From NCBI GenBank assembly GCA_027625915.1, contig JANTQA010000045.1, forward strand, positions 1,612,001 to 1,676,000: DNA of 64,000 nucleotides. Direction: 5' to 3'. This document shows, one piece after another, positions 1 through 64,000 of this stretch (positions are counted from its first letter, which is position 1; the number at the start of each line of letters is the position of its first letter). A program made the translations under genes and the position numbers. This DNA comes from Anaeramoeba flamelloides. Taxonomy: Eukaryota > Metamonada > Anaeramoebidae. The notes under the pieces are model-generated. The model was not told the origin of the DNA and ran no database searches. It worked only from the letters and a program-made list of their open reading frames with translations.

Positions 1-689
1 TGGAACTTTTGTTGAAAAAAGAAGAAAAAGAAGCATGAATTTTATATTTTGAAACATGGATTAAAGGCTTAGCCCACCAGTTTTTTACATTACTGTAGTT
101 CATTGAAAATTATTTTTTTTGCAACTTGAAAGAGAATTCTATGATATTTATTATTTTTTTTTTACCAACAAAAAAAGTTTTATTGAAAGAAGTGGTGATT
201 ACAAGAAAATTCTCAGGTTTAACAACTTCTCTTATAAGAGTGAAAATCCAAATATCAAAACCCACTCAGTGATTTTTTTATCTTGCTCTAATTCAACACC
301 CAATAGGTTATTCAAGACGAAAACCTAAGCCAAAATCAAATTTGAAGGCAAAATACTTGATATTTTATAAAATTTTTAATTAGGAATTGAATTTGTTTTA
401 AAATTCGGAATTATTTCCAATTTTATTACAAAATTTAGTGTTTTTTTGATGATAAAAATTTTCTTAAAAATTTACTCTATTTTTTGAGATAAATTTTCAA
501 ATTTGATCCTTCATTTTTGAGCATTTCTATTAATCAAAGTACTTAAACAATAACTATTAAAATCAAATTATACTATTTTGCATTTTCTATCTCTAAATTG
601 AATAAGGAAGCTTAATTAAAGTTCAAAAAAAAAAAATCTCTAATTGATTTCATCAAGGCTTTCATATTTTTTCTATTAGTTGTTAAAAG

Positions 690-690
<1 letters not shown>

Positions 691-728
<38 letters not shown>
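691..728. repeat. (TA)n microsatellite
   Basis: A run of about 19 uninterrupted TA dinucleotides lies in gene-free A+T-rich DNA just left of repeat R1 copy 1. The rest of 1-1939 holds no gene that I can support. Confidence 0.95.
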
Positions 729-732
<4 letters not shown>

Positions 733-737
733 CCTTT

Positions 738-1250
738 TCAAAAATTGTGACTCTCCTGAAACAATAAATTGAAAAAAAAAAATTACCCTTTAGTATTCAA
801 GAACAATTAATAACTAAATCTGATTGGTAATTCACTTTTAAGTCATTCTAAATTTATAAAAGCCTGATATATTAATAATTAAAAAAAATAAAACCAAAAA
901 CTCAAAAAAAGTGAGTCACAATTTTTGAAATGAGTATTACGGATTGTTTATTACCGAACTTTCACTGAAAAAAGGTTGAACAACAAGATTTTTTATGAAT
1001 AATTAAATCCATTTTCAAAGACATTACATAGTCTCAATTTTCATAGTGATTATTTGTCTTTTCGAAGATCTCTTTTTTTTTTCCACATAATCTTTTTAAA
1101 AAAAAAAAAAAAACATTTTGCGAATATTAGAAAAAATGATTTTGATCCAAAAATTTGAAAATATTTTTTGTTAAGAATACTAGAATAAACCCTCAAAACA
1201 ATCCATATAAACACTATAAAGTGAAGCAAAATATTTGAAAAATAGTTTAT
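738..1250 (+). repeat. Dispersed repeat family R1, copy 1
   Basis: This roughly 510-base non-coding segment recurs at 22092-23260 and 53248-53760. Its left part is bounded by an inverted pair: TTTCAAAAATTGTGACTC near 738 and its complement near 911-935, enclosing about 170 bases. The similarity continues to the right of this hairpin in all three copies, up to a shared AAACCCTCAAAACAA-type stretch near 1190. It looks like a small non-autonomous DNA element. The true right end and any target duplication could not be fixed by eye. Confidence 0.65.
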
Positions 1251-1939
1251 ATTTTTTTTTATTTCGGAATAGAAATTAAATAAATTCACAATAAAAAAAA
1301 AAATAAAAAAAAGTTAATCAAATAAATTATTTCAATAATTATATCATGTAGTTCTTTATACTCTTAATATGTGAAAAAGAATATTACCTAATATTTTAAA
1401 TTGCAAGAAATTCAATAAATATTTGAAAATAAAATAACTGATGTCAATTTTTGGAGATCTCCAAGGTTTCACTTCATGGCTAATTTTTCTTGTATTTTTA
1501 TAACAAAGTTTTTGCAAATTTTTTGTTTTTCTTTTTCAAATCTGAAAATCCAAACAAAAATAAACAGATCTTTTTGCTAAAAATTAATTGTAAAAAAAGA
1601 ACTTGTTTTAAAAAATGATAACTCATTCCTATAAAGTCGATAAAGGGACTTCCTTTTATGAAGTTTAATTAAAAATTTGTTGAAAATAAGTGCACTATTA
1701 CCTTTGACATCTTTAAATAAAAAAACAGGTTACTAATACTTTAACAAAAGGGGAAAAATATATAAAAATAACTTTTCTTAAAAGCAAAAAAAAAATTATT
1801 TTCTTGATTTAAAATAATAAAAAAAAATCAATGGATATAAAACAAAAAAAAAAAAAAAAAAAATAAAAAAATGAAATAAAATTTGTTAACAAAAAAATCA
1901 TAAATAATTTTACTAACCAGATTATTAATCTTTTTATTA

Positions 1940-4900
1940 TTAATTTACAATATTTTTTTCCCATTCATAACCATTTTTTTTACAGCTTATTCGGGTTGGA
2001 AATAACCAAAATAAAGGGTTTTTACCAAATATTATTATAAAATTTTTCCAAATCCCCAAATCATAATTGTTCTCGTAGTCAATGCAATTTTTTAATTTTT
2101 CTATTCTAATATAATTATCAATTGTTGTTAAATTCTTGGAGATCAAAATGATATGAAGGCAAAATGGTTTGGCCAGGAAGCAAAAGGAGACACAAGAAAT
2201 TATAATTGACAAGGCTGAGAAAATCATTAAAGCTGTACTTTCAAGAAATATTATTTCAGGAATAATGAACATTGTCGAGATTGTATTTAAACACATCGAA
2301 TATAGCACACTTAAAAAAAAGAATTTGTAATTCCGAAACCCAACCATATTACTTACTAAATGGCATACGTGATCTGGCTTTAGGATCAATTGATGAAATG
2401 TTTTCGAATACCGAGCTCTATCCGGGCGATTTCGATCATGCCCATACCTGTGCTCTCTTGTTCGGAGAGGAAAATCAACCATTAGACGGAGATCTGAATG
2501 CGGATCCCAATTCCAATCAGGTGGTACAATTCCTATTCAAGATTTTATTAAGGGTTTGAATAAATGTTAAATCAATAAAGAACTATTATTTTAAGATTTT
2601 TTGATGGAATTTTATATTTCTCCTCAAATTCAGATCCACAAAGCTGATGTTCATTATCGAATATCATTTATTGTTGGATTATCAAGAATAAATTACTATT
2701 TTTGAATTTTTTTTTATTTTTTTTCTTTTTTTATTTATTTATCTACTGTTTTTAAAATAACCCAGGTCCATCTGGTAAATCAGTGACGTAAATTAAAAGT
2801 AGTATTTCTTTTTCTTTTCTTTCTTTCTTTCTTTTTTTTTTTTTGAGAAAACTCCTAGATTAAATGGACAAAAAAAAACAGACAATAAACAATAAGTAAA
2901 TATGATATTGCTTTCTTCAAGTTTTATTATTAAAAAAGAAATTCTCAAAATGAAGGATCAAAAAGGAAATTTTTCTACAAAAAATCTAATAAATTTTGAA
3001 GAAAATTTCTATTCGAAAAAATTAGAAATTTTCAAAAAAAATTGGAACAATTATGAAAAATTTTAAACAAAATTCATTTTATAATTTAAAATTATACTGA
3101 AAAAATCCAAAAGATTTTACTTTTAACATTTGTTTGGCATTAGGTATACTATCAGATATCGAATCAGATGATGATGTATTTGAACAAGAAGAAGAAAAAT
3201 TATACAGACGACGATTTTTATTTGAAACACGGGTTTTATTCTCTGCTAAACATATTAATTTTTTTGACATTCTAGAATTCAAATACATTTTTCAGTAATT
3301 ACAATTATTCTCATCTTGAAAAAACATTCACAAAATTCAAAAAAAATGTGAAAATAACATAATCATGTATTTTTTTTCACACCAGTTATATTACGTAAGT
3401 ATCTAGTAACTACTGTGTATTTTCTTTCTATACTATAGGGGTGGTTTACACTCTAAAAATGATAATGGAAGTAGACTTCTTATTATTGGGAAAAATTAAA
3501 AGAAATTATTGTTAGGATTGACAAGATTAGAATGTTGAAAATTCAAAGTTTAAAGAAAGAAAAAATATTAACATTTTTCTTGTTGTATATTTCCCACTCG
3601 CTTAAATTTCATCAATTTGAAAACAAAGTGTTTTATATAAATACAAAATAAATAAATTCAATTTAAACTGTGGTTGTTTTATAACCACATATATTTACCA
3701 AGTAATCATTCTGTCAGATTCTTTCATCACAATTTAAATTCATTTGAAAAACCCAAAAAATGAATAAAAAAAATCTTCAAGATATCAAAAAGCAATAAAG
3801 TTAGAAAACTAAATTAGGATTAAAATACTTCTGATGACTGTGTCTACTTTAGATACTCTTTGAATTGGAAGTCTCAAATTTAGTCACTTCAAAATTCTCT
3901 CTTTAACAGATTAGACAAGTCTTTTGTCTAACCCTTAAAAATAAATTCGAAAAAGCAATAAAGTGAGAAACTTTGAAACTGAACCCAGTTGTATTCAAAA
4001 TTATATATTCGAAGAATTTAAATTGGAAATTGAGTGTCGTTCTTTGGTGCTTTTTTTCTAAAAAATGTCCTTAATTTTTCATTGTTGAATTTCGGAGATC
4101 CATCTTTCTTCACCTACTAGTTTATTTTCAATTGATATTAGTAACGCACACATAGAGAAAGATAGAATTTTTTTTTTCAATTTCAAAAAGAAAAATTTAA
4201 TGTAAACTCCAATTCAACATTTTTAACACACCAAAATTCAATTTTTGAAAGAAAAAAAATCTTATTTAATCAATTCAAGAAGAAATACCAAATTAGAGTC
4301 ATTCACTATATTGAAATGTTTGTCACTTGTTTATAAATTAGAATACTCACGAAATAAAAAATAAATAATTATCAATACTAATAAATTATCAGTGTTTTAA
4401 AAATTTTGAGGTCGAGTTCTGTTCCAAGCATTTTAAAAAAGTTTTTCTATTTGTCTTTAAAATAGTCAACAAAACCCAAAAGAGCAATTTTTAGGTTGTC
4501 TATTAAAAACTTTTTGAAATTTGCTACCTTTTTAAAATGAATTTAAGTGTTATTCATATTTCATGAACAAAATATACTCTTTTTACGAGCTAAAAATTAT
4601 TTATTGGCTTAAAAGAATGTTGAGTAAAGAGATCTTGTTCCAGTTTTTAAAATTGTGGTTTTTTTTTTGAAAATTTGTCTTTTTTAGTAAACAATTTTTA
4701 CTTGAGAAAATTCGAAATTTACTTTGAAAACCAAAACTTATATTAAGCCAAGATTTATCCAAATCATTTTTAATCACCATATAGTTTACTTTAAGTTTAC
4801 CAATATCCTTGAAAATAATTTAATTAAAACTATGTAGTATATCAAAAAAAAAAAAAAATCGATTTTAAATTTGTATTGTTTTGTTCGAAAAATCATGAAA

Positions 4901-7900
4901 AGTTTTTGGTTCATGGAACTGTTTTCTTAATTTTCGTTAAAAATCCTAAAAATTTGCAATATCTTTACTTTCCTTTTAATTTACATTTTTTAAAAATCAT
5001 TTTTATTGGTTAAGGTTTTGTATTTCAATCCTTACAAACCATTAAATATTAATCTTCCTTAAGTGAATATCTGCAAGAAAAAAAGCACAAGAGCATTACA
5101 AGCCGATTTAAAAAGGATTTTTTTTGGGTGTGTCCTTCCCATAAAAATAATAAATTAATTTTTCAAAATAAATTAAAAAAAAAAAAACTTTGTTGAATTA
5201 ATTTTTAATCAAAATAATTTAAATTATTTTCATTAAGGGAGTAGCAACACCATAACAACCACTGAAATTGAAATATGTGATAGTTTATTTAAAATTATAT
5301 TGGTGTTCGTAAGTTCTAGGTTCTCTAAAAAATGCAAATAAAAAAAAAATCCAAAACTTTAATTTTACTAATATCAACAATTAAAATTTCAGAGAATAAA
5401 AAAAAAAAAATTAAATTTTGAGAAATTTATTCGGTTTTTTAATGTAGATTATTTTTTGGGATATAAGACTAAACACTTTCACTTTGTATTTTTAGATTTT
5501 ATTTTTATAATACTTTGTAATTATTTGATTCTAACCTGATCGGCGAATATTCTCCAAAATCTAAATATTCTACAGATCTCAAAAAATAATTATAATAATT
5601 ATGTTTTACCTAAATTCTATTTTAGAAAAGACAATTTCAGGTTTTATTGGTATTTCTTATATACATTTTTATTTAATAGTGCTAAGATTTTAAAAAGCAA
5701 TTTATTTTATTTTATAATATTCTTTTAGTATTATTAAACAAATTTAATATTAATTAAATTCTTTTCTTTCTTTTTTTTTAACTTACTTGAAATGTTTTAG
5801 TAACTTATTTATTATTAATAAAATAATAAACCACCTTTTGTTTTTATCTTACAAAAGTGACATAATATTTTCTAGATAATTCTTTTGAATTATTATAAAT
5901 ACAAATATATCCTTATTTTAGAAGTATTAATCTAGGATTTATTTAAAACTTTTTTAAAAATATTTACTCGGCTTCAACTAATCAATTTAACAAAATATAT
6001 CTGAATAATAAAATTAAAAAAAACATATTTCTATTATCTTTCCAATCTTTAAAATTCATTATTTTGTGCATTTTAAAAAATACTTTGAATTCATATTAAT
6101 TATTATTTTGAATGTTTAAGAAAAGTAGTTTAGCATATTCATTTCAATTCCTAATTAGTTTTAGTAAAATGTGTAATTATTTGGATTTTTGAGATTCTAT
6201 TTTATAAGATTTAAATTACAAATCATGATATTGGTCTTCATACCAGTATTAAAAATTAATTCCAATTTCATATTTTGTAACTTTTTGGATAATTTTAAAA
6301 TTATTTTAGAATTAGAAAAATAATATAATTTGATTAAATATAAAGATCTTCAAAAAAACAAACAATTTTGAAAAATAAACTAAAAGAAACAAATTAAACC
6401 AGTGATCAGATCAAAAAGATCTTTTTCTTGTGGTTTTATACCTGGTTGGTGCGTTGATTGAACATTTACATCGACAATACTTCTTATTATATTTTTGGAA
6501 TAGTCCTTGACTCCTAACTTATTACCATATAAGATTTACTAACAATGCAAATACTCAGGATAATAGAAACCATTAAGTACATTCTATACTTTTAATTCTC
6601 TTTAGTTAAAACAATCGCTTGATAGAATCATTTTTTTAAAAAAAGCAGTTTAAACTTCAAAATATTTCACAAACATGTTTAATATAAAATGAACGATCTT
6701 AAGATTGTTTACCATTTCGCTTTTTTTTATTGAAAAAAGTACATATTGTTCCTTTTAAATTTTTAGAGTAAGTTCAATTGAAATAAGAGTCTTATACCAG
6801 AAGTCAACACTTTCACTTTTTTTTTAATTTACAATTGGATCTGAAAAATGACTTGTTTATTTAGTCTTGGTTTTGTTTGATTTTGATTCTTTAAAGAGCT
6901 ATGTTTAAAAACAATTTATAGTAGTGAAAAAAATACCGTACATGAAAATAATCCCTGACAAGATTTTTAATTGTGAATATTTGGAAAATTGTTGTGAAAT
7001 TACAAATATTTTCAATCAAATCCTTTTTATAAATAACCAAATTGTATTATGATCCGAGCAATAAACCTCCCTAAAGTTCATTAAAATAGGGTGCCTATGA
7101 AATACGTAAGTAATTGTTTGATAGCATAAGTAGATCAACTTTTTTTGAAAAAAAATCGGGCTTTAAAGAGGTTTAATTACTAGAGTTTGGAAAATGGTAA
7201 TTTTATTCTTGTTTTTTGATTTATTGAATGGTATATTGAGCAAGTGCAATTTAATTAATCATCATTCTAATAAGTGGGCGAGTTATAATTTTAAAAGTTT
7301 GACTTTAAAAAAAAAAGATTTGGTTTTTAAATAAAGAAATTATTCAGCTATTTCACATCAATTTTCCAAATATTCACAATTAAAAATCTTGTCAGGGATT
7401 ATTTTCATGTCCAGTATTTTTTTCACTATAATATTAGATTTTTTTCCAACATAAAATAAAATGTCAGAATAGAATGTTGAGATAAGAATAAAAGTTAAAC
7501 TATTTAACATTCCCCAAAAGTAGAGTAAACAAACAACTTAACATTGTATTGTGGCATTTAATTTTAATTGTGAAATTAAAATTAATAAATTGTTTTTTAA
7601 ACAAGTACTTTAAATACTAAAAAGCAACTAGAAACACAAATGAAGTAAACAATGGTTGTTTTCTAATCTTCTTTTGAAAAATATTAAAAAGTGAAAATTT
7701 TGACTTTATGGTGGCTAGTCCCTTAAGTAATAATTGTGAAATCTCTGCTTTTATCATTAAGTTTCCTTAAGAAATTGAAGTAAAAGTACATATCGAGTGG
7801 ACTTTACACTTCTTCAATAATACTGATAAATTCAAAAAAAAAGTTTGATACTTTTTGGTTCAATTTTCATTTTTTTTAGATCTCTTTTAAACCAACTTTT

Positions 7901-9083
7901 CAAAACATTTTTTTTTTCCGACAACAGTCTTGTGGTCAGCTAATTTGCATCTTTTCTTTATATTTAAACCAATAAAATTCTTTCTTCAAAGCTTTTCAAA
8001 ACACTTTACAAAAATTGGAAAGTGAACCATGAAGCCTGAAATATTTTTGTGTATTTATCAGTAATAATTAAAGGATTTTTTTTTTCTTAAACTGTGCTTA
8101 TCCGATTGGGTTTTGGAGAGAAAAAAAGATCATTTCTATGTGAAAAATAATATATAGAATAAGGAAAATGCACACCTTTTCATTTCTCGCCTTTTGTTAT
8201 TAATTATCGATTGACAAATTCCTATTTTTCTTCAATCGACTACAATGGATCTTTTGTTTTCTTATTCTTTTTAAAAAGATTCATATTTTCACTCTATTCA
8301 AGGTCACAAGAAGTTTCGAATATTATATTTTAGACACAAGAGCTACGACTTTCAAGTGTATCCGTTGAATTGAAATGACAGAAACTGATTATTCGTTTTT
8401 TAGAGAAAGCTTGAACACTTAAATTATATATTCCTTGTTTACTTGTTGTTTGGTTTTTTTTTATTTTTTTTGATTCTGAATTTAGATCCTTTTGTAACGC
8501 GTTTGTCTTCAAGGAAAAAATCCTTAAATGTTTTTTACTAATGCAAGTTTGCTTGTTTTTATCATTTTTTAAAAAAATCTTATTATTCTTTTTTTTTTTT
8601 TTTTTTTGGTTTTTTTTTCAAAATAACTGGGTGATTAAGCGTCCTTTCAAAAAAATATCACTAAAGAATTAATTTGTAAATCTAATAAAATGAAGAATAA
8701 GAAAATTTAAAATTCAAACCAGGGCTTGTGAATGACGTTCTAAAATAAGAGACAAAGAATAAAAAAGATAAGATATCAAAAAGGATAAGAATTGCTTTTG
8801 AATTAGGCGACACGCTGCGAACGTTATTAAACACTAAATGAAAGATCACAAGTACATAAACTGAAGACATGACAGAAAATAGTGCTGGTAAATACAATCG
8901 CGGTACAAGAGGGATATGGCCTGCTACATAGAATGTTTTTTTCTTGTTACTGAATACCTTGAAAAAAAGAAATTTTTTAATCAAGTAACTTCTTATTTTT
9001 GGTCTTCCTTCATCAGTCAAAGTATAAGTATCGTTGGGAGTTGATAAGTTATCATTTTTGGACATTTTGTGATTGTCAAACAA
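1940..9083 (-). CDS. DHHC-family palmitoyltransferase with degenerate zinc domain, 2 exons
   Basis: Two exons, 8720-9083 and 1940-2532, join in phase to give 318 residues (312 if the second ATG at 9065 is used). DHHC enzymes are multi-pass Golgi or plasma-membrane proteins that S-acylate cysteines. Exon 1 gives two membrane segments and ends in RTSFTSPG; exon 2 continues IVPPDW, the usual TM2-loop of this family. The cysteine-rich domain aligns without gaps to the family (PDRA..., ILK.DH.C, VSN.VGFRNYKFFF), but DHHC reads DHVC (residues 175-178) and the other expected zinc-ligand Cys/His are replaced. Two further membrane segments and a family-like tail (YDLGIWKN) follow. The catalytic cysteine is kept. 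The intron (2533-8719) is 6187 bases, starts GTTTGA rather than the usual GTAA, and carries transposon insertions. It may be a divergent enzyme or an inactive paralogue. Confidence 0.8.
5237..7722 (+). mobile_element. TTAA-flanked DNA element, copy A (non-autonomous)
   Basis: This 2486-base non-coding element is bounded by TTAA at 5233-5236 and 7723-7726. Its ends are imperfect inverted repeats, GGGAGTAGCAACACCATAA on the left and GGGACTAGCCACCATAAAG when the right end is read inward. Its full length matches 23615-25591 in reverse orientation, which confirms the borders. TTAA duplications are typical of piggyBac and Kolobok elements; no transposase remains, so the superfamily is undecided. 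It carries a nested insertion at about 6921-7428. Confidence 0.8.
6921..7428. mobile_element. TA-flanked inverted-repeat element nested in copy A
   Basis: The arms are about 80 bases long and nearly perfect. The left arm begins GTGAAAAAAATAC near 6923 and includes ACATGAAAATAATCCCTGAC; the right arm, 7349-7428, is its complement. It is flanked by TA. The corresponding place in copy B (about 23890-23910) lacks the insert, so the empty site is visible in the same window. The ends and TA target suggest a Tc1/mariner-type MITE. Confidence 0.8.
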
Positions 9084-11773
9084 AAGAACAAAAAATGAAA
9101 AAAATATTTATCTTTTCAGAAAGATTGTTTATTATACCAGTTTTTATTTCATCCCCTTTTGCAAAATTGATTTTTTAAAATCATTTCTATAGTCAACAGC
9201 AATGTGCTGAAATAAGAAAATCAGTGGAATGTTTATTGTTATATTATATTTTCATCTCAATTCTAAAATATAAATAAACAATTCAATTATAATTTTTTAA
9301 GGGATTTGAGTCGACCAAGGAGATGCCTAAGATTAACGTATGTTGTTATTGGGACATAAACCAGCATTATTTCTATCTCGTTCAAATGTCTCTTAAAAAG
9401 CGATTTGTTTTATAAAATAAGACCTAAAAGGTGAACTAATCAATTATTAATGATCGTTGTTTTAGTGAAAAACCCAATAATTTCAGAAAAAAATCTTCAT
9501 TTCAATACAAATTTAGAAGACGAATCATGATTCTCAAAACTTCAAAGTTGAAAAATATCTTTCTTAAATTGGTATTAATATATAGTTCAAAACTATTCAA
9601 TTTTTTTGAAAATAGTAAATAATCGAAAATTAAAAAATATCTTTATCAATTCAGACCTAAGTTTCAGAGTGATAATTAATAAAATCTCGATCATTATCTA
9701 AAAATCGTGATAAATATCAAAATGTTGTGATAAAAAATTAAAAACAATATAAGAAACTATTTTCCAGTCAATGGGGCCCAGTTGTGGAGAATGATTACAT
9801 ACATTTAAAGTTTTTGGATAGATATTAAATTAATATAATTTATTTCGGAAAATTTCAAAATTGTAAACATTTTTTCACATTTTTTATAGATTTTACTTTT
9901 TTGTTTTTTTTTGTTACATAACTGATTTGTAATTTTTTTTTATAGCAAGACTGAGAGCCACTTAGTAAAAAAATATCATTCTAAGGTTATTAAAAAAGTA
10001 TGTGTGATTGGAGAGAAATCATGCGAATAATTTAACGAATAATATTTGATTTTCAATATCAGATTAAAAAGATCATTGTTTTTTTTTCTTAATAATTCAT
10101 CAAGAATTTGAGTTTTATCCAGCCTCTAAAATAAATCTAAAAATCTGGATATCTGAATTTTTTGAAAAAAATAAAAAAATTAATAATATCTCCAATATTA
10201 TTAATAAAAAGAATTCATCATGTATATTATCATTAGTAAGTGATAATAAAATTTGTGATTCTTTAACAAAATTTCTCAAAAAAAAATTTAGAAATTAGCG
10301 CACACAGGAGAAAAGCAATTTTCTCTCTTTAAAAATAAAAAAAAAAAAAAAGAATTTGAGTTTTTAAATTTTTAAAGGCGTATTTTGAGTTAAAAGGGAA
10401 AAAATACATATTTTGAAACAAATTTATTTCAAATTCTTTTTTCAAGAATGAAAAAACCGCGATCTATATTACTAAAGAAATGATTCAATCGTTCAGAGAA
10501 TAAAAAAAAAATAAAAGTGATCATAATTATAAGATTTTTTAATGGAAGAATTGTTCAAACACAATAAAACCCAAGTTGATAGTTTTTATAAAAGAAAAGA
10601 AAAAAAAGAGATTTATTTTGGTAAAAGAAAAATTAAAGAACCAATTGTCTTTTAGAATCGGAATTGAATATCGTCAATGTATTTAGCAACAATATGCTTT
10701 ACAATAAAAAAAAATTCCAAAAAAATAATTTATCAAAAATAAATCAAAAAAAATAAATACTTTTTTTATTACTTTAGAGTAGTGATTAATGAAAGAAAAG
10801 TATATCAATAAAAAAAAGAGAAAAAAACCAAAAAATAAATAATCAAAAGTGTGGGAAAAAAATATTTTTTATTCTCTTGATCAAGATCTAATTTACTTAT
10901 AATTTCAAGTGTTTATTATTCCATTCTAAGTAATTTAAGTAATTAATTGAGATATTTCAATGATATTTCTTTCTTTATTTGTTTTTATTTTTTTTTCCTT
11001 GTATTTTTGGAAAAATTGGAGAAGAACCTTCCAAAAAAGGGTAAATAAAAAAAATGTAAAACTATGGGGTTTTTTATTATTTCCTACACACGTTCTTTTA
11101 GAAAATATATTGATTTTTTATATTTACTTCGTATGAAGATCAAATATACTTTGATATGTACAATTCTACTTTTATTTTTTTTATTTGTTCTAGGATATTA
11201 AATTATAAAAATAAATAGATTTTCGGAAATATGTTTTTGATCATATTTAACAGAAATAAATTTTATATCGTGAATTATGAAGCTAAATATACAATTTTTT
11301 TAAAAAAAAACTTTTATTTGATCAAAAAATCGATCTTGAAAAAATACGTCATCATTAGTTTAACCAATAATCACATCAAGAGTTCTCATTGTATTTTTCT
11401 TGTATTTTTTGCTAGATTGATTAATTCTTTTTAGCACAAACATTAATAATAAAAAAAAGTTGAAATAATAATTTGTCCTACATCTACAGTGCTATAGATT
11501 GACAAGAAGAACATCAAATTTACAATTGTTAATATCCAACACCATCTTTAAAGAATATATTTTAGGTTTAATCTTTTTTCCAGGTGAAAGTTACAAGGGG
11601 TATGAATAAATTTCCAAAAGATCTCTGAATAAGTTTACTAAACTCTTGATAATTATGAAAATTTTCTACTAGTTTTTTCTTAATATTATTATTAATCGAC
11701 CCCATTATCTTCAGATTTCACCTAAAACTTTACTTTATCTAAAATATATTAAGGGATGATTAGTCAATAGAAA

Positions 11774-11835
<62 letters not shown>

Positions 11836-12958
11836 GAAAAGTATTTTTTTATTTTCATTTTTTTATTATTACTTTTTCTTTATTACATTAAGTTTTCTAA
11901 CCTAAAAAAACTTTCATGAAAAAAAATCACCACAATAAAAATAAATTGCCTAATTTTGATTAGTGAAATTAGCTAATCTTTTATTATTGTTTAACAGAAT
12001 AACCAATTTTATATAGAGTTTTGTTGGAAAATTTTTGACATTTTTTTTTTTTTTTAATTCGGTTCTAATAGTTTAATATTTTTTGCAATGCAAAATAAAG
12101 TGATTTATTCTTTCATAAAAATGAGAAATAATCAAATTTTTAACATTTTCCTTTTTTCCAAAATATCTTGTAATCATATTTATTTTTTTAAAAGAAGTAA
12201 GTATCTATTTAATAGATTTGTCTAGAATTTCAAAATTTTGTTTTATAATATTTATTTTTGAGATATTTTTTAAATTGGCTAAAATTTCCAGTTTTAAATA
12301 ATTTTATGAGATTATTTTAAAGAGCTTTTGTGTGATGTAGAATGTCTATGTTTTTTATTAAGTCATAATAATTGAGAAAAATCTTAGATTTTAAATAATT
12401 GTTTCAATAAAAATAAAACCCCAACAGTTTTTCCAAAATTGATTGCATATTGAAATGTTAAAATTTTTTTTATTCATAATTATTATAATTCTTTGTTTCA
12501 CAATTATTTATTTGTGTTCTGGGTGGTAAGAGTAATAATTGGTTTAATTACCAAAATTCATCAATTTTGGAATTAAATGATTCAAGAAAAAAAAAATATA
12601 AATCAAAAAATTAAAGTTTATGTAAGTTGTAAAAATTATAATTTATCTTTTAAAATTAATAGCTTTGGTCAAATTTTCTTGGAAACTTTTTTTTTTATTT
12701 CTTTGATAATTTTATCTGAAAACTCCGAATTTACCATAAATTAGCAGTTTTTCCTTTTACTTGTTTTCTTTTCATTTATTTATCTTTTGCAAAATCCAGA
12801 ATATTTTTTTAAAAGAAAATGTTTGTAAAAATGAGTAATAAAAAAATCAAAAAATAAAAATAAAATAATAATTCCATAGTATTTTATTACACAAATACAA
12901 ATCAATAAAAGTAAAATTCTCAAAAAAAAAAAAATAAATATACATTAAAAATTACTTT
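9084..12958. other. Intergenic stretch, no gene seen
   Basis: These 3.9 kb lie between two minus-strand genes and hold A+T-rich DNA without a supportable open frame. The only clear structure is the TA run at 11777-11832. Confidence 0.6.
11777..11832. repeat. (AT)n microsatellite
   Basis: An uninterrupted AT/TA dinucleotide run of about 56 bases, the longest in the window, in gene-free DNA. Confidence 0.95.
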
Positions 12959-15685
12959 TTATATTTCCTTAGAATTATTTTTGTTTTTTGTTGATGATAA
13001 TTTAGCTTGTTTAGGGAATTGGTCAATAGTGTGATTATTAAGGGTATTATTTTTAATTTGTTTTTTCATTTTCCTCTTGTTAAAAAATTTAAAAAGATGT
13101 CTTCTCTTTTTTAAGACGCGCAAAACATCCAAACGTGTATCATCAAAAAGATATAAAAAACCAAAACATGATCTAATTGAAAAATTCCATTTGATAAGCT
13201 TTTGAATATGAAAAATAATAGAAATTCCCTCTTCTTTGTATTCTTTCTTCTTTAATATATCAATATCGGAAAAGTTCCAACAATTTAATTGTGGTTTTGT
13301 CAGAATAACACCAGAAATCTCAGGCGATGAATAGGTAATAATTTTTTTATTTGTTACAATATATACAATATTTAATGGGATTTTTGAAAGTTTAAGCATC
13401 ACTCTCCCAATCGACAAACTCAGAATCAAAGGTGTTAGCAACAAATAAGGGAAAATATGCATTTCTATAATTATTAAAAGTTATCATAGAACATATTAAA
13501 TATAAAATAGATAAAAGATTAGTAAAAAGAGAAAACGGAAACAGAAAGAATAATGAAATTTTTAATTACAATTTATTTCAAAACATTGTTTACGAAAAAA
13601 TTATTTTTGATAAATTTATGGATTAAATCAAAAAAAAAACTGTAAAAATTAATAATTTACATTACTGTTATTTTAAAAAAAGTGAATAAATTTTTTTATG
13701 AGAGTATATGAATTAAAAATTTTTTAAAAATTTGTATTTTAATAAAGTGAAACAAAAGATTTGTTATTTTTTTGTCAGAATAAAAACTATTTTATGTTTG
13801 ATATTGTAATAAAGTGTGTACTCTTATAAATAAAGTGTTTTACTTCAGAACACAGCACCTGCTCTTCATTTAAAGGTGGGCCTTTGCCTTTTTAAATTAG
13901 AAAACTTTAAATACAGTGGTGTAAACAACCGGTGTTTTTTATTCTAAACCCATTACTAAAATTATAACTCATGCGAAAAATATTGGCTGACTCTAGAAAT
14001 AAAAGAAACAAATCAATGGGATGACAACAGTATATAAACAAGAAATAGGGTTCATTAAATTAATTTTTAAAAAAGAATTATGAAGATATTGAAAGATTAA
14101 AACGTTAATTTTTTGACAAAAACATGAGAAAAAGATCATTTTTTGAATTTTTTATTTAAAAATCATTTAATCTCAGAAATTTTGAAAATATGATGAAATT
14201 TTTGAAACAAAAGCATTTAATATAAAAGAGCAATTTCGACTAATCAAAGATCTAACCTCTAAAGTTGATTTAAATCTGAACCAAGAATATATAAGTAATT
14301 TCTGGTCTTCCAATAAACAACTCTGAAAAAAAAACACGAGTTAAATTTTAGTAACTGGTTAAATGTTGTCAACACGAGTTATTTACACCATTGTATGTTT
14401 TAATTCTGAAAAAGTTTTCACTTTTTGAAAACATATGTAAAAGTAAACTAGATTTTTGTTTTTCTGTCATTTTCACTATTAATTTTTCAGAGTGGGGATT
14501 TTTTGGTTTTCTACTTTTACCAAATGGTTAACATTGATAGATTTAGAATAATTAGTCAATATCCAAATTAGAATGGTTAAATATTTAATCGATAATTTAG
14601 TAATTATACTGAAAATGGGAAATATATTTTCTAATTTTAACAACTAATTTTAATCAATCAAAAAAATTGATCTTCGTATTTTTGTTAAATTTCCAGGTTT
14701 AAAATGTAAAAGTTCTCAGAAATAATTTTGAATTGTCAAGCACAATTACAATTGTAGCAATAATTTTGATAATTCTTTTTTCCTATACACAAGGACTGGA
14801 AACTGAACCAATCTGTTTTTAATGTTAATGTAATAAAATACCAATAGATTGTCAATTTTTTCTTAAAAGTTTAAAGGTTGAAAAAGGCAGGTATATTTTT
14901 TATTTGACATCTCCTATTCAAAACAAAAATGATTGTAATAATTAAAAACAGTTCTTTGAGCAATTTTAGAGAGAAGACAACTTGGATTTTAAAAAATAAT
15001 CTTTTATCACACAAATAATTGATTTTAGTTTTTCGAGTCTTTTACAAAATGTGTGACAAAGTAGTTTTGAAAATTAAACCTAATAGTGGAACTTCAAACT
15101 CCAATACAATTATTTTCAGAGGTAAATCTAAAACTTATTTTGTCACGTATTTTCAAAAGGGTTTAAAAATGATTACATTTCTTTTGGAGATTGAAAAATA
15201 GTTGATAAAAAAAAATAAGCAAAAAAATGATATCTATATGATCAATCTTCAAAAAAGCGAATGAAGTTGCTTCTTTAAACACCTAATAATTTTTCCAACC
15301 CTTATAATAACCAAAATAAATTTCTGATCAGTTCAAAAAAAGAGCAAACAAAAAAAAAATCAAGTGTTTTACCTAGCATTATTCTTGTTATTGCCATACT
15401 AAGAAAACAACCAAAAGAATAGCCAATGAAAATTAGTATTGTTCCTTTAAACACCCTTTTCGTTTCAGGCCTGCCAATCCAGAGTATTTTCTCGTCCTTT
15501 TCCAGAACTTGCAAAATTGTTAATATCACTTTCTTGGAGATGAATTGGAATTTGGATGCCAGTGATTCAAGCTGTTTGAATTTCTTGGTCGAAGAAAAAA
15601 ATCTCCTGATTTCTTGAACCACTAAATGAATAATAATGAAGGCACTGCAATAGTTAATGTAATTAAAAATTTTAATAGAGTTCAT
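12959..15685 (-). CDS. Small membrane protein with bacterial-PH-like domain, 2 exons
   Basis: Exons 15373-15685 and 12959-13464 join in phase 1 to give 272 residues. The signature of bacterial-type PH-like membrane proteins is visible in order: DEKILWIGRP at residues 64-73, two hydrophobic segments (about 77-103 and 106-124), then YIVTNKKII at 139-147, followed by a beta-rich part and a lysine-rich tail. Neither exon alone has the complete layout; the join restores it, and both splice sites fit (donor GTAAAA, acceptor TATAG). In bacteria such proteins are membrane-anchored with unknown ligands; the function here is unknown. Homology rests on pattern, not on a search. The 1908-base intron carries a MITE. 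The first ATG, at 15685, opens the frame. Confidence 0.65.
13914..14393. mobile_element. TA-flanked MITE in intron of the PH-like gene
   Basis: A 480-base non-coding element flanked by TA on both sides (13912-13913 and 14394-14395). The terminal repeats are CAGTGGTGTAAACAACCGGT on the left and CAATGGTGTAAATAACTCGT read inward from the right. The CAGTG start and TA target suggest Tc1/mariner. Confidence 0.75.
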
Positions 15686-17639
15686 TGTTCGTTTTCTTCA
15701 AGTAAGTATTTTGGAAGACAAACAGAAAAAAATAATTTTTGTTTCACAGAATTTAATTTTGATCGTATCCACTTTCCTTTAGGTGTAATTTCATAAATCC
15801 TAAATTTAAAACTTAAATTTCTTATTAATTCAGGGATAACATGAGCTGTTTCTCTTCGTTAACTATTAATAATTGCATCAAAAATTGGTTTTTTTTTACA
15901 ATTAGATATTTAAAAGTTAAAACTGAATTTTTCCATCTTCAGATCTAAGACAAAAATAATTGGTGTTTCAAAAACTTGGAAAAAAAAATTTTTGTAATCA
16001 AATTAATGTTCAAGTCCTTTGAAAAATGTGTGAAAAAAAAAATAATAGAACAGACGAAATTTAACTTGAGAACCTTCCTTATACCCAACTTCATTCCAGA
16101 GATAAGAATTTTTTTGATCACCCTTTTTGAGAAATGACCCCATTTTTTATTGTCAAAATTCAAAATTCTTGTTTAATTCTTTGTATCCTGTTATTGAAAA
16201 TTTTAAAAGGATCTGCCAAAAGCTTTAAAGTTTTTTAGAATTTCGAACTTTTCTTGACCAAATCTCTCCCTGAAATTCAAATACATTCTAAAAAAAACTG
16301 TAAAACAGTTCAATAGAAAAATCAAAGAGCTATCTATTTTTTAAAATTATTCTTTCAAAATAAAAACCGAAAAAATATAAAATTTTTTCTCATTTCTTAG
16401 CCAAATTCAAGAATACAATTGGTATTTTACAAATCCCATTTGGAAACAAAACTAAAGACTTTTTTAAAAAGGTGTCTCACAAGAGATATAAAAATAGAGT
16501 TCATCAAGTTTATTATTTTTTTTAATTCACTAATTGAAAAGTTTGTTTTCTCATTTTTTGTAAGGCACAAATCGTAACAAACTTTTGTAAAAAAACTTTT
16601 TTCTATTTAAGGGAGAAGACTAATTGTAACTAATTTTGCGGTGATCAGTTTGTTTGTAATTAAATTACTTTCATTTTCTCATTAAGATAGAACTGTTTTT
16701 CTATCCGTTTATAAAAAATATTTTTTTAAAAATTGAATTACATTAGTATTAAAAAAAATCAAGATCCAAACAAGATCATTTGATCATGAAAATCTTGAGT
16801 TTTTTTTTAATTTAATCTCTTTATTATTGAAACTTTGAGATGAAAATTATATTTTTTTGTTTATAAGATGAAAACAACTGGTGAGAAAAACTCGATTAAT
16901 TGTGGTTGTAATCTCTAATTAATTTTTGACAAGAGTTTGGTTGTTTTCAACAAATAATGACCATAATATTTTTGGTAACCTGAATGGTAATTTTTTATTT
17001 ATTAATAGGAAAATGACAATAAGTAAATATCATTTTTGGAAAAAAAGAAATAATTTTTTTGATAAATTGAGAGTGAGATATTTCCTAATAATATAATACC
17101 ATATCAAAAAAGGTTTATACATATCATAAATACAAAATAGGAAAAAACATCAAAATATTTTGCAAGTTTACTAAAATCTCTAAAAATATTATTTAAAATT
17201 GGTTTTTGGAAATTTCTTGGGACTGGACACCATACATAATTATTTAAAAAGTGTGGGAACTTGAAATAAACTTTTTTCTTGATTTTAAAGAGATCTTAGT
17301 GTTTTTTCAGCTTCAAAGTCTTAAAAAAATTTGGAACTTGAAAGAAAAATTTCATTAATTTATTGGAAAATTACAGCAAATCATATTTGTTGCAATTTTT
17401 TTTTTAATTGAATAATTCTTCAAGGGGTTGAGGATTTATCTCTTTTGTTCGTTTTCTTAACCCTTTGATTGAAAATAAGCGTAAAACATTATTAAAATCG
17501 GTATCTTCCATTTATTTCTTCAAATTGCTCCATATTTAAATCAGTAAAAAAAAAAAAATACAACTCAAAAGATAATAATATTTTTTTTAACCTTAAGGAA
17601 AAGTCAATTCTTTTTTCTTTTTTTAAAATTTATTATTTT
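15686..17639. other. Intergenic stretch, no gene seen
   Basis: A+T-rich DNA between the 5' end of the PH-like gene and a decayed coding region. A weak inverted pair around GAAAACAACTGG / GGTTGTTTTC (16870-16955) was noted. Short open stretches here have no protein-like composition. Confidence 0.5.
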
Positions 17640-18503
17640 GGCTTTTACTCTTGAAACCCAACATTGCCAATATCATGTCTTTTCCTTTCCACTTCTTGAT
17701 TAGTATCATTATTGTCTTCTTCAGAACTAAAATTAAACATGTCCCCACCCGATTCTTCTTGGTCTAAATTTTGCATTCTGGCAGATAATTCTTTATTCGA
17801 TCTCTACATTTTTTTTTTGGCTTTCTTCAAGTTGATTCCTGATCTTTATTGCTTGTAATTCAAAACCTTTTCTTTTTTTTTTGTTTTTTGGTGTTAATTA
17901 ATTGATAAAACTATTTGTTGGAATTCATTTCTAATTTTTTTAAATCATTTAGGATCTTTATTGGATCTGTGACATTTGAAAATCTTGTCAGTTGTGAGAC
18001 AGTCTCTTTTTTTTGCACGTGTTTCAACTTCTGGTAAGCCGTATAATAATTCAGTTGATCCTTCTTTTGGGCCTGACTCAAAAAGGTAATTGACTTTGTG
18101 ATTTAATAATTGTTTGTTATGTGTCCGTTGAAAGACTGATCCTAAATATAATGCAATAGATTTGCCAATTGGTGTTTTAAAGAAACTTTTTTGGCTTTCT
18201 TTTGGTTACTTGGCTTTTTTTTCAATCAGTCGTTGCTAAAATCCGTTTTTCAATTTCTTCAAAGATTTTTCTTTTCCTTTCCTTCATATATTTGTTGCGC
18301 CAAGATATCAGAACCCAATCCTTTAATGCGTTTGGTGACACTTTGGAAAATCCCAGTTCTTCTTTCTTCTACCCGATCTAATAAATTACAGTTGTTTTTT
18401 CTGTTCTTTTGGTGGTAATTCTTTCTTCGAATCTTTGACTCTTCATGCAAATACTTGTGCGTCTTCTCAGAAGGGATCAGAACCTTAACGGAGTATTGTC
18501 CAT
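17640..18503 (-). pseudogene. Decayed coding region, unidentified
   Basis: This stretch is richer in G+C than its flanks and reads as protein on the minus strand in several pieces that lie in different frames. One piece contains SVKVLIPSEKTHKYLHEES (near 18440-18495), another RIKGLGSDILAQQIYEG (near 18290-18340), another GKSIALYLGSVFQRTHN (near 18110-18160), and a last acidic piece FSSEEDNNDT (near 17700-17730). I could not connect them with splice sites, so a broken gene is more likely than a spliced one. I do not recognise the family. It lies head-to-head with SYS1, about 480 bases away. Confidence 0.4.
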
Positions 18504-18982
18504 TAAAAATAGCTTAATACGGTAATTTCGTAATTTCAAAAGTGTAAAAAAAAGATAATAGAATAACACCAGAGATGTAACACTAACCAATGTCTTGAGC
18601 CAATATAAGAAAAGAGAGCTTTTTAAAAAAAATGAATAATAAAGTCGACGAAAAAATCGTTTATTTTGAGAGTGAAGATCTGGAATAATTGTTTGTTTCA
18701 CTCTTAGTGGACAGTTTAACTGTGAGGTTTTCTTCTAAACTTAACCTGATACTCCTTTTATCCAAGAAAAAATTTCTTAATATCATATCAATTCAATTCA
18801 CTAATATGATAGAAATAAAAATTTACCAAAAACTTCATATCACATTGTTCGAGATATTTAAGTATAAATAGACAATATTCTAACTTGGAGTCTTTGTGAA
18901 ATAAAAGAATCGACTTATCAACGAAATTTTGAAAAAAACATTTTTTAACAACCTTTTTTTACTCAATCAAATTTATTTAACA

Positions 18983-21900
18983 ATGTTTTTCAATCGCAAA
19001 TATGATCCGTTGTTAATATTATCGCAAATTAGTTTCATTCAAACTATTCAATACTTTTTTTCAAGCGTTTTTTTGTTTTGTATGGATTCTGTCTTCAAAC
19101 AAAATTATTCTTTATCGCAATTGTTTTCTTACAAAAAATTAAAGATCACAACCTTCGAAGGGTGGATTTGTATGATTTCGTTTCTTCTTTCAAGCGTCGC
19201 AACGTAAATTTAGTCTTAAGATTTTTTTTTTTCTTTTTCATTAATTCTTTTGTTCTTTTGTTTTGTTTAACTTAACAAAAGAAGATTTTTTTTTAACAAA
19301 CCACAAGACAAACATGGAAAAAGAACAACAAAAAGACACTCAAAAAAAGTAAATCAAAAAAAGAACAAATACCCCTAATCCCAATCGTAATTCGGTGTTA
19401 TTTAAATTCTTTTACTTCAGCATCAACAATAAAAAAAATTTATCAAACATTATTAAAAATTCATCTTGAATCACCATCCCAAATACAAACCAATCTAAAT
19501 TTTAATGCAGATATGTTCGTAGAAAAACAATTATCTTTTTTTTGTTGTTTCATTTTGGATCTCCTTTTCTCTTTAAAAATCAGGATCTATTGCTTTTTCA
19601 TCAACAATAAATTTGTGCCAATCAATTATTTTCTGTACAAAATACCAATACCAAAAGAAATCGTCTCGACAAACAACAACCAAAATTTTTCTTTGGAATA
19701 CCAGCCCACTACAACCATTTCAACTCTCGTACAACTACAATTATTTTCCAATATCTAAATGAAAATATTTATGCCAATTTCCAAAATGTATTTTAATTAT
19801 TACTGTTACAATCGAAGTAGATGAGTAAAAATTTTGTCTTCGAGTTGTCAAAGGGAGTTTCTTTTAATTGTCTAAAAATATCATAACGACAAGATTTGTT
19901 AAAGATCTTTGGGGTTTCTTGAACTATTATTCATCTAAAAATATTTTGGAATATCTCTTTCGGGAAGGGAGGGGGGGATTTTGTACCGATCTTTAGGTTG
20001 GAAAAAAATTAGGATCATAAGACATTTTAAACTTGTAAAACAAAAGTTAATAACATAAAATCAAATCATTTTCTGATCGATTGTTTCATACTCTTTATTG
20101 GTCACTGTAACTTTTTCAAAAGGGAAAAAACATTAAAAAAAAATAAGGATAAAATTTTAATAATTCAGTTTAAAAAATTTTTTGTTTGATCCAAAATGGA
20201 GATATTTTAGTAATGTATTCTTTGGGCTAATTTTGAGTGTTTGTACAAAAAGAGATCCTGGCAAAACAAAAAAATAAAAATTAAAAATTAATTAAACTAT
20301 TGAGTAAAAAAATAAAATTTGACGAAAAGTGAAGGTTTGGAGTTCAATTCTATCGAAAGTCATTTGTTTTTAGATCAATTGATGGAATTTTTCAAAGCAT
20401 TTTTTATGAAGGTAATTTATCTTTTAAAGTAAATTGAACATTGAAGGCAAATTTTTGAAGTACATGTTTGTTATAGAGTACACAATGATGTTCTTCAATT
20501 CTATTGCTAGTATGAACTTTTTTCCGTTTCATTTAATAACTAAATTTTTTTCTCGAAAATATAAACTTATAAAAAGAATTTTTCACAAAACAAACTTAAC
20601 AAATAAGGTCTAGACCGTGAGGAGTTCATTATACTCGAGCATTGGAAAATTGTTTTTGATCCTTTAAATCATTTTGTTAAAAAAAATAAAAGAAAGATCT
20701 TTTGTTATTGTAAATAATCTGATCTCATCTTTTTACATTTGTAAATTATGTTTTACAGCTTTAAACTGTTTTTAAAATGTTTTTTTTTTTATCTGTCAAG
20801 ATGAGAAATAAGTTGAAAATTGGACAGCTAATTTTATGAATCTTTGTTGTTTTTGATCCAAAAAAATAAAAAACCACGGGTAACACTGTACTAATGAATC
20901 ATTTTTTTTAATTCCATTTAGGATACCAATAGAAACTTTTTAAAATGGATTTTCCAGATTTTCGAAAAATTGACTTTTTTTAACTTTTTAAAAATCACTT
21001 TTTAAAAAATAAAGTCTTTTGTTAAGAGAAAAACAAAGTTTTAAAAAACAATAAAAAACACAACAAAACAAGAAAATATATGAAATAATGAAGCAAAATT
21101 TATTATTCATTTCAAAAAAAAATTCAAGATCAAAAAACTTTTGTACTCATCACCTATTAAGAAAGGCGTTGTTAGGATACCATTTACGAGGTCCCATGGG
21201 TTAACTGATTACAGATTTAGTGTTACTTTGGATCGTGTTTTCCCGTCCCGAAAGAGATATGAAATAAAAATTTTTGTTTTTTAATTGGAAAATTAATGTA
21301 GTGAAAATTTCGGGAAAATTCACACGATCTTGTGAAAACTCATTAACCCACCCAATTTCCTTAAAAAAACCCTTAATATATAAAAAAGGGTATTACCATA
21401 CTGTTAATTGTCAAATAAAAAGATCAAAATTTTCATTAAAGCTTTTTCAAAAAATATCAAACTAAGAATTAAAAGAAAAATCCTCAAAGTTCCCAATTCT
21501 AAAAAGAGAAAATTAATTATTTAGGATCTTTACAGTATCAAAAAATTGGAAATGTTCCAGGATTTATAAAATATAATTTTGGAAGGTTGAGTGAAATTTT
21601 TGTTCCCAAAATTTTGCAACAAATAGTACTGTTTTGTTGTTCATTTTTTAAAAATAACCTTTATAAAGTTCTCTTTTCTAAACTATTTAGAAAAATGATT
21701 TCTATTATTTTAATATCGTAACTCAATGAATAACTGTTTATTGGGGTTTATAAAAAAAAAGAAATTTGAAAAAAAAAAAAAAATGTTGAAAATAAGTTCA
21801 AAATTCTTCTTTTTATTCTTTAAGGGGTACTTAGGATATTGTGCCATGATATTATTAAAGAATATTTTTGGGATCAAAATCATTATTGAGAAGAATAGAA

Positions 21901-24900
21901 CTATAAGAAACCTATTTATACTTTTTTTATTTTGAAATACAGCTATTTTAAAAAAGTGAAAACTTTTTCAGAATTAAAACTTTAAAAAAGTTTAAAAAAA
22001 AAATCTCACTCTTTTATAAAATGTTTGTATATAATTTTTTTATTAAATTTTAATTTTGGATTAAAGATAAACAACAAAATAAACCGTATTTCAAAAATTA
22101 TAAATGTCCTGAAATAATAAATTGTAAAAAAAAAATATATTATATATGGTATTTCCAAAAAAGTGTGGCATTTTTTTTAAATTTCATAAAAAATCATCTT
22201 TGTTAGTGAAAGCTATTCCTTAATTGACAATACCAAATTAAGTTTAATATTAATACCGATTGAATCAATGGCTAAGGTATTTATTTCAAAATATGTTTGT
22301 TGAAATATTTCAAAAAAATGAAAAAAAATATAGTACCTTTTTATATCAAAAACGAGGTACGATAAATTTCAATAAAAAAAACAGAAATATGGAAAGGGTA
22401 CAAATGATTTTTTAAACGGCCAAATACAGTTGTATGTTTTCGATTCTATTAGAAAATTTGTTGAGATTAGACAAGTTATGAAAACAATTTTTTTAATCAA
22501 AAAGAAAATAATAAACACCAATTTTCACCACTAAAAAATATAAGACAAAATCGAGAACAGAAAATTTAATATCTTTTATTTATGTAATACAATACTAAGA
22601 AAAAAATTGAATTATTATCAAGAATCAATCAATGTTAGTTAATGATTTTGGATATTTAAACACTTTTTTGAAGATTGAGTTTGATAAATATATTTTAAAA
22701 TAAATTTGCCCCACTTTCTTGGAAATAGTTTAGTGTTCAACCACAACCAATATTAAATCTTATTAATAATTCGCTTTTCAATTATTATAAATATATAAAA
22801 ACCTGATATTTTAAAAATTAAAAAAAAATAAAACCAAAAATTAATAACAAGTGAGTTACAGTTTTAAAAATGGGTTTTACGGGTTTTTTGTTACTGAACT
22901 TTCACAGAAAAAAGTTTAACAAGAAGATTTTTTGTTAATAATCAATTTTTTTTAAAAGATATTATATCGTCGGAATTTAATTAGTTATTAATTGTCTTTT
23001 TGAAGATCTTTTTACTTTTACACAAGATCTTAGTCAAAAAAAGAAAAATAAAATTCATAAAAAGAAAAAGAAAAACAAAAGAAAAAGAAAAAGAAAAAGA
23101 AAGAAATAAACAAAAGCAAAATAAAAATTTTAAAGAAATTAGAAAAATTGATTTTGATCTAAAAATTGAAAATTTTTTTTGTTGATAAGAATATTGTATA
23201 CAGTCACACAAAACCACTTCCAATAACATTATAATTGGAGAGTCAACATTTTTGAAAAAGAGTTTAGATTACGTTGTTTTTTTCCAAAAAAAAAAAAAAA
23301 AAAAGCATTTTACAAACACAGAATGTAGCATTCGCTAGTAATAATTAAGAAAAAATAAAAGATAATTCTTTTTTTTTTTCAATTTCTTATAAATCATTTT
23401 AAAAAATTTAAAATTTGTTTTGAAAAATATTGGTTGTTATTTTACTAGGTTTGGTAAAAAAATATATCCAAATACTTTAACATCAATATCAAAGATATTT
23501 TTAAATTATATTGTTGTAATAACCAAGATTATTATCAGCACAATATAAATAAAACACTCAACAATAATTCGAGTTGTTTTTTTTTTTTTTTTATGTGGTC
23601 AATCCACTTGTTAAGGGAGTAGCTACCATAAAGTCAAAATTTTCACTTTTTAACATTTTGCAAGAAGATTAGAAAAACAAAATTGTTTGCTTTGTTTGTG
23701 TCTCTTTGCTTTTTAGTATTTAAAGTGCTTGTTGAAAAAAAAATGATTGATTTTTTTTTTCACAAGTGAAATTAAATGCCACAATAAAAGATTAAGTTGT
23801 CTGTTTTATCTACTTTTGGGAATGTTAAATGGTTTTACTTTTGTTCTTATCTCAACATTCTATTCTGGCATTTTATTTTATGTTGTAAAAAAAATTTAAT
23901 AAATTGTTTTTAAAGCAGGCACTTTAAATACTCAAAATCAAACAAAACCACGACTAAATAAACAAGAAAGTTTTCAGATTCAATTGTAAATTAAAAAAAA
24001 AAAAGTGAAAGTGTTGACTTCTGGTATAAGACTCTTATTATAATTGAACTTACTCTAAAATATTAAAAAGGAACAGTATGTACCTTTATCAAAAAAAAAT
24101 AAAATAAAAAAAGCGAGATCATAAACAAATCTTAAGATCTATTATTTTATGTTAAAACCTTTTTGTGAAATATTTTGAATTTAAACTGCTGCTTTAAAAA
24201 AATAATTAGGTCAAGATATTGATTTAACCGAATAGAATTAAAAATATAGAATACACTTAATGGTTTCTATTATCCTGGGTATTTCTATTGTTAGTAAATC
24301 TAATATGGTAATGAGTTGGGATTCAAGGATTATTCCAAAAATAAAAAAAGTAATGTTGATGTAAGTATTCATCAATCAAAATACCAACTAGGTATAAAGC
24401 CAAAAGAAAAAGATCTTTTGATCTGATCACTGATTTAATTTGTTTCTTTTAATTTTATTTTTCAAAATTGATTGTTTTTTTGAAGATCTTTATATATGAT
24501 CAAATTATTATTTTTCTAATTCTAAAATAATTTTAAAATTATCCAAAAAGTTACAAAATATGAAATTGGAATTAATTTTTAATACTGGTATGAAGACCAA
24601 GGCCGTGGTTTGTAGTTTAAATCTTATCAAAATAGAACCTCACAATTCTAAATAATTAGATATTATATTAATTTTAATTCGGAATTGAAATAAAAATGAT
24701 AAATTAATCTTGCAAACAGTAAAAGGAACAATTATTATGAATTCAAAGTATTTTTTAAAATGCACAAAATAATGAATTTTAAAGATTCGAAAGATAATAG
24801 AAAAGGTTATTTTTTGATTTTATTATTCAGATATGTTTTGTTACATTGTTGAGTTAAAGTCGAGTAAATATTGTAAAAAAGTTTTAAATAAATCCAAAGT

Positions 24901-27150
24901 TTAATACTTCTAAAATAAGGATATATTTGTATTTATTAAAATTCAAAAGAATTTTTAGGAAATATTATGTCACTTTTATAAGATAAAAACAAAAGGTGGT
25001 TTATTATTTTATTAATAATAAATAAGTTGCTAAAACATTTCAAAAAAAAAAAAAAAAAAAAAAAAGAATTTAATTAATGATAAAATTGAATAATTTTAAA
25101 AGTATATTACCAAATAAAATGAATTAATTTTTAAAAATATATTCCATTAAATAAAAATTTATAAGAAATATCAATGATGCCTGAAATTCTCTTTTTTAAA
25201 GTAGAATTTTAAAAAAAAATTAATTATGATTTAGTTTTTTTTTTTGAGATCTGTAGAATATTTAGATTTTGGAGAATATTTGTACTTGAAATTATCTGAA
25301 AATAATTACTAAATATTATAAAAATAAAATCTAAAAATACAAAGTGAAAGTGTTTTGTATTATATCTAAAAAAAATAATCAACATTTAAAAAATTAAATA
25401 AATTTCTCAAAATTTAATTTAATTTTTTTTTTTCTCTGAAATTTTAATTGTTGATATTAGTAAAATTAAAGTTTTGTATTTTTTTTTTTTTTTAAATTTT
25501 TGGAGAATCTAGAACTTATGAGATCCAATATAATTTTTAATAAACTAACACATATTTCAATTCATTTCGTTGTTATGATGTTGCTACTCCCTTAAGATAA
25601 AAAAAAAAAAAAAAAAATTCAACATAACTCCTTTTCAGTCAAAGGGTGGCAGTTTTATTAAATAAATAGAACAAATTCTATGATTTTTATCCCATATTCT
25701 TCTAAAAAATTATTTTTCAATTTTCAGATCAAAATCATTTTTTCTAATTTAGTCAAATTTTTTTAATTATTTTTTTAAATTTTTTGTTTTACTAATCTTT
25801 TTTCTTTTAGTTTTTTTTAAAAAAGGTAAAAAAAAAAGACAATGTTTGAAAATCCAAATTAACATTAAGAAAAGCGAGGATTTGTAATTTCTTTTAAAAT
25901 GGATAAATTTATCTCTTAAAAAAACATTATTGTCAACTATTTTAATTTTTCGAAAGAAATTGAGAATTTTTCACATCAATGTTACAACAAAAGTGCCCCA
26001 AAAAATTTTTTTTACATATTTTATTTTTTTTGAAAATTTTTAAGTTTGCAAAGGTATTTCTTTTATAATTATCGACTCTAAACTGAAGTTTATTATTTCT
26101 CTTATTTCTAAATAATCTTATGTTGGTAGATTATTAAAAAAAAATGATTTTTTCATTTTTGGCTTGTGACCTTTGGGTGAAATGGAGTTTAGTTTTTCTG
26201 TTTCTTTTTATTGCTCAAAAAACAATTTGTTCTTCCTGATCTAATATCCATTTTGTTGGAAAATTTTGTTCTTTTTATTTTTCAATTAACCGTATTATGA
26301 TAAAATCAAAACAATAATAATGGGGGTTCTTTTCAAAACATTCACTTTTGAAAAACAAAAAATTGTTTAGAAAAGACTCTTAAAAAAGTTTGCTTTTTAA
26401 AAAAGGGGGAAAAAAAGTTGAAAAAACAAAGTCCTTTTTCAGGCTGAAACAATTGACAAAAAGGAAACAAAAACCGAAATTAGCATTATCGGAAAAATCA
26501 TTTGGAATTGTTTATTCTGTTTACCATATTTTTTTTTTTTAATGAGATAATATAATCTTTTTGTAAAGAGTTGGTTTTATTAAACTCTTCCAAAATTTCT
26601 TGGAAAAGTATTAATTTTAGGTTATAGAATTATGAATCAGTGAAAAAATAATAATAATAATAATAAATAAAATAAGAATAAAATAAATTGAAAAAAAAAA
26701 AAACATTTCTTGTTAATATTTTGAAGTTTAAATACCCGAAATGTAACAATTAAAATTTGAACACAAACACCATTTCGAAAAACATGGAAATTGGTATCCA
26801 AATTATTTTTCAAAATTGATCAAATATTTTTCTTTTTCATATTTTCCTTTTCTGTTATATTATTAATATTACTGTTTAGTTCATTTGGAATTGCTGAGAC
26901 TATTCAAAGATCAAAAAAATGTTTAGATTTTATAATTACATTTCATCTCATACACTTAGTCCTCTCTTTTTGGATAAAAGGCTTTCCTTTTAGATTAGAA
27001 TGGTGGGTAATGTTTATTGCAAGCATTGCGTTGATGTTGAAATTTTCAGTAAAATTGTGTATTCGAAAGGAATTACAGGAGATTCCGTTATATCAAGAAT
27101 TTGATGTAAAAATACCATCTGTATCATCACAAAAAGAAACAAATATATAA
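18983..27150 (+). CDS. SYS1: SYS1-family Golgi membrane protein, 2 exons with 7.7-kb intron
   Basis: Exons 18983-19203 and 26880-27150 join in phase 2 to give 163 residues; human SYS1 has 156. SYS1 is a four-span Golgi protein that helps recruit the small GTPase ARFRP1/Arl3. Exon 1 gives YDPLLILSQI (residues 7-16, human WDPLLILSQI), the first two membrane spans and ICMISFLLSSVAT. Exon 2 gives KKCLDFIITFHLIHLV (86-101; human KQCLDFTVTVHFFHLL), LEWW and RKELQEIPL (136-144; human RTELKEIPL). Across the junction the spacing matches the human protein residue for residue. The donor is GTAAAT and the acceptor TTTAG. The ATG at 18983 fits the family start. Neither exon alone is a complete protein. 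The intron is 7676 bases and filled with repeats. Confidence 0.88.
22092..23260 (+). repeat. Dispersed repeat family R1, copy 2, interrupted
   Basis: The same order of blocks as copies 1 and 3 is seen, but diverged and split by a 574-base insertion at 22152-22725. After the insertion the shared blocks resume with AAAACCTGATATTTTAAA near 22800 and continue to about 23230. It also has an expanded A/G-rich tract at 23036-23140. Confidence 0.6.
22152..22725. mobile_element. TA-flanked inverted-repeat element nested in R1 copy 2
   Basis: Ends are TTTCCAAAAAAGTGTGGCA on the left and TTTCCAAGAAAGTGGGGCA read inward from the right, with TA on both sides (22150-22151 and 22726-22727). The interior is non-coding. 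The insertion explains why R1 copy 2 is longer than copies 1 and 3. A Tc1/mariner-type MITE is likely. Confidence 0.7.
23615..25591 (-). mobile_element. TTAA-flanked DNA element, copy B (non-autonomous)
   Basis: A 1977-base non-coding element flanked by TTAA at 23611-23614 and 25592-25595. It is the reverse-oriented counterpart of copy A: its left end GGGAGTAGCTACCATAAAG matches the right end of A, and its right end read inward, GGGAGTAGCAACATCATAA, matches the left end of A. It lacks the nested element present in A. Many small differences from A suggest that neither insertion is recent. Confidence 0.8.
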
Positions 27151-30100
27151 ATATCATTTTTTTTTTTTTGAATAGTTTTTTTTTTATTTATTTATTTTAT
27201 TTTTTTTTCAAATTTTTACGTTTGGGAATATTTCCCTTATTTTTTGATATTTAATTCTCTATAATCGAAACCCCAAGAAAAATAGGCTTTTTTTTTCAAA
27301 ATTTGAATATTATTTTTTGATATTTAATCCAAGATCCAAGGAAAGTGAAATGCATTATTATTATTATTATTGGTTGTATTTATTAAATATTTTTAGTATT
27401 TTCAAATAGGATTCATTATAAAATCTTAGGGGTATAAAATTACTAAAAAATCAATTTATCTTTTTTCGTTTCTTCTTTTATTTACAGAATTTCAGAAGCG
27501 CCTTTCTTTATTTGTAACTAAATCTTGAAACTTTAAAAAAAAAAAAAAAAAATGATCTTTTGAATTTGTTTCTCCCCAAAAGAAGTGGTTCTCCTTTCAA
27601 AAATTGATTTTTTTGTATTTAATATTAGTGGATTAAATAATTTTGATAAAAAAAAATTCTGAAATCATTTTTCGTTAATAATGAAATTTATATTTGTTTT
27701 TCCCAAGAAACAAAAACCACAAATAAATAAAATCTTATATTTATTTTTAAAGATGATAATACAAATTTTTTTTGAATAATATTTGTATTCCCACCTTTGA
27801 TTTTTTTTTTTCACAATAATTATTTTTTAAAGTTTTTATTTCCAAATTCATTACCCAGAGTCAATATATCCAAATAATTCATTCTAATGAATATAATTTT
27901 TATCTTAATTTATATTTTTGAGAGGATAGAAAAAAATCTTAACAATAGTTATCCAAAAAATAATTGGCAAATATCATATAATTTTAAAAAGAATAATTGT
28001 TGGGGTGAGAACCTTAAGGATATTGAGATTAAAAAATGTTATATTAAAAATATTTCAAAACTTTTTGAAACTCTTCAAATTGAAAAACAAATAATATTGA
28101 GCATATATTAATTAATTCTAAGGATAAAAACCTTCTAAAAATATCAAAATTATCAACATCAATTATTCAACTCACAAAATGATAATTAATACAATTAATG
28201 TTATAGTCAGTTCCACTTTTAAGACACAAATTTGAGGGAAATTTATGGTCTAATAAATTCTCGAATTTAGGAACATTTTTTCTAATTTTTTTTTTACACG
28301 AATTATTTTACTAGAATCCAAATTTTGTACCTTAATTTGAGATTTTTTTTTGTGCCTTAATTTTCTTTCAAAGTTGGTTAATTAAAAGTGAAATTGGTTG
28401 TTTCATAGAATAGAATAGAAATTGGTGGGAAAATTCCAAATAATTATAAATATCAAAAAGACTTTATTGTAAATATCAATTTTAAAAAACACTTTTAAAA
28501 ATAACTAAATCAAATATACAGTTTTTAATTTAACAGAAAATAAAATTGATTATAAAATTGATCATTTGATTAAAATTGTTTTTAGTGATCCTAACTTGAT
28601 TAATCAACTCATAAAAGAAAAAGATATTTGGAATTAATCAAATTTTGAAATAAACTTTGACTTTATGGAAAACCATTTTTAAATATTTCAAAAGGTTTGG
28701 CTAATATTAATTATATTATAATCACTATTAAGTATGTTCGATGAGATTTTTTGGAAAAAATATTTCAAAATAGTATTTTAGAGGTTTTTTAATAACTTTG
28801 GTAATAGTAATTTTTCTAATTTTTAATTGAAAACAATATTCGTCTTTTTTTCCCTCAAAAAGATTCATATTGATTTTTTATATTAATTTTTTTCTTTAAG
28901 TTAATACAATTTTAGCCATGTAGTAATTTGGGGGTATAGTGTACCAATTTACTTGAATTATTTTTTTTATAGAGATGTAGCACCCCCATTAATACTCTAT
29001 TTTTACATTTATTCATGAACGCTATTTTAAAAAGTTCTTTGTGATTTTATTTTGAATTTTTAATCCAATTTGTTTGGTTCGGATAAAGATTACAATCCAA
29101 AAATTGTTTCACTTTAAATCATTAAAAGCTTGAGGATGTAAGTAAATTTTATCATTTTGAAAATGTTTTAATTCCAAAAAAGTACTGAAAAAATTTTTTT
29201 TGAGTAATACTAGATATTGAAACTTTGAAACACAAACTATATTCACTGCTCTATTTTTGAAAATAAAACGAACCTAAAGTAATTCAGAGTTGAATCTTTC
29301 ATTTTTCGCTTTTTTGAACATTTTTTAAGATGAAAGTTTTGAGTTTTATTAAAAACGAGTTTTGGATCTAGAAATATGTTTATAGAATGATTTAAATTAA
29401 TCAAAGAGTAAAACAAAAAATAGACACGAAAGGATCTGTATTTGAAACAAATATTTTCTTTTAGAAGACCAAAAACAAAAGTTACACTTTCCAAATAAAT
29501 TTTTTGAAATCAAAGAAAAAAAGAAAATATATATATTTATAAGCGTATTTACAAAAAATTTGTTTTTTTTTATCTTCTTAATTTTATGATTCCAAACAAC
29601 TTATTACCTTGAATTTCTCGTCCCGTTACTATTCATTATTATTTTACAAAACACTCATTTACGACAATTTTTTTTTTCAAAATTCAACTAAACATTACTT
29701 TTATAAAATAATCTAAAATAAAGAATAATATTTCAAAAATTAAAATAAAGGAGTTGGAATTCTATGAATCAAACAAAAAACAGTTACAAAAGATTCACCA
29801 AAAAATATAAAGAAAAATTTAGAAAAATTTTCAATCAGATTCGGAATTATTTTTAATTCTCATTTTAATGGGAAATAAATAATTATAAAATCACTAGAAT
29901 TTGTCCAATAAATTTTTATATATGAAGAGGAATTTTAATAAATATACTATTTTTGGAAACCGATCAAGAATTTGATCAATCAAATGAAAAAACGGATTTT
30001 TAAATTCATTTTGGAGAATTCTTTAGAAATAAAAAGTAATTTGTTTCTCAAAAATTTTACAAACAAAAGTATTGTCATGAAGAATTAAAAATAAAGTCAA

Positions 30101-30846
30101 ATTAAAAATAAGTAATTGTAATAAATTTTACAGATAAGATCAAGAAATAAATGATTTTTATTTATTTTATCTTGATCAATCTTTTCATTTTTTTGTTGGT
30201 ATGGAAATATATTATCGTAGGATATATTCAACTCCCGTATTTATTAAAACATCAATTTATTTGTTTAAAGAACACATTTGTATCAATTAGTTTCACATAA
30301 AGTGTGGTACACAAAATTTGAAAAATGTACTTACTCCCTTAAAATAAATTTTATATTGTAACCAATTACATAATCACTCTCTGCTTTTCACTTTTTGAAA
30401 TTTGATCAGAACAAATAAAGATAAAAAAATCCAATAAACTCTTTTAAGAAATCCTCTTTACAACAAAATAATGAAGGAATCACTAAACCAACGAATTGTT
30501 TTGAATTCTGACAGAGTAGAAAGAAAGTTTAAAAAGTTCATAGAAAAATCCAATCAACAAATACTATCTTCTTTTGAAGTAATTTTACAATTTACTTTAT
30601 TTTCATCATTTTTTAAACAAAGAGCGATCTTCTCTTGATAAGAAAAATTGATTACTCATTGTCTGAAAAAAATGATCTTTACTGTAAAAATCTCGTCACT
30701 TTTACAAAGTTATGAGTCTTTCAAACCTTTCAATAACTTTCAGGCAATGACCAAAATGAAATGTGTCTCAAAGTGAGGACTTTTTTGAGAATGTTCGAAT
30801 TCATTTTTTTAACTTTAATAATTTACCAAACAATTTCTTTTTCAAA
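27151..30846. other. Intergenic stretch between SYS1 and the Rab gene
   Basis: About 3.7 kb of A+T-rich DNA. Apart from the foldback element at 28205-28395 and a short inverted pair around GGGGGT...ACCCCC (28930-28992), nothing functional was recognised. The 5' untranslated region and promoter of the Rab gene must lie at its right end, but no motif stands out. Confidence 0.5.
28205..28395. mobile_element. Foldback MITE family F, copy 1
   Basis: A roughly 190-base imperfect palindrome. The left end is AGTCAGTTCCACTTTTAAG and the right end read inward is CAATTTCACTTTTAATTAAC. The inner arms share TCTCAAATTAAGGTACAAAA-type sequence with 41294-41492. The TA next to the left end suggests a Tc1/mariner-type derivative. 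Confidence 0.6.
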
Positions 30847-32607
30847 ATGACCGAATTTGATGATAATGAAACAAAAGAATACCTCCATAAAATTGTAGTT
30901 GTTGGGGTAAGTTTTTCTCTTTCTTCTATCATCAATTATCTCCTCTTAATTAAATGTATTCTTTTTTCATCAAAACAACATCAATCGTTCTTCTCATAAA
31001 TAGGAAAAAGGTAATCCTAACTTCTTTTCTTTTCTTTTCTTCAGATCTCTCTTTTTTTGATCCCGTATCAGAAAAATTAATTTTCCGTTTTTTTTTTTTT
31101 TTTTTTCAACCCTCCTTTATAGCAACTGGTAAAACGTCTGTTATTCAAAAATATGTGAATGGTCTCTTTTCAAGATCATACAAAGTCACCGTAATATTCC
31201 ATAATTCTTTGTTTTTTTCTAGATTTGTATTTTTTCTTGACAAATGATAAATGTCGTTTTCTCTTTATTGTAACATATTAATTTTGCTTTTTGTTTTTCA
31301 ATTTCTTCTATCAAAATTTTTGATCTTCTGAATAAATTAAACCACAAAGATTGGTGTTGATTTTGCTCTTAAATTGATGCCTATTGATGAAAAAACAAAC
31401 GTTCGGATTCAGTTCTGGGATATTGCAGGTAATCCACTCTAATAATCCTTAATTTTAATTTTTTTTTTTATTAAATAGCCCGCTCGATCAAACAAAAAAA
31501 AAAAAAAAACCATTTTTCCTTTCACTTTTTTCTTTTTCAATTTAATATTTTTTCCCATTAATTCTCAAATTGACACCTTTTTAAACAACCATAACCACAA
31601 CTCACTTCTAACACTTATTAATTCCTTTTTGATTTAAAAGGTCAAGAAAGGTACGGTAATATGACACGTGTGTTCTACAAAGAAGCAATGGGTGCTCTTC
31701 TTGTTTTTGATGTCACCAGATTAAACACATTTGATGCAGTTAAATTTTGGAAAAAAGATATTGACCAAAAGGTTTTTACAGACAAAAAAAAGCCAATCCC
31801 CACAGTTTTGTTAGCAAACAAAGTAATTGTTTTTTATTTTTTTTTTCTTCACAAACAATTATCTCGGTATGTAAAACGAGAACTTTTTTTAATATTTCAA
31901 GAACCAAAAAAAGCCTTTGACTTGGGCGATCCAATGTTTTTTTAAGCATAACTTACTTTGAGATTTTACAAATTTAATAATTTCATGAGTGAAACGGAAA
32001 AACAAGTTGTTCGTTGATTTCCAATCTAACTAGAATTCAAAAAAGATTAATTTGTTCCATCTAGATTTCCGATTCTTTTTTTTTTTTACTTTTTTCTTGA
32101 ATTCTTTTACAAATCCGAAATCAAAATTTTTCTTGATAAAAATGTTGAAAACACAAAAATTCATAAAAATAATTTTTATTTATGAATTTTATTCACAAAA
32201 GTGTGCTTGTGTTTGTTCGCAAAAAAACCAGACAATTAAGGCTAAAACTGTATAAATCCCAAAATTCCTTTTTCTTATTCTTTCCTTGCTTCTTTTTTTT
32301 TTATATTAATCTTTTCTCAACCCTAATCAAGATCGATCTCATCGAACAAGATGATGAAAATTGGATAAGCTTTCGAGAAAAAATGGACAAATACTGTAAA
32401 GAAAAAGGTTTTATCAAATGGTTTGAAACAAGCGCCAAAGAGGACGTCAATTTGCATTCTGCAACCGAATTCTTAGTCAAATATATTTTAAAAAACAATA
32501 TCAAACCATACAAAGATGAAGAAGATGAACAATCAATCCAATTGAAAGAAGAAACAGAAGAAATGGAGCGTAATGAAAGTAATAGTAATTCTGGTGGTTG
32601 TTGTTAA
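30847..32607 (+). CDS. Rab32-family small GTPase, 6 exons including a 7-base microexon
   Basis: Exons 30847-30906, 31004-31010, 31123-31190, 31350-31428, 31641-31822 and 32332-32607 sum to 672 bases, 223 residues. Rab32-type GTPases control traffic to lysosome-related and contractile compartments. Seen in order: P-loop GEKATGKTS (20-28), IGVDFAL (46-52), WDIAGQERYGNMTRVFYK (68-85), NKID (131-134), ETSAK (164-168) and a C-terminal CC for prenylation. IAGQE in place of the usual TAGQE, and GNMTRV, are Rab32/38 hallmarks. The 7-base exon GAAAAAG, between TAG and GTAATC, supplies P-loop residues E and K; without it the frame and the P-loop fail. The introns of 97-509 bases all start GTAA. An in-frame GTG lies upstream, but the ATG at 30847 is the natural start. 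Confidence 0.92.
31004..31010 (+). other. 7-base microexon in Rab32-like P-loop
   Basis: The bases GAAAAAG are flanked by TAG on the left and GTAATC on the right. With the preceding exon ending in GGG (phase 0) and the following exon starting CA-ACT, they give Gly-Glu-Lys-Ala-Thr-Gly-Lys-Thr, exactly the length of the P-loop in Rab32 proteins. Confidence 0.85.
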
Positions 32608-35600
32608 AGGAAGTTATTGAAATGTTTTCTTTAATTTTTTTTTTTTAACAAAATTCCAATATTTTATTTCTGTCACACCAGGCACGATTGACATATTTGG
32701 GAAAAAATTACAATTTTTACAATTTTAAAAATATCACCACCTACCAATTTTATAACCTCTAATAAATACGTTGGTGGATCAGAACAATGATAAAAAGTAT
32801 AAATATAAAAAATGAAAATAAAAACAATTTTTTTAAAGTTTCTTTATTTAAATAAATCGATTTTTCAGAAAATGAGCATGATCAAAACAATATTTGTGAA
32901 AATGTGAATCACAATATTTTTATCACATGCAATCAATGAGGTACTGGAATGTTCTTTTAAATATTATCAACAATACACAAGAGGAAATAAGATATACATA
33001 AAAAATAGATTTTTTTTCAAAAAAATATTTATTTTATGACACAAAAAAATTGATTTTATGAGACAAAAAAACAGAAACAAATTGACTCTAAGGAAATTAG
33101 GAATAGTTGATTAAATTTGTAAGATTATTTTTTCTTGATTCCAATTTTAAAATAACAATTGTATCTCAAAAGGGTATTTTTCGTTTCGAAAAAATAAATT
33201 TGCTTTTTTTCCAACTGAAAGAAAATATTCCCGTTTGGAATGAGATTTTTATTTTTAAAATTGTGGTTGATTATAAAATATCTTTTGTTGTATCTTTGTT
33301 AAATGTCAATTTCATGGTGCAAATATGCTTCTATTTATTGGTTTCAAAAATCATTTTTTTTTCGAAAAAACTATTGTTTTAATACCATTCATATTTTCAC
33401 TTGTATAATAACAAGTCTTCTTGGAATATTTTGTATTAAGATCTGCTTACTATTAACATAGTTTCCGTTAACAGATCTTAAATGTTTTAATAGTTCAAAT
33501 AAAAAAGAAACGTTTTCAATTGTTTTTGTAGCCATCAACCCATAAAGCATCTTTGTGTTAGGAATTAACATTTTTTAAGAAATAATATAACCCATATCAC
33601 TTCCTAGAAAAATATTTATTTTTCAGAAGATAAGAATTTTAAAAGTTTGTCTGCACTATCAGCAAATCCAATATTTGATATTGTATAATTAAAAGTATAT
33701 TATACTGTTAAATTATGTTTATTAAAATTTTCTATCTTTATTTATCTTTTTGAGTTTTAGTTTGTTTATATTTGATAATTTTTTTTTTTTTTTTGAGATT
33801 GTTGTAACTTAATTTTTTAATTTGAGAGAATGGTTGGATTAGAAAAAAAATTTTATCAAAAATGTTCAAAAAATTTAGATTTTTTTTTTTTTTTTAATTG
33901 TTTTACAATTACAGCTTAAGTCCTCCATTCAAAGAATCAAATTTTTAAACAAACATTTATTTGAAGTCTTGTAAAAATGTTAACACTGGAAAATAAATAG
34001 AAATTTTCTTGTTGAATTTCGAAAGAATTGAGGAAGGAAAAAATAAAAGTTAGATATTTACTAAGAATTCCTTTAAATTTGTTTTTGAAACCCAAAATAG
34101 TGAAAATATGGAAAAAACCAATACATTGTATTTAATGTAAAAGCAGTGGTAAAAATTAAGTCCTTTTCACCTTTAATTTTATTTGTAGGTTCTTACCAAA
34201 AATATTCATAGACCATTAAATTAAAAAAGAGATTTCCACCTATTGGACTATTAAAAATCTTTTAAAGTTACTCGTTTTTTTTTTTTTTTTCAAAAGGAAC
34301 TGATGATTTATTGCTTTTCATTGAAATTTTATTAATTATTAAAAAAATAAAAACCACTTTTTTGAGGATCATATATTCAAAAAAAAAAAAAAAAAAAAAA
34401 TTGGCTTTCTAAGAACTAATTCTTGATTTACTGACCAATTTAAAGGTAAATCCTGTAAAATAATTCACTCAAAATAAGGTACAACTTAAACTTTGTTTCA
34501 GTCAAAGGTATCCATTTTTTTTTATCAAATATCAATTCTTTTTTATAAATGAACTTTGAAATAACAAATAAGAAATAAGTTGAATAATACCTACCAAAGA
34601 ATAATTGATATCCATATTTTGTAAAACCAAATAATCAAAAAATTATCTTATAAATTTCAAAACCCAAAATTCTGAAGGAGTAATTGAGAAAAACAACCAT
34701 TTTCATTTTAATCTCCAATTGAAGATTAAATCAAATCATAATAGAAATAAATAATATTCTTCTACAAGTATTTTCACTATTTCTTTAACATTATGATAAC
34801 ATGTATTAACCCATCTACTATAGATATTCCAATTAAAAAAAAATTCTAAATGATTGAGCTGGTAGGAAAAAAAAAAAAAAAATTGAAAAAAGGTGAAAAA
34901 ATGATTTCAGTTTTTAAATTCACTTATTATTTTTTTTCTTCTAAATATTGATTAATACCATTTGAACATAAGTAATTCGCCCAGAAAAGAGGTCTCCTTG
35001 ATTTATAAGGGGTTTATAATTGAAACAGGGTGTATACCTAGCTTCACATATTGACAAACAATTTCCCAATTTTTATATAAAAAATTTAAAATGATATTGT
35101 TTGATTAATAATTATATTTTGTTTTTTTCTCTTTAATTGGTGTTTTAATAATAATTAAAAAGGTAAAGGAGTTCAAAGAGAGTGTAGTTATGTTTATGGT
35201 ATTTTTTTTTGATATTTGAAAAAAAAAATAATTCTTGATTTTTGAAAGATTTTTATTTATGATTATGATAATAATTGTTTAATTATAGTAATTGTAACTA
35301 GAATTTAAATATTTTATTTTATTATTAGTAACAATTGAATAATTTTATGGGTTTTACAAGAAATAAAATCATTAATAAAAAAGTTATTAATAGGAAAAAA
35401 AATTTTTTTTTTTCTAATTTACTAAATTAAAATAAATATTGAATAAAATCAAAAATAGTATTAATTTAGTTCTGATGAACTTAAATTTTGAAATATTAAC
35501 ATTTTTCAAAAACTAAAATTTAAGCAATAGATAATAATTGGAAAAAAAAGTTCTTTAAATACATTCAAATGAAACAATGAAAAACTTTTTTAATAGGTGA

Positions 35601-38330
35601 AGTAATTGAAATAAATAATAAAAAAATAAATAAATAAATAAAATTACAGAGTTATACAAAGAGAATACTATAATCTCCAAAAATAAGAAAATAAATTATT
35701 TTTTGTTTTTTTCTTAAACAATGCTTGTTTGTAAACAATTGATAAATTTTTTTAAAAAAATTGAATTTGCCAATCTAAATTAATTCAAGGTGTTGAAAAA
35801 ACGATTTTTGTTTCAATACGCTTTATTAAATAATATTGTTTAGTATCTGACTAACTTTTAAATAGAGAGAAATTATTGTATTGTTAATAATTATAAAAAA
35901 TAAAATAAAATAGCAATCTGAATTAAACTGTTGAAAAACTAATTAAATGAAAAAGATTTTCATTAAAAAAAAATATATTAATTTTGTTTTTTTTTTTTGG
36001 TTCATTTGAATTTTTATTTTTATATAAAATCATAGATATATAATCAAATATGTATATTACTATTAATTCAAGATAAAGACACACTCAAATTTTTTTATGT
36101 TTCAAACACAAAAACAAAAAATTGAAAAGAAAAAAGAAAAAACAAATGACAAAAAAAAACGAATTAAATTTAAAAGGTGTTTAGAAGAATTAATTGTTAA
36201 AAAATCAAAAAAAAAAATTTTCTTTAATTAAAAACATCCAAAATTACAACCACACTGTACTTTGGTTGGTTTAATAAGATTCAATAATTGGATGTGTTTA
36301 TTTATTTGGGGTTCAGTTGTTTAGTTTCTGTAATTTCTTTGTTTTTTATGTGCGGTTTGCTCAAAGTATTTGGTATTTTTTACATTTGCCTTTTTTTTAT
36401 TATTTTAAAGTTGTTCTTACTTTGGTATATCGGATCTCCAGGATTACCGTAATAATCACTGAATCTTCCTCGCAATGTAAAATTATTTCAACATGTGTAA
36501 GAATGTAAAAAAAATTATAAAATTTTTAATTATTTTTTCTCTACGAAAATTTTGGAACTTTATATTAAAATAAAATAAAATTAATCAATCAATAATTTAT
36601 AAATTGTATTTCAAGAATTTATTTCAGAAAAATTCTTTAATTTGAGACTTATATAAACGTATTTTTAATTGGTGCGACTATTATTTAGTATTGATATTAC
36701 AATAGATTTGACTGGGGAAATTGGTGTCATATCGTGCTAATATAATTCAATTTCATAAAAACACCATGTATATTATCCTACCCTAATACAAAGTATATTC
36801 TGATCAATTTTTTTTTTTTTAAATTTTAACTAGAACTTTTATTATGAAAAGGCGTTTAATTATAAATATTATCTTTCATAAATATTTTATTAAATTCTTA
36901 GAATCCTATATTAAAAATTTTCACTATATTATTATTATTTATTCTAGAAATAGAGTATAAAATATACAAAAAATATAAAAAGGAAAGAATAAATTCAAAA
37001 TAAAATATTAATTTTAAAAACAAAAAATACCAAAAACCTAACCAAATAAAAGATTGTACATAGTATTGTGTTTAGGTGAGTATTCTATGAATTAAGAAAA
37101 TAGTTTATTTCCTTAACATAAATAATAGAGTTGAGACAATTAATATTGGTTGTTTTTTTTTTTTTTTTTTTTAATGTTTGTTTTGATTCAAAAATTGATA
37201 GATTGTTTTTACATAAATAATAAGTAAAAAAAAAAAAGATATACTCTATCAAATGTGAAATATTATTATTACCAAAACTGGTTTTTGGGGGGTAATTTCG
37301 ATTATATTCGAAATATTATCTAAATAAATATTCTGAGCTTAAAGCCACCAAAAAAGAATTTTTTGTTCCTTTTAATTCCCTACTTAAAAAACATCACCTT
37401 ATTAATCATTTTACTGATCAACAACTAATTAAAATTTTAACTGTCAAAAATCAATATTATCTTTTTGTATTACATATAGTTAATTTTCACAGCAAGTTCA
37501 AAGGTGTTAGTGAAAAATCTTTCTTTTTGATTTTTCTTATCTATTGTTTAAATTTTTCAAATTATTCTCCATATTTTTTTTTCATCGAGTCTTTATTTTC
37601 ATACTCTAAATTAATTTTCAAAAGCATCTAAGGACTATATTTATTTGCCCTTTAATGTGATCTTCACTCTTTGAATTAGAAGTTACTTATTTAGTCACTT
37701 CAAAATACTCTCTTTATCATCCTCAGTTTTTTAATACTAAGTCCTGAACCATAAATACATAAATTTTTTATTGTAAAAGTCTTTTTGATCTTGATCGAAT
37801 AATTTTCTCAAATAAAGCGATTTATAAGACCCGAAATTAGGAATGTTTTTCACTTCATATCGAAAAAAAATATTTTCTTTAATTCTTATAGACATTATGA
37901 ATTGTCAATACAAACAAACAAGTAAATTCAAAAAATCACGTAATAAATAAGACAAAAAAAAGATGAAATTGATTTCAAAAACATCAGTATTTTAAAGAAT
38001 CAACAAAAGGTAGTCAGACAGCTCAAATGTTTTGGAATATAGTTTTCAAAAAAATAAGAATAAGACAAACATTAACTATTCAAACAAAAAGATAAAAGTT
38101 GATTTTTTTTTTTTGTTGAAAAAAGTTGTGCTTTATTAAATATTTGTTGTTTTTAAACCCTCCCTTTTTAAAATTGTGATCTAAAGAGAAAGCTTTTATG
38201 TTTTTTTTATCTATAAAAAAGAATTTGTCTTAATTTTAACCAATCCTACCAAAACGTAAAAGGTTGGTGTGGTTTTGTCAAAATAAAACAGCTTGAGAAT
38301 ATGAAAATAAAAAAAGGTTGGTTTGTTTTT
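32608..38330. other. Long stretch without a confirmed gene
   Basis: These 5.7 kb lie between the 3' ends of the Rab gene and eL34 and are A+T-rich with many homopolymers. Two weak coding-like islands were seen. One on the minus strand, 33449-33571, starts with an ATG and ends at a GTAAGC donor. The other, near 36411-36500, ends at a GTAAGA donor when read on the minus strand. Neither could be extended into a gene. Nothing else was recognised. Confidence 0.4.
33449..33571 (-). CDS. Possible first exon of an unidentified gene
   Basis: Reading from an ATG at 33571 gives about 41 residues beginning MLIPNTKMLYGLMATKT and then a good donor, GTAAGC. The composition is protein-like and less biased than its surroundings. 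No continuing exon was found downstream and no family was recognised. It may also be a remnant. Confidence 0.22.
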
Positions 38331-38811
38331 TTATTTTTTTTGTTGTGCTTTTAATACCCTTTTAACAATTCTTTGTTCTTCTCTAAGAAATGCTCTGATA
38401 ATTCGATCCTTAACACAGTTGGCTGATTTGCATCCTCCATAGGCTCTTGAAACAGTTTTTGTTCTTCTTTTTGCTCTGGAACGTTCAATTGGTCTATAAG
38501 ATTTGATCTTTTATTTGGACAAGAAAAGAGGAAAAAAAAAAAAAAAAAAAAAAAAAAAAAGCAAAAAGAAAGAATAAAAAAAAAATTATTTTGATGAACA
38601 AAAACAGTGCTTTTCTTTGAATAAACAAAAAAAAAAAAAAAATGCTTACACCTCTAAGTTTTTCGCCTGTTTCGTCACAAACTGGAACTTTTCCACGTTT
38701 AAGAATATAGTGTCCAGTGAGCCTGCCACCTGGGGTTTTTACAACACGTACTCTGTTTCTGTTTGTGTTATATGCGTGTTTGCGTCTGTGTGTAATTCTT
38801 TTGTTTGGCAT
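38331..38811 (-). CDS. RPL34: Large-subunit ribosomal protein eL34, 2 exons
   Basis: Exons 38650-38811 and 38331-38507 join in phase 0 to give 112 residues; the human protein has 117. eL34 is a basic protein of the cytosolic 60S subunit. Exon 1 shows [20 protein letters not shown] (human [20 protein letters not shown]) and ends in KLRG. Exon 2 shows [17 protein letters not shown] (human SRAYGGSMCAKCVRDRI), [14 protein letters not shown] and stops at TAA 38331-38333. A nearer acceptor-like TAG inside exon 2 gives a wrong frame, so the acceptor at 38508-38509 is preferred. The 142-base intron contains a long A tract (T on the coding strand). The ATG at 38811 is the only plausible start. Confidence 0.95.
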
Positions 38812-41293
38812 TTAAAAGAAAATTATTTGAGATTGAAAATGAAAAAAATGAAATGGGTGGGTATTTGGTAAGAATAATTTGATTCCATATTTCTTCAAGA
38901 GGTTATTGTTAAGGAAACAAGTTGATTATAAGTCATTAGTGTTTGAGTATACTAATAAATTCAAATAGATGTTTGAAAATTTTTAGTTCATTTTCATTTT
39001 GTAAAATTTTTTACTTTAGTTTTAATTGAAAGCGTTTCATTATTTTAAATGTTAAGAAACATTGTAAATTAGTTGGTCCTTCAAAAATTCCTTTTCGGTA
39101 ACTATTTTCTATTGAAGGAACTGCTTTAAAAGTCGAGTTTACAAGATTTAAACAAATGGAAATTGAACTAAAAATTGTTTGTGATTTTTTTGAATTTATC
39201 AGTATTTTATTTTTGAATTAACAAGCTTTCACATATGATCAAGTTTTTCATTTAAAAAAACCAAAAATCTTTTCTTATGTTTAACTTCACATTCATTAGA
39301 GAGGTTAAGGTGGTCCCAAAAACTGGTACCAGCATTGACTAACAAAGAATTGTATGGTTGTTGAAAAAGTACAATGTATACTGGATTTGAAATATGAATG
39401 GTCAATATTTTTGTTGATTATTTTCTGTTTTCAAGAATCCAAAATTCCTTGCATATAGGATTTATTAGATCATTCACAGGCCTACCAAAATAAAAGAAAG
39501 ATCCAGCCAAACAAATAGAGATCACGAATTTCAATATATATCTTTGGAAACTCTCTTTGTAAAAAAAAAAATGTAAATTAGAAAATGAACGGAAAAACTT
39601 TTCCTATTTGTTATTCACATAGCTGTATTAAAATCAAGGTTGAGTTATCTTGAAAATCATAACAAAACACTAAAAATGTATTTAAATTGAAAGATAGATT
39701 ATTTGATATTACACACCAAACATTAAATTACATTCAATTTCACAGAGAAATTTTTTTTGAGAAGTCTGATTTCCATTTTAAGGTTTCGAATCCATCAAGA
39801 GCGAAAAAAAAAAAAAAAACTCTGTGTTTGATACGTCCACTTCTTTTTGGGACTTTTATGATTGATCTTCAACAAAGTCTGAATTTTGATACTTATTGGG
39901 ATTTGATTTAGAAATGGGAACAAATTTTTACTTCATTTTCAAATTCATTTTTTTCAAATAGAGTCACAAATTATAACCTATTACTAGGAAATCTTTGTTT
40001 GTAAAAGAAGAGATACAAAGGAAGAAATTTTTTTTTCCTATTTATTATTGAATATCAGTATTGAAAAATAAAATTTTTCTTTATTTATTTCTGAAACGGA
40101 ATTGTAGTGTGTAAGACAAAAAGTTTGTGATGTTTTTTAATCAAAAAAATGTGGGTTTGGATTATCAATTGAAATTTTTATTTAGCTGGGTTATATTTTG
40201 TGTCGTCAATAAATTTATTTTTTTTTTTAGTTGTTCGAGTAAAAGGGGAATGAAAATTCTTTTTAACAACCCAAAAATTTTAATTTATTTACAAATTACT
40301 TCCAATTAAAAAGTTTTACATTCTTCAATTAGAATTTCTGAAAAAAAATGAAAAATTTCATTTTTTAAGAAGTATCAAAACCCATGCTTTGTTGAAAAGC
40401 TATCATATAAGTCCCAAAATAACGTGGCATTGATCAAGTTAAGGGTATTTTTTTTCACTATTGAGGGATTGTAAACTTTCAAAAATCTCTTTTCGTAATT
40501 TAATATTTTTTGGGGTTAAAACTTTAATGGGCTAGTTTGAAAACTTACTTTTAAAATTTTCATTTTAATCTTTTTTTTTTATACTTTTTAGCTCCAACCA
40601 AACTTTAAATCAGTGGCTTTATAAAAGTACTGTTTTTATTTATTTAGTTTTATATTATCTATTGTTTTATATTTTTCAAAATACTTTATATTTATTCTTA
40701 TCAGTTTTAATTGATTGTTTAAATATTCCTTTGGGTGTGATAGTTATATTTCAAATTTTTAAAAAATTGGTTGTAGTTTCATATTTCCTTTTTTCCTAAA
40801 ACTGTTTTTGAATTTTCGAAATAATAATTGTCAACCAAATTAAAATCGATATTTTGGGAAATAAAAGAATTATTTTTTCATCTAAATTAAAAGAATTTTC
40901 CAAAATTAGATAGTTTTCATACAATGATCAATCCTCAATAATCTTTAAATTGGAATTATTTTTTTCTTTTTTCGTTAACCCCTGAAAAAAGAAATCATCA
41001 TAATTGAAGAGATGGTACTTTTACTATCAATGTAGTTATATGTAAATTTTCAAAGTAAGTGTTAGTATAAAATTAAATATAAATATTTTGATATTTTTGT
41101 CTAGTCGAATAATAATTATATTTAGGTCTGAAAAGTTAAAACAAAAAATTAACATAGAGAAATGTTTTAATTGGAAATTAAAGTGGGTATATAAGAAGTT
41201 AATTGTAAAAATCAAAAAAACAAACAATATTATTTGAAATTAAGAACACTCAAAAACACTGATATGATATTTTTGATTATTTCAGATTAATTT
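38812..41293. other. Intergenic stretch, no gene seen
   Basis: A+T-rich DNA upstream of eL34. A slightly G+C-richer patch, GGTGGTCCCAAAAACTGGTA near 39310, could be one end of an element, but no partner end was found. Confidence 0.45.
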
Positions 41294-41492
41294 ACAGTCA
41301 TTTTCAAATTTAAGGTAAAAACTTTAAAAGAAAATATAGTCACAAAAAAATCTCAAATTAAAGCACAAAATTTGGAATTTTTTTTTTACAATTTATTTTA
41401 CTATAATCCAAATTCTGTGACATAATTTGTAATTTTTTTGTGCCTTGAATTTCTTTTAAAGTTTTTGCTTTAAAGGTGGAATTGGCTATAAT
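41294..41492. mobile_element. Foldback MITE family F, copy 2
   Basis: A roughly 200-base imperfect palindrome starting TACAGTCATTTTCAAATTTA and ending with AAAGGTGGAATTGGCTATA. The arms share AATCTCAAATTAAAGCACAA with the complement of copy 1 (28350-28370). TA is present at both ends. Confidence 0.65.
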
Positions 41493-41994
41493 AATTGAGC
41501 ATGAATTATCTTTTGGGGGTAGTTATTTCATTATTGGAATTGTATTTTTCTTATTGATCTGGTTTGTTTAGAGCTTTGATATTTTTTGTCTCTAGCTTTT
41601 TTATTTTTTATTTTTGAGCCGTGCATACTTCCAGATCTAGTATTATCGGTATTATCAAGTAAACAATTGATCTTTTTCTTCTTTTATAACTCTTCTTTTC
41701 AATAAATAGTAAATATGGTTAGTTGTTGTATGAAAAAAAAATCAAAAAAAAATATCTATTAACTATCAATCAATAATTGATATTTTTTTTATTTTTCGTG
41801 GGGGGGGGGTGCAGAAGCCAAAACATGGGATTGTCTTTTTAAGGGGATGGTAGAACTTATAGACTTGTTTAAATCAAAAATTTTCTAAAAATGAGTTGTA
41901 ATAGCTCTATTAGTTTGTAATGGGCTGACTGAGAAGGTAAATAATCACTGTATTGTTATTATATGGTTGTCTTTTTTTATAATCACGTATATTT

Positions 41995-42215
41995 TCATCC
42001 TTTTCAAAAATAATTACAAGCATTTTAAATTTAAAGGTACAAACTTACAACAAAATTTAAGGTACAAAAAAAATAATAATAAATTAATAAAAACCCCGGA
42101 TTCTCGCAAAATGCATTGTTTTAAGCATATTTCAAAAAATGTGTCTTAATTAGAGAATTTTGTGTGCTTTATTTGTGTTCAAAGTTTTTTCCTTAAAAGT
42201 GGAACTTACTGTATG
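41995..42215. mobile_element. Foldback MITE family F, copy 3 (diverged)
   Basis: The right end, CCTTAAAAGTGGAACTTACTGTA, is the clearest version of the family terminus (read inward TACAGTAAGTTCCACTTTTA). The left arm near 42010-42075 has TTTAAAGGTACAAACTT and AATTTAAGGTACAAAA, matching the inner arms of copies 1 and 2. The left border is uncertain. Confidence 0.5.
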
Positions 42216-42289
42216 TGTGGGTGATAAAAAACTGAATAATAGTCAATAATATAAAAATTTTTTTTTTTGATCGTAAAATATCTTTCCCG

Positions 42290-43090
42290 TAGTTACATTC
42301 CTATTAAGGCTCTAATCATTTATCGTGGTTTTCATCCATTCCTGGGGAGTTACCTGAAATACAAAAGTGTATCAAGAAATTGTCCTTTTGACTGATTGAA
42401 AAAATTCAAACAACAAAAAAAAAACATCTGGGAGATAAAATTCACAAAAAATAAAATCAGAAAAAAATTAATAAAACATTCTCATTCCATTAAAAACAAT
42501 AAAAAAAAACATACACAGTATCTCAAAAAAAAAAATCAATTAAAAAAAAAGGTTTCAAAGAATTTAAAATGAAAAAAACAAATTTTAAAAAAAAAATACT
42601 TGTTTCTTTTTTTAAATTTTATAAGGTGTTCGATTTCTTCAATTTAAAACCAATTGTTTTCGATAATTCCAAAATAAATTTAGTTCGATTTAATCAATTT
42701 TGTTATTAGAATTTAGAAATCGATATTTGACAAAGTAAAGATTTTGTAACATTCTTGAGAAAAAACTAACTCATTTGATAAATAAAAGGGAAAAAAAAAA
42801 TCTTAGAGATCTCCAAAAAGTGCCAAAGTGTGAGACTTTAAATTCAATAAGTACCAGGTTGTTTTGTAAAAGTATATATTATAGCTATTCTAATTTGAAA
42901 TTGGGTGTCATTCTTTGGTTCTTTTTTCGAAAAATCTACTCTTTTTTGATTGTTGATTTTTGGAGATCGATCACACTTCATACATATTATTTGGTTTTTG
43001 ATTGTTATTGGGCTTTCTAAAAATTACAATTTTTTTTCCCATTCGGATAAAATATTTTTAACAGTAATGACTCGACCTTTAAATTTGAAA
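42290..43090 (+). repeat. Dispersed repeat family R3, copy at 42.3-43.1 kb
   Basis: About 800 bases match 55160-55860 block by block. Blocks include TTGAAAAAATTCAAA near 42400, GAAATTGGGTGTCATTCTTT near 42897 and TTGATTTTTGGAGATCGATC near 42953. Inverted or partial copies lie at 53930-54340 and 3840-4150, and a short relic near 37660-37730. It is non-coding; borders and mechanism are unknown. Confidence 0.6.
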
Positions 43091-43352
43091 TTTTTAATTT
43101 TAATAGTATTTAATAGACAAATTTCTATAAATTCGAAATATTTCTTTTGTTCAAAATATTTGAAAAAAAAAAAAAAAAAAACATAAAATAAAAGTCATAA
43201 TTCCAAAGTAAAATTAGATTAAAAGTGGTATCCGTTTGGATACAGATAATATTAATATATTTTTATTCTTATAAATTCCTCATCGGTTATGATTAAAGAA
43301 TTTGTATTATTTGGATAAAGTTTTGAATATGAATAAAATTACAAAAATTTAT

Positions 43353-44880
<1,528 letters not shown>

Positions 44881-47241
44881 TCTTGTTGGAATTTAAACTA
44901 AAACTTTTTATTTTGTTATTTTTAAAAAAAATGATTTTCTTTATGTTTTATTTTCTTGAAAAGGGTTTGTTGTTGTTTGTCTTGTTTTCTTCTTTTTCTT
45001 AAAGTGTTCGTTCTTTTGATAATTTTAATTTCTGAGAAAGTTTTTTTTTTTTTGGTTTTACCGTTATTTTTTGATTTGAAAAGAATTTAAATCGGTTTGG
45101 AAATGATATGACGAGAACTTTTTGAGATACGTTTTAAATCATTCAAAATTATTATTTTTATTTTCACAAAAAGATTCGATTTTTGACATTTATCAATTCC
45201 TCATGAAACAAAAACACTATTTTTACAACTAATATAATTTTTTTTAAACTGAGATTTTATCTTTTTCCGATTATTTTGAAAATAAATTGGATAAAATTTT
45301 CATTCTGCTAATCAAAAATTGTTTCAAGATTTAACGAAATTTAAACTCTTGAATTCAGAATAATCAGTTTAAGAGCTTAATTTTCCTTTGGTGTTAGAGT
45401 TTCATTTATTCCAGTTTTTGTTACTTTTTTTTTTTAGTTGCTCTGTTATAAAAAGATACAAAATGTTTGACTTGAAAAAAAAAAAAGGATTTGAATACGT
45501 TAATTCATACTTTTTGAGTCACATAACTTGAAAAAAAAATAGCTAAAAATTGTCCAACCATAATAAAAATACAAAGTCATTTTATGAAAAAAAGTAGAAG
45601 ATTTACCATTTGAAATCTTCATTAATATATGCGTGTTGGACACACTCTCTCTTTGTTTATGAACTCATAACTTTTCTTTTCTTTTATTTTTTGAATTACC
45701 AACCCAAAGACATATTTATCCCGTGTTTTAAACAAGTTTTTTTAGCAATTTTTTAAATTCATACAATTAATCGAATTGTGGAATTAGTGAATAATATTAG
45801 TCCCTGATCTGTGAAAAATAGAGTAAAATTTTAGAATCTGTCTTCAATTTATATAACTGTTCTTGAACAAATTAAATATACAAAAGAAATTTCTTCTCTG
45901 GATTTACTGTTGAGAGAAAAATGTTGGACACAGAAAAATGGTTGGACACCATTTTTAATTGGGAACATTAGTAAAATTAAAAATCAAATCCTATTGATAA
46001 CTAGGTGACTTTGATATAAATCCAGGTTTAAATGTGTTCCAAGTTCATTAATTTGTGGTGTGTGAAGAATACTCATTTGATTGGTTGACAACTAAAGTAG
46101 ATCATGCTATTTTAACAAAAATCCAAGTTTTAGTAAAGTTTACTATTAATTCTGGAAAAGGTAATTTTTAAACTTGTTTTAGATTAAAAGAGAAAAGGTT
46201 TTGAAAAAGTAGAATTACATTAATCGTTATTCTAATAAGTAGATTATTGTTATTTTCTTTAGTTATTTCACAAACAATTGAAATTAAAAATCATTTTCAG
46301 GAATGTTCCCAATTAAAATTGCTTTCCAACTATTTTTCACTGTCCTACATTTTTCTCTCAACAGTTATTAAAAATCTATTTCTTTTTCAAGTTCCATACT
46401 ATGTATTGCAAAATAAATTAAAAATTTTCATTCAGGTTTCAAAAAAAAAGTTTTATAATCCTGTTTATTTCATATTTTTTAATTCTGAAAATCAGTCTAA
46501 AGAATTAATTCCACTTTTAGAATCGGGGACTTTTGATGATTTATTTTGATTCTTGGATTTGTATTTTTTTGAAATCTGAATATAAATTTTGATCTTTTTA
46601 TATTGAAATTGACAGTTGTAAAGAAAAACATTGGAATGTAGAATTTTAACTTTGGTATACCATGCAAAGCTAAACAAAAAAGTTTAACAATTTGTGAAGA
46701 TATAGGAATAACTCGGATACAATTAAATGTCAATTTACTGATGTTTAATTTTTTAGATCCCTTCAGAAAAATATTCACTTAATTTTCCTATTTTTCTTTT
46801 CCAAAAAGGGACTTCTTCAAAGAAATAAATTGTAATTTGGGATCTCGTTAAATTTTTTTGTACTTTTTTCTGGAATTATTTAAATTAATAATCTGAAATG
46901 TAACTCCGATTTCAGACTTATTAAGAGATTTTAGTCAAAATTCTTTCCAATTTAAATTTCAAACATTAGTAATTCGATTATCAAGAATTTTCAAAAATTA
47001 CAGGTTCTGTTTAGTGTTTGGCAAAATGTTTTCCATTTTTCTTAACAAGATCAAATTAACTCCTAATTCTCAGAGAACCTTCAAATATTCTCAACCAAAA
47101 ACCTATAATTTCATAACCAAATTTAACAAACATCTCAGAAAAAATCTCTTGTTATAAACACCCACTCTCAAAAAACTGAAGTTTCTCAAATCCAACATCA
47201 AGGGAATTCATTTTTTTTTACTTTTAATATTTTTCACAAAA
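44881..47241. other. Divergent intergenic region between sirtuin and RRP1
   Basis: These 2.4 kb separate two divergently transcribed genes and must hold both promoters. It contains the TTA-flanked MITE at 45907-46364. No other gene or conserved motif was recognised. Confidence 0.5.
45907..46364. mobile_element. TTA-flanked MITE with about 65-base inverted repeats
   Basis: A 458-base element with termini CTGTTGAGAGAAAAATGTTG (left) and CTGTTGAGAGAAAAATGTAG (right, read inward). Similarity between the arms extends to TTTTAATTGGGAACATT, about 65 bases. TTA flanks both ends (45904-45906 and 46365-46367). A 3-base TTA duplication suggests PIF/Harbinger; a TA target (Tc1/mariner) cannot be excluded. 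Confidence 0.75.
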
Positions 47242-47764
47242 ATGACTGAATTTGAAGTTAAACCACGAGATCTTGGTGCACCATTGTTGTATGTACGTGA
47301 AAGGGCAGTTAAAAGACTCCAAAAATATCTCAAAATCGAACATAATGATTTGGAATATTTAAAACTCTGGAAAGGAATGTTTTATGCTTTGTGGTTATCT
47401 GACAAATGGGAAATCCAATTAGAGCTAGCGGAGAGATTAGCAAAACTTGTTCATCAGTTACCCAACTACGAGGCAACTTTAAAATATTGGACTGCTTTTG
47501 TAAAAACCATGGTTCGTGAGTGGAACCTTCTTGACAAATATAGGGTTAACAAATTCTATGCTTTAATCAGAAAGTCAATCCTCCAATTTTTGTTATTAAT
47601 CAAAAATGAGGGATATGGTGAAAAAGAAATTTCTTTGTTTCATGAAAAAAACCTTGAACATGCTTTTGGTAGCAGAACAAATGGTGTGGCACTGCACATA
47701 ATCGATATATTTTTAGAAGAAATGAGAGAAGCTAAACCAACTTCTGAAGTAAATTTATCCTCTT

Positions 47765-47807
<43 letters not shown>

Positions 47808-48109
47808 TTAGCTCAACAAACAAGATGAAAAAAAATTTGATCTTCTTTCATTTTTCGGAACCAAAAAAACCAATGAGAAATATTGTATATTATCGATTTA
47901 TTTGAAAAACTCACTTTTAAAAATTTTTTTTTTGGTTACGTGATTATGTAATATTTTTTTTTGGAAATTCCATCAAAAAGTAAAATTCATAATTTTATTT
48001 GTTCCATTTTAGAAACAACCAACCAAGAAAGTGTTTGTTTGATCTTAGTCAAGAAACTAAACTTCGTTTGGTGTTGTTAATGACATTTTTCCAAGATAAA
48101 GAAAAATAG
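47242..48109 (+). CDS. RRP1: Nucleolar ribosome-biogenesis protein RRP1 (Nop52 family), 3 exons
   Basis: Exon 1 (47242-47748) is certain and encodes the conserved N-terminal domain: RERAVKRLQKYL, YLKLWKGMFYALWLSDKW, LVHQLPNYEATLKYWTAF, REWNLLDKYRVNKFYALIR and GVALHIIDIFLEE. RRP1 acts in the nucleolus in 27S pre-rRNA processing for the 60S subunit. The proposed exons 47812-47939 and 48013-48109 keep the frame and give 243 residues, near the size of the yeast protein (278). Exon 3 contains QPRKCLFDL, similar to NRKCLYKL in the family. The second intron would use a GTGATT donor, so this part is less sure. The first intron is 63 bases, mostly T (about 38), and reads as a false polyphenylalanine tail if not spliced. 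Confidence 0.85.
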
Positions 48110-51100
48110 ATTTCTTATTTTGGATCAACAACAACTATTCCTTTTATTTATTATTATTTTTCAATCAATCAATAAATAATAATTTTTATTTCAAGTTCAT
48201 CAAATATTTTACTAATATGTGAGTCTGAAAAAACCCAAAGATCTTGAAAAAAACTAATTAGAAGTGAGATTTTCAGAGGGGATTTAATTAAACTTCCTAA
48301 ATGAACTTTGAGATCAAATTTTAATTACGATAATTTGATTTGAATGGTAATTGAAAAATTCTGATCAGGTGGTTTCTTGGTGCTACCAATTTCAAAATTA
48401 CTTTCTTCAAGAAAGTGGAAGCTGTAATTTATCTCTTTTCTCATATAAAAAAAATATTATCTGATCTTTTTTACGAAGGGATTTGAAATTTCAATTTGAT
48501 TGAATTTTTATCTAATTCTCTTTCTTTTTTAAATTATTAAAGAAATTTCTTTCATTTAGAATATCAATTTTAAACCAAGAGATCAACGATCTGAATAGCA
48601 ACACAAAAACACATATTACAAAGCAAACGTGATTCACAATTTCAATTTATTCCTTTGAACAATAATAGTTTAAAAGAAAAAAAATAGTCAAAACAAAAAA
48701 GGGTTAAGTGAAAATTAGTACCAATTTTTAAAAAAAAAAATACCATAAAAGAGGATTAAAGAAGAATTACTCTAATATTAACTTTATGACTTTCTAATAC
48801 CACCGAGAAAAAAAATCCGCGAATTTAAATGAAATTATTACTGGTTTTTGAATAATTAATGGCGAAAAAATTTCCTTTATTTTTCTTTTACTAATTTTTT
48901 TTTTTTGTATTACAAATACAGAGAGTTTTCAAAGAGTATGTGATAATTTGTGATCTCTCTATATATTTACTTGGTCATTGTTTATCTATTGGGTGGACGA
49001 AGAATCCGAAACGAGAAAGCTAGATTAAAGAATTGAAAACAGATAATCAATTGAAATTTTATACCATTTTAATTTCAAAGACCAGTATTCAAAAAAAAAA
49101 AAAAAAAATAAATCAAACCTAAATTAAACGAGTTAAACAACAATTCAAATTCTAATTCAATTTGAAAACAAAATGGAAACAGATTGATCGAAATCGCGAT
49201 AATTTAATTTTTTTTTATAATCAAACCACTAAATGCAAAAAATAAAATAAATTTAAATAATATAAAAGAAATAGTTTCTTTTTCTGATTTTATCTTGATA
49301 AATTTATTTATCTATTTTTTTATTCAAAATCTTTGTTAAATGTAACATCCCATCATTTGCCCACCGTCTTTTTCATCCAAACATTAATGTACTTTCAGAC
49401 ATAATTGTTTTTGTTGTCAAAAGTTCAAAAAACAAGAAAAAACTAAAAAGTGAAAAAAACCACTCACATCTACACATAAAATCATTCAAAACAATAAGTT
49501 TTATAAATAAATTCAGAATTCAAAAATAAACTTTTAATTAGATATTATGGAATTTCATCACTTTTAAACAATATTTTGAATTTTTGATCTTTATATTAGA
49601 TTTGATTTTCTCAACATTCAAAAAAAAATGTTCGAAGGTACTAGTATTTTTAAAAAAATAGAATGAAATCTTGTTGAGATCTTTTAATTTTTTTTTTTGT
49701 AATTTGTTTTAGCTTATGAAATGTATTGGTTAACAACATCAAAATAATTTATTAATTATGAGTATATTGTTCGATTTCCAAAATTTCACAGGTTTCCAAT
49801 ATAAAACGAAAAAAATTAACCTATATTTTTTTTTAATCAATTAAGTTAATTCTTGAAAATAGTTCTCCTATATTTTTCGTTTTATGTTGGAAACGAATTG
49901 CTTTTGATTGAAAATTTTTTATTTGGTTATGATTTTTAATTATCAATATTTCAATACAAATCTTAACAAATAAAATTAATTGAAGTATAGGTGATTTAAT
50001 AAATCTAAAATTGCTAAATGTTTAACAAACATTTTATGAATGGAATTCAGATAAATATCAATAAAAATATTTTTATTCAAGTTTTAAAAAAGTTATTTTC
50101 TGGTTTTCAAAAAATTTGGTACAAAAAATGTTTGATTTTGTATTTATTTTAACAAATTGTTTGGTCTTATTCACAAGATTGTGTTATAACTATTTAAATC
50201 TTTTTTTGTGGAAAAAAAAAAAAGTTATGAATATTGAGGATAAAATTATAAAATTCCCAAATATCTTGAAGAAAATTTTATTTTTCAAAAAACAAAATTC
50301 AGATTTAAAATAAAAACACAATTAGTAAGCAAAAATTTTAAATATTTGAAATTTTTATTGATTAAAACCACCCCTATTAAAGCAATACAAATATTTTTCA
50401 TTGTTGAATATATTAATTTTTTGGTTAACCAAAAGAATTATCTCAAAAAAGAAAAAAAAAATCTTTACATTAATATTTATTACAATAAAGACTATTTATG
50501 GTGTGATAGTGATTAAAATGGTCATAAACAGGTTAAAAACTTTTTATATTGAAAGAATAAAAACAATTTAATAATTTTATTTTTATGAAAAAATGAGAAA
50601 AAACAATTTGATCTCACAAAAAAATTTACTTTTCTGGATTTATTCTTAGATAATAATATTTTTGGCACTTCACATATATAAAATTTGTAAGTAGAAAATA
50701 TCACCAATAATATATATTAATATTTTTCCCTGCTGGGGTTGTAAGACAGAGACTTTAATAATTTTTATTTCTGTTTTTGTTTTTGGGGTTTTGGTGATAA
50801 TTTTTACTAGTTTCAATTTTAATGTACCAAATAGTATAATTCAAAAGCAACCCAAAGTTATTTAATTTCTTGAAATTATTAAGATAAACTAATTTTTTTT
50901 TGAAAATAATCGAAAAATCAAAGAAAAAATATTAAATTAGATTTAAGAATTTATTCAAATATTGTAAAATGATAAAAGCAAAAGAAAAGCTTAAAACACC
51001 ACTTTGTATTTGTAAAAAAAAATAAATATTTTCATTTTATAAATATTTATTAATTAATAACTTTTAATAATCATTGATACTATAACAAATCAAGTACACC

Positions 51101-52090
51101 ATTTCATAAATATTTCAAAAATTACAAGATCCAAAAAAACTATTTTAATATTTATTTTTTATATTTTTTACTTTTACCAAAATTCCCTTTTTCAAGTTGT
51201 TTGGGATCATCTCTATGTTATTTTTTTTTAAGTGTTTGGAGGAGAGAAAAGGGAGAAAAAAAAAAAAAAAAAACAGTATAAAAATTTGTAACATCGTTTC
51301 TTATTAGATCTTAAACAAACTTAACTTGTTCTGATTAGATCTTAAGCAAACCGAACTAAACTGAAACAAACTGGACTTAACTGAAGTAACCGGGGCAACT
51401 GTAACTGAACTGATTTGAAACAAACTAAAGTTAACAGAATTAACATTTTCACACAATATACCCAGTCGTCACTTGGGGTGTGTTAAGAATGCCAGGGACA
51501 ATGTATTGTACTGGGATTATTCGAAAACAAAATTTGGGAAATTTCAAAAAAAAAAAAAAAAAAAAAAATCAATAAATGAAAAGTACGAAAACAAATTCTT
51601 ATTCTTAAAAAACTCTGAGCTTTATAGACGCATCCTATCTATCAAGTTCTAAATTTAAAACTTATTAAATTAACTATTTTAATTTGATCAAAAAGTGGGA
51701 CAAATATTTAAATTTTTATATTAAAAGTGGAAAATAAATGATTTTATACGAATTTTTTTTTTTTTTTTTATTATTATAAAAATTCAGGGTTTTCTGACTT
51801 CTAAAGCGTATTTCACACCTCTTTATCAAAAAAAAATAAACTATTATAACGTTTATTTAATTTTTTACTTCCAAATCCGACTAAACACACTTCTTCTTCT
51901 TTTTGTTTTGTATCCATGTATAACACAACAACCGCTTACACCTTCTCTTTTATAAACCACCATTCATTAACATTTAATTATATATAATTCTAATTTTTAT
52001 TTGTTTTTTTTATTTGCTATCTTATTTTTATATTTTTTTATCTTTTACTATGAATAGACGATCAACCCACTACTTAACATTTTTTTAATT
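48110..52090. other. Long stretch without a confirmed gene
   Basis: About 4 kb of A+T-rich DNA. The only unusual parts are a G+C-richer patch near 48950-49030, with a short open frame that I cannot place, and the AACT-rich block at 51300-51545. Confidence 0.45.
51300..51545. repeat. AACT-rich imperfect repeat block with G+C-rich tail
   Basis: Direct repeats TTAGATCTTAAACAAAC and TTAGATCTTAAGCAAAC lie 37 bases apart, followed by many variants of AAACTGAA, TTAACTGAA and AACTGAACTGA. The block ends with a G+C-richer segment containing CCCAGTCGTCACTTGGGG and GTATTGTACTGGGA. No coding frame, element ends or known RNA were recognised. Confidence 0.5.
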
Positions 52091-52762
52091 TTGTTAAAAA
52101 CTTCAACAAATAAAAGAATATTAAAAAAACTTGAGTCAGGAATTTTTAGAAACATAATAGAAAATGAATATTCATATATTTTTGGAATTACAAAAGAAAA
52201 AATTAAACTATTTGTCAATGAAAAAGAAGAACTAAAAAAGCTAATGATTTATCTTGAAAAACAAATTTTTGAAATTACTTCTACCAAAGAAACGAGAAGT
52301 ATTAATAAAAAATATAGTCATTCACTAAGTAATTTATATAGAAATAAATTATTGAAACAATATCCAGATTATGCAATGTTTGTGTTATCAACATTTGACA
52401 CAATAAACGACCCCGATACTAGCGATTCTGAATATAATTCAGAAGATTATTTAAACAGCCTATCTTCAGAAGAATCAGAAGATTACACAGGAGAAGAATC
52501 AGAAGATTTCGAAAATTCAGAAGATTTTGAAGATTCGGAAGAGGAACCAAAAATACAAAAAAAACAAATTGAAAAAAAGAAAACAAAAACACAAAACAAA
52601 TCAAAAAAAAAACAACAAGCGAAAAAATTGCCAAAAACAAACAACAAAATTGCTAATAAAAAAAGATCTCGCACTTTTAAAGAAAAAAACTCGAAAAGAA
52701 GAAGGAATAATACCAAGAAAAAAAGTTTTAATATTTTTACAGAAGAAACAGATAGCGATTAA
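52091..52762 (+). CDS. Low-complexity acidic/basic protein, start unresolved
   Basis: The open frame gives up to 223 residues ending at TAA 52760-52762. The first third is a mixed helical region (KRILKKLESGIFRNIIENEY). Then comes a strongly acidic Ser/Glu/Asp tract (about residues 108-153), then a lysine-rich tail with KKRSR and KRRRN. An acidic stretch next to a basic tail is common in nuclear or nucleolar histone-binding and ribosome-assembly proteins, but no family is recognised. The frame begins at TTG; the first in-frame ATG is at 52244, inside the helical part, so either a short upstream exon is missing or the protein starts at 52244 (173 residues). An out-of-frame ATG at 52050 may mark the lost first exon. 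Confidence 0.6.
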   Translation: MLKTSTNKRILKKLESGIFRNIIENEYSYIFGITKEKIKLFVNEKEELKKLMIYLEKQIFEITSTKETRSINKKYSHSLSNLYRNKLLKQYPDYAMFVLSTFDTINDPDTSDSEYNSEDYLNSLSSEESEDYTGEESEDFENSEDFEDSEEEPKIQKKQIEKKKTKTQNKSKKKQQAKKLPKTNNKIANKKRSRTFKEKNSKRRRNNTKKKSFNIFTEETDSD

Positions 52763-53247
52763 TTTTGGAGATTTATTTATTTTTTTTTTTCATACTTATT
52801 ATAATTATATTTAATTCTTCAATCTTTTTTCATTTTATTTTATTATTCTCCTTCATTACAGAGAAAAATACTATAATAGAAATTTAATTATAATAATTGT
52901 GAAAAATTATAAATAACCAATCATAAAAAACAATAGGACAGTTAATAGGAGGGGGTATTGGATTTATATTATATTCTCTAATTTTTAAAACACTAAAATA
53001 AAATCTTAGATTTTTTTATTTATTGTTTCATTTTTTTTTTTTTTTGATTTAAAGTTATTTAAATTTTTTTTTATTATATTTTTAAAAAAAAATTGTAAAG
53101 ATAGATTTTTTCAAGAAAGTAAAAATAATATAATTTAAAATTTTAATATTATTTCAAGTACCCTGATAACTCAAAAAAAAATTAATTTTATTTTATGACT
53201 TTATACTTTTTACAAAATTCCCTTTTTGAACTAAACACCATTTCAAA

Positions 53248-53760
53248 AATTGTGACTCACCTAAAATAATAAATTGAAAAAAAAAAATTATCTTTTATTA
53301 TTCAAGATCAACAGATAATTAAATCTGATTTGTAATTCACTTTTAAGTCATTCTAAATATATAAAAGCCTGATATATTATAAATTAAAAAAAATAAAACC
53401 AAAAACTAAAAAAAAGTGAGTCACAATTTTTGGAATGAGTATAAAACCGATTTTTTATTACTGAACTTTCACTGAAAAAAAGTTGAACGGCGAGATTTTT
53501 TACTAATAATTAAATTCATTTTAAAAGACACTACCTGGTCTAAATGTTCTAAGTGATTATTTATCTTATAGAAGATTTTTTTTTTCCACTTGATCTTTGC
53601 AAAAAAAAAACAGAAAAAGAAAAATTTGAAAAAGCAAAACAATAATTTTTACAAAATAAGAAATAGATCTGATCCAAAAATTTGAAAATATTTCTTTGAT
53701 AAGAATACTGAAATAAACCCTCAAAACAACTTCAATTAACAATATAAATTGAGTTAAAAA
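53248..53760 (+). repeat. Dispersed repeat family R1, copy 3
   Basis: The closest match to copy 1 (738-1250). The hairpin ends TTTCAAAAATTGTGACTC and GTGAGTCACAATTTTTGG are both present, followed by the shared GAACTTTCACTGAAAAA block and AACCCTCAAAACAAC at the right. Confidence 0.7.
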
Positions 53761-53929
53761 TTTTGAAATCTAGCTTAGTTTGTGTTCATCTATTTATTTT
53801 TTAAAGGTTTGGAGGGAGTTGATTATTAAATTCCAAATTTGGATAAATTTCAAAATGGTTTAACGGTCAAGCCTTTAAGGTTAAAAATAATTTTCTTAAA
53901 AATAAAAAAAAAATTTGTAATTTTTATAA

Positions 53930-54340
53930 GTTCCTTTTCCAAGAAAACTCTATCCAAACGTATGAAGTGTGATCGATCTCCAAAAATCAACAATCTAAAA
54001 AGAGGATATTATTAGAATAAGGAACAAAAGAGACACCCAATTTCCAATTAGAATGATAGTGAATTTTAATTCTGAAAACGACTGTGTTCATTTTGAAGTT
54101 TCCAATTTAACACTTTTTGAGATCTTGAGGATATTGTTTTCCTTTTTTTTTATTCACAAATGAGTTATTTTTATCTTAAAAATAATAAAAAATCCTTACT
54201 TTTTCAAATTTATTGGGTTATAAAAAAACTATTACTTAGATTAAATCAGATTTAAATTGATTATGCGCCAAAAAGAAAACAATTTGCTTTCAATTGAAAA
54301 AATTGAACATTTTGGAAATTTACGAAAAAAGAAATACTTG
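53930..54340 (-). repeat. Dispersed repeat family R3, inverted copy
   Basis: GATCGATCTCCAAAAATCAA and CACCCAATTTCCAATTAGAA are the complements of the R3 core at 42880-42980, so this copy is in opposite orientation to those at 42290 and 55160. Confidence 0.55.
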
Positions 54341-55159
54341 TTTTTTTTTTTAAATTTGGATATTAGGAATTGAGAATTCTTAGAAAAACTTTTCTTTTAT
54401 ATTAATTGTTTTGCCAATGGGATCCTCTTAATTTTTTTTTGTTATTGGAATTTTTACTACCAAGAAAAGGCAAATTTCACAATTGTAATTTTAGATTTCA
54501 AGCCACTTTTTATTTATGGAACAAATGTCATATTTTTAATACGATATTTTATACTGGGAATTTATGAAAACAAGATTGATAAAACTTAGAAATATAAAAA
54601 TCAAAAAAAAACAATTAGTAAATCAAAAAAATTAAAATCAAAAAAACAAAAATCTCATAAACATATTCCAATTCTTGATATATGGTGCCAAATTAATATA
54701 TTCTGATGAATAAAACTTTTATTTAAAAATTTAAAACCAAAAAAGGTATATTTTTTTAATTTGCGAAAATATTTGCATCAACGTTATTAAAAATATAAAA
54801 GCTATAATTAATTCATATTTTTTTTTATATAGAAATTCAGTTTTTAGGATATATCGTTTCTATTTTCCACCCCCCCCCCCTTAACAAAATATAATTAAAT
54901 CTTATTTTTTTGAGTTAAAAAAAAACAGTTTTCCCATCATTCAAATACCCAAATAATGATTATAGAGGATTGATATTTTTAGATAGAAATTTCATCATTA
55001 GCAAACATGACGATTCTCTTAATTTGATGTTTTTTATCTGGAATTATAATACATTATTAAGATGAATATTAAAAAAAATAATAAACATCTTTATCACAAA
55101 ATAGATATATTGTTAACTGTTATCCTTATAAAATAATAAATTTAGACATTTGTATTTAA

Positions 55160-55860
55160 GGGTCTAGTCATTTACCGTGAAAATACTCCATATTCAAGAG
55201 AAACTTGAGACCAAAAAGGGTATTGTGAAATAAGCCTTCTTTTGGTTGAAAAAATTCAAATAACAAAAAAAAAAATTACATTGGATCATCTTTGACAAAA
55301 AAATTCAAAGCAAAAAAAAAAAGAGTTTGAAAGAGTTCTCAATTTCAAAAAATCAAAATTTAAAAAAAAAAATTCATTTTTCTCATTTTCTATTTCCAAA
55401 AGGTTAAATTTCTTTAATTTAAAACAAATTGCTATCTTGTATTTCACAATCAATTTTATTGGATTTATTCTGATTTCTGGGTATTTTTTAACCCTCTAAA
55501 TTTAACCAAGTAAGGATTAGGTAATAGTCTTTCAATAAAAATAACTCATTTGAAAAAAGAAAAAAAAGAAAAAAAAATTCACTTAGATCTCAAAAAGCGC
55601 CAAAGATCGACACTCCAAAACTGACATCATTTTTTTCAAAATTGTAATTCACAACCATTCTAATTGGAAATTGAGTATCACTCTTTGGGGCTTTTTTCTA
55701 AAAATGTCCTCATTTTTGGTTGTTGATTTTTGGAGATCGATCGTACATCTATAGGTTAATTGTTTTTTGATTGGTGTTAGGTCCTCAATAAAATTACAAA
55801 AAAGTTTTTTTCCATTTCAGAATAAAAAATTTCACCGTAATGACTCGACACTTAATTCCA
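55160..55860 (+). repeat. Dispersed repeat family R3, copy at 55.2-55.9 kb
   Basis: It shares with 42290-43090 the blocks TTGAAAAAATTCAAATAAC, TTAAAACAAATTG, GGAAATTGAGTATCACTCTT and GTTGATTTTTGGAGATCGAT in the same order and spacing, ending with ATTACAAAAAAG and AATGACTCGAC. It is non-coding. Confidence 0.6.
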
Positions 55861-58085
55861 AAAAATGTATTTACCCAGAATATATTGAATATTTGATAAA
55901 ATAAACACAAACCAACCAAAAAGGGGTTAATAATTTAAAAAAAAAATAATATCACTGAATTGAATTTTCCTAATTAAAAGTTGAATTAAAATAGAATTTT
56001 CTTTCTTGAATTTAAATGAATTATTTATTATTATTCGTATATCTTTAAATTAATTATTCAACTAATTATACAAACATTATATTTAGCTTAAAATATTAAT
56101 TTTGAAATATTATAATTTATTAAATATTGAAGAATCAACATTAAAAAGTAAAAATTTATCATTTTTCAAAAAAAAAATTATACTATCCCTTCCAAAACAA
56201 ATTGGAGTTAATGGTAAAAAAAAAATTCTTCTTTGGTTATAATTTTTTTGAAACTTGAGAAACCCAAATCAACTAAAAAAAAAAAAGAAATAACTACCTC
56301 TAAAAAAAAAAAAACACAATTTCAAATCTATTTGTATTATTATCCAATTTTTTAAATAAAAATGAATAAGATGAAAAAAAATTAAATGGTTATTTGTATT
56401 TTGAGGTTAATTCTTTTTCTCTGAAAAAAAAAATAAAAAATTACTCATAAAAAGAATTTTGTCTTTTTATACAATAATATTAAACAAAAAACGTCCTATT
56501 CAAATATAATAAGGTACCTTTTATTTAGATATTGAAGACTCACAGTCATAAAAAAATATTTTCAATTTTTAAAGAGGTGTATATAGAAAAAGGTAAAACA
56601 ATGTTATCAAGGAATTAAACTTAAAAAATGATTGGATATTATGTAAAAAAAAAAAAAAAAATACCGAATTCGATTTTTAATCTAAAGAAAAATAAAACAA
56701 GAAAGAGTTAGATTTTAGAATATGGTTTTATAATCTGAGCATTGATATTATTAAAAAAGTAAAAGTCAAAAAAATTTTATAAATTTAACTATTATTTAAT
56801 GAAAGTTAATTCTACTCTAGATACTGTTTTACAAAAATTTTCTTGTTCAAAATTAAGGATAAAATCAAATATCACTCGTTTATTCAAGGGATAGATATAC
56901 CCAATTTTTTTTTTTGATTTTTCAATCATAATCAAAAATTGACAAAATGAAAAAGAAAAAAGAAATTTTAAAAGAAATTTAAAAAGGGTTTATAAGCAGT
57001 AAGAGGTAAGAAATTAATAAAAAATTAAACAAAACAATTTTAATAATAACTGCCAAAATCACACTCACGATACTTTTGGTTAAAAAAATTTCATTTGGTA
57101 ATTGATCATGAATGTTTATATCACATTGTTTAATTGATTTCATTTCTCTTTTCTTTTTGATCTTAATTCTTTTTTATCAGTGTTATTTTTTACCTTTGTT
57201 TTTTCTTTCTGTTATTTTCAAGTTACTCATACTGTAGTCCCCAATTATCTCAACACTAACAGGTACCCATTTGTTTTTTTTTTTTAACTCTTCTTTGGAA
57301 TATAAAGGAAATTCGATTAGTTTAAAAATAGAAAAAAATAAATATTAGAATTTTTATGATCAACTTTTAAAATAATAATTTATTTCCAAGTTAAACAATT
57401 TTGTTACAAGTGAAATACATTTTTTATTAACTAAAAACAAGAAAGAATCTGATTTTTTATTACTTGTAATCCCTTATTTTTCCTGAAGAAGATTAAACTT
57501 TTCAATTGTATTTTTGAATAAGTAAGATCAATAGCAAAAAAAGGAAAAAGACTAATAAATATAAAATAATTATTCAACCTTTTTACTTGAATTTCTCTTT
57601 TTTAAATGCAATAAATCCATGTTCAAAGTAGTTCACTGGTGATAATATTTCAAAGGTCTGTTGATTTTCAAAGTACCATAACATTTAAATGAATAAAAAG
57701 GTTTATTCAAGTAGAAGATGAAAAAATCAGAAATAGGGAAAATGAAGGATTAAACATTAAATTGAATTTATCACTATGCTTTTAAATTCTTGAATAAAGT
57801 TAATTGGGTGACTTTATATTTGATAACTTTGAAAAATTTTGTTGATTGTAAGATAAATGGTTCTTAATCAAGCGAAAAAAAGCGTTACCTCAAATAGTAT
57901 TGGTATTTCAAAAATATGTTTAATTCAATAAAAACATTCTTCATAAAAATACCTTCTCAAGGTTTTTCTTTTCACGAAAAGGGGTAGAATTATTTTCCAC
58001 ATTCCCTCCAACTATTTTTTTTTTTTTTTTTTTTTTTTTCTTTTTTCTCCAAATTCTTTTTTTTTTATCTCTTTTTCTTGTTTTT

Positions 58086-60343
58086 ATGAGTTGGAAAAAT
58101 TCCTTGACTTTACTTGAGCAAACCATAAATTCCACAACTACTAATAACTTTGATGAAATTTCTGTCTCTTTTGCTTATAAAGCAATCTTGAACATTCTTA
58201 CAAAAGACATTTTGGTTGAATGGAGGCAAGCAATCTACCATTTATCAAATAAAAAATCAAGAGTGGACATGAAGTTCGATCAAGCCGCGCATCTCTTAAT
58301 CAAAATTTGTGATTATCCAAATTCAAATTTGCGACACTTGACGTCAAGCAATTTCATCTCCTTTGTTCATAACATTGCACCGATGTATGCAAACAAATTT
58401 TGCAAAACCATTTTTGCTTTGCTGCTTTCAAAAAACTGCTGCGGTGTTCGTGCTACAAGGTTAATTTTGAAAATCTTGCCACACGTTACGAGTTACCTCG
58501 GCGACAGGACACTGAAAGGACGAGCGAATGAGTTTTGGAACATTTTTTCAGAAACAATTGAGATTCAGAGCGGGCAAATTGCCACTGCGCTCTTAGAACC
58601 TAATTTTGAAGCAATTTTCCCGATTTTCGGTAGCTACTTAGAACTCGATCAACAAGTTATCATATTATCAAAATTAGTGAACAGACTAAAGGACCATAAT
58701 TCAGAGTGGAGACGGGCAGCATCTAAAATGCTTTGTACCATTTGTAATTACTGTGGCCGTGATCAATCCGTTCCACAGACATTGGGCTTGCTTTTGCGAA
58801 CAACTGAATCGGTTTGTGAATTAAAAAAGGATCACGACAGTAGTGACAATAACAACCAAAAGAAGAATCAAAACAAACAAGTAGATCTTTTAAAAGTCCA
58901 AGGAAATCAAAAGAAAATCAAAACACAAGACCAAGACCAAGACAAGAACCTGTTTGTAGAAAAAGAAAAAGAAAACGAAGAAGAAGAAGAAGAAGAAGAG
59001 GAAAAAGAAATAAAATTAATTAATTTCAATCACCAATGGTTTATGGGATCCTTAAAAACCTTTCATTTGTTTATCCAACAGTTCCCAAACAAAATATGTT
59101 TTATTCCATTTGCTATACGGATTTTTGATTACTCTTGGCTCTTAGTCATTAATGACAATCCAAAAATTAAACCATCTGTAAAGGCAATTGCTTTAGAAAA
59201 CGTTTTGTCTTTAATTCAATTATGTTCAGGAATTAAGGAAATCAAAGAAAAAATCAAAGAATCAAATTTTCAAAATAAAATCATTTCAATAGCCTTTGAA
59301 AAAAATATAAAAATTGCCTTACGGGTAATTTGTATTTCAATTTTAATAAGTCTAATTGATGTGTTTCCATATAGAATCTTGAATGTATTATTACCGAAAA
59401 ATTGGATTCAAATGAATTCAAACGAAGAATTTGAAAAAAAAACCCAACAAGAACAAGAACAAGAACAAGAACAAGAACAAGGAAAAGGAAAAGGACAAAA
59501 ACAAAATCAAGAACAAAAACAGGAACAAAAAAAAGAAAATATTATAGATCTCATCAAGAAAGGAGATCCACAATTAATTAAAAGAGCCAATAGCGCATTA
59601 ATTATCATTGTTAACAAAATAATTACTTTAAGATTAAATGGATATTCACTTGAAAAGATTTTTAATTTATATGAACAAATGTTAGAAAATAAATCATTAA
59701 GGAGGTTTGTGTTTGAATCTTTAAAAACATTGGATAAGAAGATTTATGAAATCTATTTTTATCAAGAGTCAATTTTCAAAATTATTGAAAAAACATATTT
59801 TTTAATTAATAATAAAATCAACGAATTAGGTAGTTTAATCAAAATTTCAATAATCCAATTTTTATCAAATTATTTACAATATAACAACTATAATGATAAA
59901 AAAAAAAAAATTACAAAAAATTTCACCTTAAAAATTTTAAAAGTAATTTTACAAATTGGAAATAATTCTAAAAATGAAGAAAGAATCTGTAGCATAATCT
60001 CAAAAGAATTTGTAAAAATTATATTGAAAAAATATTTTTTGTTTAATTGGTCTTTAGATTATTTATTAAGAACCTTGACTGGATTAAACAAAAATTTGAA
60101 TAAAAATTTAGGCTGGAATATTCTATTAGAATTAATTCAAAATTATAAAAAGATAAACCAGAAAGATTTTTTAAATTTAGTTTCAGAATTTTTTTTAATA
60201 ACTATTGACCAATTAAAAGAGGAAAAATCGATTTGCAATTTAGATAAGCATTTAAAAACCTTAAGATTAATTAGGAAAATGTTCAAATGCCCAGAAATTA
60301 ATTATGAATTGAAATTAGATAAACAACAACAACAACAACAACA

Positions 60344-60374
<31 letters not shown>

Positions 60375-62514
60375 CAGCATCAGCAACAACAGTTACAACA
60401 GCAACAACAACAGAAGACACAATTGCAACAAAATAATTATAAAGAAAGCTATGAAATTGGTCAATTGGAGATTATTTTATTTCATTTGATTAAAATATTA
60501 TATATGAGCAATGACATTTATTATGAAAACCAAATTAATATTAAAGAAAAATCGTTAGAACAGAAGAAGCTTGAGAAAAAAAAAAAAAATCAAAATAATA
60601 AAAACAATGCAAAGCAAAACCGAATAAACAATTTACCAAAACGTAAAAATTCAACATCCAATCCCAAAAGAAAATTAATTTCAAAATTTGATTCTGCAAG
60701 GTGCATTGAGCAATTCATTTTTCTGGCTTCAAAAAAAAATCGATATTCAAATGTTATTAATAATCATATGGATAATCATAAGTATACTAAAAAGCTAATA
60801 TTTAATTATGATCATAAATCTTCTCAAGATAAGAATCAAATTAAAAAAAGCCCCAATATCTTGAGAAGAAATGACCTTTATAACGATCCAAATAAAATAA
60901 GAAGTTATTTACATTTGCCAATTTATTTAAACTTGATGGACAAACTAATTGAATCTCGGAAAATTGGAATAGAGCTTATTGATCAAAAGATTAACAAATT
61001 TAATCAAATTCAAAAGGAAAGTCTAAAATTGTTAATAATAATAACCAACAAAATGGGGTGTTCAATTATTTGGTATTGGAATGCGCTAACTGACATAATC
61101 ATACCATTGATAGAGATCGAACCATATTTAATTTGCAAATTAATCTCAACGCTGTATTGCACCGTATTGAAAAATTTCACTTCTTTTGAAAGAAAGTTAA
61201 CATGCATTCAAAAGTTTTTAAAAGATACTAATATATTAATGATCAAATTATTTTCTAAGGGGAGAAATAATAATTTGATAATTAGATCAAAAATATTAAT
61301 ATCAATATCTAAATTATTAAAATTTACGAATAATTATTTAGAAGAAGCCTTCAATTTATTTAACCATTCATTGAAATTATCAATAAATTTTAAACAAGAA
61401 TTAGAAAATCCTAAAATTGTTTTAATCTCTATTTGTAAAATAATTCGGAGATTATTTGAAAGAAATTCTCCAAATATTAAACCTAATATGATTTTTAAAT
61501 TATTTGAAAAAATTTTATTGATTAAACAAGATATCAAATCAACAGATTTAATCCATTCTTTAAAGCATTTGCTATTTAGTACAATTACAAAAATTGTTCA
61601 AAAAAAAGTTAAATTTAATAAAAATCTCGTAAAGAAAAAAAAAATCCAAATCAAAATGATCCAATTGTTGACTTCCAATTTTAAATTTATTAACTTAATT
61701 GATTTGTTAAACATTCTTTTAAATAATAACCCTAAGGAAATCGAAATTAAATTGGTGATTTTCACTTTTTTCAATAATTCCATTGTAAAAATTGTCAAAA
61801 TTAATAAATTCTTTTACAATTCTTTAATAAAGTTTTTACTAATAAATTATAGTATTAAACAATTAAACAAGCAATTAATAAGAATTTTAGATCATAATTT
61901 TTTTGATATTTTTTTAAAAATTGAAATTATTTCCATCTTTTTATACACACTTAATAATAAATTAATAAATAACGATAGCCAAATTGATAATAATACCAAT
62001 ATTGATAATAATACCAATAAGAAGAATAAATCTGTTAATGACGATATCAATGATGATGTCGAGGATAGTGATAAACAAGTTGTTACAAAGAATGAGGATC
62101 AATTATTACTCATAATAAAGAAATTAATTGAAATATTATTTGAATTTTTAAATTCCCTAATTATTTCATTTTCTATTAATATTAAAAAAACACACTTAAA
62201 CTATTTTAATTATTTTTTAAATTTAATAAATTATTATAATAAGAACAACCAATCAACCAATATTAAGATTGAGAATTCAAAAGATTTAATGAATACTTTT
62301 TTGATATTTTTAAAAAATGAAAAAAAAAAAAATTTATTTTCGAAAAATTTATCCAAACTTATTAATAGTGTAATAAAAATTTTCATTAATTTAAAATTTA
62401 TAAATTTAAATTTTTGGTCAGAAATTTTTTTATTAAATTGTACAACCAATATGAATGAATTAATTATACAACAAATTTTCATTTCAAATAATGATAATAA
62501 TAATGATAATAAGG

Positions 62515-62578
<64 letters not shown>

Positions 62579-63227
62579 CAGCAATAACAACAACTCTGAT
62601 GAGTATAATGCAAATAATATAAATAAATTATTCGATAATAGTAAATTTTTAAAAAATATTATTTATTATTTTGATGAAAATAAAATAATTAAAGAATTTT
62701 TATTATCAAATATTGATGTGAATAATAATGACAACGATAATAACCTTAATAATAATAATGATGATGATGATTTGAATGAAAATAATGATGAAGAAGTGGA
62801 TAATAAACATGAAAACAATGTAAATAATAATATTAATAATAACCACAATAAAAATAATGGTATTATTTATAATATTTTTAATTATATTTTAAATTTAGAT
62901 TATCAAAAATTAAATTATACTGTTTCAAAAAAAATTGTGAATTTATTATTGTTATTAACTACTAATAAAAAAAATTATTCTTTATTTTTAAAAAAAATTA
63001 TTTTAAAAATTAGATTTAAATCATTAAAAAATAAATTAATTAATTATTTTGATGAATTAAAGTTAATTGAAATAAATCAAAATAATAATTCAATAAAATT
63101 AATTTTAAATTTTCAATTCAATAATAGTAATTGTTATTGGAATAAATTAATCGGATTGAATAACAATTTAAAATATTTAACCAATCAATTAAACAATAAT
63201 TGTAAAAAAAAAATAATAAAATATTAA
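58086..63227 (+). CDS. HTT: Huntingtin orthologue, N-terminal and middle parts
   Basis: This open frame of 1713 residues starts at the first ATG after a T-rich leader. Huntingtin is a giant HEAT-repeat scaffold for vesicle transport and autophagy. Similarity is collinear with the human protein. Residues about 195-220, LKDHNSEWRRAASKMLCTIC, match human [20 protein letters not shown]. Then VKAIALENV (human VKALALSCV) and GDPQLIKRANSAL (GDPQVRGATAIL). Near residue 941, YLHLPIYLNLMDKL matches YHLPSYLKLHDVL. Near the end, YWNKLIGL matches YWSKLNDL. Family-foreign inserts are low complexity: an acidic tract (about 295-314), a QE-rich tract (about 456-485), polyglutamine (747-776) and N/D-rich tracts (about 1469-1510 and 1547-1590). 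The frame stops at 63227 next to a 10-A run, before the homology ends, so this stop is probably not the true end. Confidence 0.88.
60324..60413 (+). repeat. CAG/CAA polyglutamine tract inside huntingtin
   Basis: Thirty codons: 18 glutamines, His, 4 glutamines, Leu, 6 glutamines. The first block contains eight consecutive CAG codons flanked by CAA codons. It lies near residue 750, not at the N terminus as in vertebrate huntingtin, so the two polyglutamine tracts are not the same trait by position. Confidence 0.95.
62490..62600 (+). repeat. AAT/GAT trinucleotide tract coding for Asn/Asp
   Basis: An in-frame run of AAT, GAT and AAC codons within huntingtin. A related tract at 63478-63570 lies in the continuation of the gene. 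The antisense strand reads as a false Leu/Ser-rich protein. Confidence 0.9.
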
Positions 63228-63524
63228 AATTTTCAATTGAAAAAATTGAGATCAATATTATCGAAATTATTAAATTTTGTCAAAATTTATTATTATTTAT
63301 TTGTAATAATTTTCAAAAAAAGTTTATTAATCCCTAATTTTCTTTTTAAATACTATAGAATTTATTAATTTTTTAATAATCAACTATAAAATTAATAATA
63401 TCAATTTTCTAAAATATATTCAATATTTTTTTTAAAATAATTTTAAATCAAAAAAATTTAAAATTACAAATTAATAATAGCAATGATGATAATAATGATA
63501 ATAATGATAATGATAATAATGATA

Positions 63525-63559
<35 letters not shown>

Positions 63560-64000
63560 AATAATAACAATAATGATAAGAATAATAATATTGAAAATAA
63601 TGATAATAATAAAAAGAAAAATTTAAATTATGAAAAATTATTTATAATAAATTATTTTTTTAATGTAATAATAATAAATAATAATAAAAATTATAAACAA
63701 AATGTTTATAATATTAAATTAAATCTCGAAGAAAATATGAAATTAAAAGAATTATGTCACAATATCTTGAGACTGAATTATAAATTAGTTTTTCAAAATA
63801 AAATATTTGAAGGTTTATTTGAAGAAAATATTAAAAATTTCACTTTAGGTGATTTTTATGAACCATTACAAATTTTTAAAACTTTATTAAAAATTATTAA
63901 CATTTTGGGATTCAATTCAATAAAAGAGTTTAATTACTTATGGGACAAAATTTCAAAAATATTTCAATCAAAAGAAGAACAAGAATTTAAAAATATTATT
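63228..64000 (+). CDS. HTT: Huntingtin continuation, frame-broken and cut by window edge
   Basis: The reading continues past the stop at 63227 in other frames. From about 63214 a second frame reads KFSIEKIEINIIEIIKFC, comparable to the human region after YWSKLNDL. A third frame, 63361-63433, reads FINFLIINYKINNINF. From 63422 to the window edge a frame stays open for 193 codons and includes an N/D tract and INILGFNSIKEFNYLW, matching human INTLGWTSRTQFEETW. Frame changes coincide with homopolymers (A at 63204-63213, A near 63315-63321, T at 63426-63433). A short intron ending TATAG at 63358 may account for one of them. Assembly indels, an intron, or early decay are all possible. Confidence 0.7.

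Follow-up and report, generated by a model that had tools for sequence, protein, structure and literature searches.

Two genes in the window, by which we mean the whole 64-kb stretch of Anaeramoeba DNA analysed here (C46:1612001-1676000), are very probably two-exon genes whose old, position-conserved introns have been lengthened as transposons accumulated in them, including non-autonomous DNA elements with TTAA as their target. Comparison with paralogs elsewhere in the genome (254 Mb searched, 76 contigs, ~22% GC) strongly supports growth by transposon insertion for one of them, SYS1, and moderately supports it for the other, a DHHC-like gene. The features concerned are the following, with A and B denoting two copies of one TTAA-flanked element.

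1940-2532, minus strand: DHHC-like exon 2, including the stop codon
2533-8719, minus strand: DHHC-like intron, 6,187 bp; position common to the paralogs on C13 and C76
5237-7722, plus strand: element A, 2,486 bp, TTAA on each side; same family as B, with a nested insert
6920-7431: nested ~510-bp element in A, with ~84-bp inverted repeats and TA flanks; further copies on C64
8720-9065, minus strand: DHHC-like exon 1, 346 nt, ending in phase 1; unusual donor GTTTGA
18983-19203, plus strand: SYS1 exon 1, 221 nt, ending in phase 2; donor GTAAAT
19204-26879, plus strand: SYS1 intron, 7,676 bp, GT..AG; position common to the paralogs on C64 and C29
19738-21631: segment of ~1.9 kb that the C64 intron lacks; its edges, 19741 and 21628, are ends of repeat matches
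22119-22732: 614-bp repeat in the SYS1 intron; more copies on C64 and at locus L003
22729-23303: ~575-bp repeat in the SYS1 intron; more copies in the window at 789-1284 and 53294-53642
23615-25591, minus strand: element B, non-coding, 1,977 bp, TTAA on each side
25626-26191: 566-bp repeat adjoining element B; missing in the C64 intron
26880-27150, plus strand: SYS1 exon 2, including the stop codon

The preliminary description of this DNA had completed the DHHC and SYS1 genes across 6,187 and 7,676 bp, and both lengths are exact. The joined SYS1 protein matches PF09801 over positions 3-144 of 144 (E 8.4e-37), so that the full-length profile runs across the exon join, and the joined DHHC-like frame of 312 aa matches PF01529 over positions 9-130 of 133 (E 2.9e-17). 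It had also placed a TTAA-flanked copy in each large intron, in opposite orientation and accompanied by other repeats, and this is what we find: A and B are 85% identical and lie 15.9 kb apart, the SYS1 intron carries the 614-, ~575- and 566-bp repeats, and the DHHC-like intron carries the nested ~510-bp element and an older repeat interrupted by A. Elsewhere in the window, an Rfam scan of the 64 kb gave no match reaching the gathering score, and seven further ORFs gave no Pfam match at E 0.01.

A protein search led to a second SYS1 on contig C64, with exons 84 and 88% identical to those of the window gene, and to a distant third on C29. The C64 gene lies inside a collinear duplicated block together with spans labelled Rab, eL34 and RRP1 (these names, like that of a sirtuin gene, are the labels of the preliminary description), each of which gives a single alignment to its duplicate, the window and C64 spans measuring 1,867/1,822, 1,086/1,111 and 1,634/1,631 bp, respectively. 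The SYS1 intron is 1,979 bp long on C64, where it interrupts the same codon and shares the donor GTAAATTTAG and the acceptor ..TTAG with the window copy, and 1,963 bp long on C29, again at the position found in the window gene. Between the window and C64 genes dN/dS is 0.18 over both exons (0.32 for exon 1 and 0.10 for exon 2).

The window and C64 introns can be aligned at six collinear anchors, including two weak ones (23 and 55 bp, E 1.7e-4); a further match, running in reverse order, was set aside. Between anchors, the net gains of the window intron over its C64 counterpart are +1.8 kb, +1.8 kb and +2.6 kb, the last consisting of B and the 566-bp repeat. Three stretches are specific to the window intron: 19738-21631, one lying between 21655 and 23517, and 23611-26191. 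C64 has a 534-bp repeat of its own opposite 13 bp in the window. When B and the 566-bp repeat are deleted in silico, the window flanks align through to the C64 intron, which shows the site of B without B and with contiguous flanks; precise excision from C64 could mimic such an empty site. In C64 the TTAA of B cannot be placed uniquely, as the site there is part of a T/A run. On this comparison B would have entered a SYS1 intron that was then ~1.5-2 kb long, most likely after the segment had been duplicated, and two further stretches of ~1.8 kb net together with the 566-bp repeat would make up most of the remaining growth.

The age of the insertions was approached with 22 element copies, namely A, B and 20 of 28 other copies, all chosen by similarity to A and with broken-off or interrupted ones omitted. 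Their mean pairwise JC distance is 0.16 (A-B 0.144), compared with 0.21-0.22 for the SYS1 duplicates. Taken by itself, this mean suggests a burst after the duplication; the choice of copies and the terminal branch of B, which at 0.176 is above half the SYS1-duplicate distance (A 0.086, median 0.133), speak against resting on it.

The DHHC-like gene is absent from the 100 kb of C64 examined, so its intron has no close duplicate there. Among its paralogs, seven of the eight exon-2 candidates fall into one cysteine-poor subfamily; the eighth (L056) has the usual DHHC and matches poorly. First exons were found for two of the three paralogs whose upstream DNA was examined, and in both the intron interrupts the same codon as in the window gene, with a length of 4,540 bp on C13 and 300 bp on C76; for the C48 paralog no first exon was found within 3 kb upstream. 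The C13 intron is itself full of repeats, among them two TTAA elements, one of 183 bp that recurs in the SYS1 intron of C29 and one of 1.13 kb, and a ~570-bp fragment belonging to the A/B family. The window gene departs from the zinc-ligand pattern of canonical DHHC palmitoyltransferases: its motif reads DHVC (DHIC in seven paralogs) and most other Cys/His residues of the domain are replaced. It is under constraint as judged from pN (0.30) and pS (0.75) against the C13 paralog and from similar amino-acid rates, with 30 unique changes in the window gene and 36 in C13. The donors of two paralogs and of others looked at by eye read GTA.., and since the window donor departs from this, splicing of the DHHC-like intron may be weak. 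On the reading preferred here, both long introns would be spliced out normally.

Elements A and B, the two ~1.98-kb arms of the inverted pair, are non-coding; the longest open frame of A has 62 aa and that of B 59 aa. A is longer than B only because of the nested ~510-bp element, which the preliminary description had missed. In three other copies of the older repeat, the sequences that flank A (5117-5234 and 7728-7822) directly adjoin each other; TTAA is present at the insertion point in one of these three aligned copies and missing in the other two. Copy A would thus have landed inside this repeat and later received its own insert. The left end of the element occurs at no fewer than 127 places genome-wide (up to three mismatches), compared with none for a reversed control pattern. 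At 16 other full-element loci, TTAA flanks both sides in seven (L027 with a 2-base offset) and one side in nine, the other side carrying one or two changes. Together with chance pairings, motif pairs with TTAA-GGGANTAG-like ends occur at spacings of 183, 758, ~1,130 and 1,977 bp. Two element copies lie in DHHC-like introns (the window and C13:921166), and copy L008 lies in an intron of a gene for cytoplasmic dynein intermediate chain, between exons that match its residues 265-350 and 352-563. A Pfam-matched ORF lies within 1.5 kb at 10 of the 28 other element loci, on a scan of 20 of the 67 ORFs of at least 75 aa.

The TTAA target and the 68 genomic matches to the piggyBac transposase profile PF13843 are what the element and its host have in common with piggyBac. 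The termini of piggyBac begin 5'-CC, however, whereas the window element begins GG, and the one PF13843 locus examined of the 68 has no GGGAGTAGC end (up to one change) within its 3.5 kb; on these grounds we set piggyBac aside as the probable source. Both A and B run from GGGAGTAGC to GCTA(C/G)TCCC and so have 5'-RR..YY-3' ends. PMC9587614 and PMC6004289 describe Kolobok or T2-MITE-type elements by a TTAA target duplication and 5'-RR..YY-3' termini, and PMC9587614 contrasts the Kolobok and piggyBac superfamilies by their termini. The window element shares with this type the TTAA duplication, the ends (GGGAGTAG..) and the non-coding copies, and differs from its description in a length of ~1.97 kb and in that we found no autonomous partner or transposase. 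Its ends fit a non-autonomous Kolobok-type element better than piggyBac, and membership is best treated as a lead. Kolobok elements are moved by a DDD/E transposase with C/DxxH, and a Kolobok-like enzyme supplied in trans may have moved the copies.

Long introns are not peculiar to these two genes. The preliminary description had set them, as giants, against introns of 63-509 bp (its own sizes) in the Rab, eL34, sirtuin and RRP1 genes, a contrast that proved overstated. Among 84 PF01529 exon matches, 43 were entered in a survey of introns inside the domain, and 18 exon pairs could be measured (11 of the lengths being estimates), five second exons having no partner within 9 kb. Seven of these introns measure 142-378 bp, eleven exceed 1 kb, nine exceed 3 kb and the longest reaches 5.6 kb. 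Introns of several kb are common in this genome, and long introns as such are not exceptional in it. Repeats cover 65% and 54% of the two introns and 15-41% of five intergenic stretches, a comparison biased by a repeat library that contains loci chosen by the element. A proximity of elements to DHHC genes was also considered. Four of 115 element places (100 of the 127 left-end places plus 15 from another search) have one of 66 DHHC loci (the 84 matches minus 18 first exons) within 3.5 kb, where 0.21 were expected, and none lies near 150 Ras matches, where 0.48 were expected. We do not rely on this excess, as it was noticed post hoc, the window itself was ascertained, the Ras control scored 150 of 1,781 candidates, mostly single-exon matches, and copies often lie near genes anyway. 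A search of the literature on introns, transposons and Anaeramoeba gave nothing on these introns or on the TTAA element among the matches listed.

Two other accounts of the long introns have to be weighed against growth. The SYS1 intron could have been long in the ancestor and have shrunk in C64 and C29, through deletion or through precise excision, of which TTAA elements of the piggyBac kind are capable. In addition, a single comparison cannot polarise every indel, and the long terminal branch of B does not date it after the duplication; yet two paralogs of different age would then have arrived at near-equal short introns, and the segments found only in the window are bounded at or near repeat edges, which makes shrinkage distinctly unlikely. 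The exon pairs might instead not be joined at all, being pseudogene fragments or parts of separate or trans-spliced transcripts, as distances of 6-8 kb and the unusual DHHC-like donor could suggest. Against this, split and phase are the same in paralogs with shorter introns, the window exons contain no internal stop, and the SYS1 dN/dS and the DHHC-like pN, pS and unique changes given above speak for constraint on both genes, so that we consider unjoined halves very unlikely. The preliminary description had counted complete genes elsewhere in the genome as evidence against intron growth. SYS1 and DHHC-like paralogs do exist, but they do not refute it because they are split at the same point. 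The growth it proposed stands strongly for SYS1, on the short paralog introns, contiguous flanks and collinear anchors, and moderately for the DHHC-like gene, on the 4,540- and 300-bp introns and on the repeat that copy A interrupts.

A further proposal, that the inverted copies could favour an inversion between the two genes, had in its favour the two ~1.98-kb arms, 85% identical and 15.9 kb apart. We saw no rearranged copy, and collinearity extends from SYS1 to RRP1 in the C64 block, although, lacking the DHHC-like gene, it can neither show nor exclude an inversion. Chance would be expected to yield one such close pair, given the 127 or more left ends in the genome: uniform placement of the 115 places predicts 1.09 neighbouring pairs within 21 kb, and one is seen. 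SYS1 is split in phase 2 and the DHHC-like gene in phase 1, so halves swapped by an A-B inversion would be out of frame. No evidence supports the proposal, which we regard as extremely improbable.

Intron growth by transposon insertion is itself a textbook mechanism, known from large plant and animal genomes. The introns described here resemble those cases in that old positions are kept, nested repeats add length and the exons are under selection; they differ in occurring in a ~22% GC protist and in that a duplicated segment shows the site without the element. Two DHHC-like paralogs that diverged anciently carry members of the A/B family in the same intron and in the same orientation, and in two SYS1 copies one and the same intron contains TTAA elements whose ends are similar. 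That introns of certain gene families are recurrent landing places for TTAA elements is a tentative and rather unlikely reading of these observations; if it were true, intron length would be the main respect in which paired duplicates of this genome diverge. Since at least one duplicated segment has intact partner genes, single transposon insertions into introns can be viewed next to the same site without them and set against selection on the exons, which makes the growth of introns in an AT-rich protist measurable at one locus after another.

Sequence identity of ~81-88% links a collinear block of the window to a segment of contig C64 of the same genome, and SYS1 together with the spans named Rab, eL34 and RRP1 in the preliminary description all lie inside this duplicated block. 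With one sirtuin exon as query, no match was found in the 100 kb of C64 searched. The features concerned are as follows.

Window 17581-53111, a block duplicated in collinear order at G000:C64:6040116-6069375
Window 1940-9065, minus strand, DHHC-like gene with paralogs at L049-L055
Window 12959-15697, minus strand, two ORFs without Pfam match
Window 57924-63227, plus strand, open frame of 1,767 aa
L048:6820-7002, intronic 183-bp TTAA/GGGACTAG element of the third SYS1 copy

An additional DHHC match lies beyond SYS1 in both segments, at C46:1593647 (contig of the window; distance 37 kb) and C64:6079032 (11 kb), and the two may be a duplicate pair. On the C64 side no counterpart was found of either the window DHHC-like gene or the ORFs of 12959-15697. 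These ORFs may form one gene with an intron of ~1.8 kb between them; a repeat at 13908-14416, 86% identical to C64, lies inside this putative intron. The open frame of 57924-63227 contains long runs of Q and of N/D and no visible intron, whereas its neighbours bear introns.

The window DHHC-like intron has the donor GTTTGA (window 8719), whereas GTA begins the intron in both intron-bearing paralogs compared (C13, C76) and the remaining introns inspected. The C13 intron holds a copy, 88% identical, of the 183-bp element.

Constraint acts on the window DHHC-like gene. It and its seven paralogs retain the DH[VI]C motif, and most zinc-ligand Cys/His residues are gone when the canonical ligand pattern of the DHHC domain is taken as reference. 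These eight genes make up a cysteine-poor DHHC-like subfamily.
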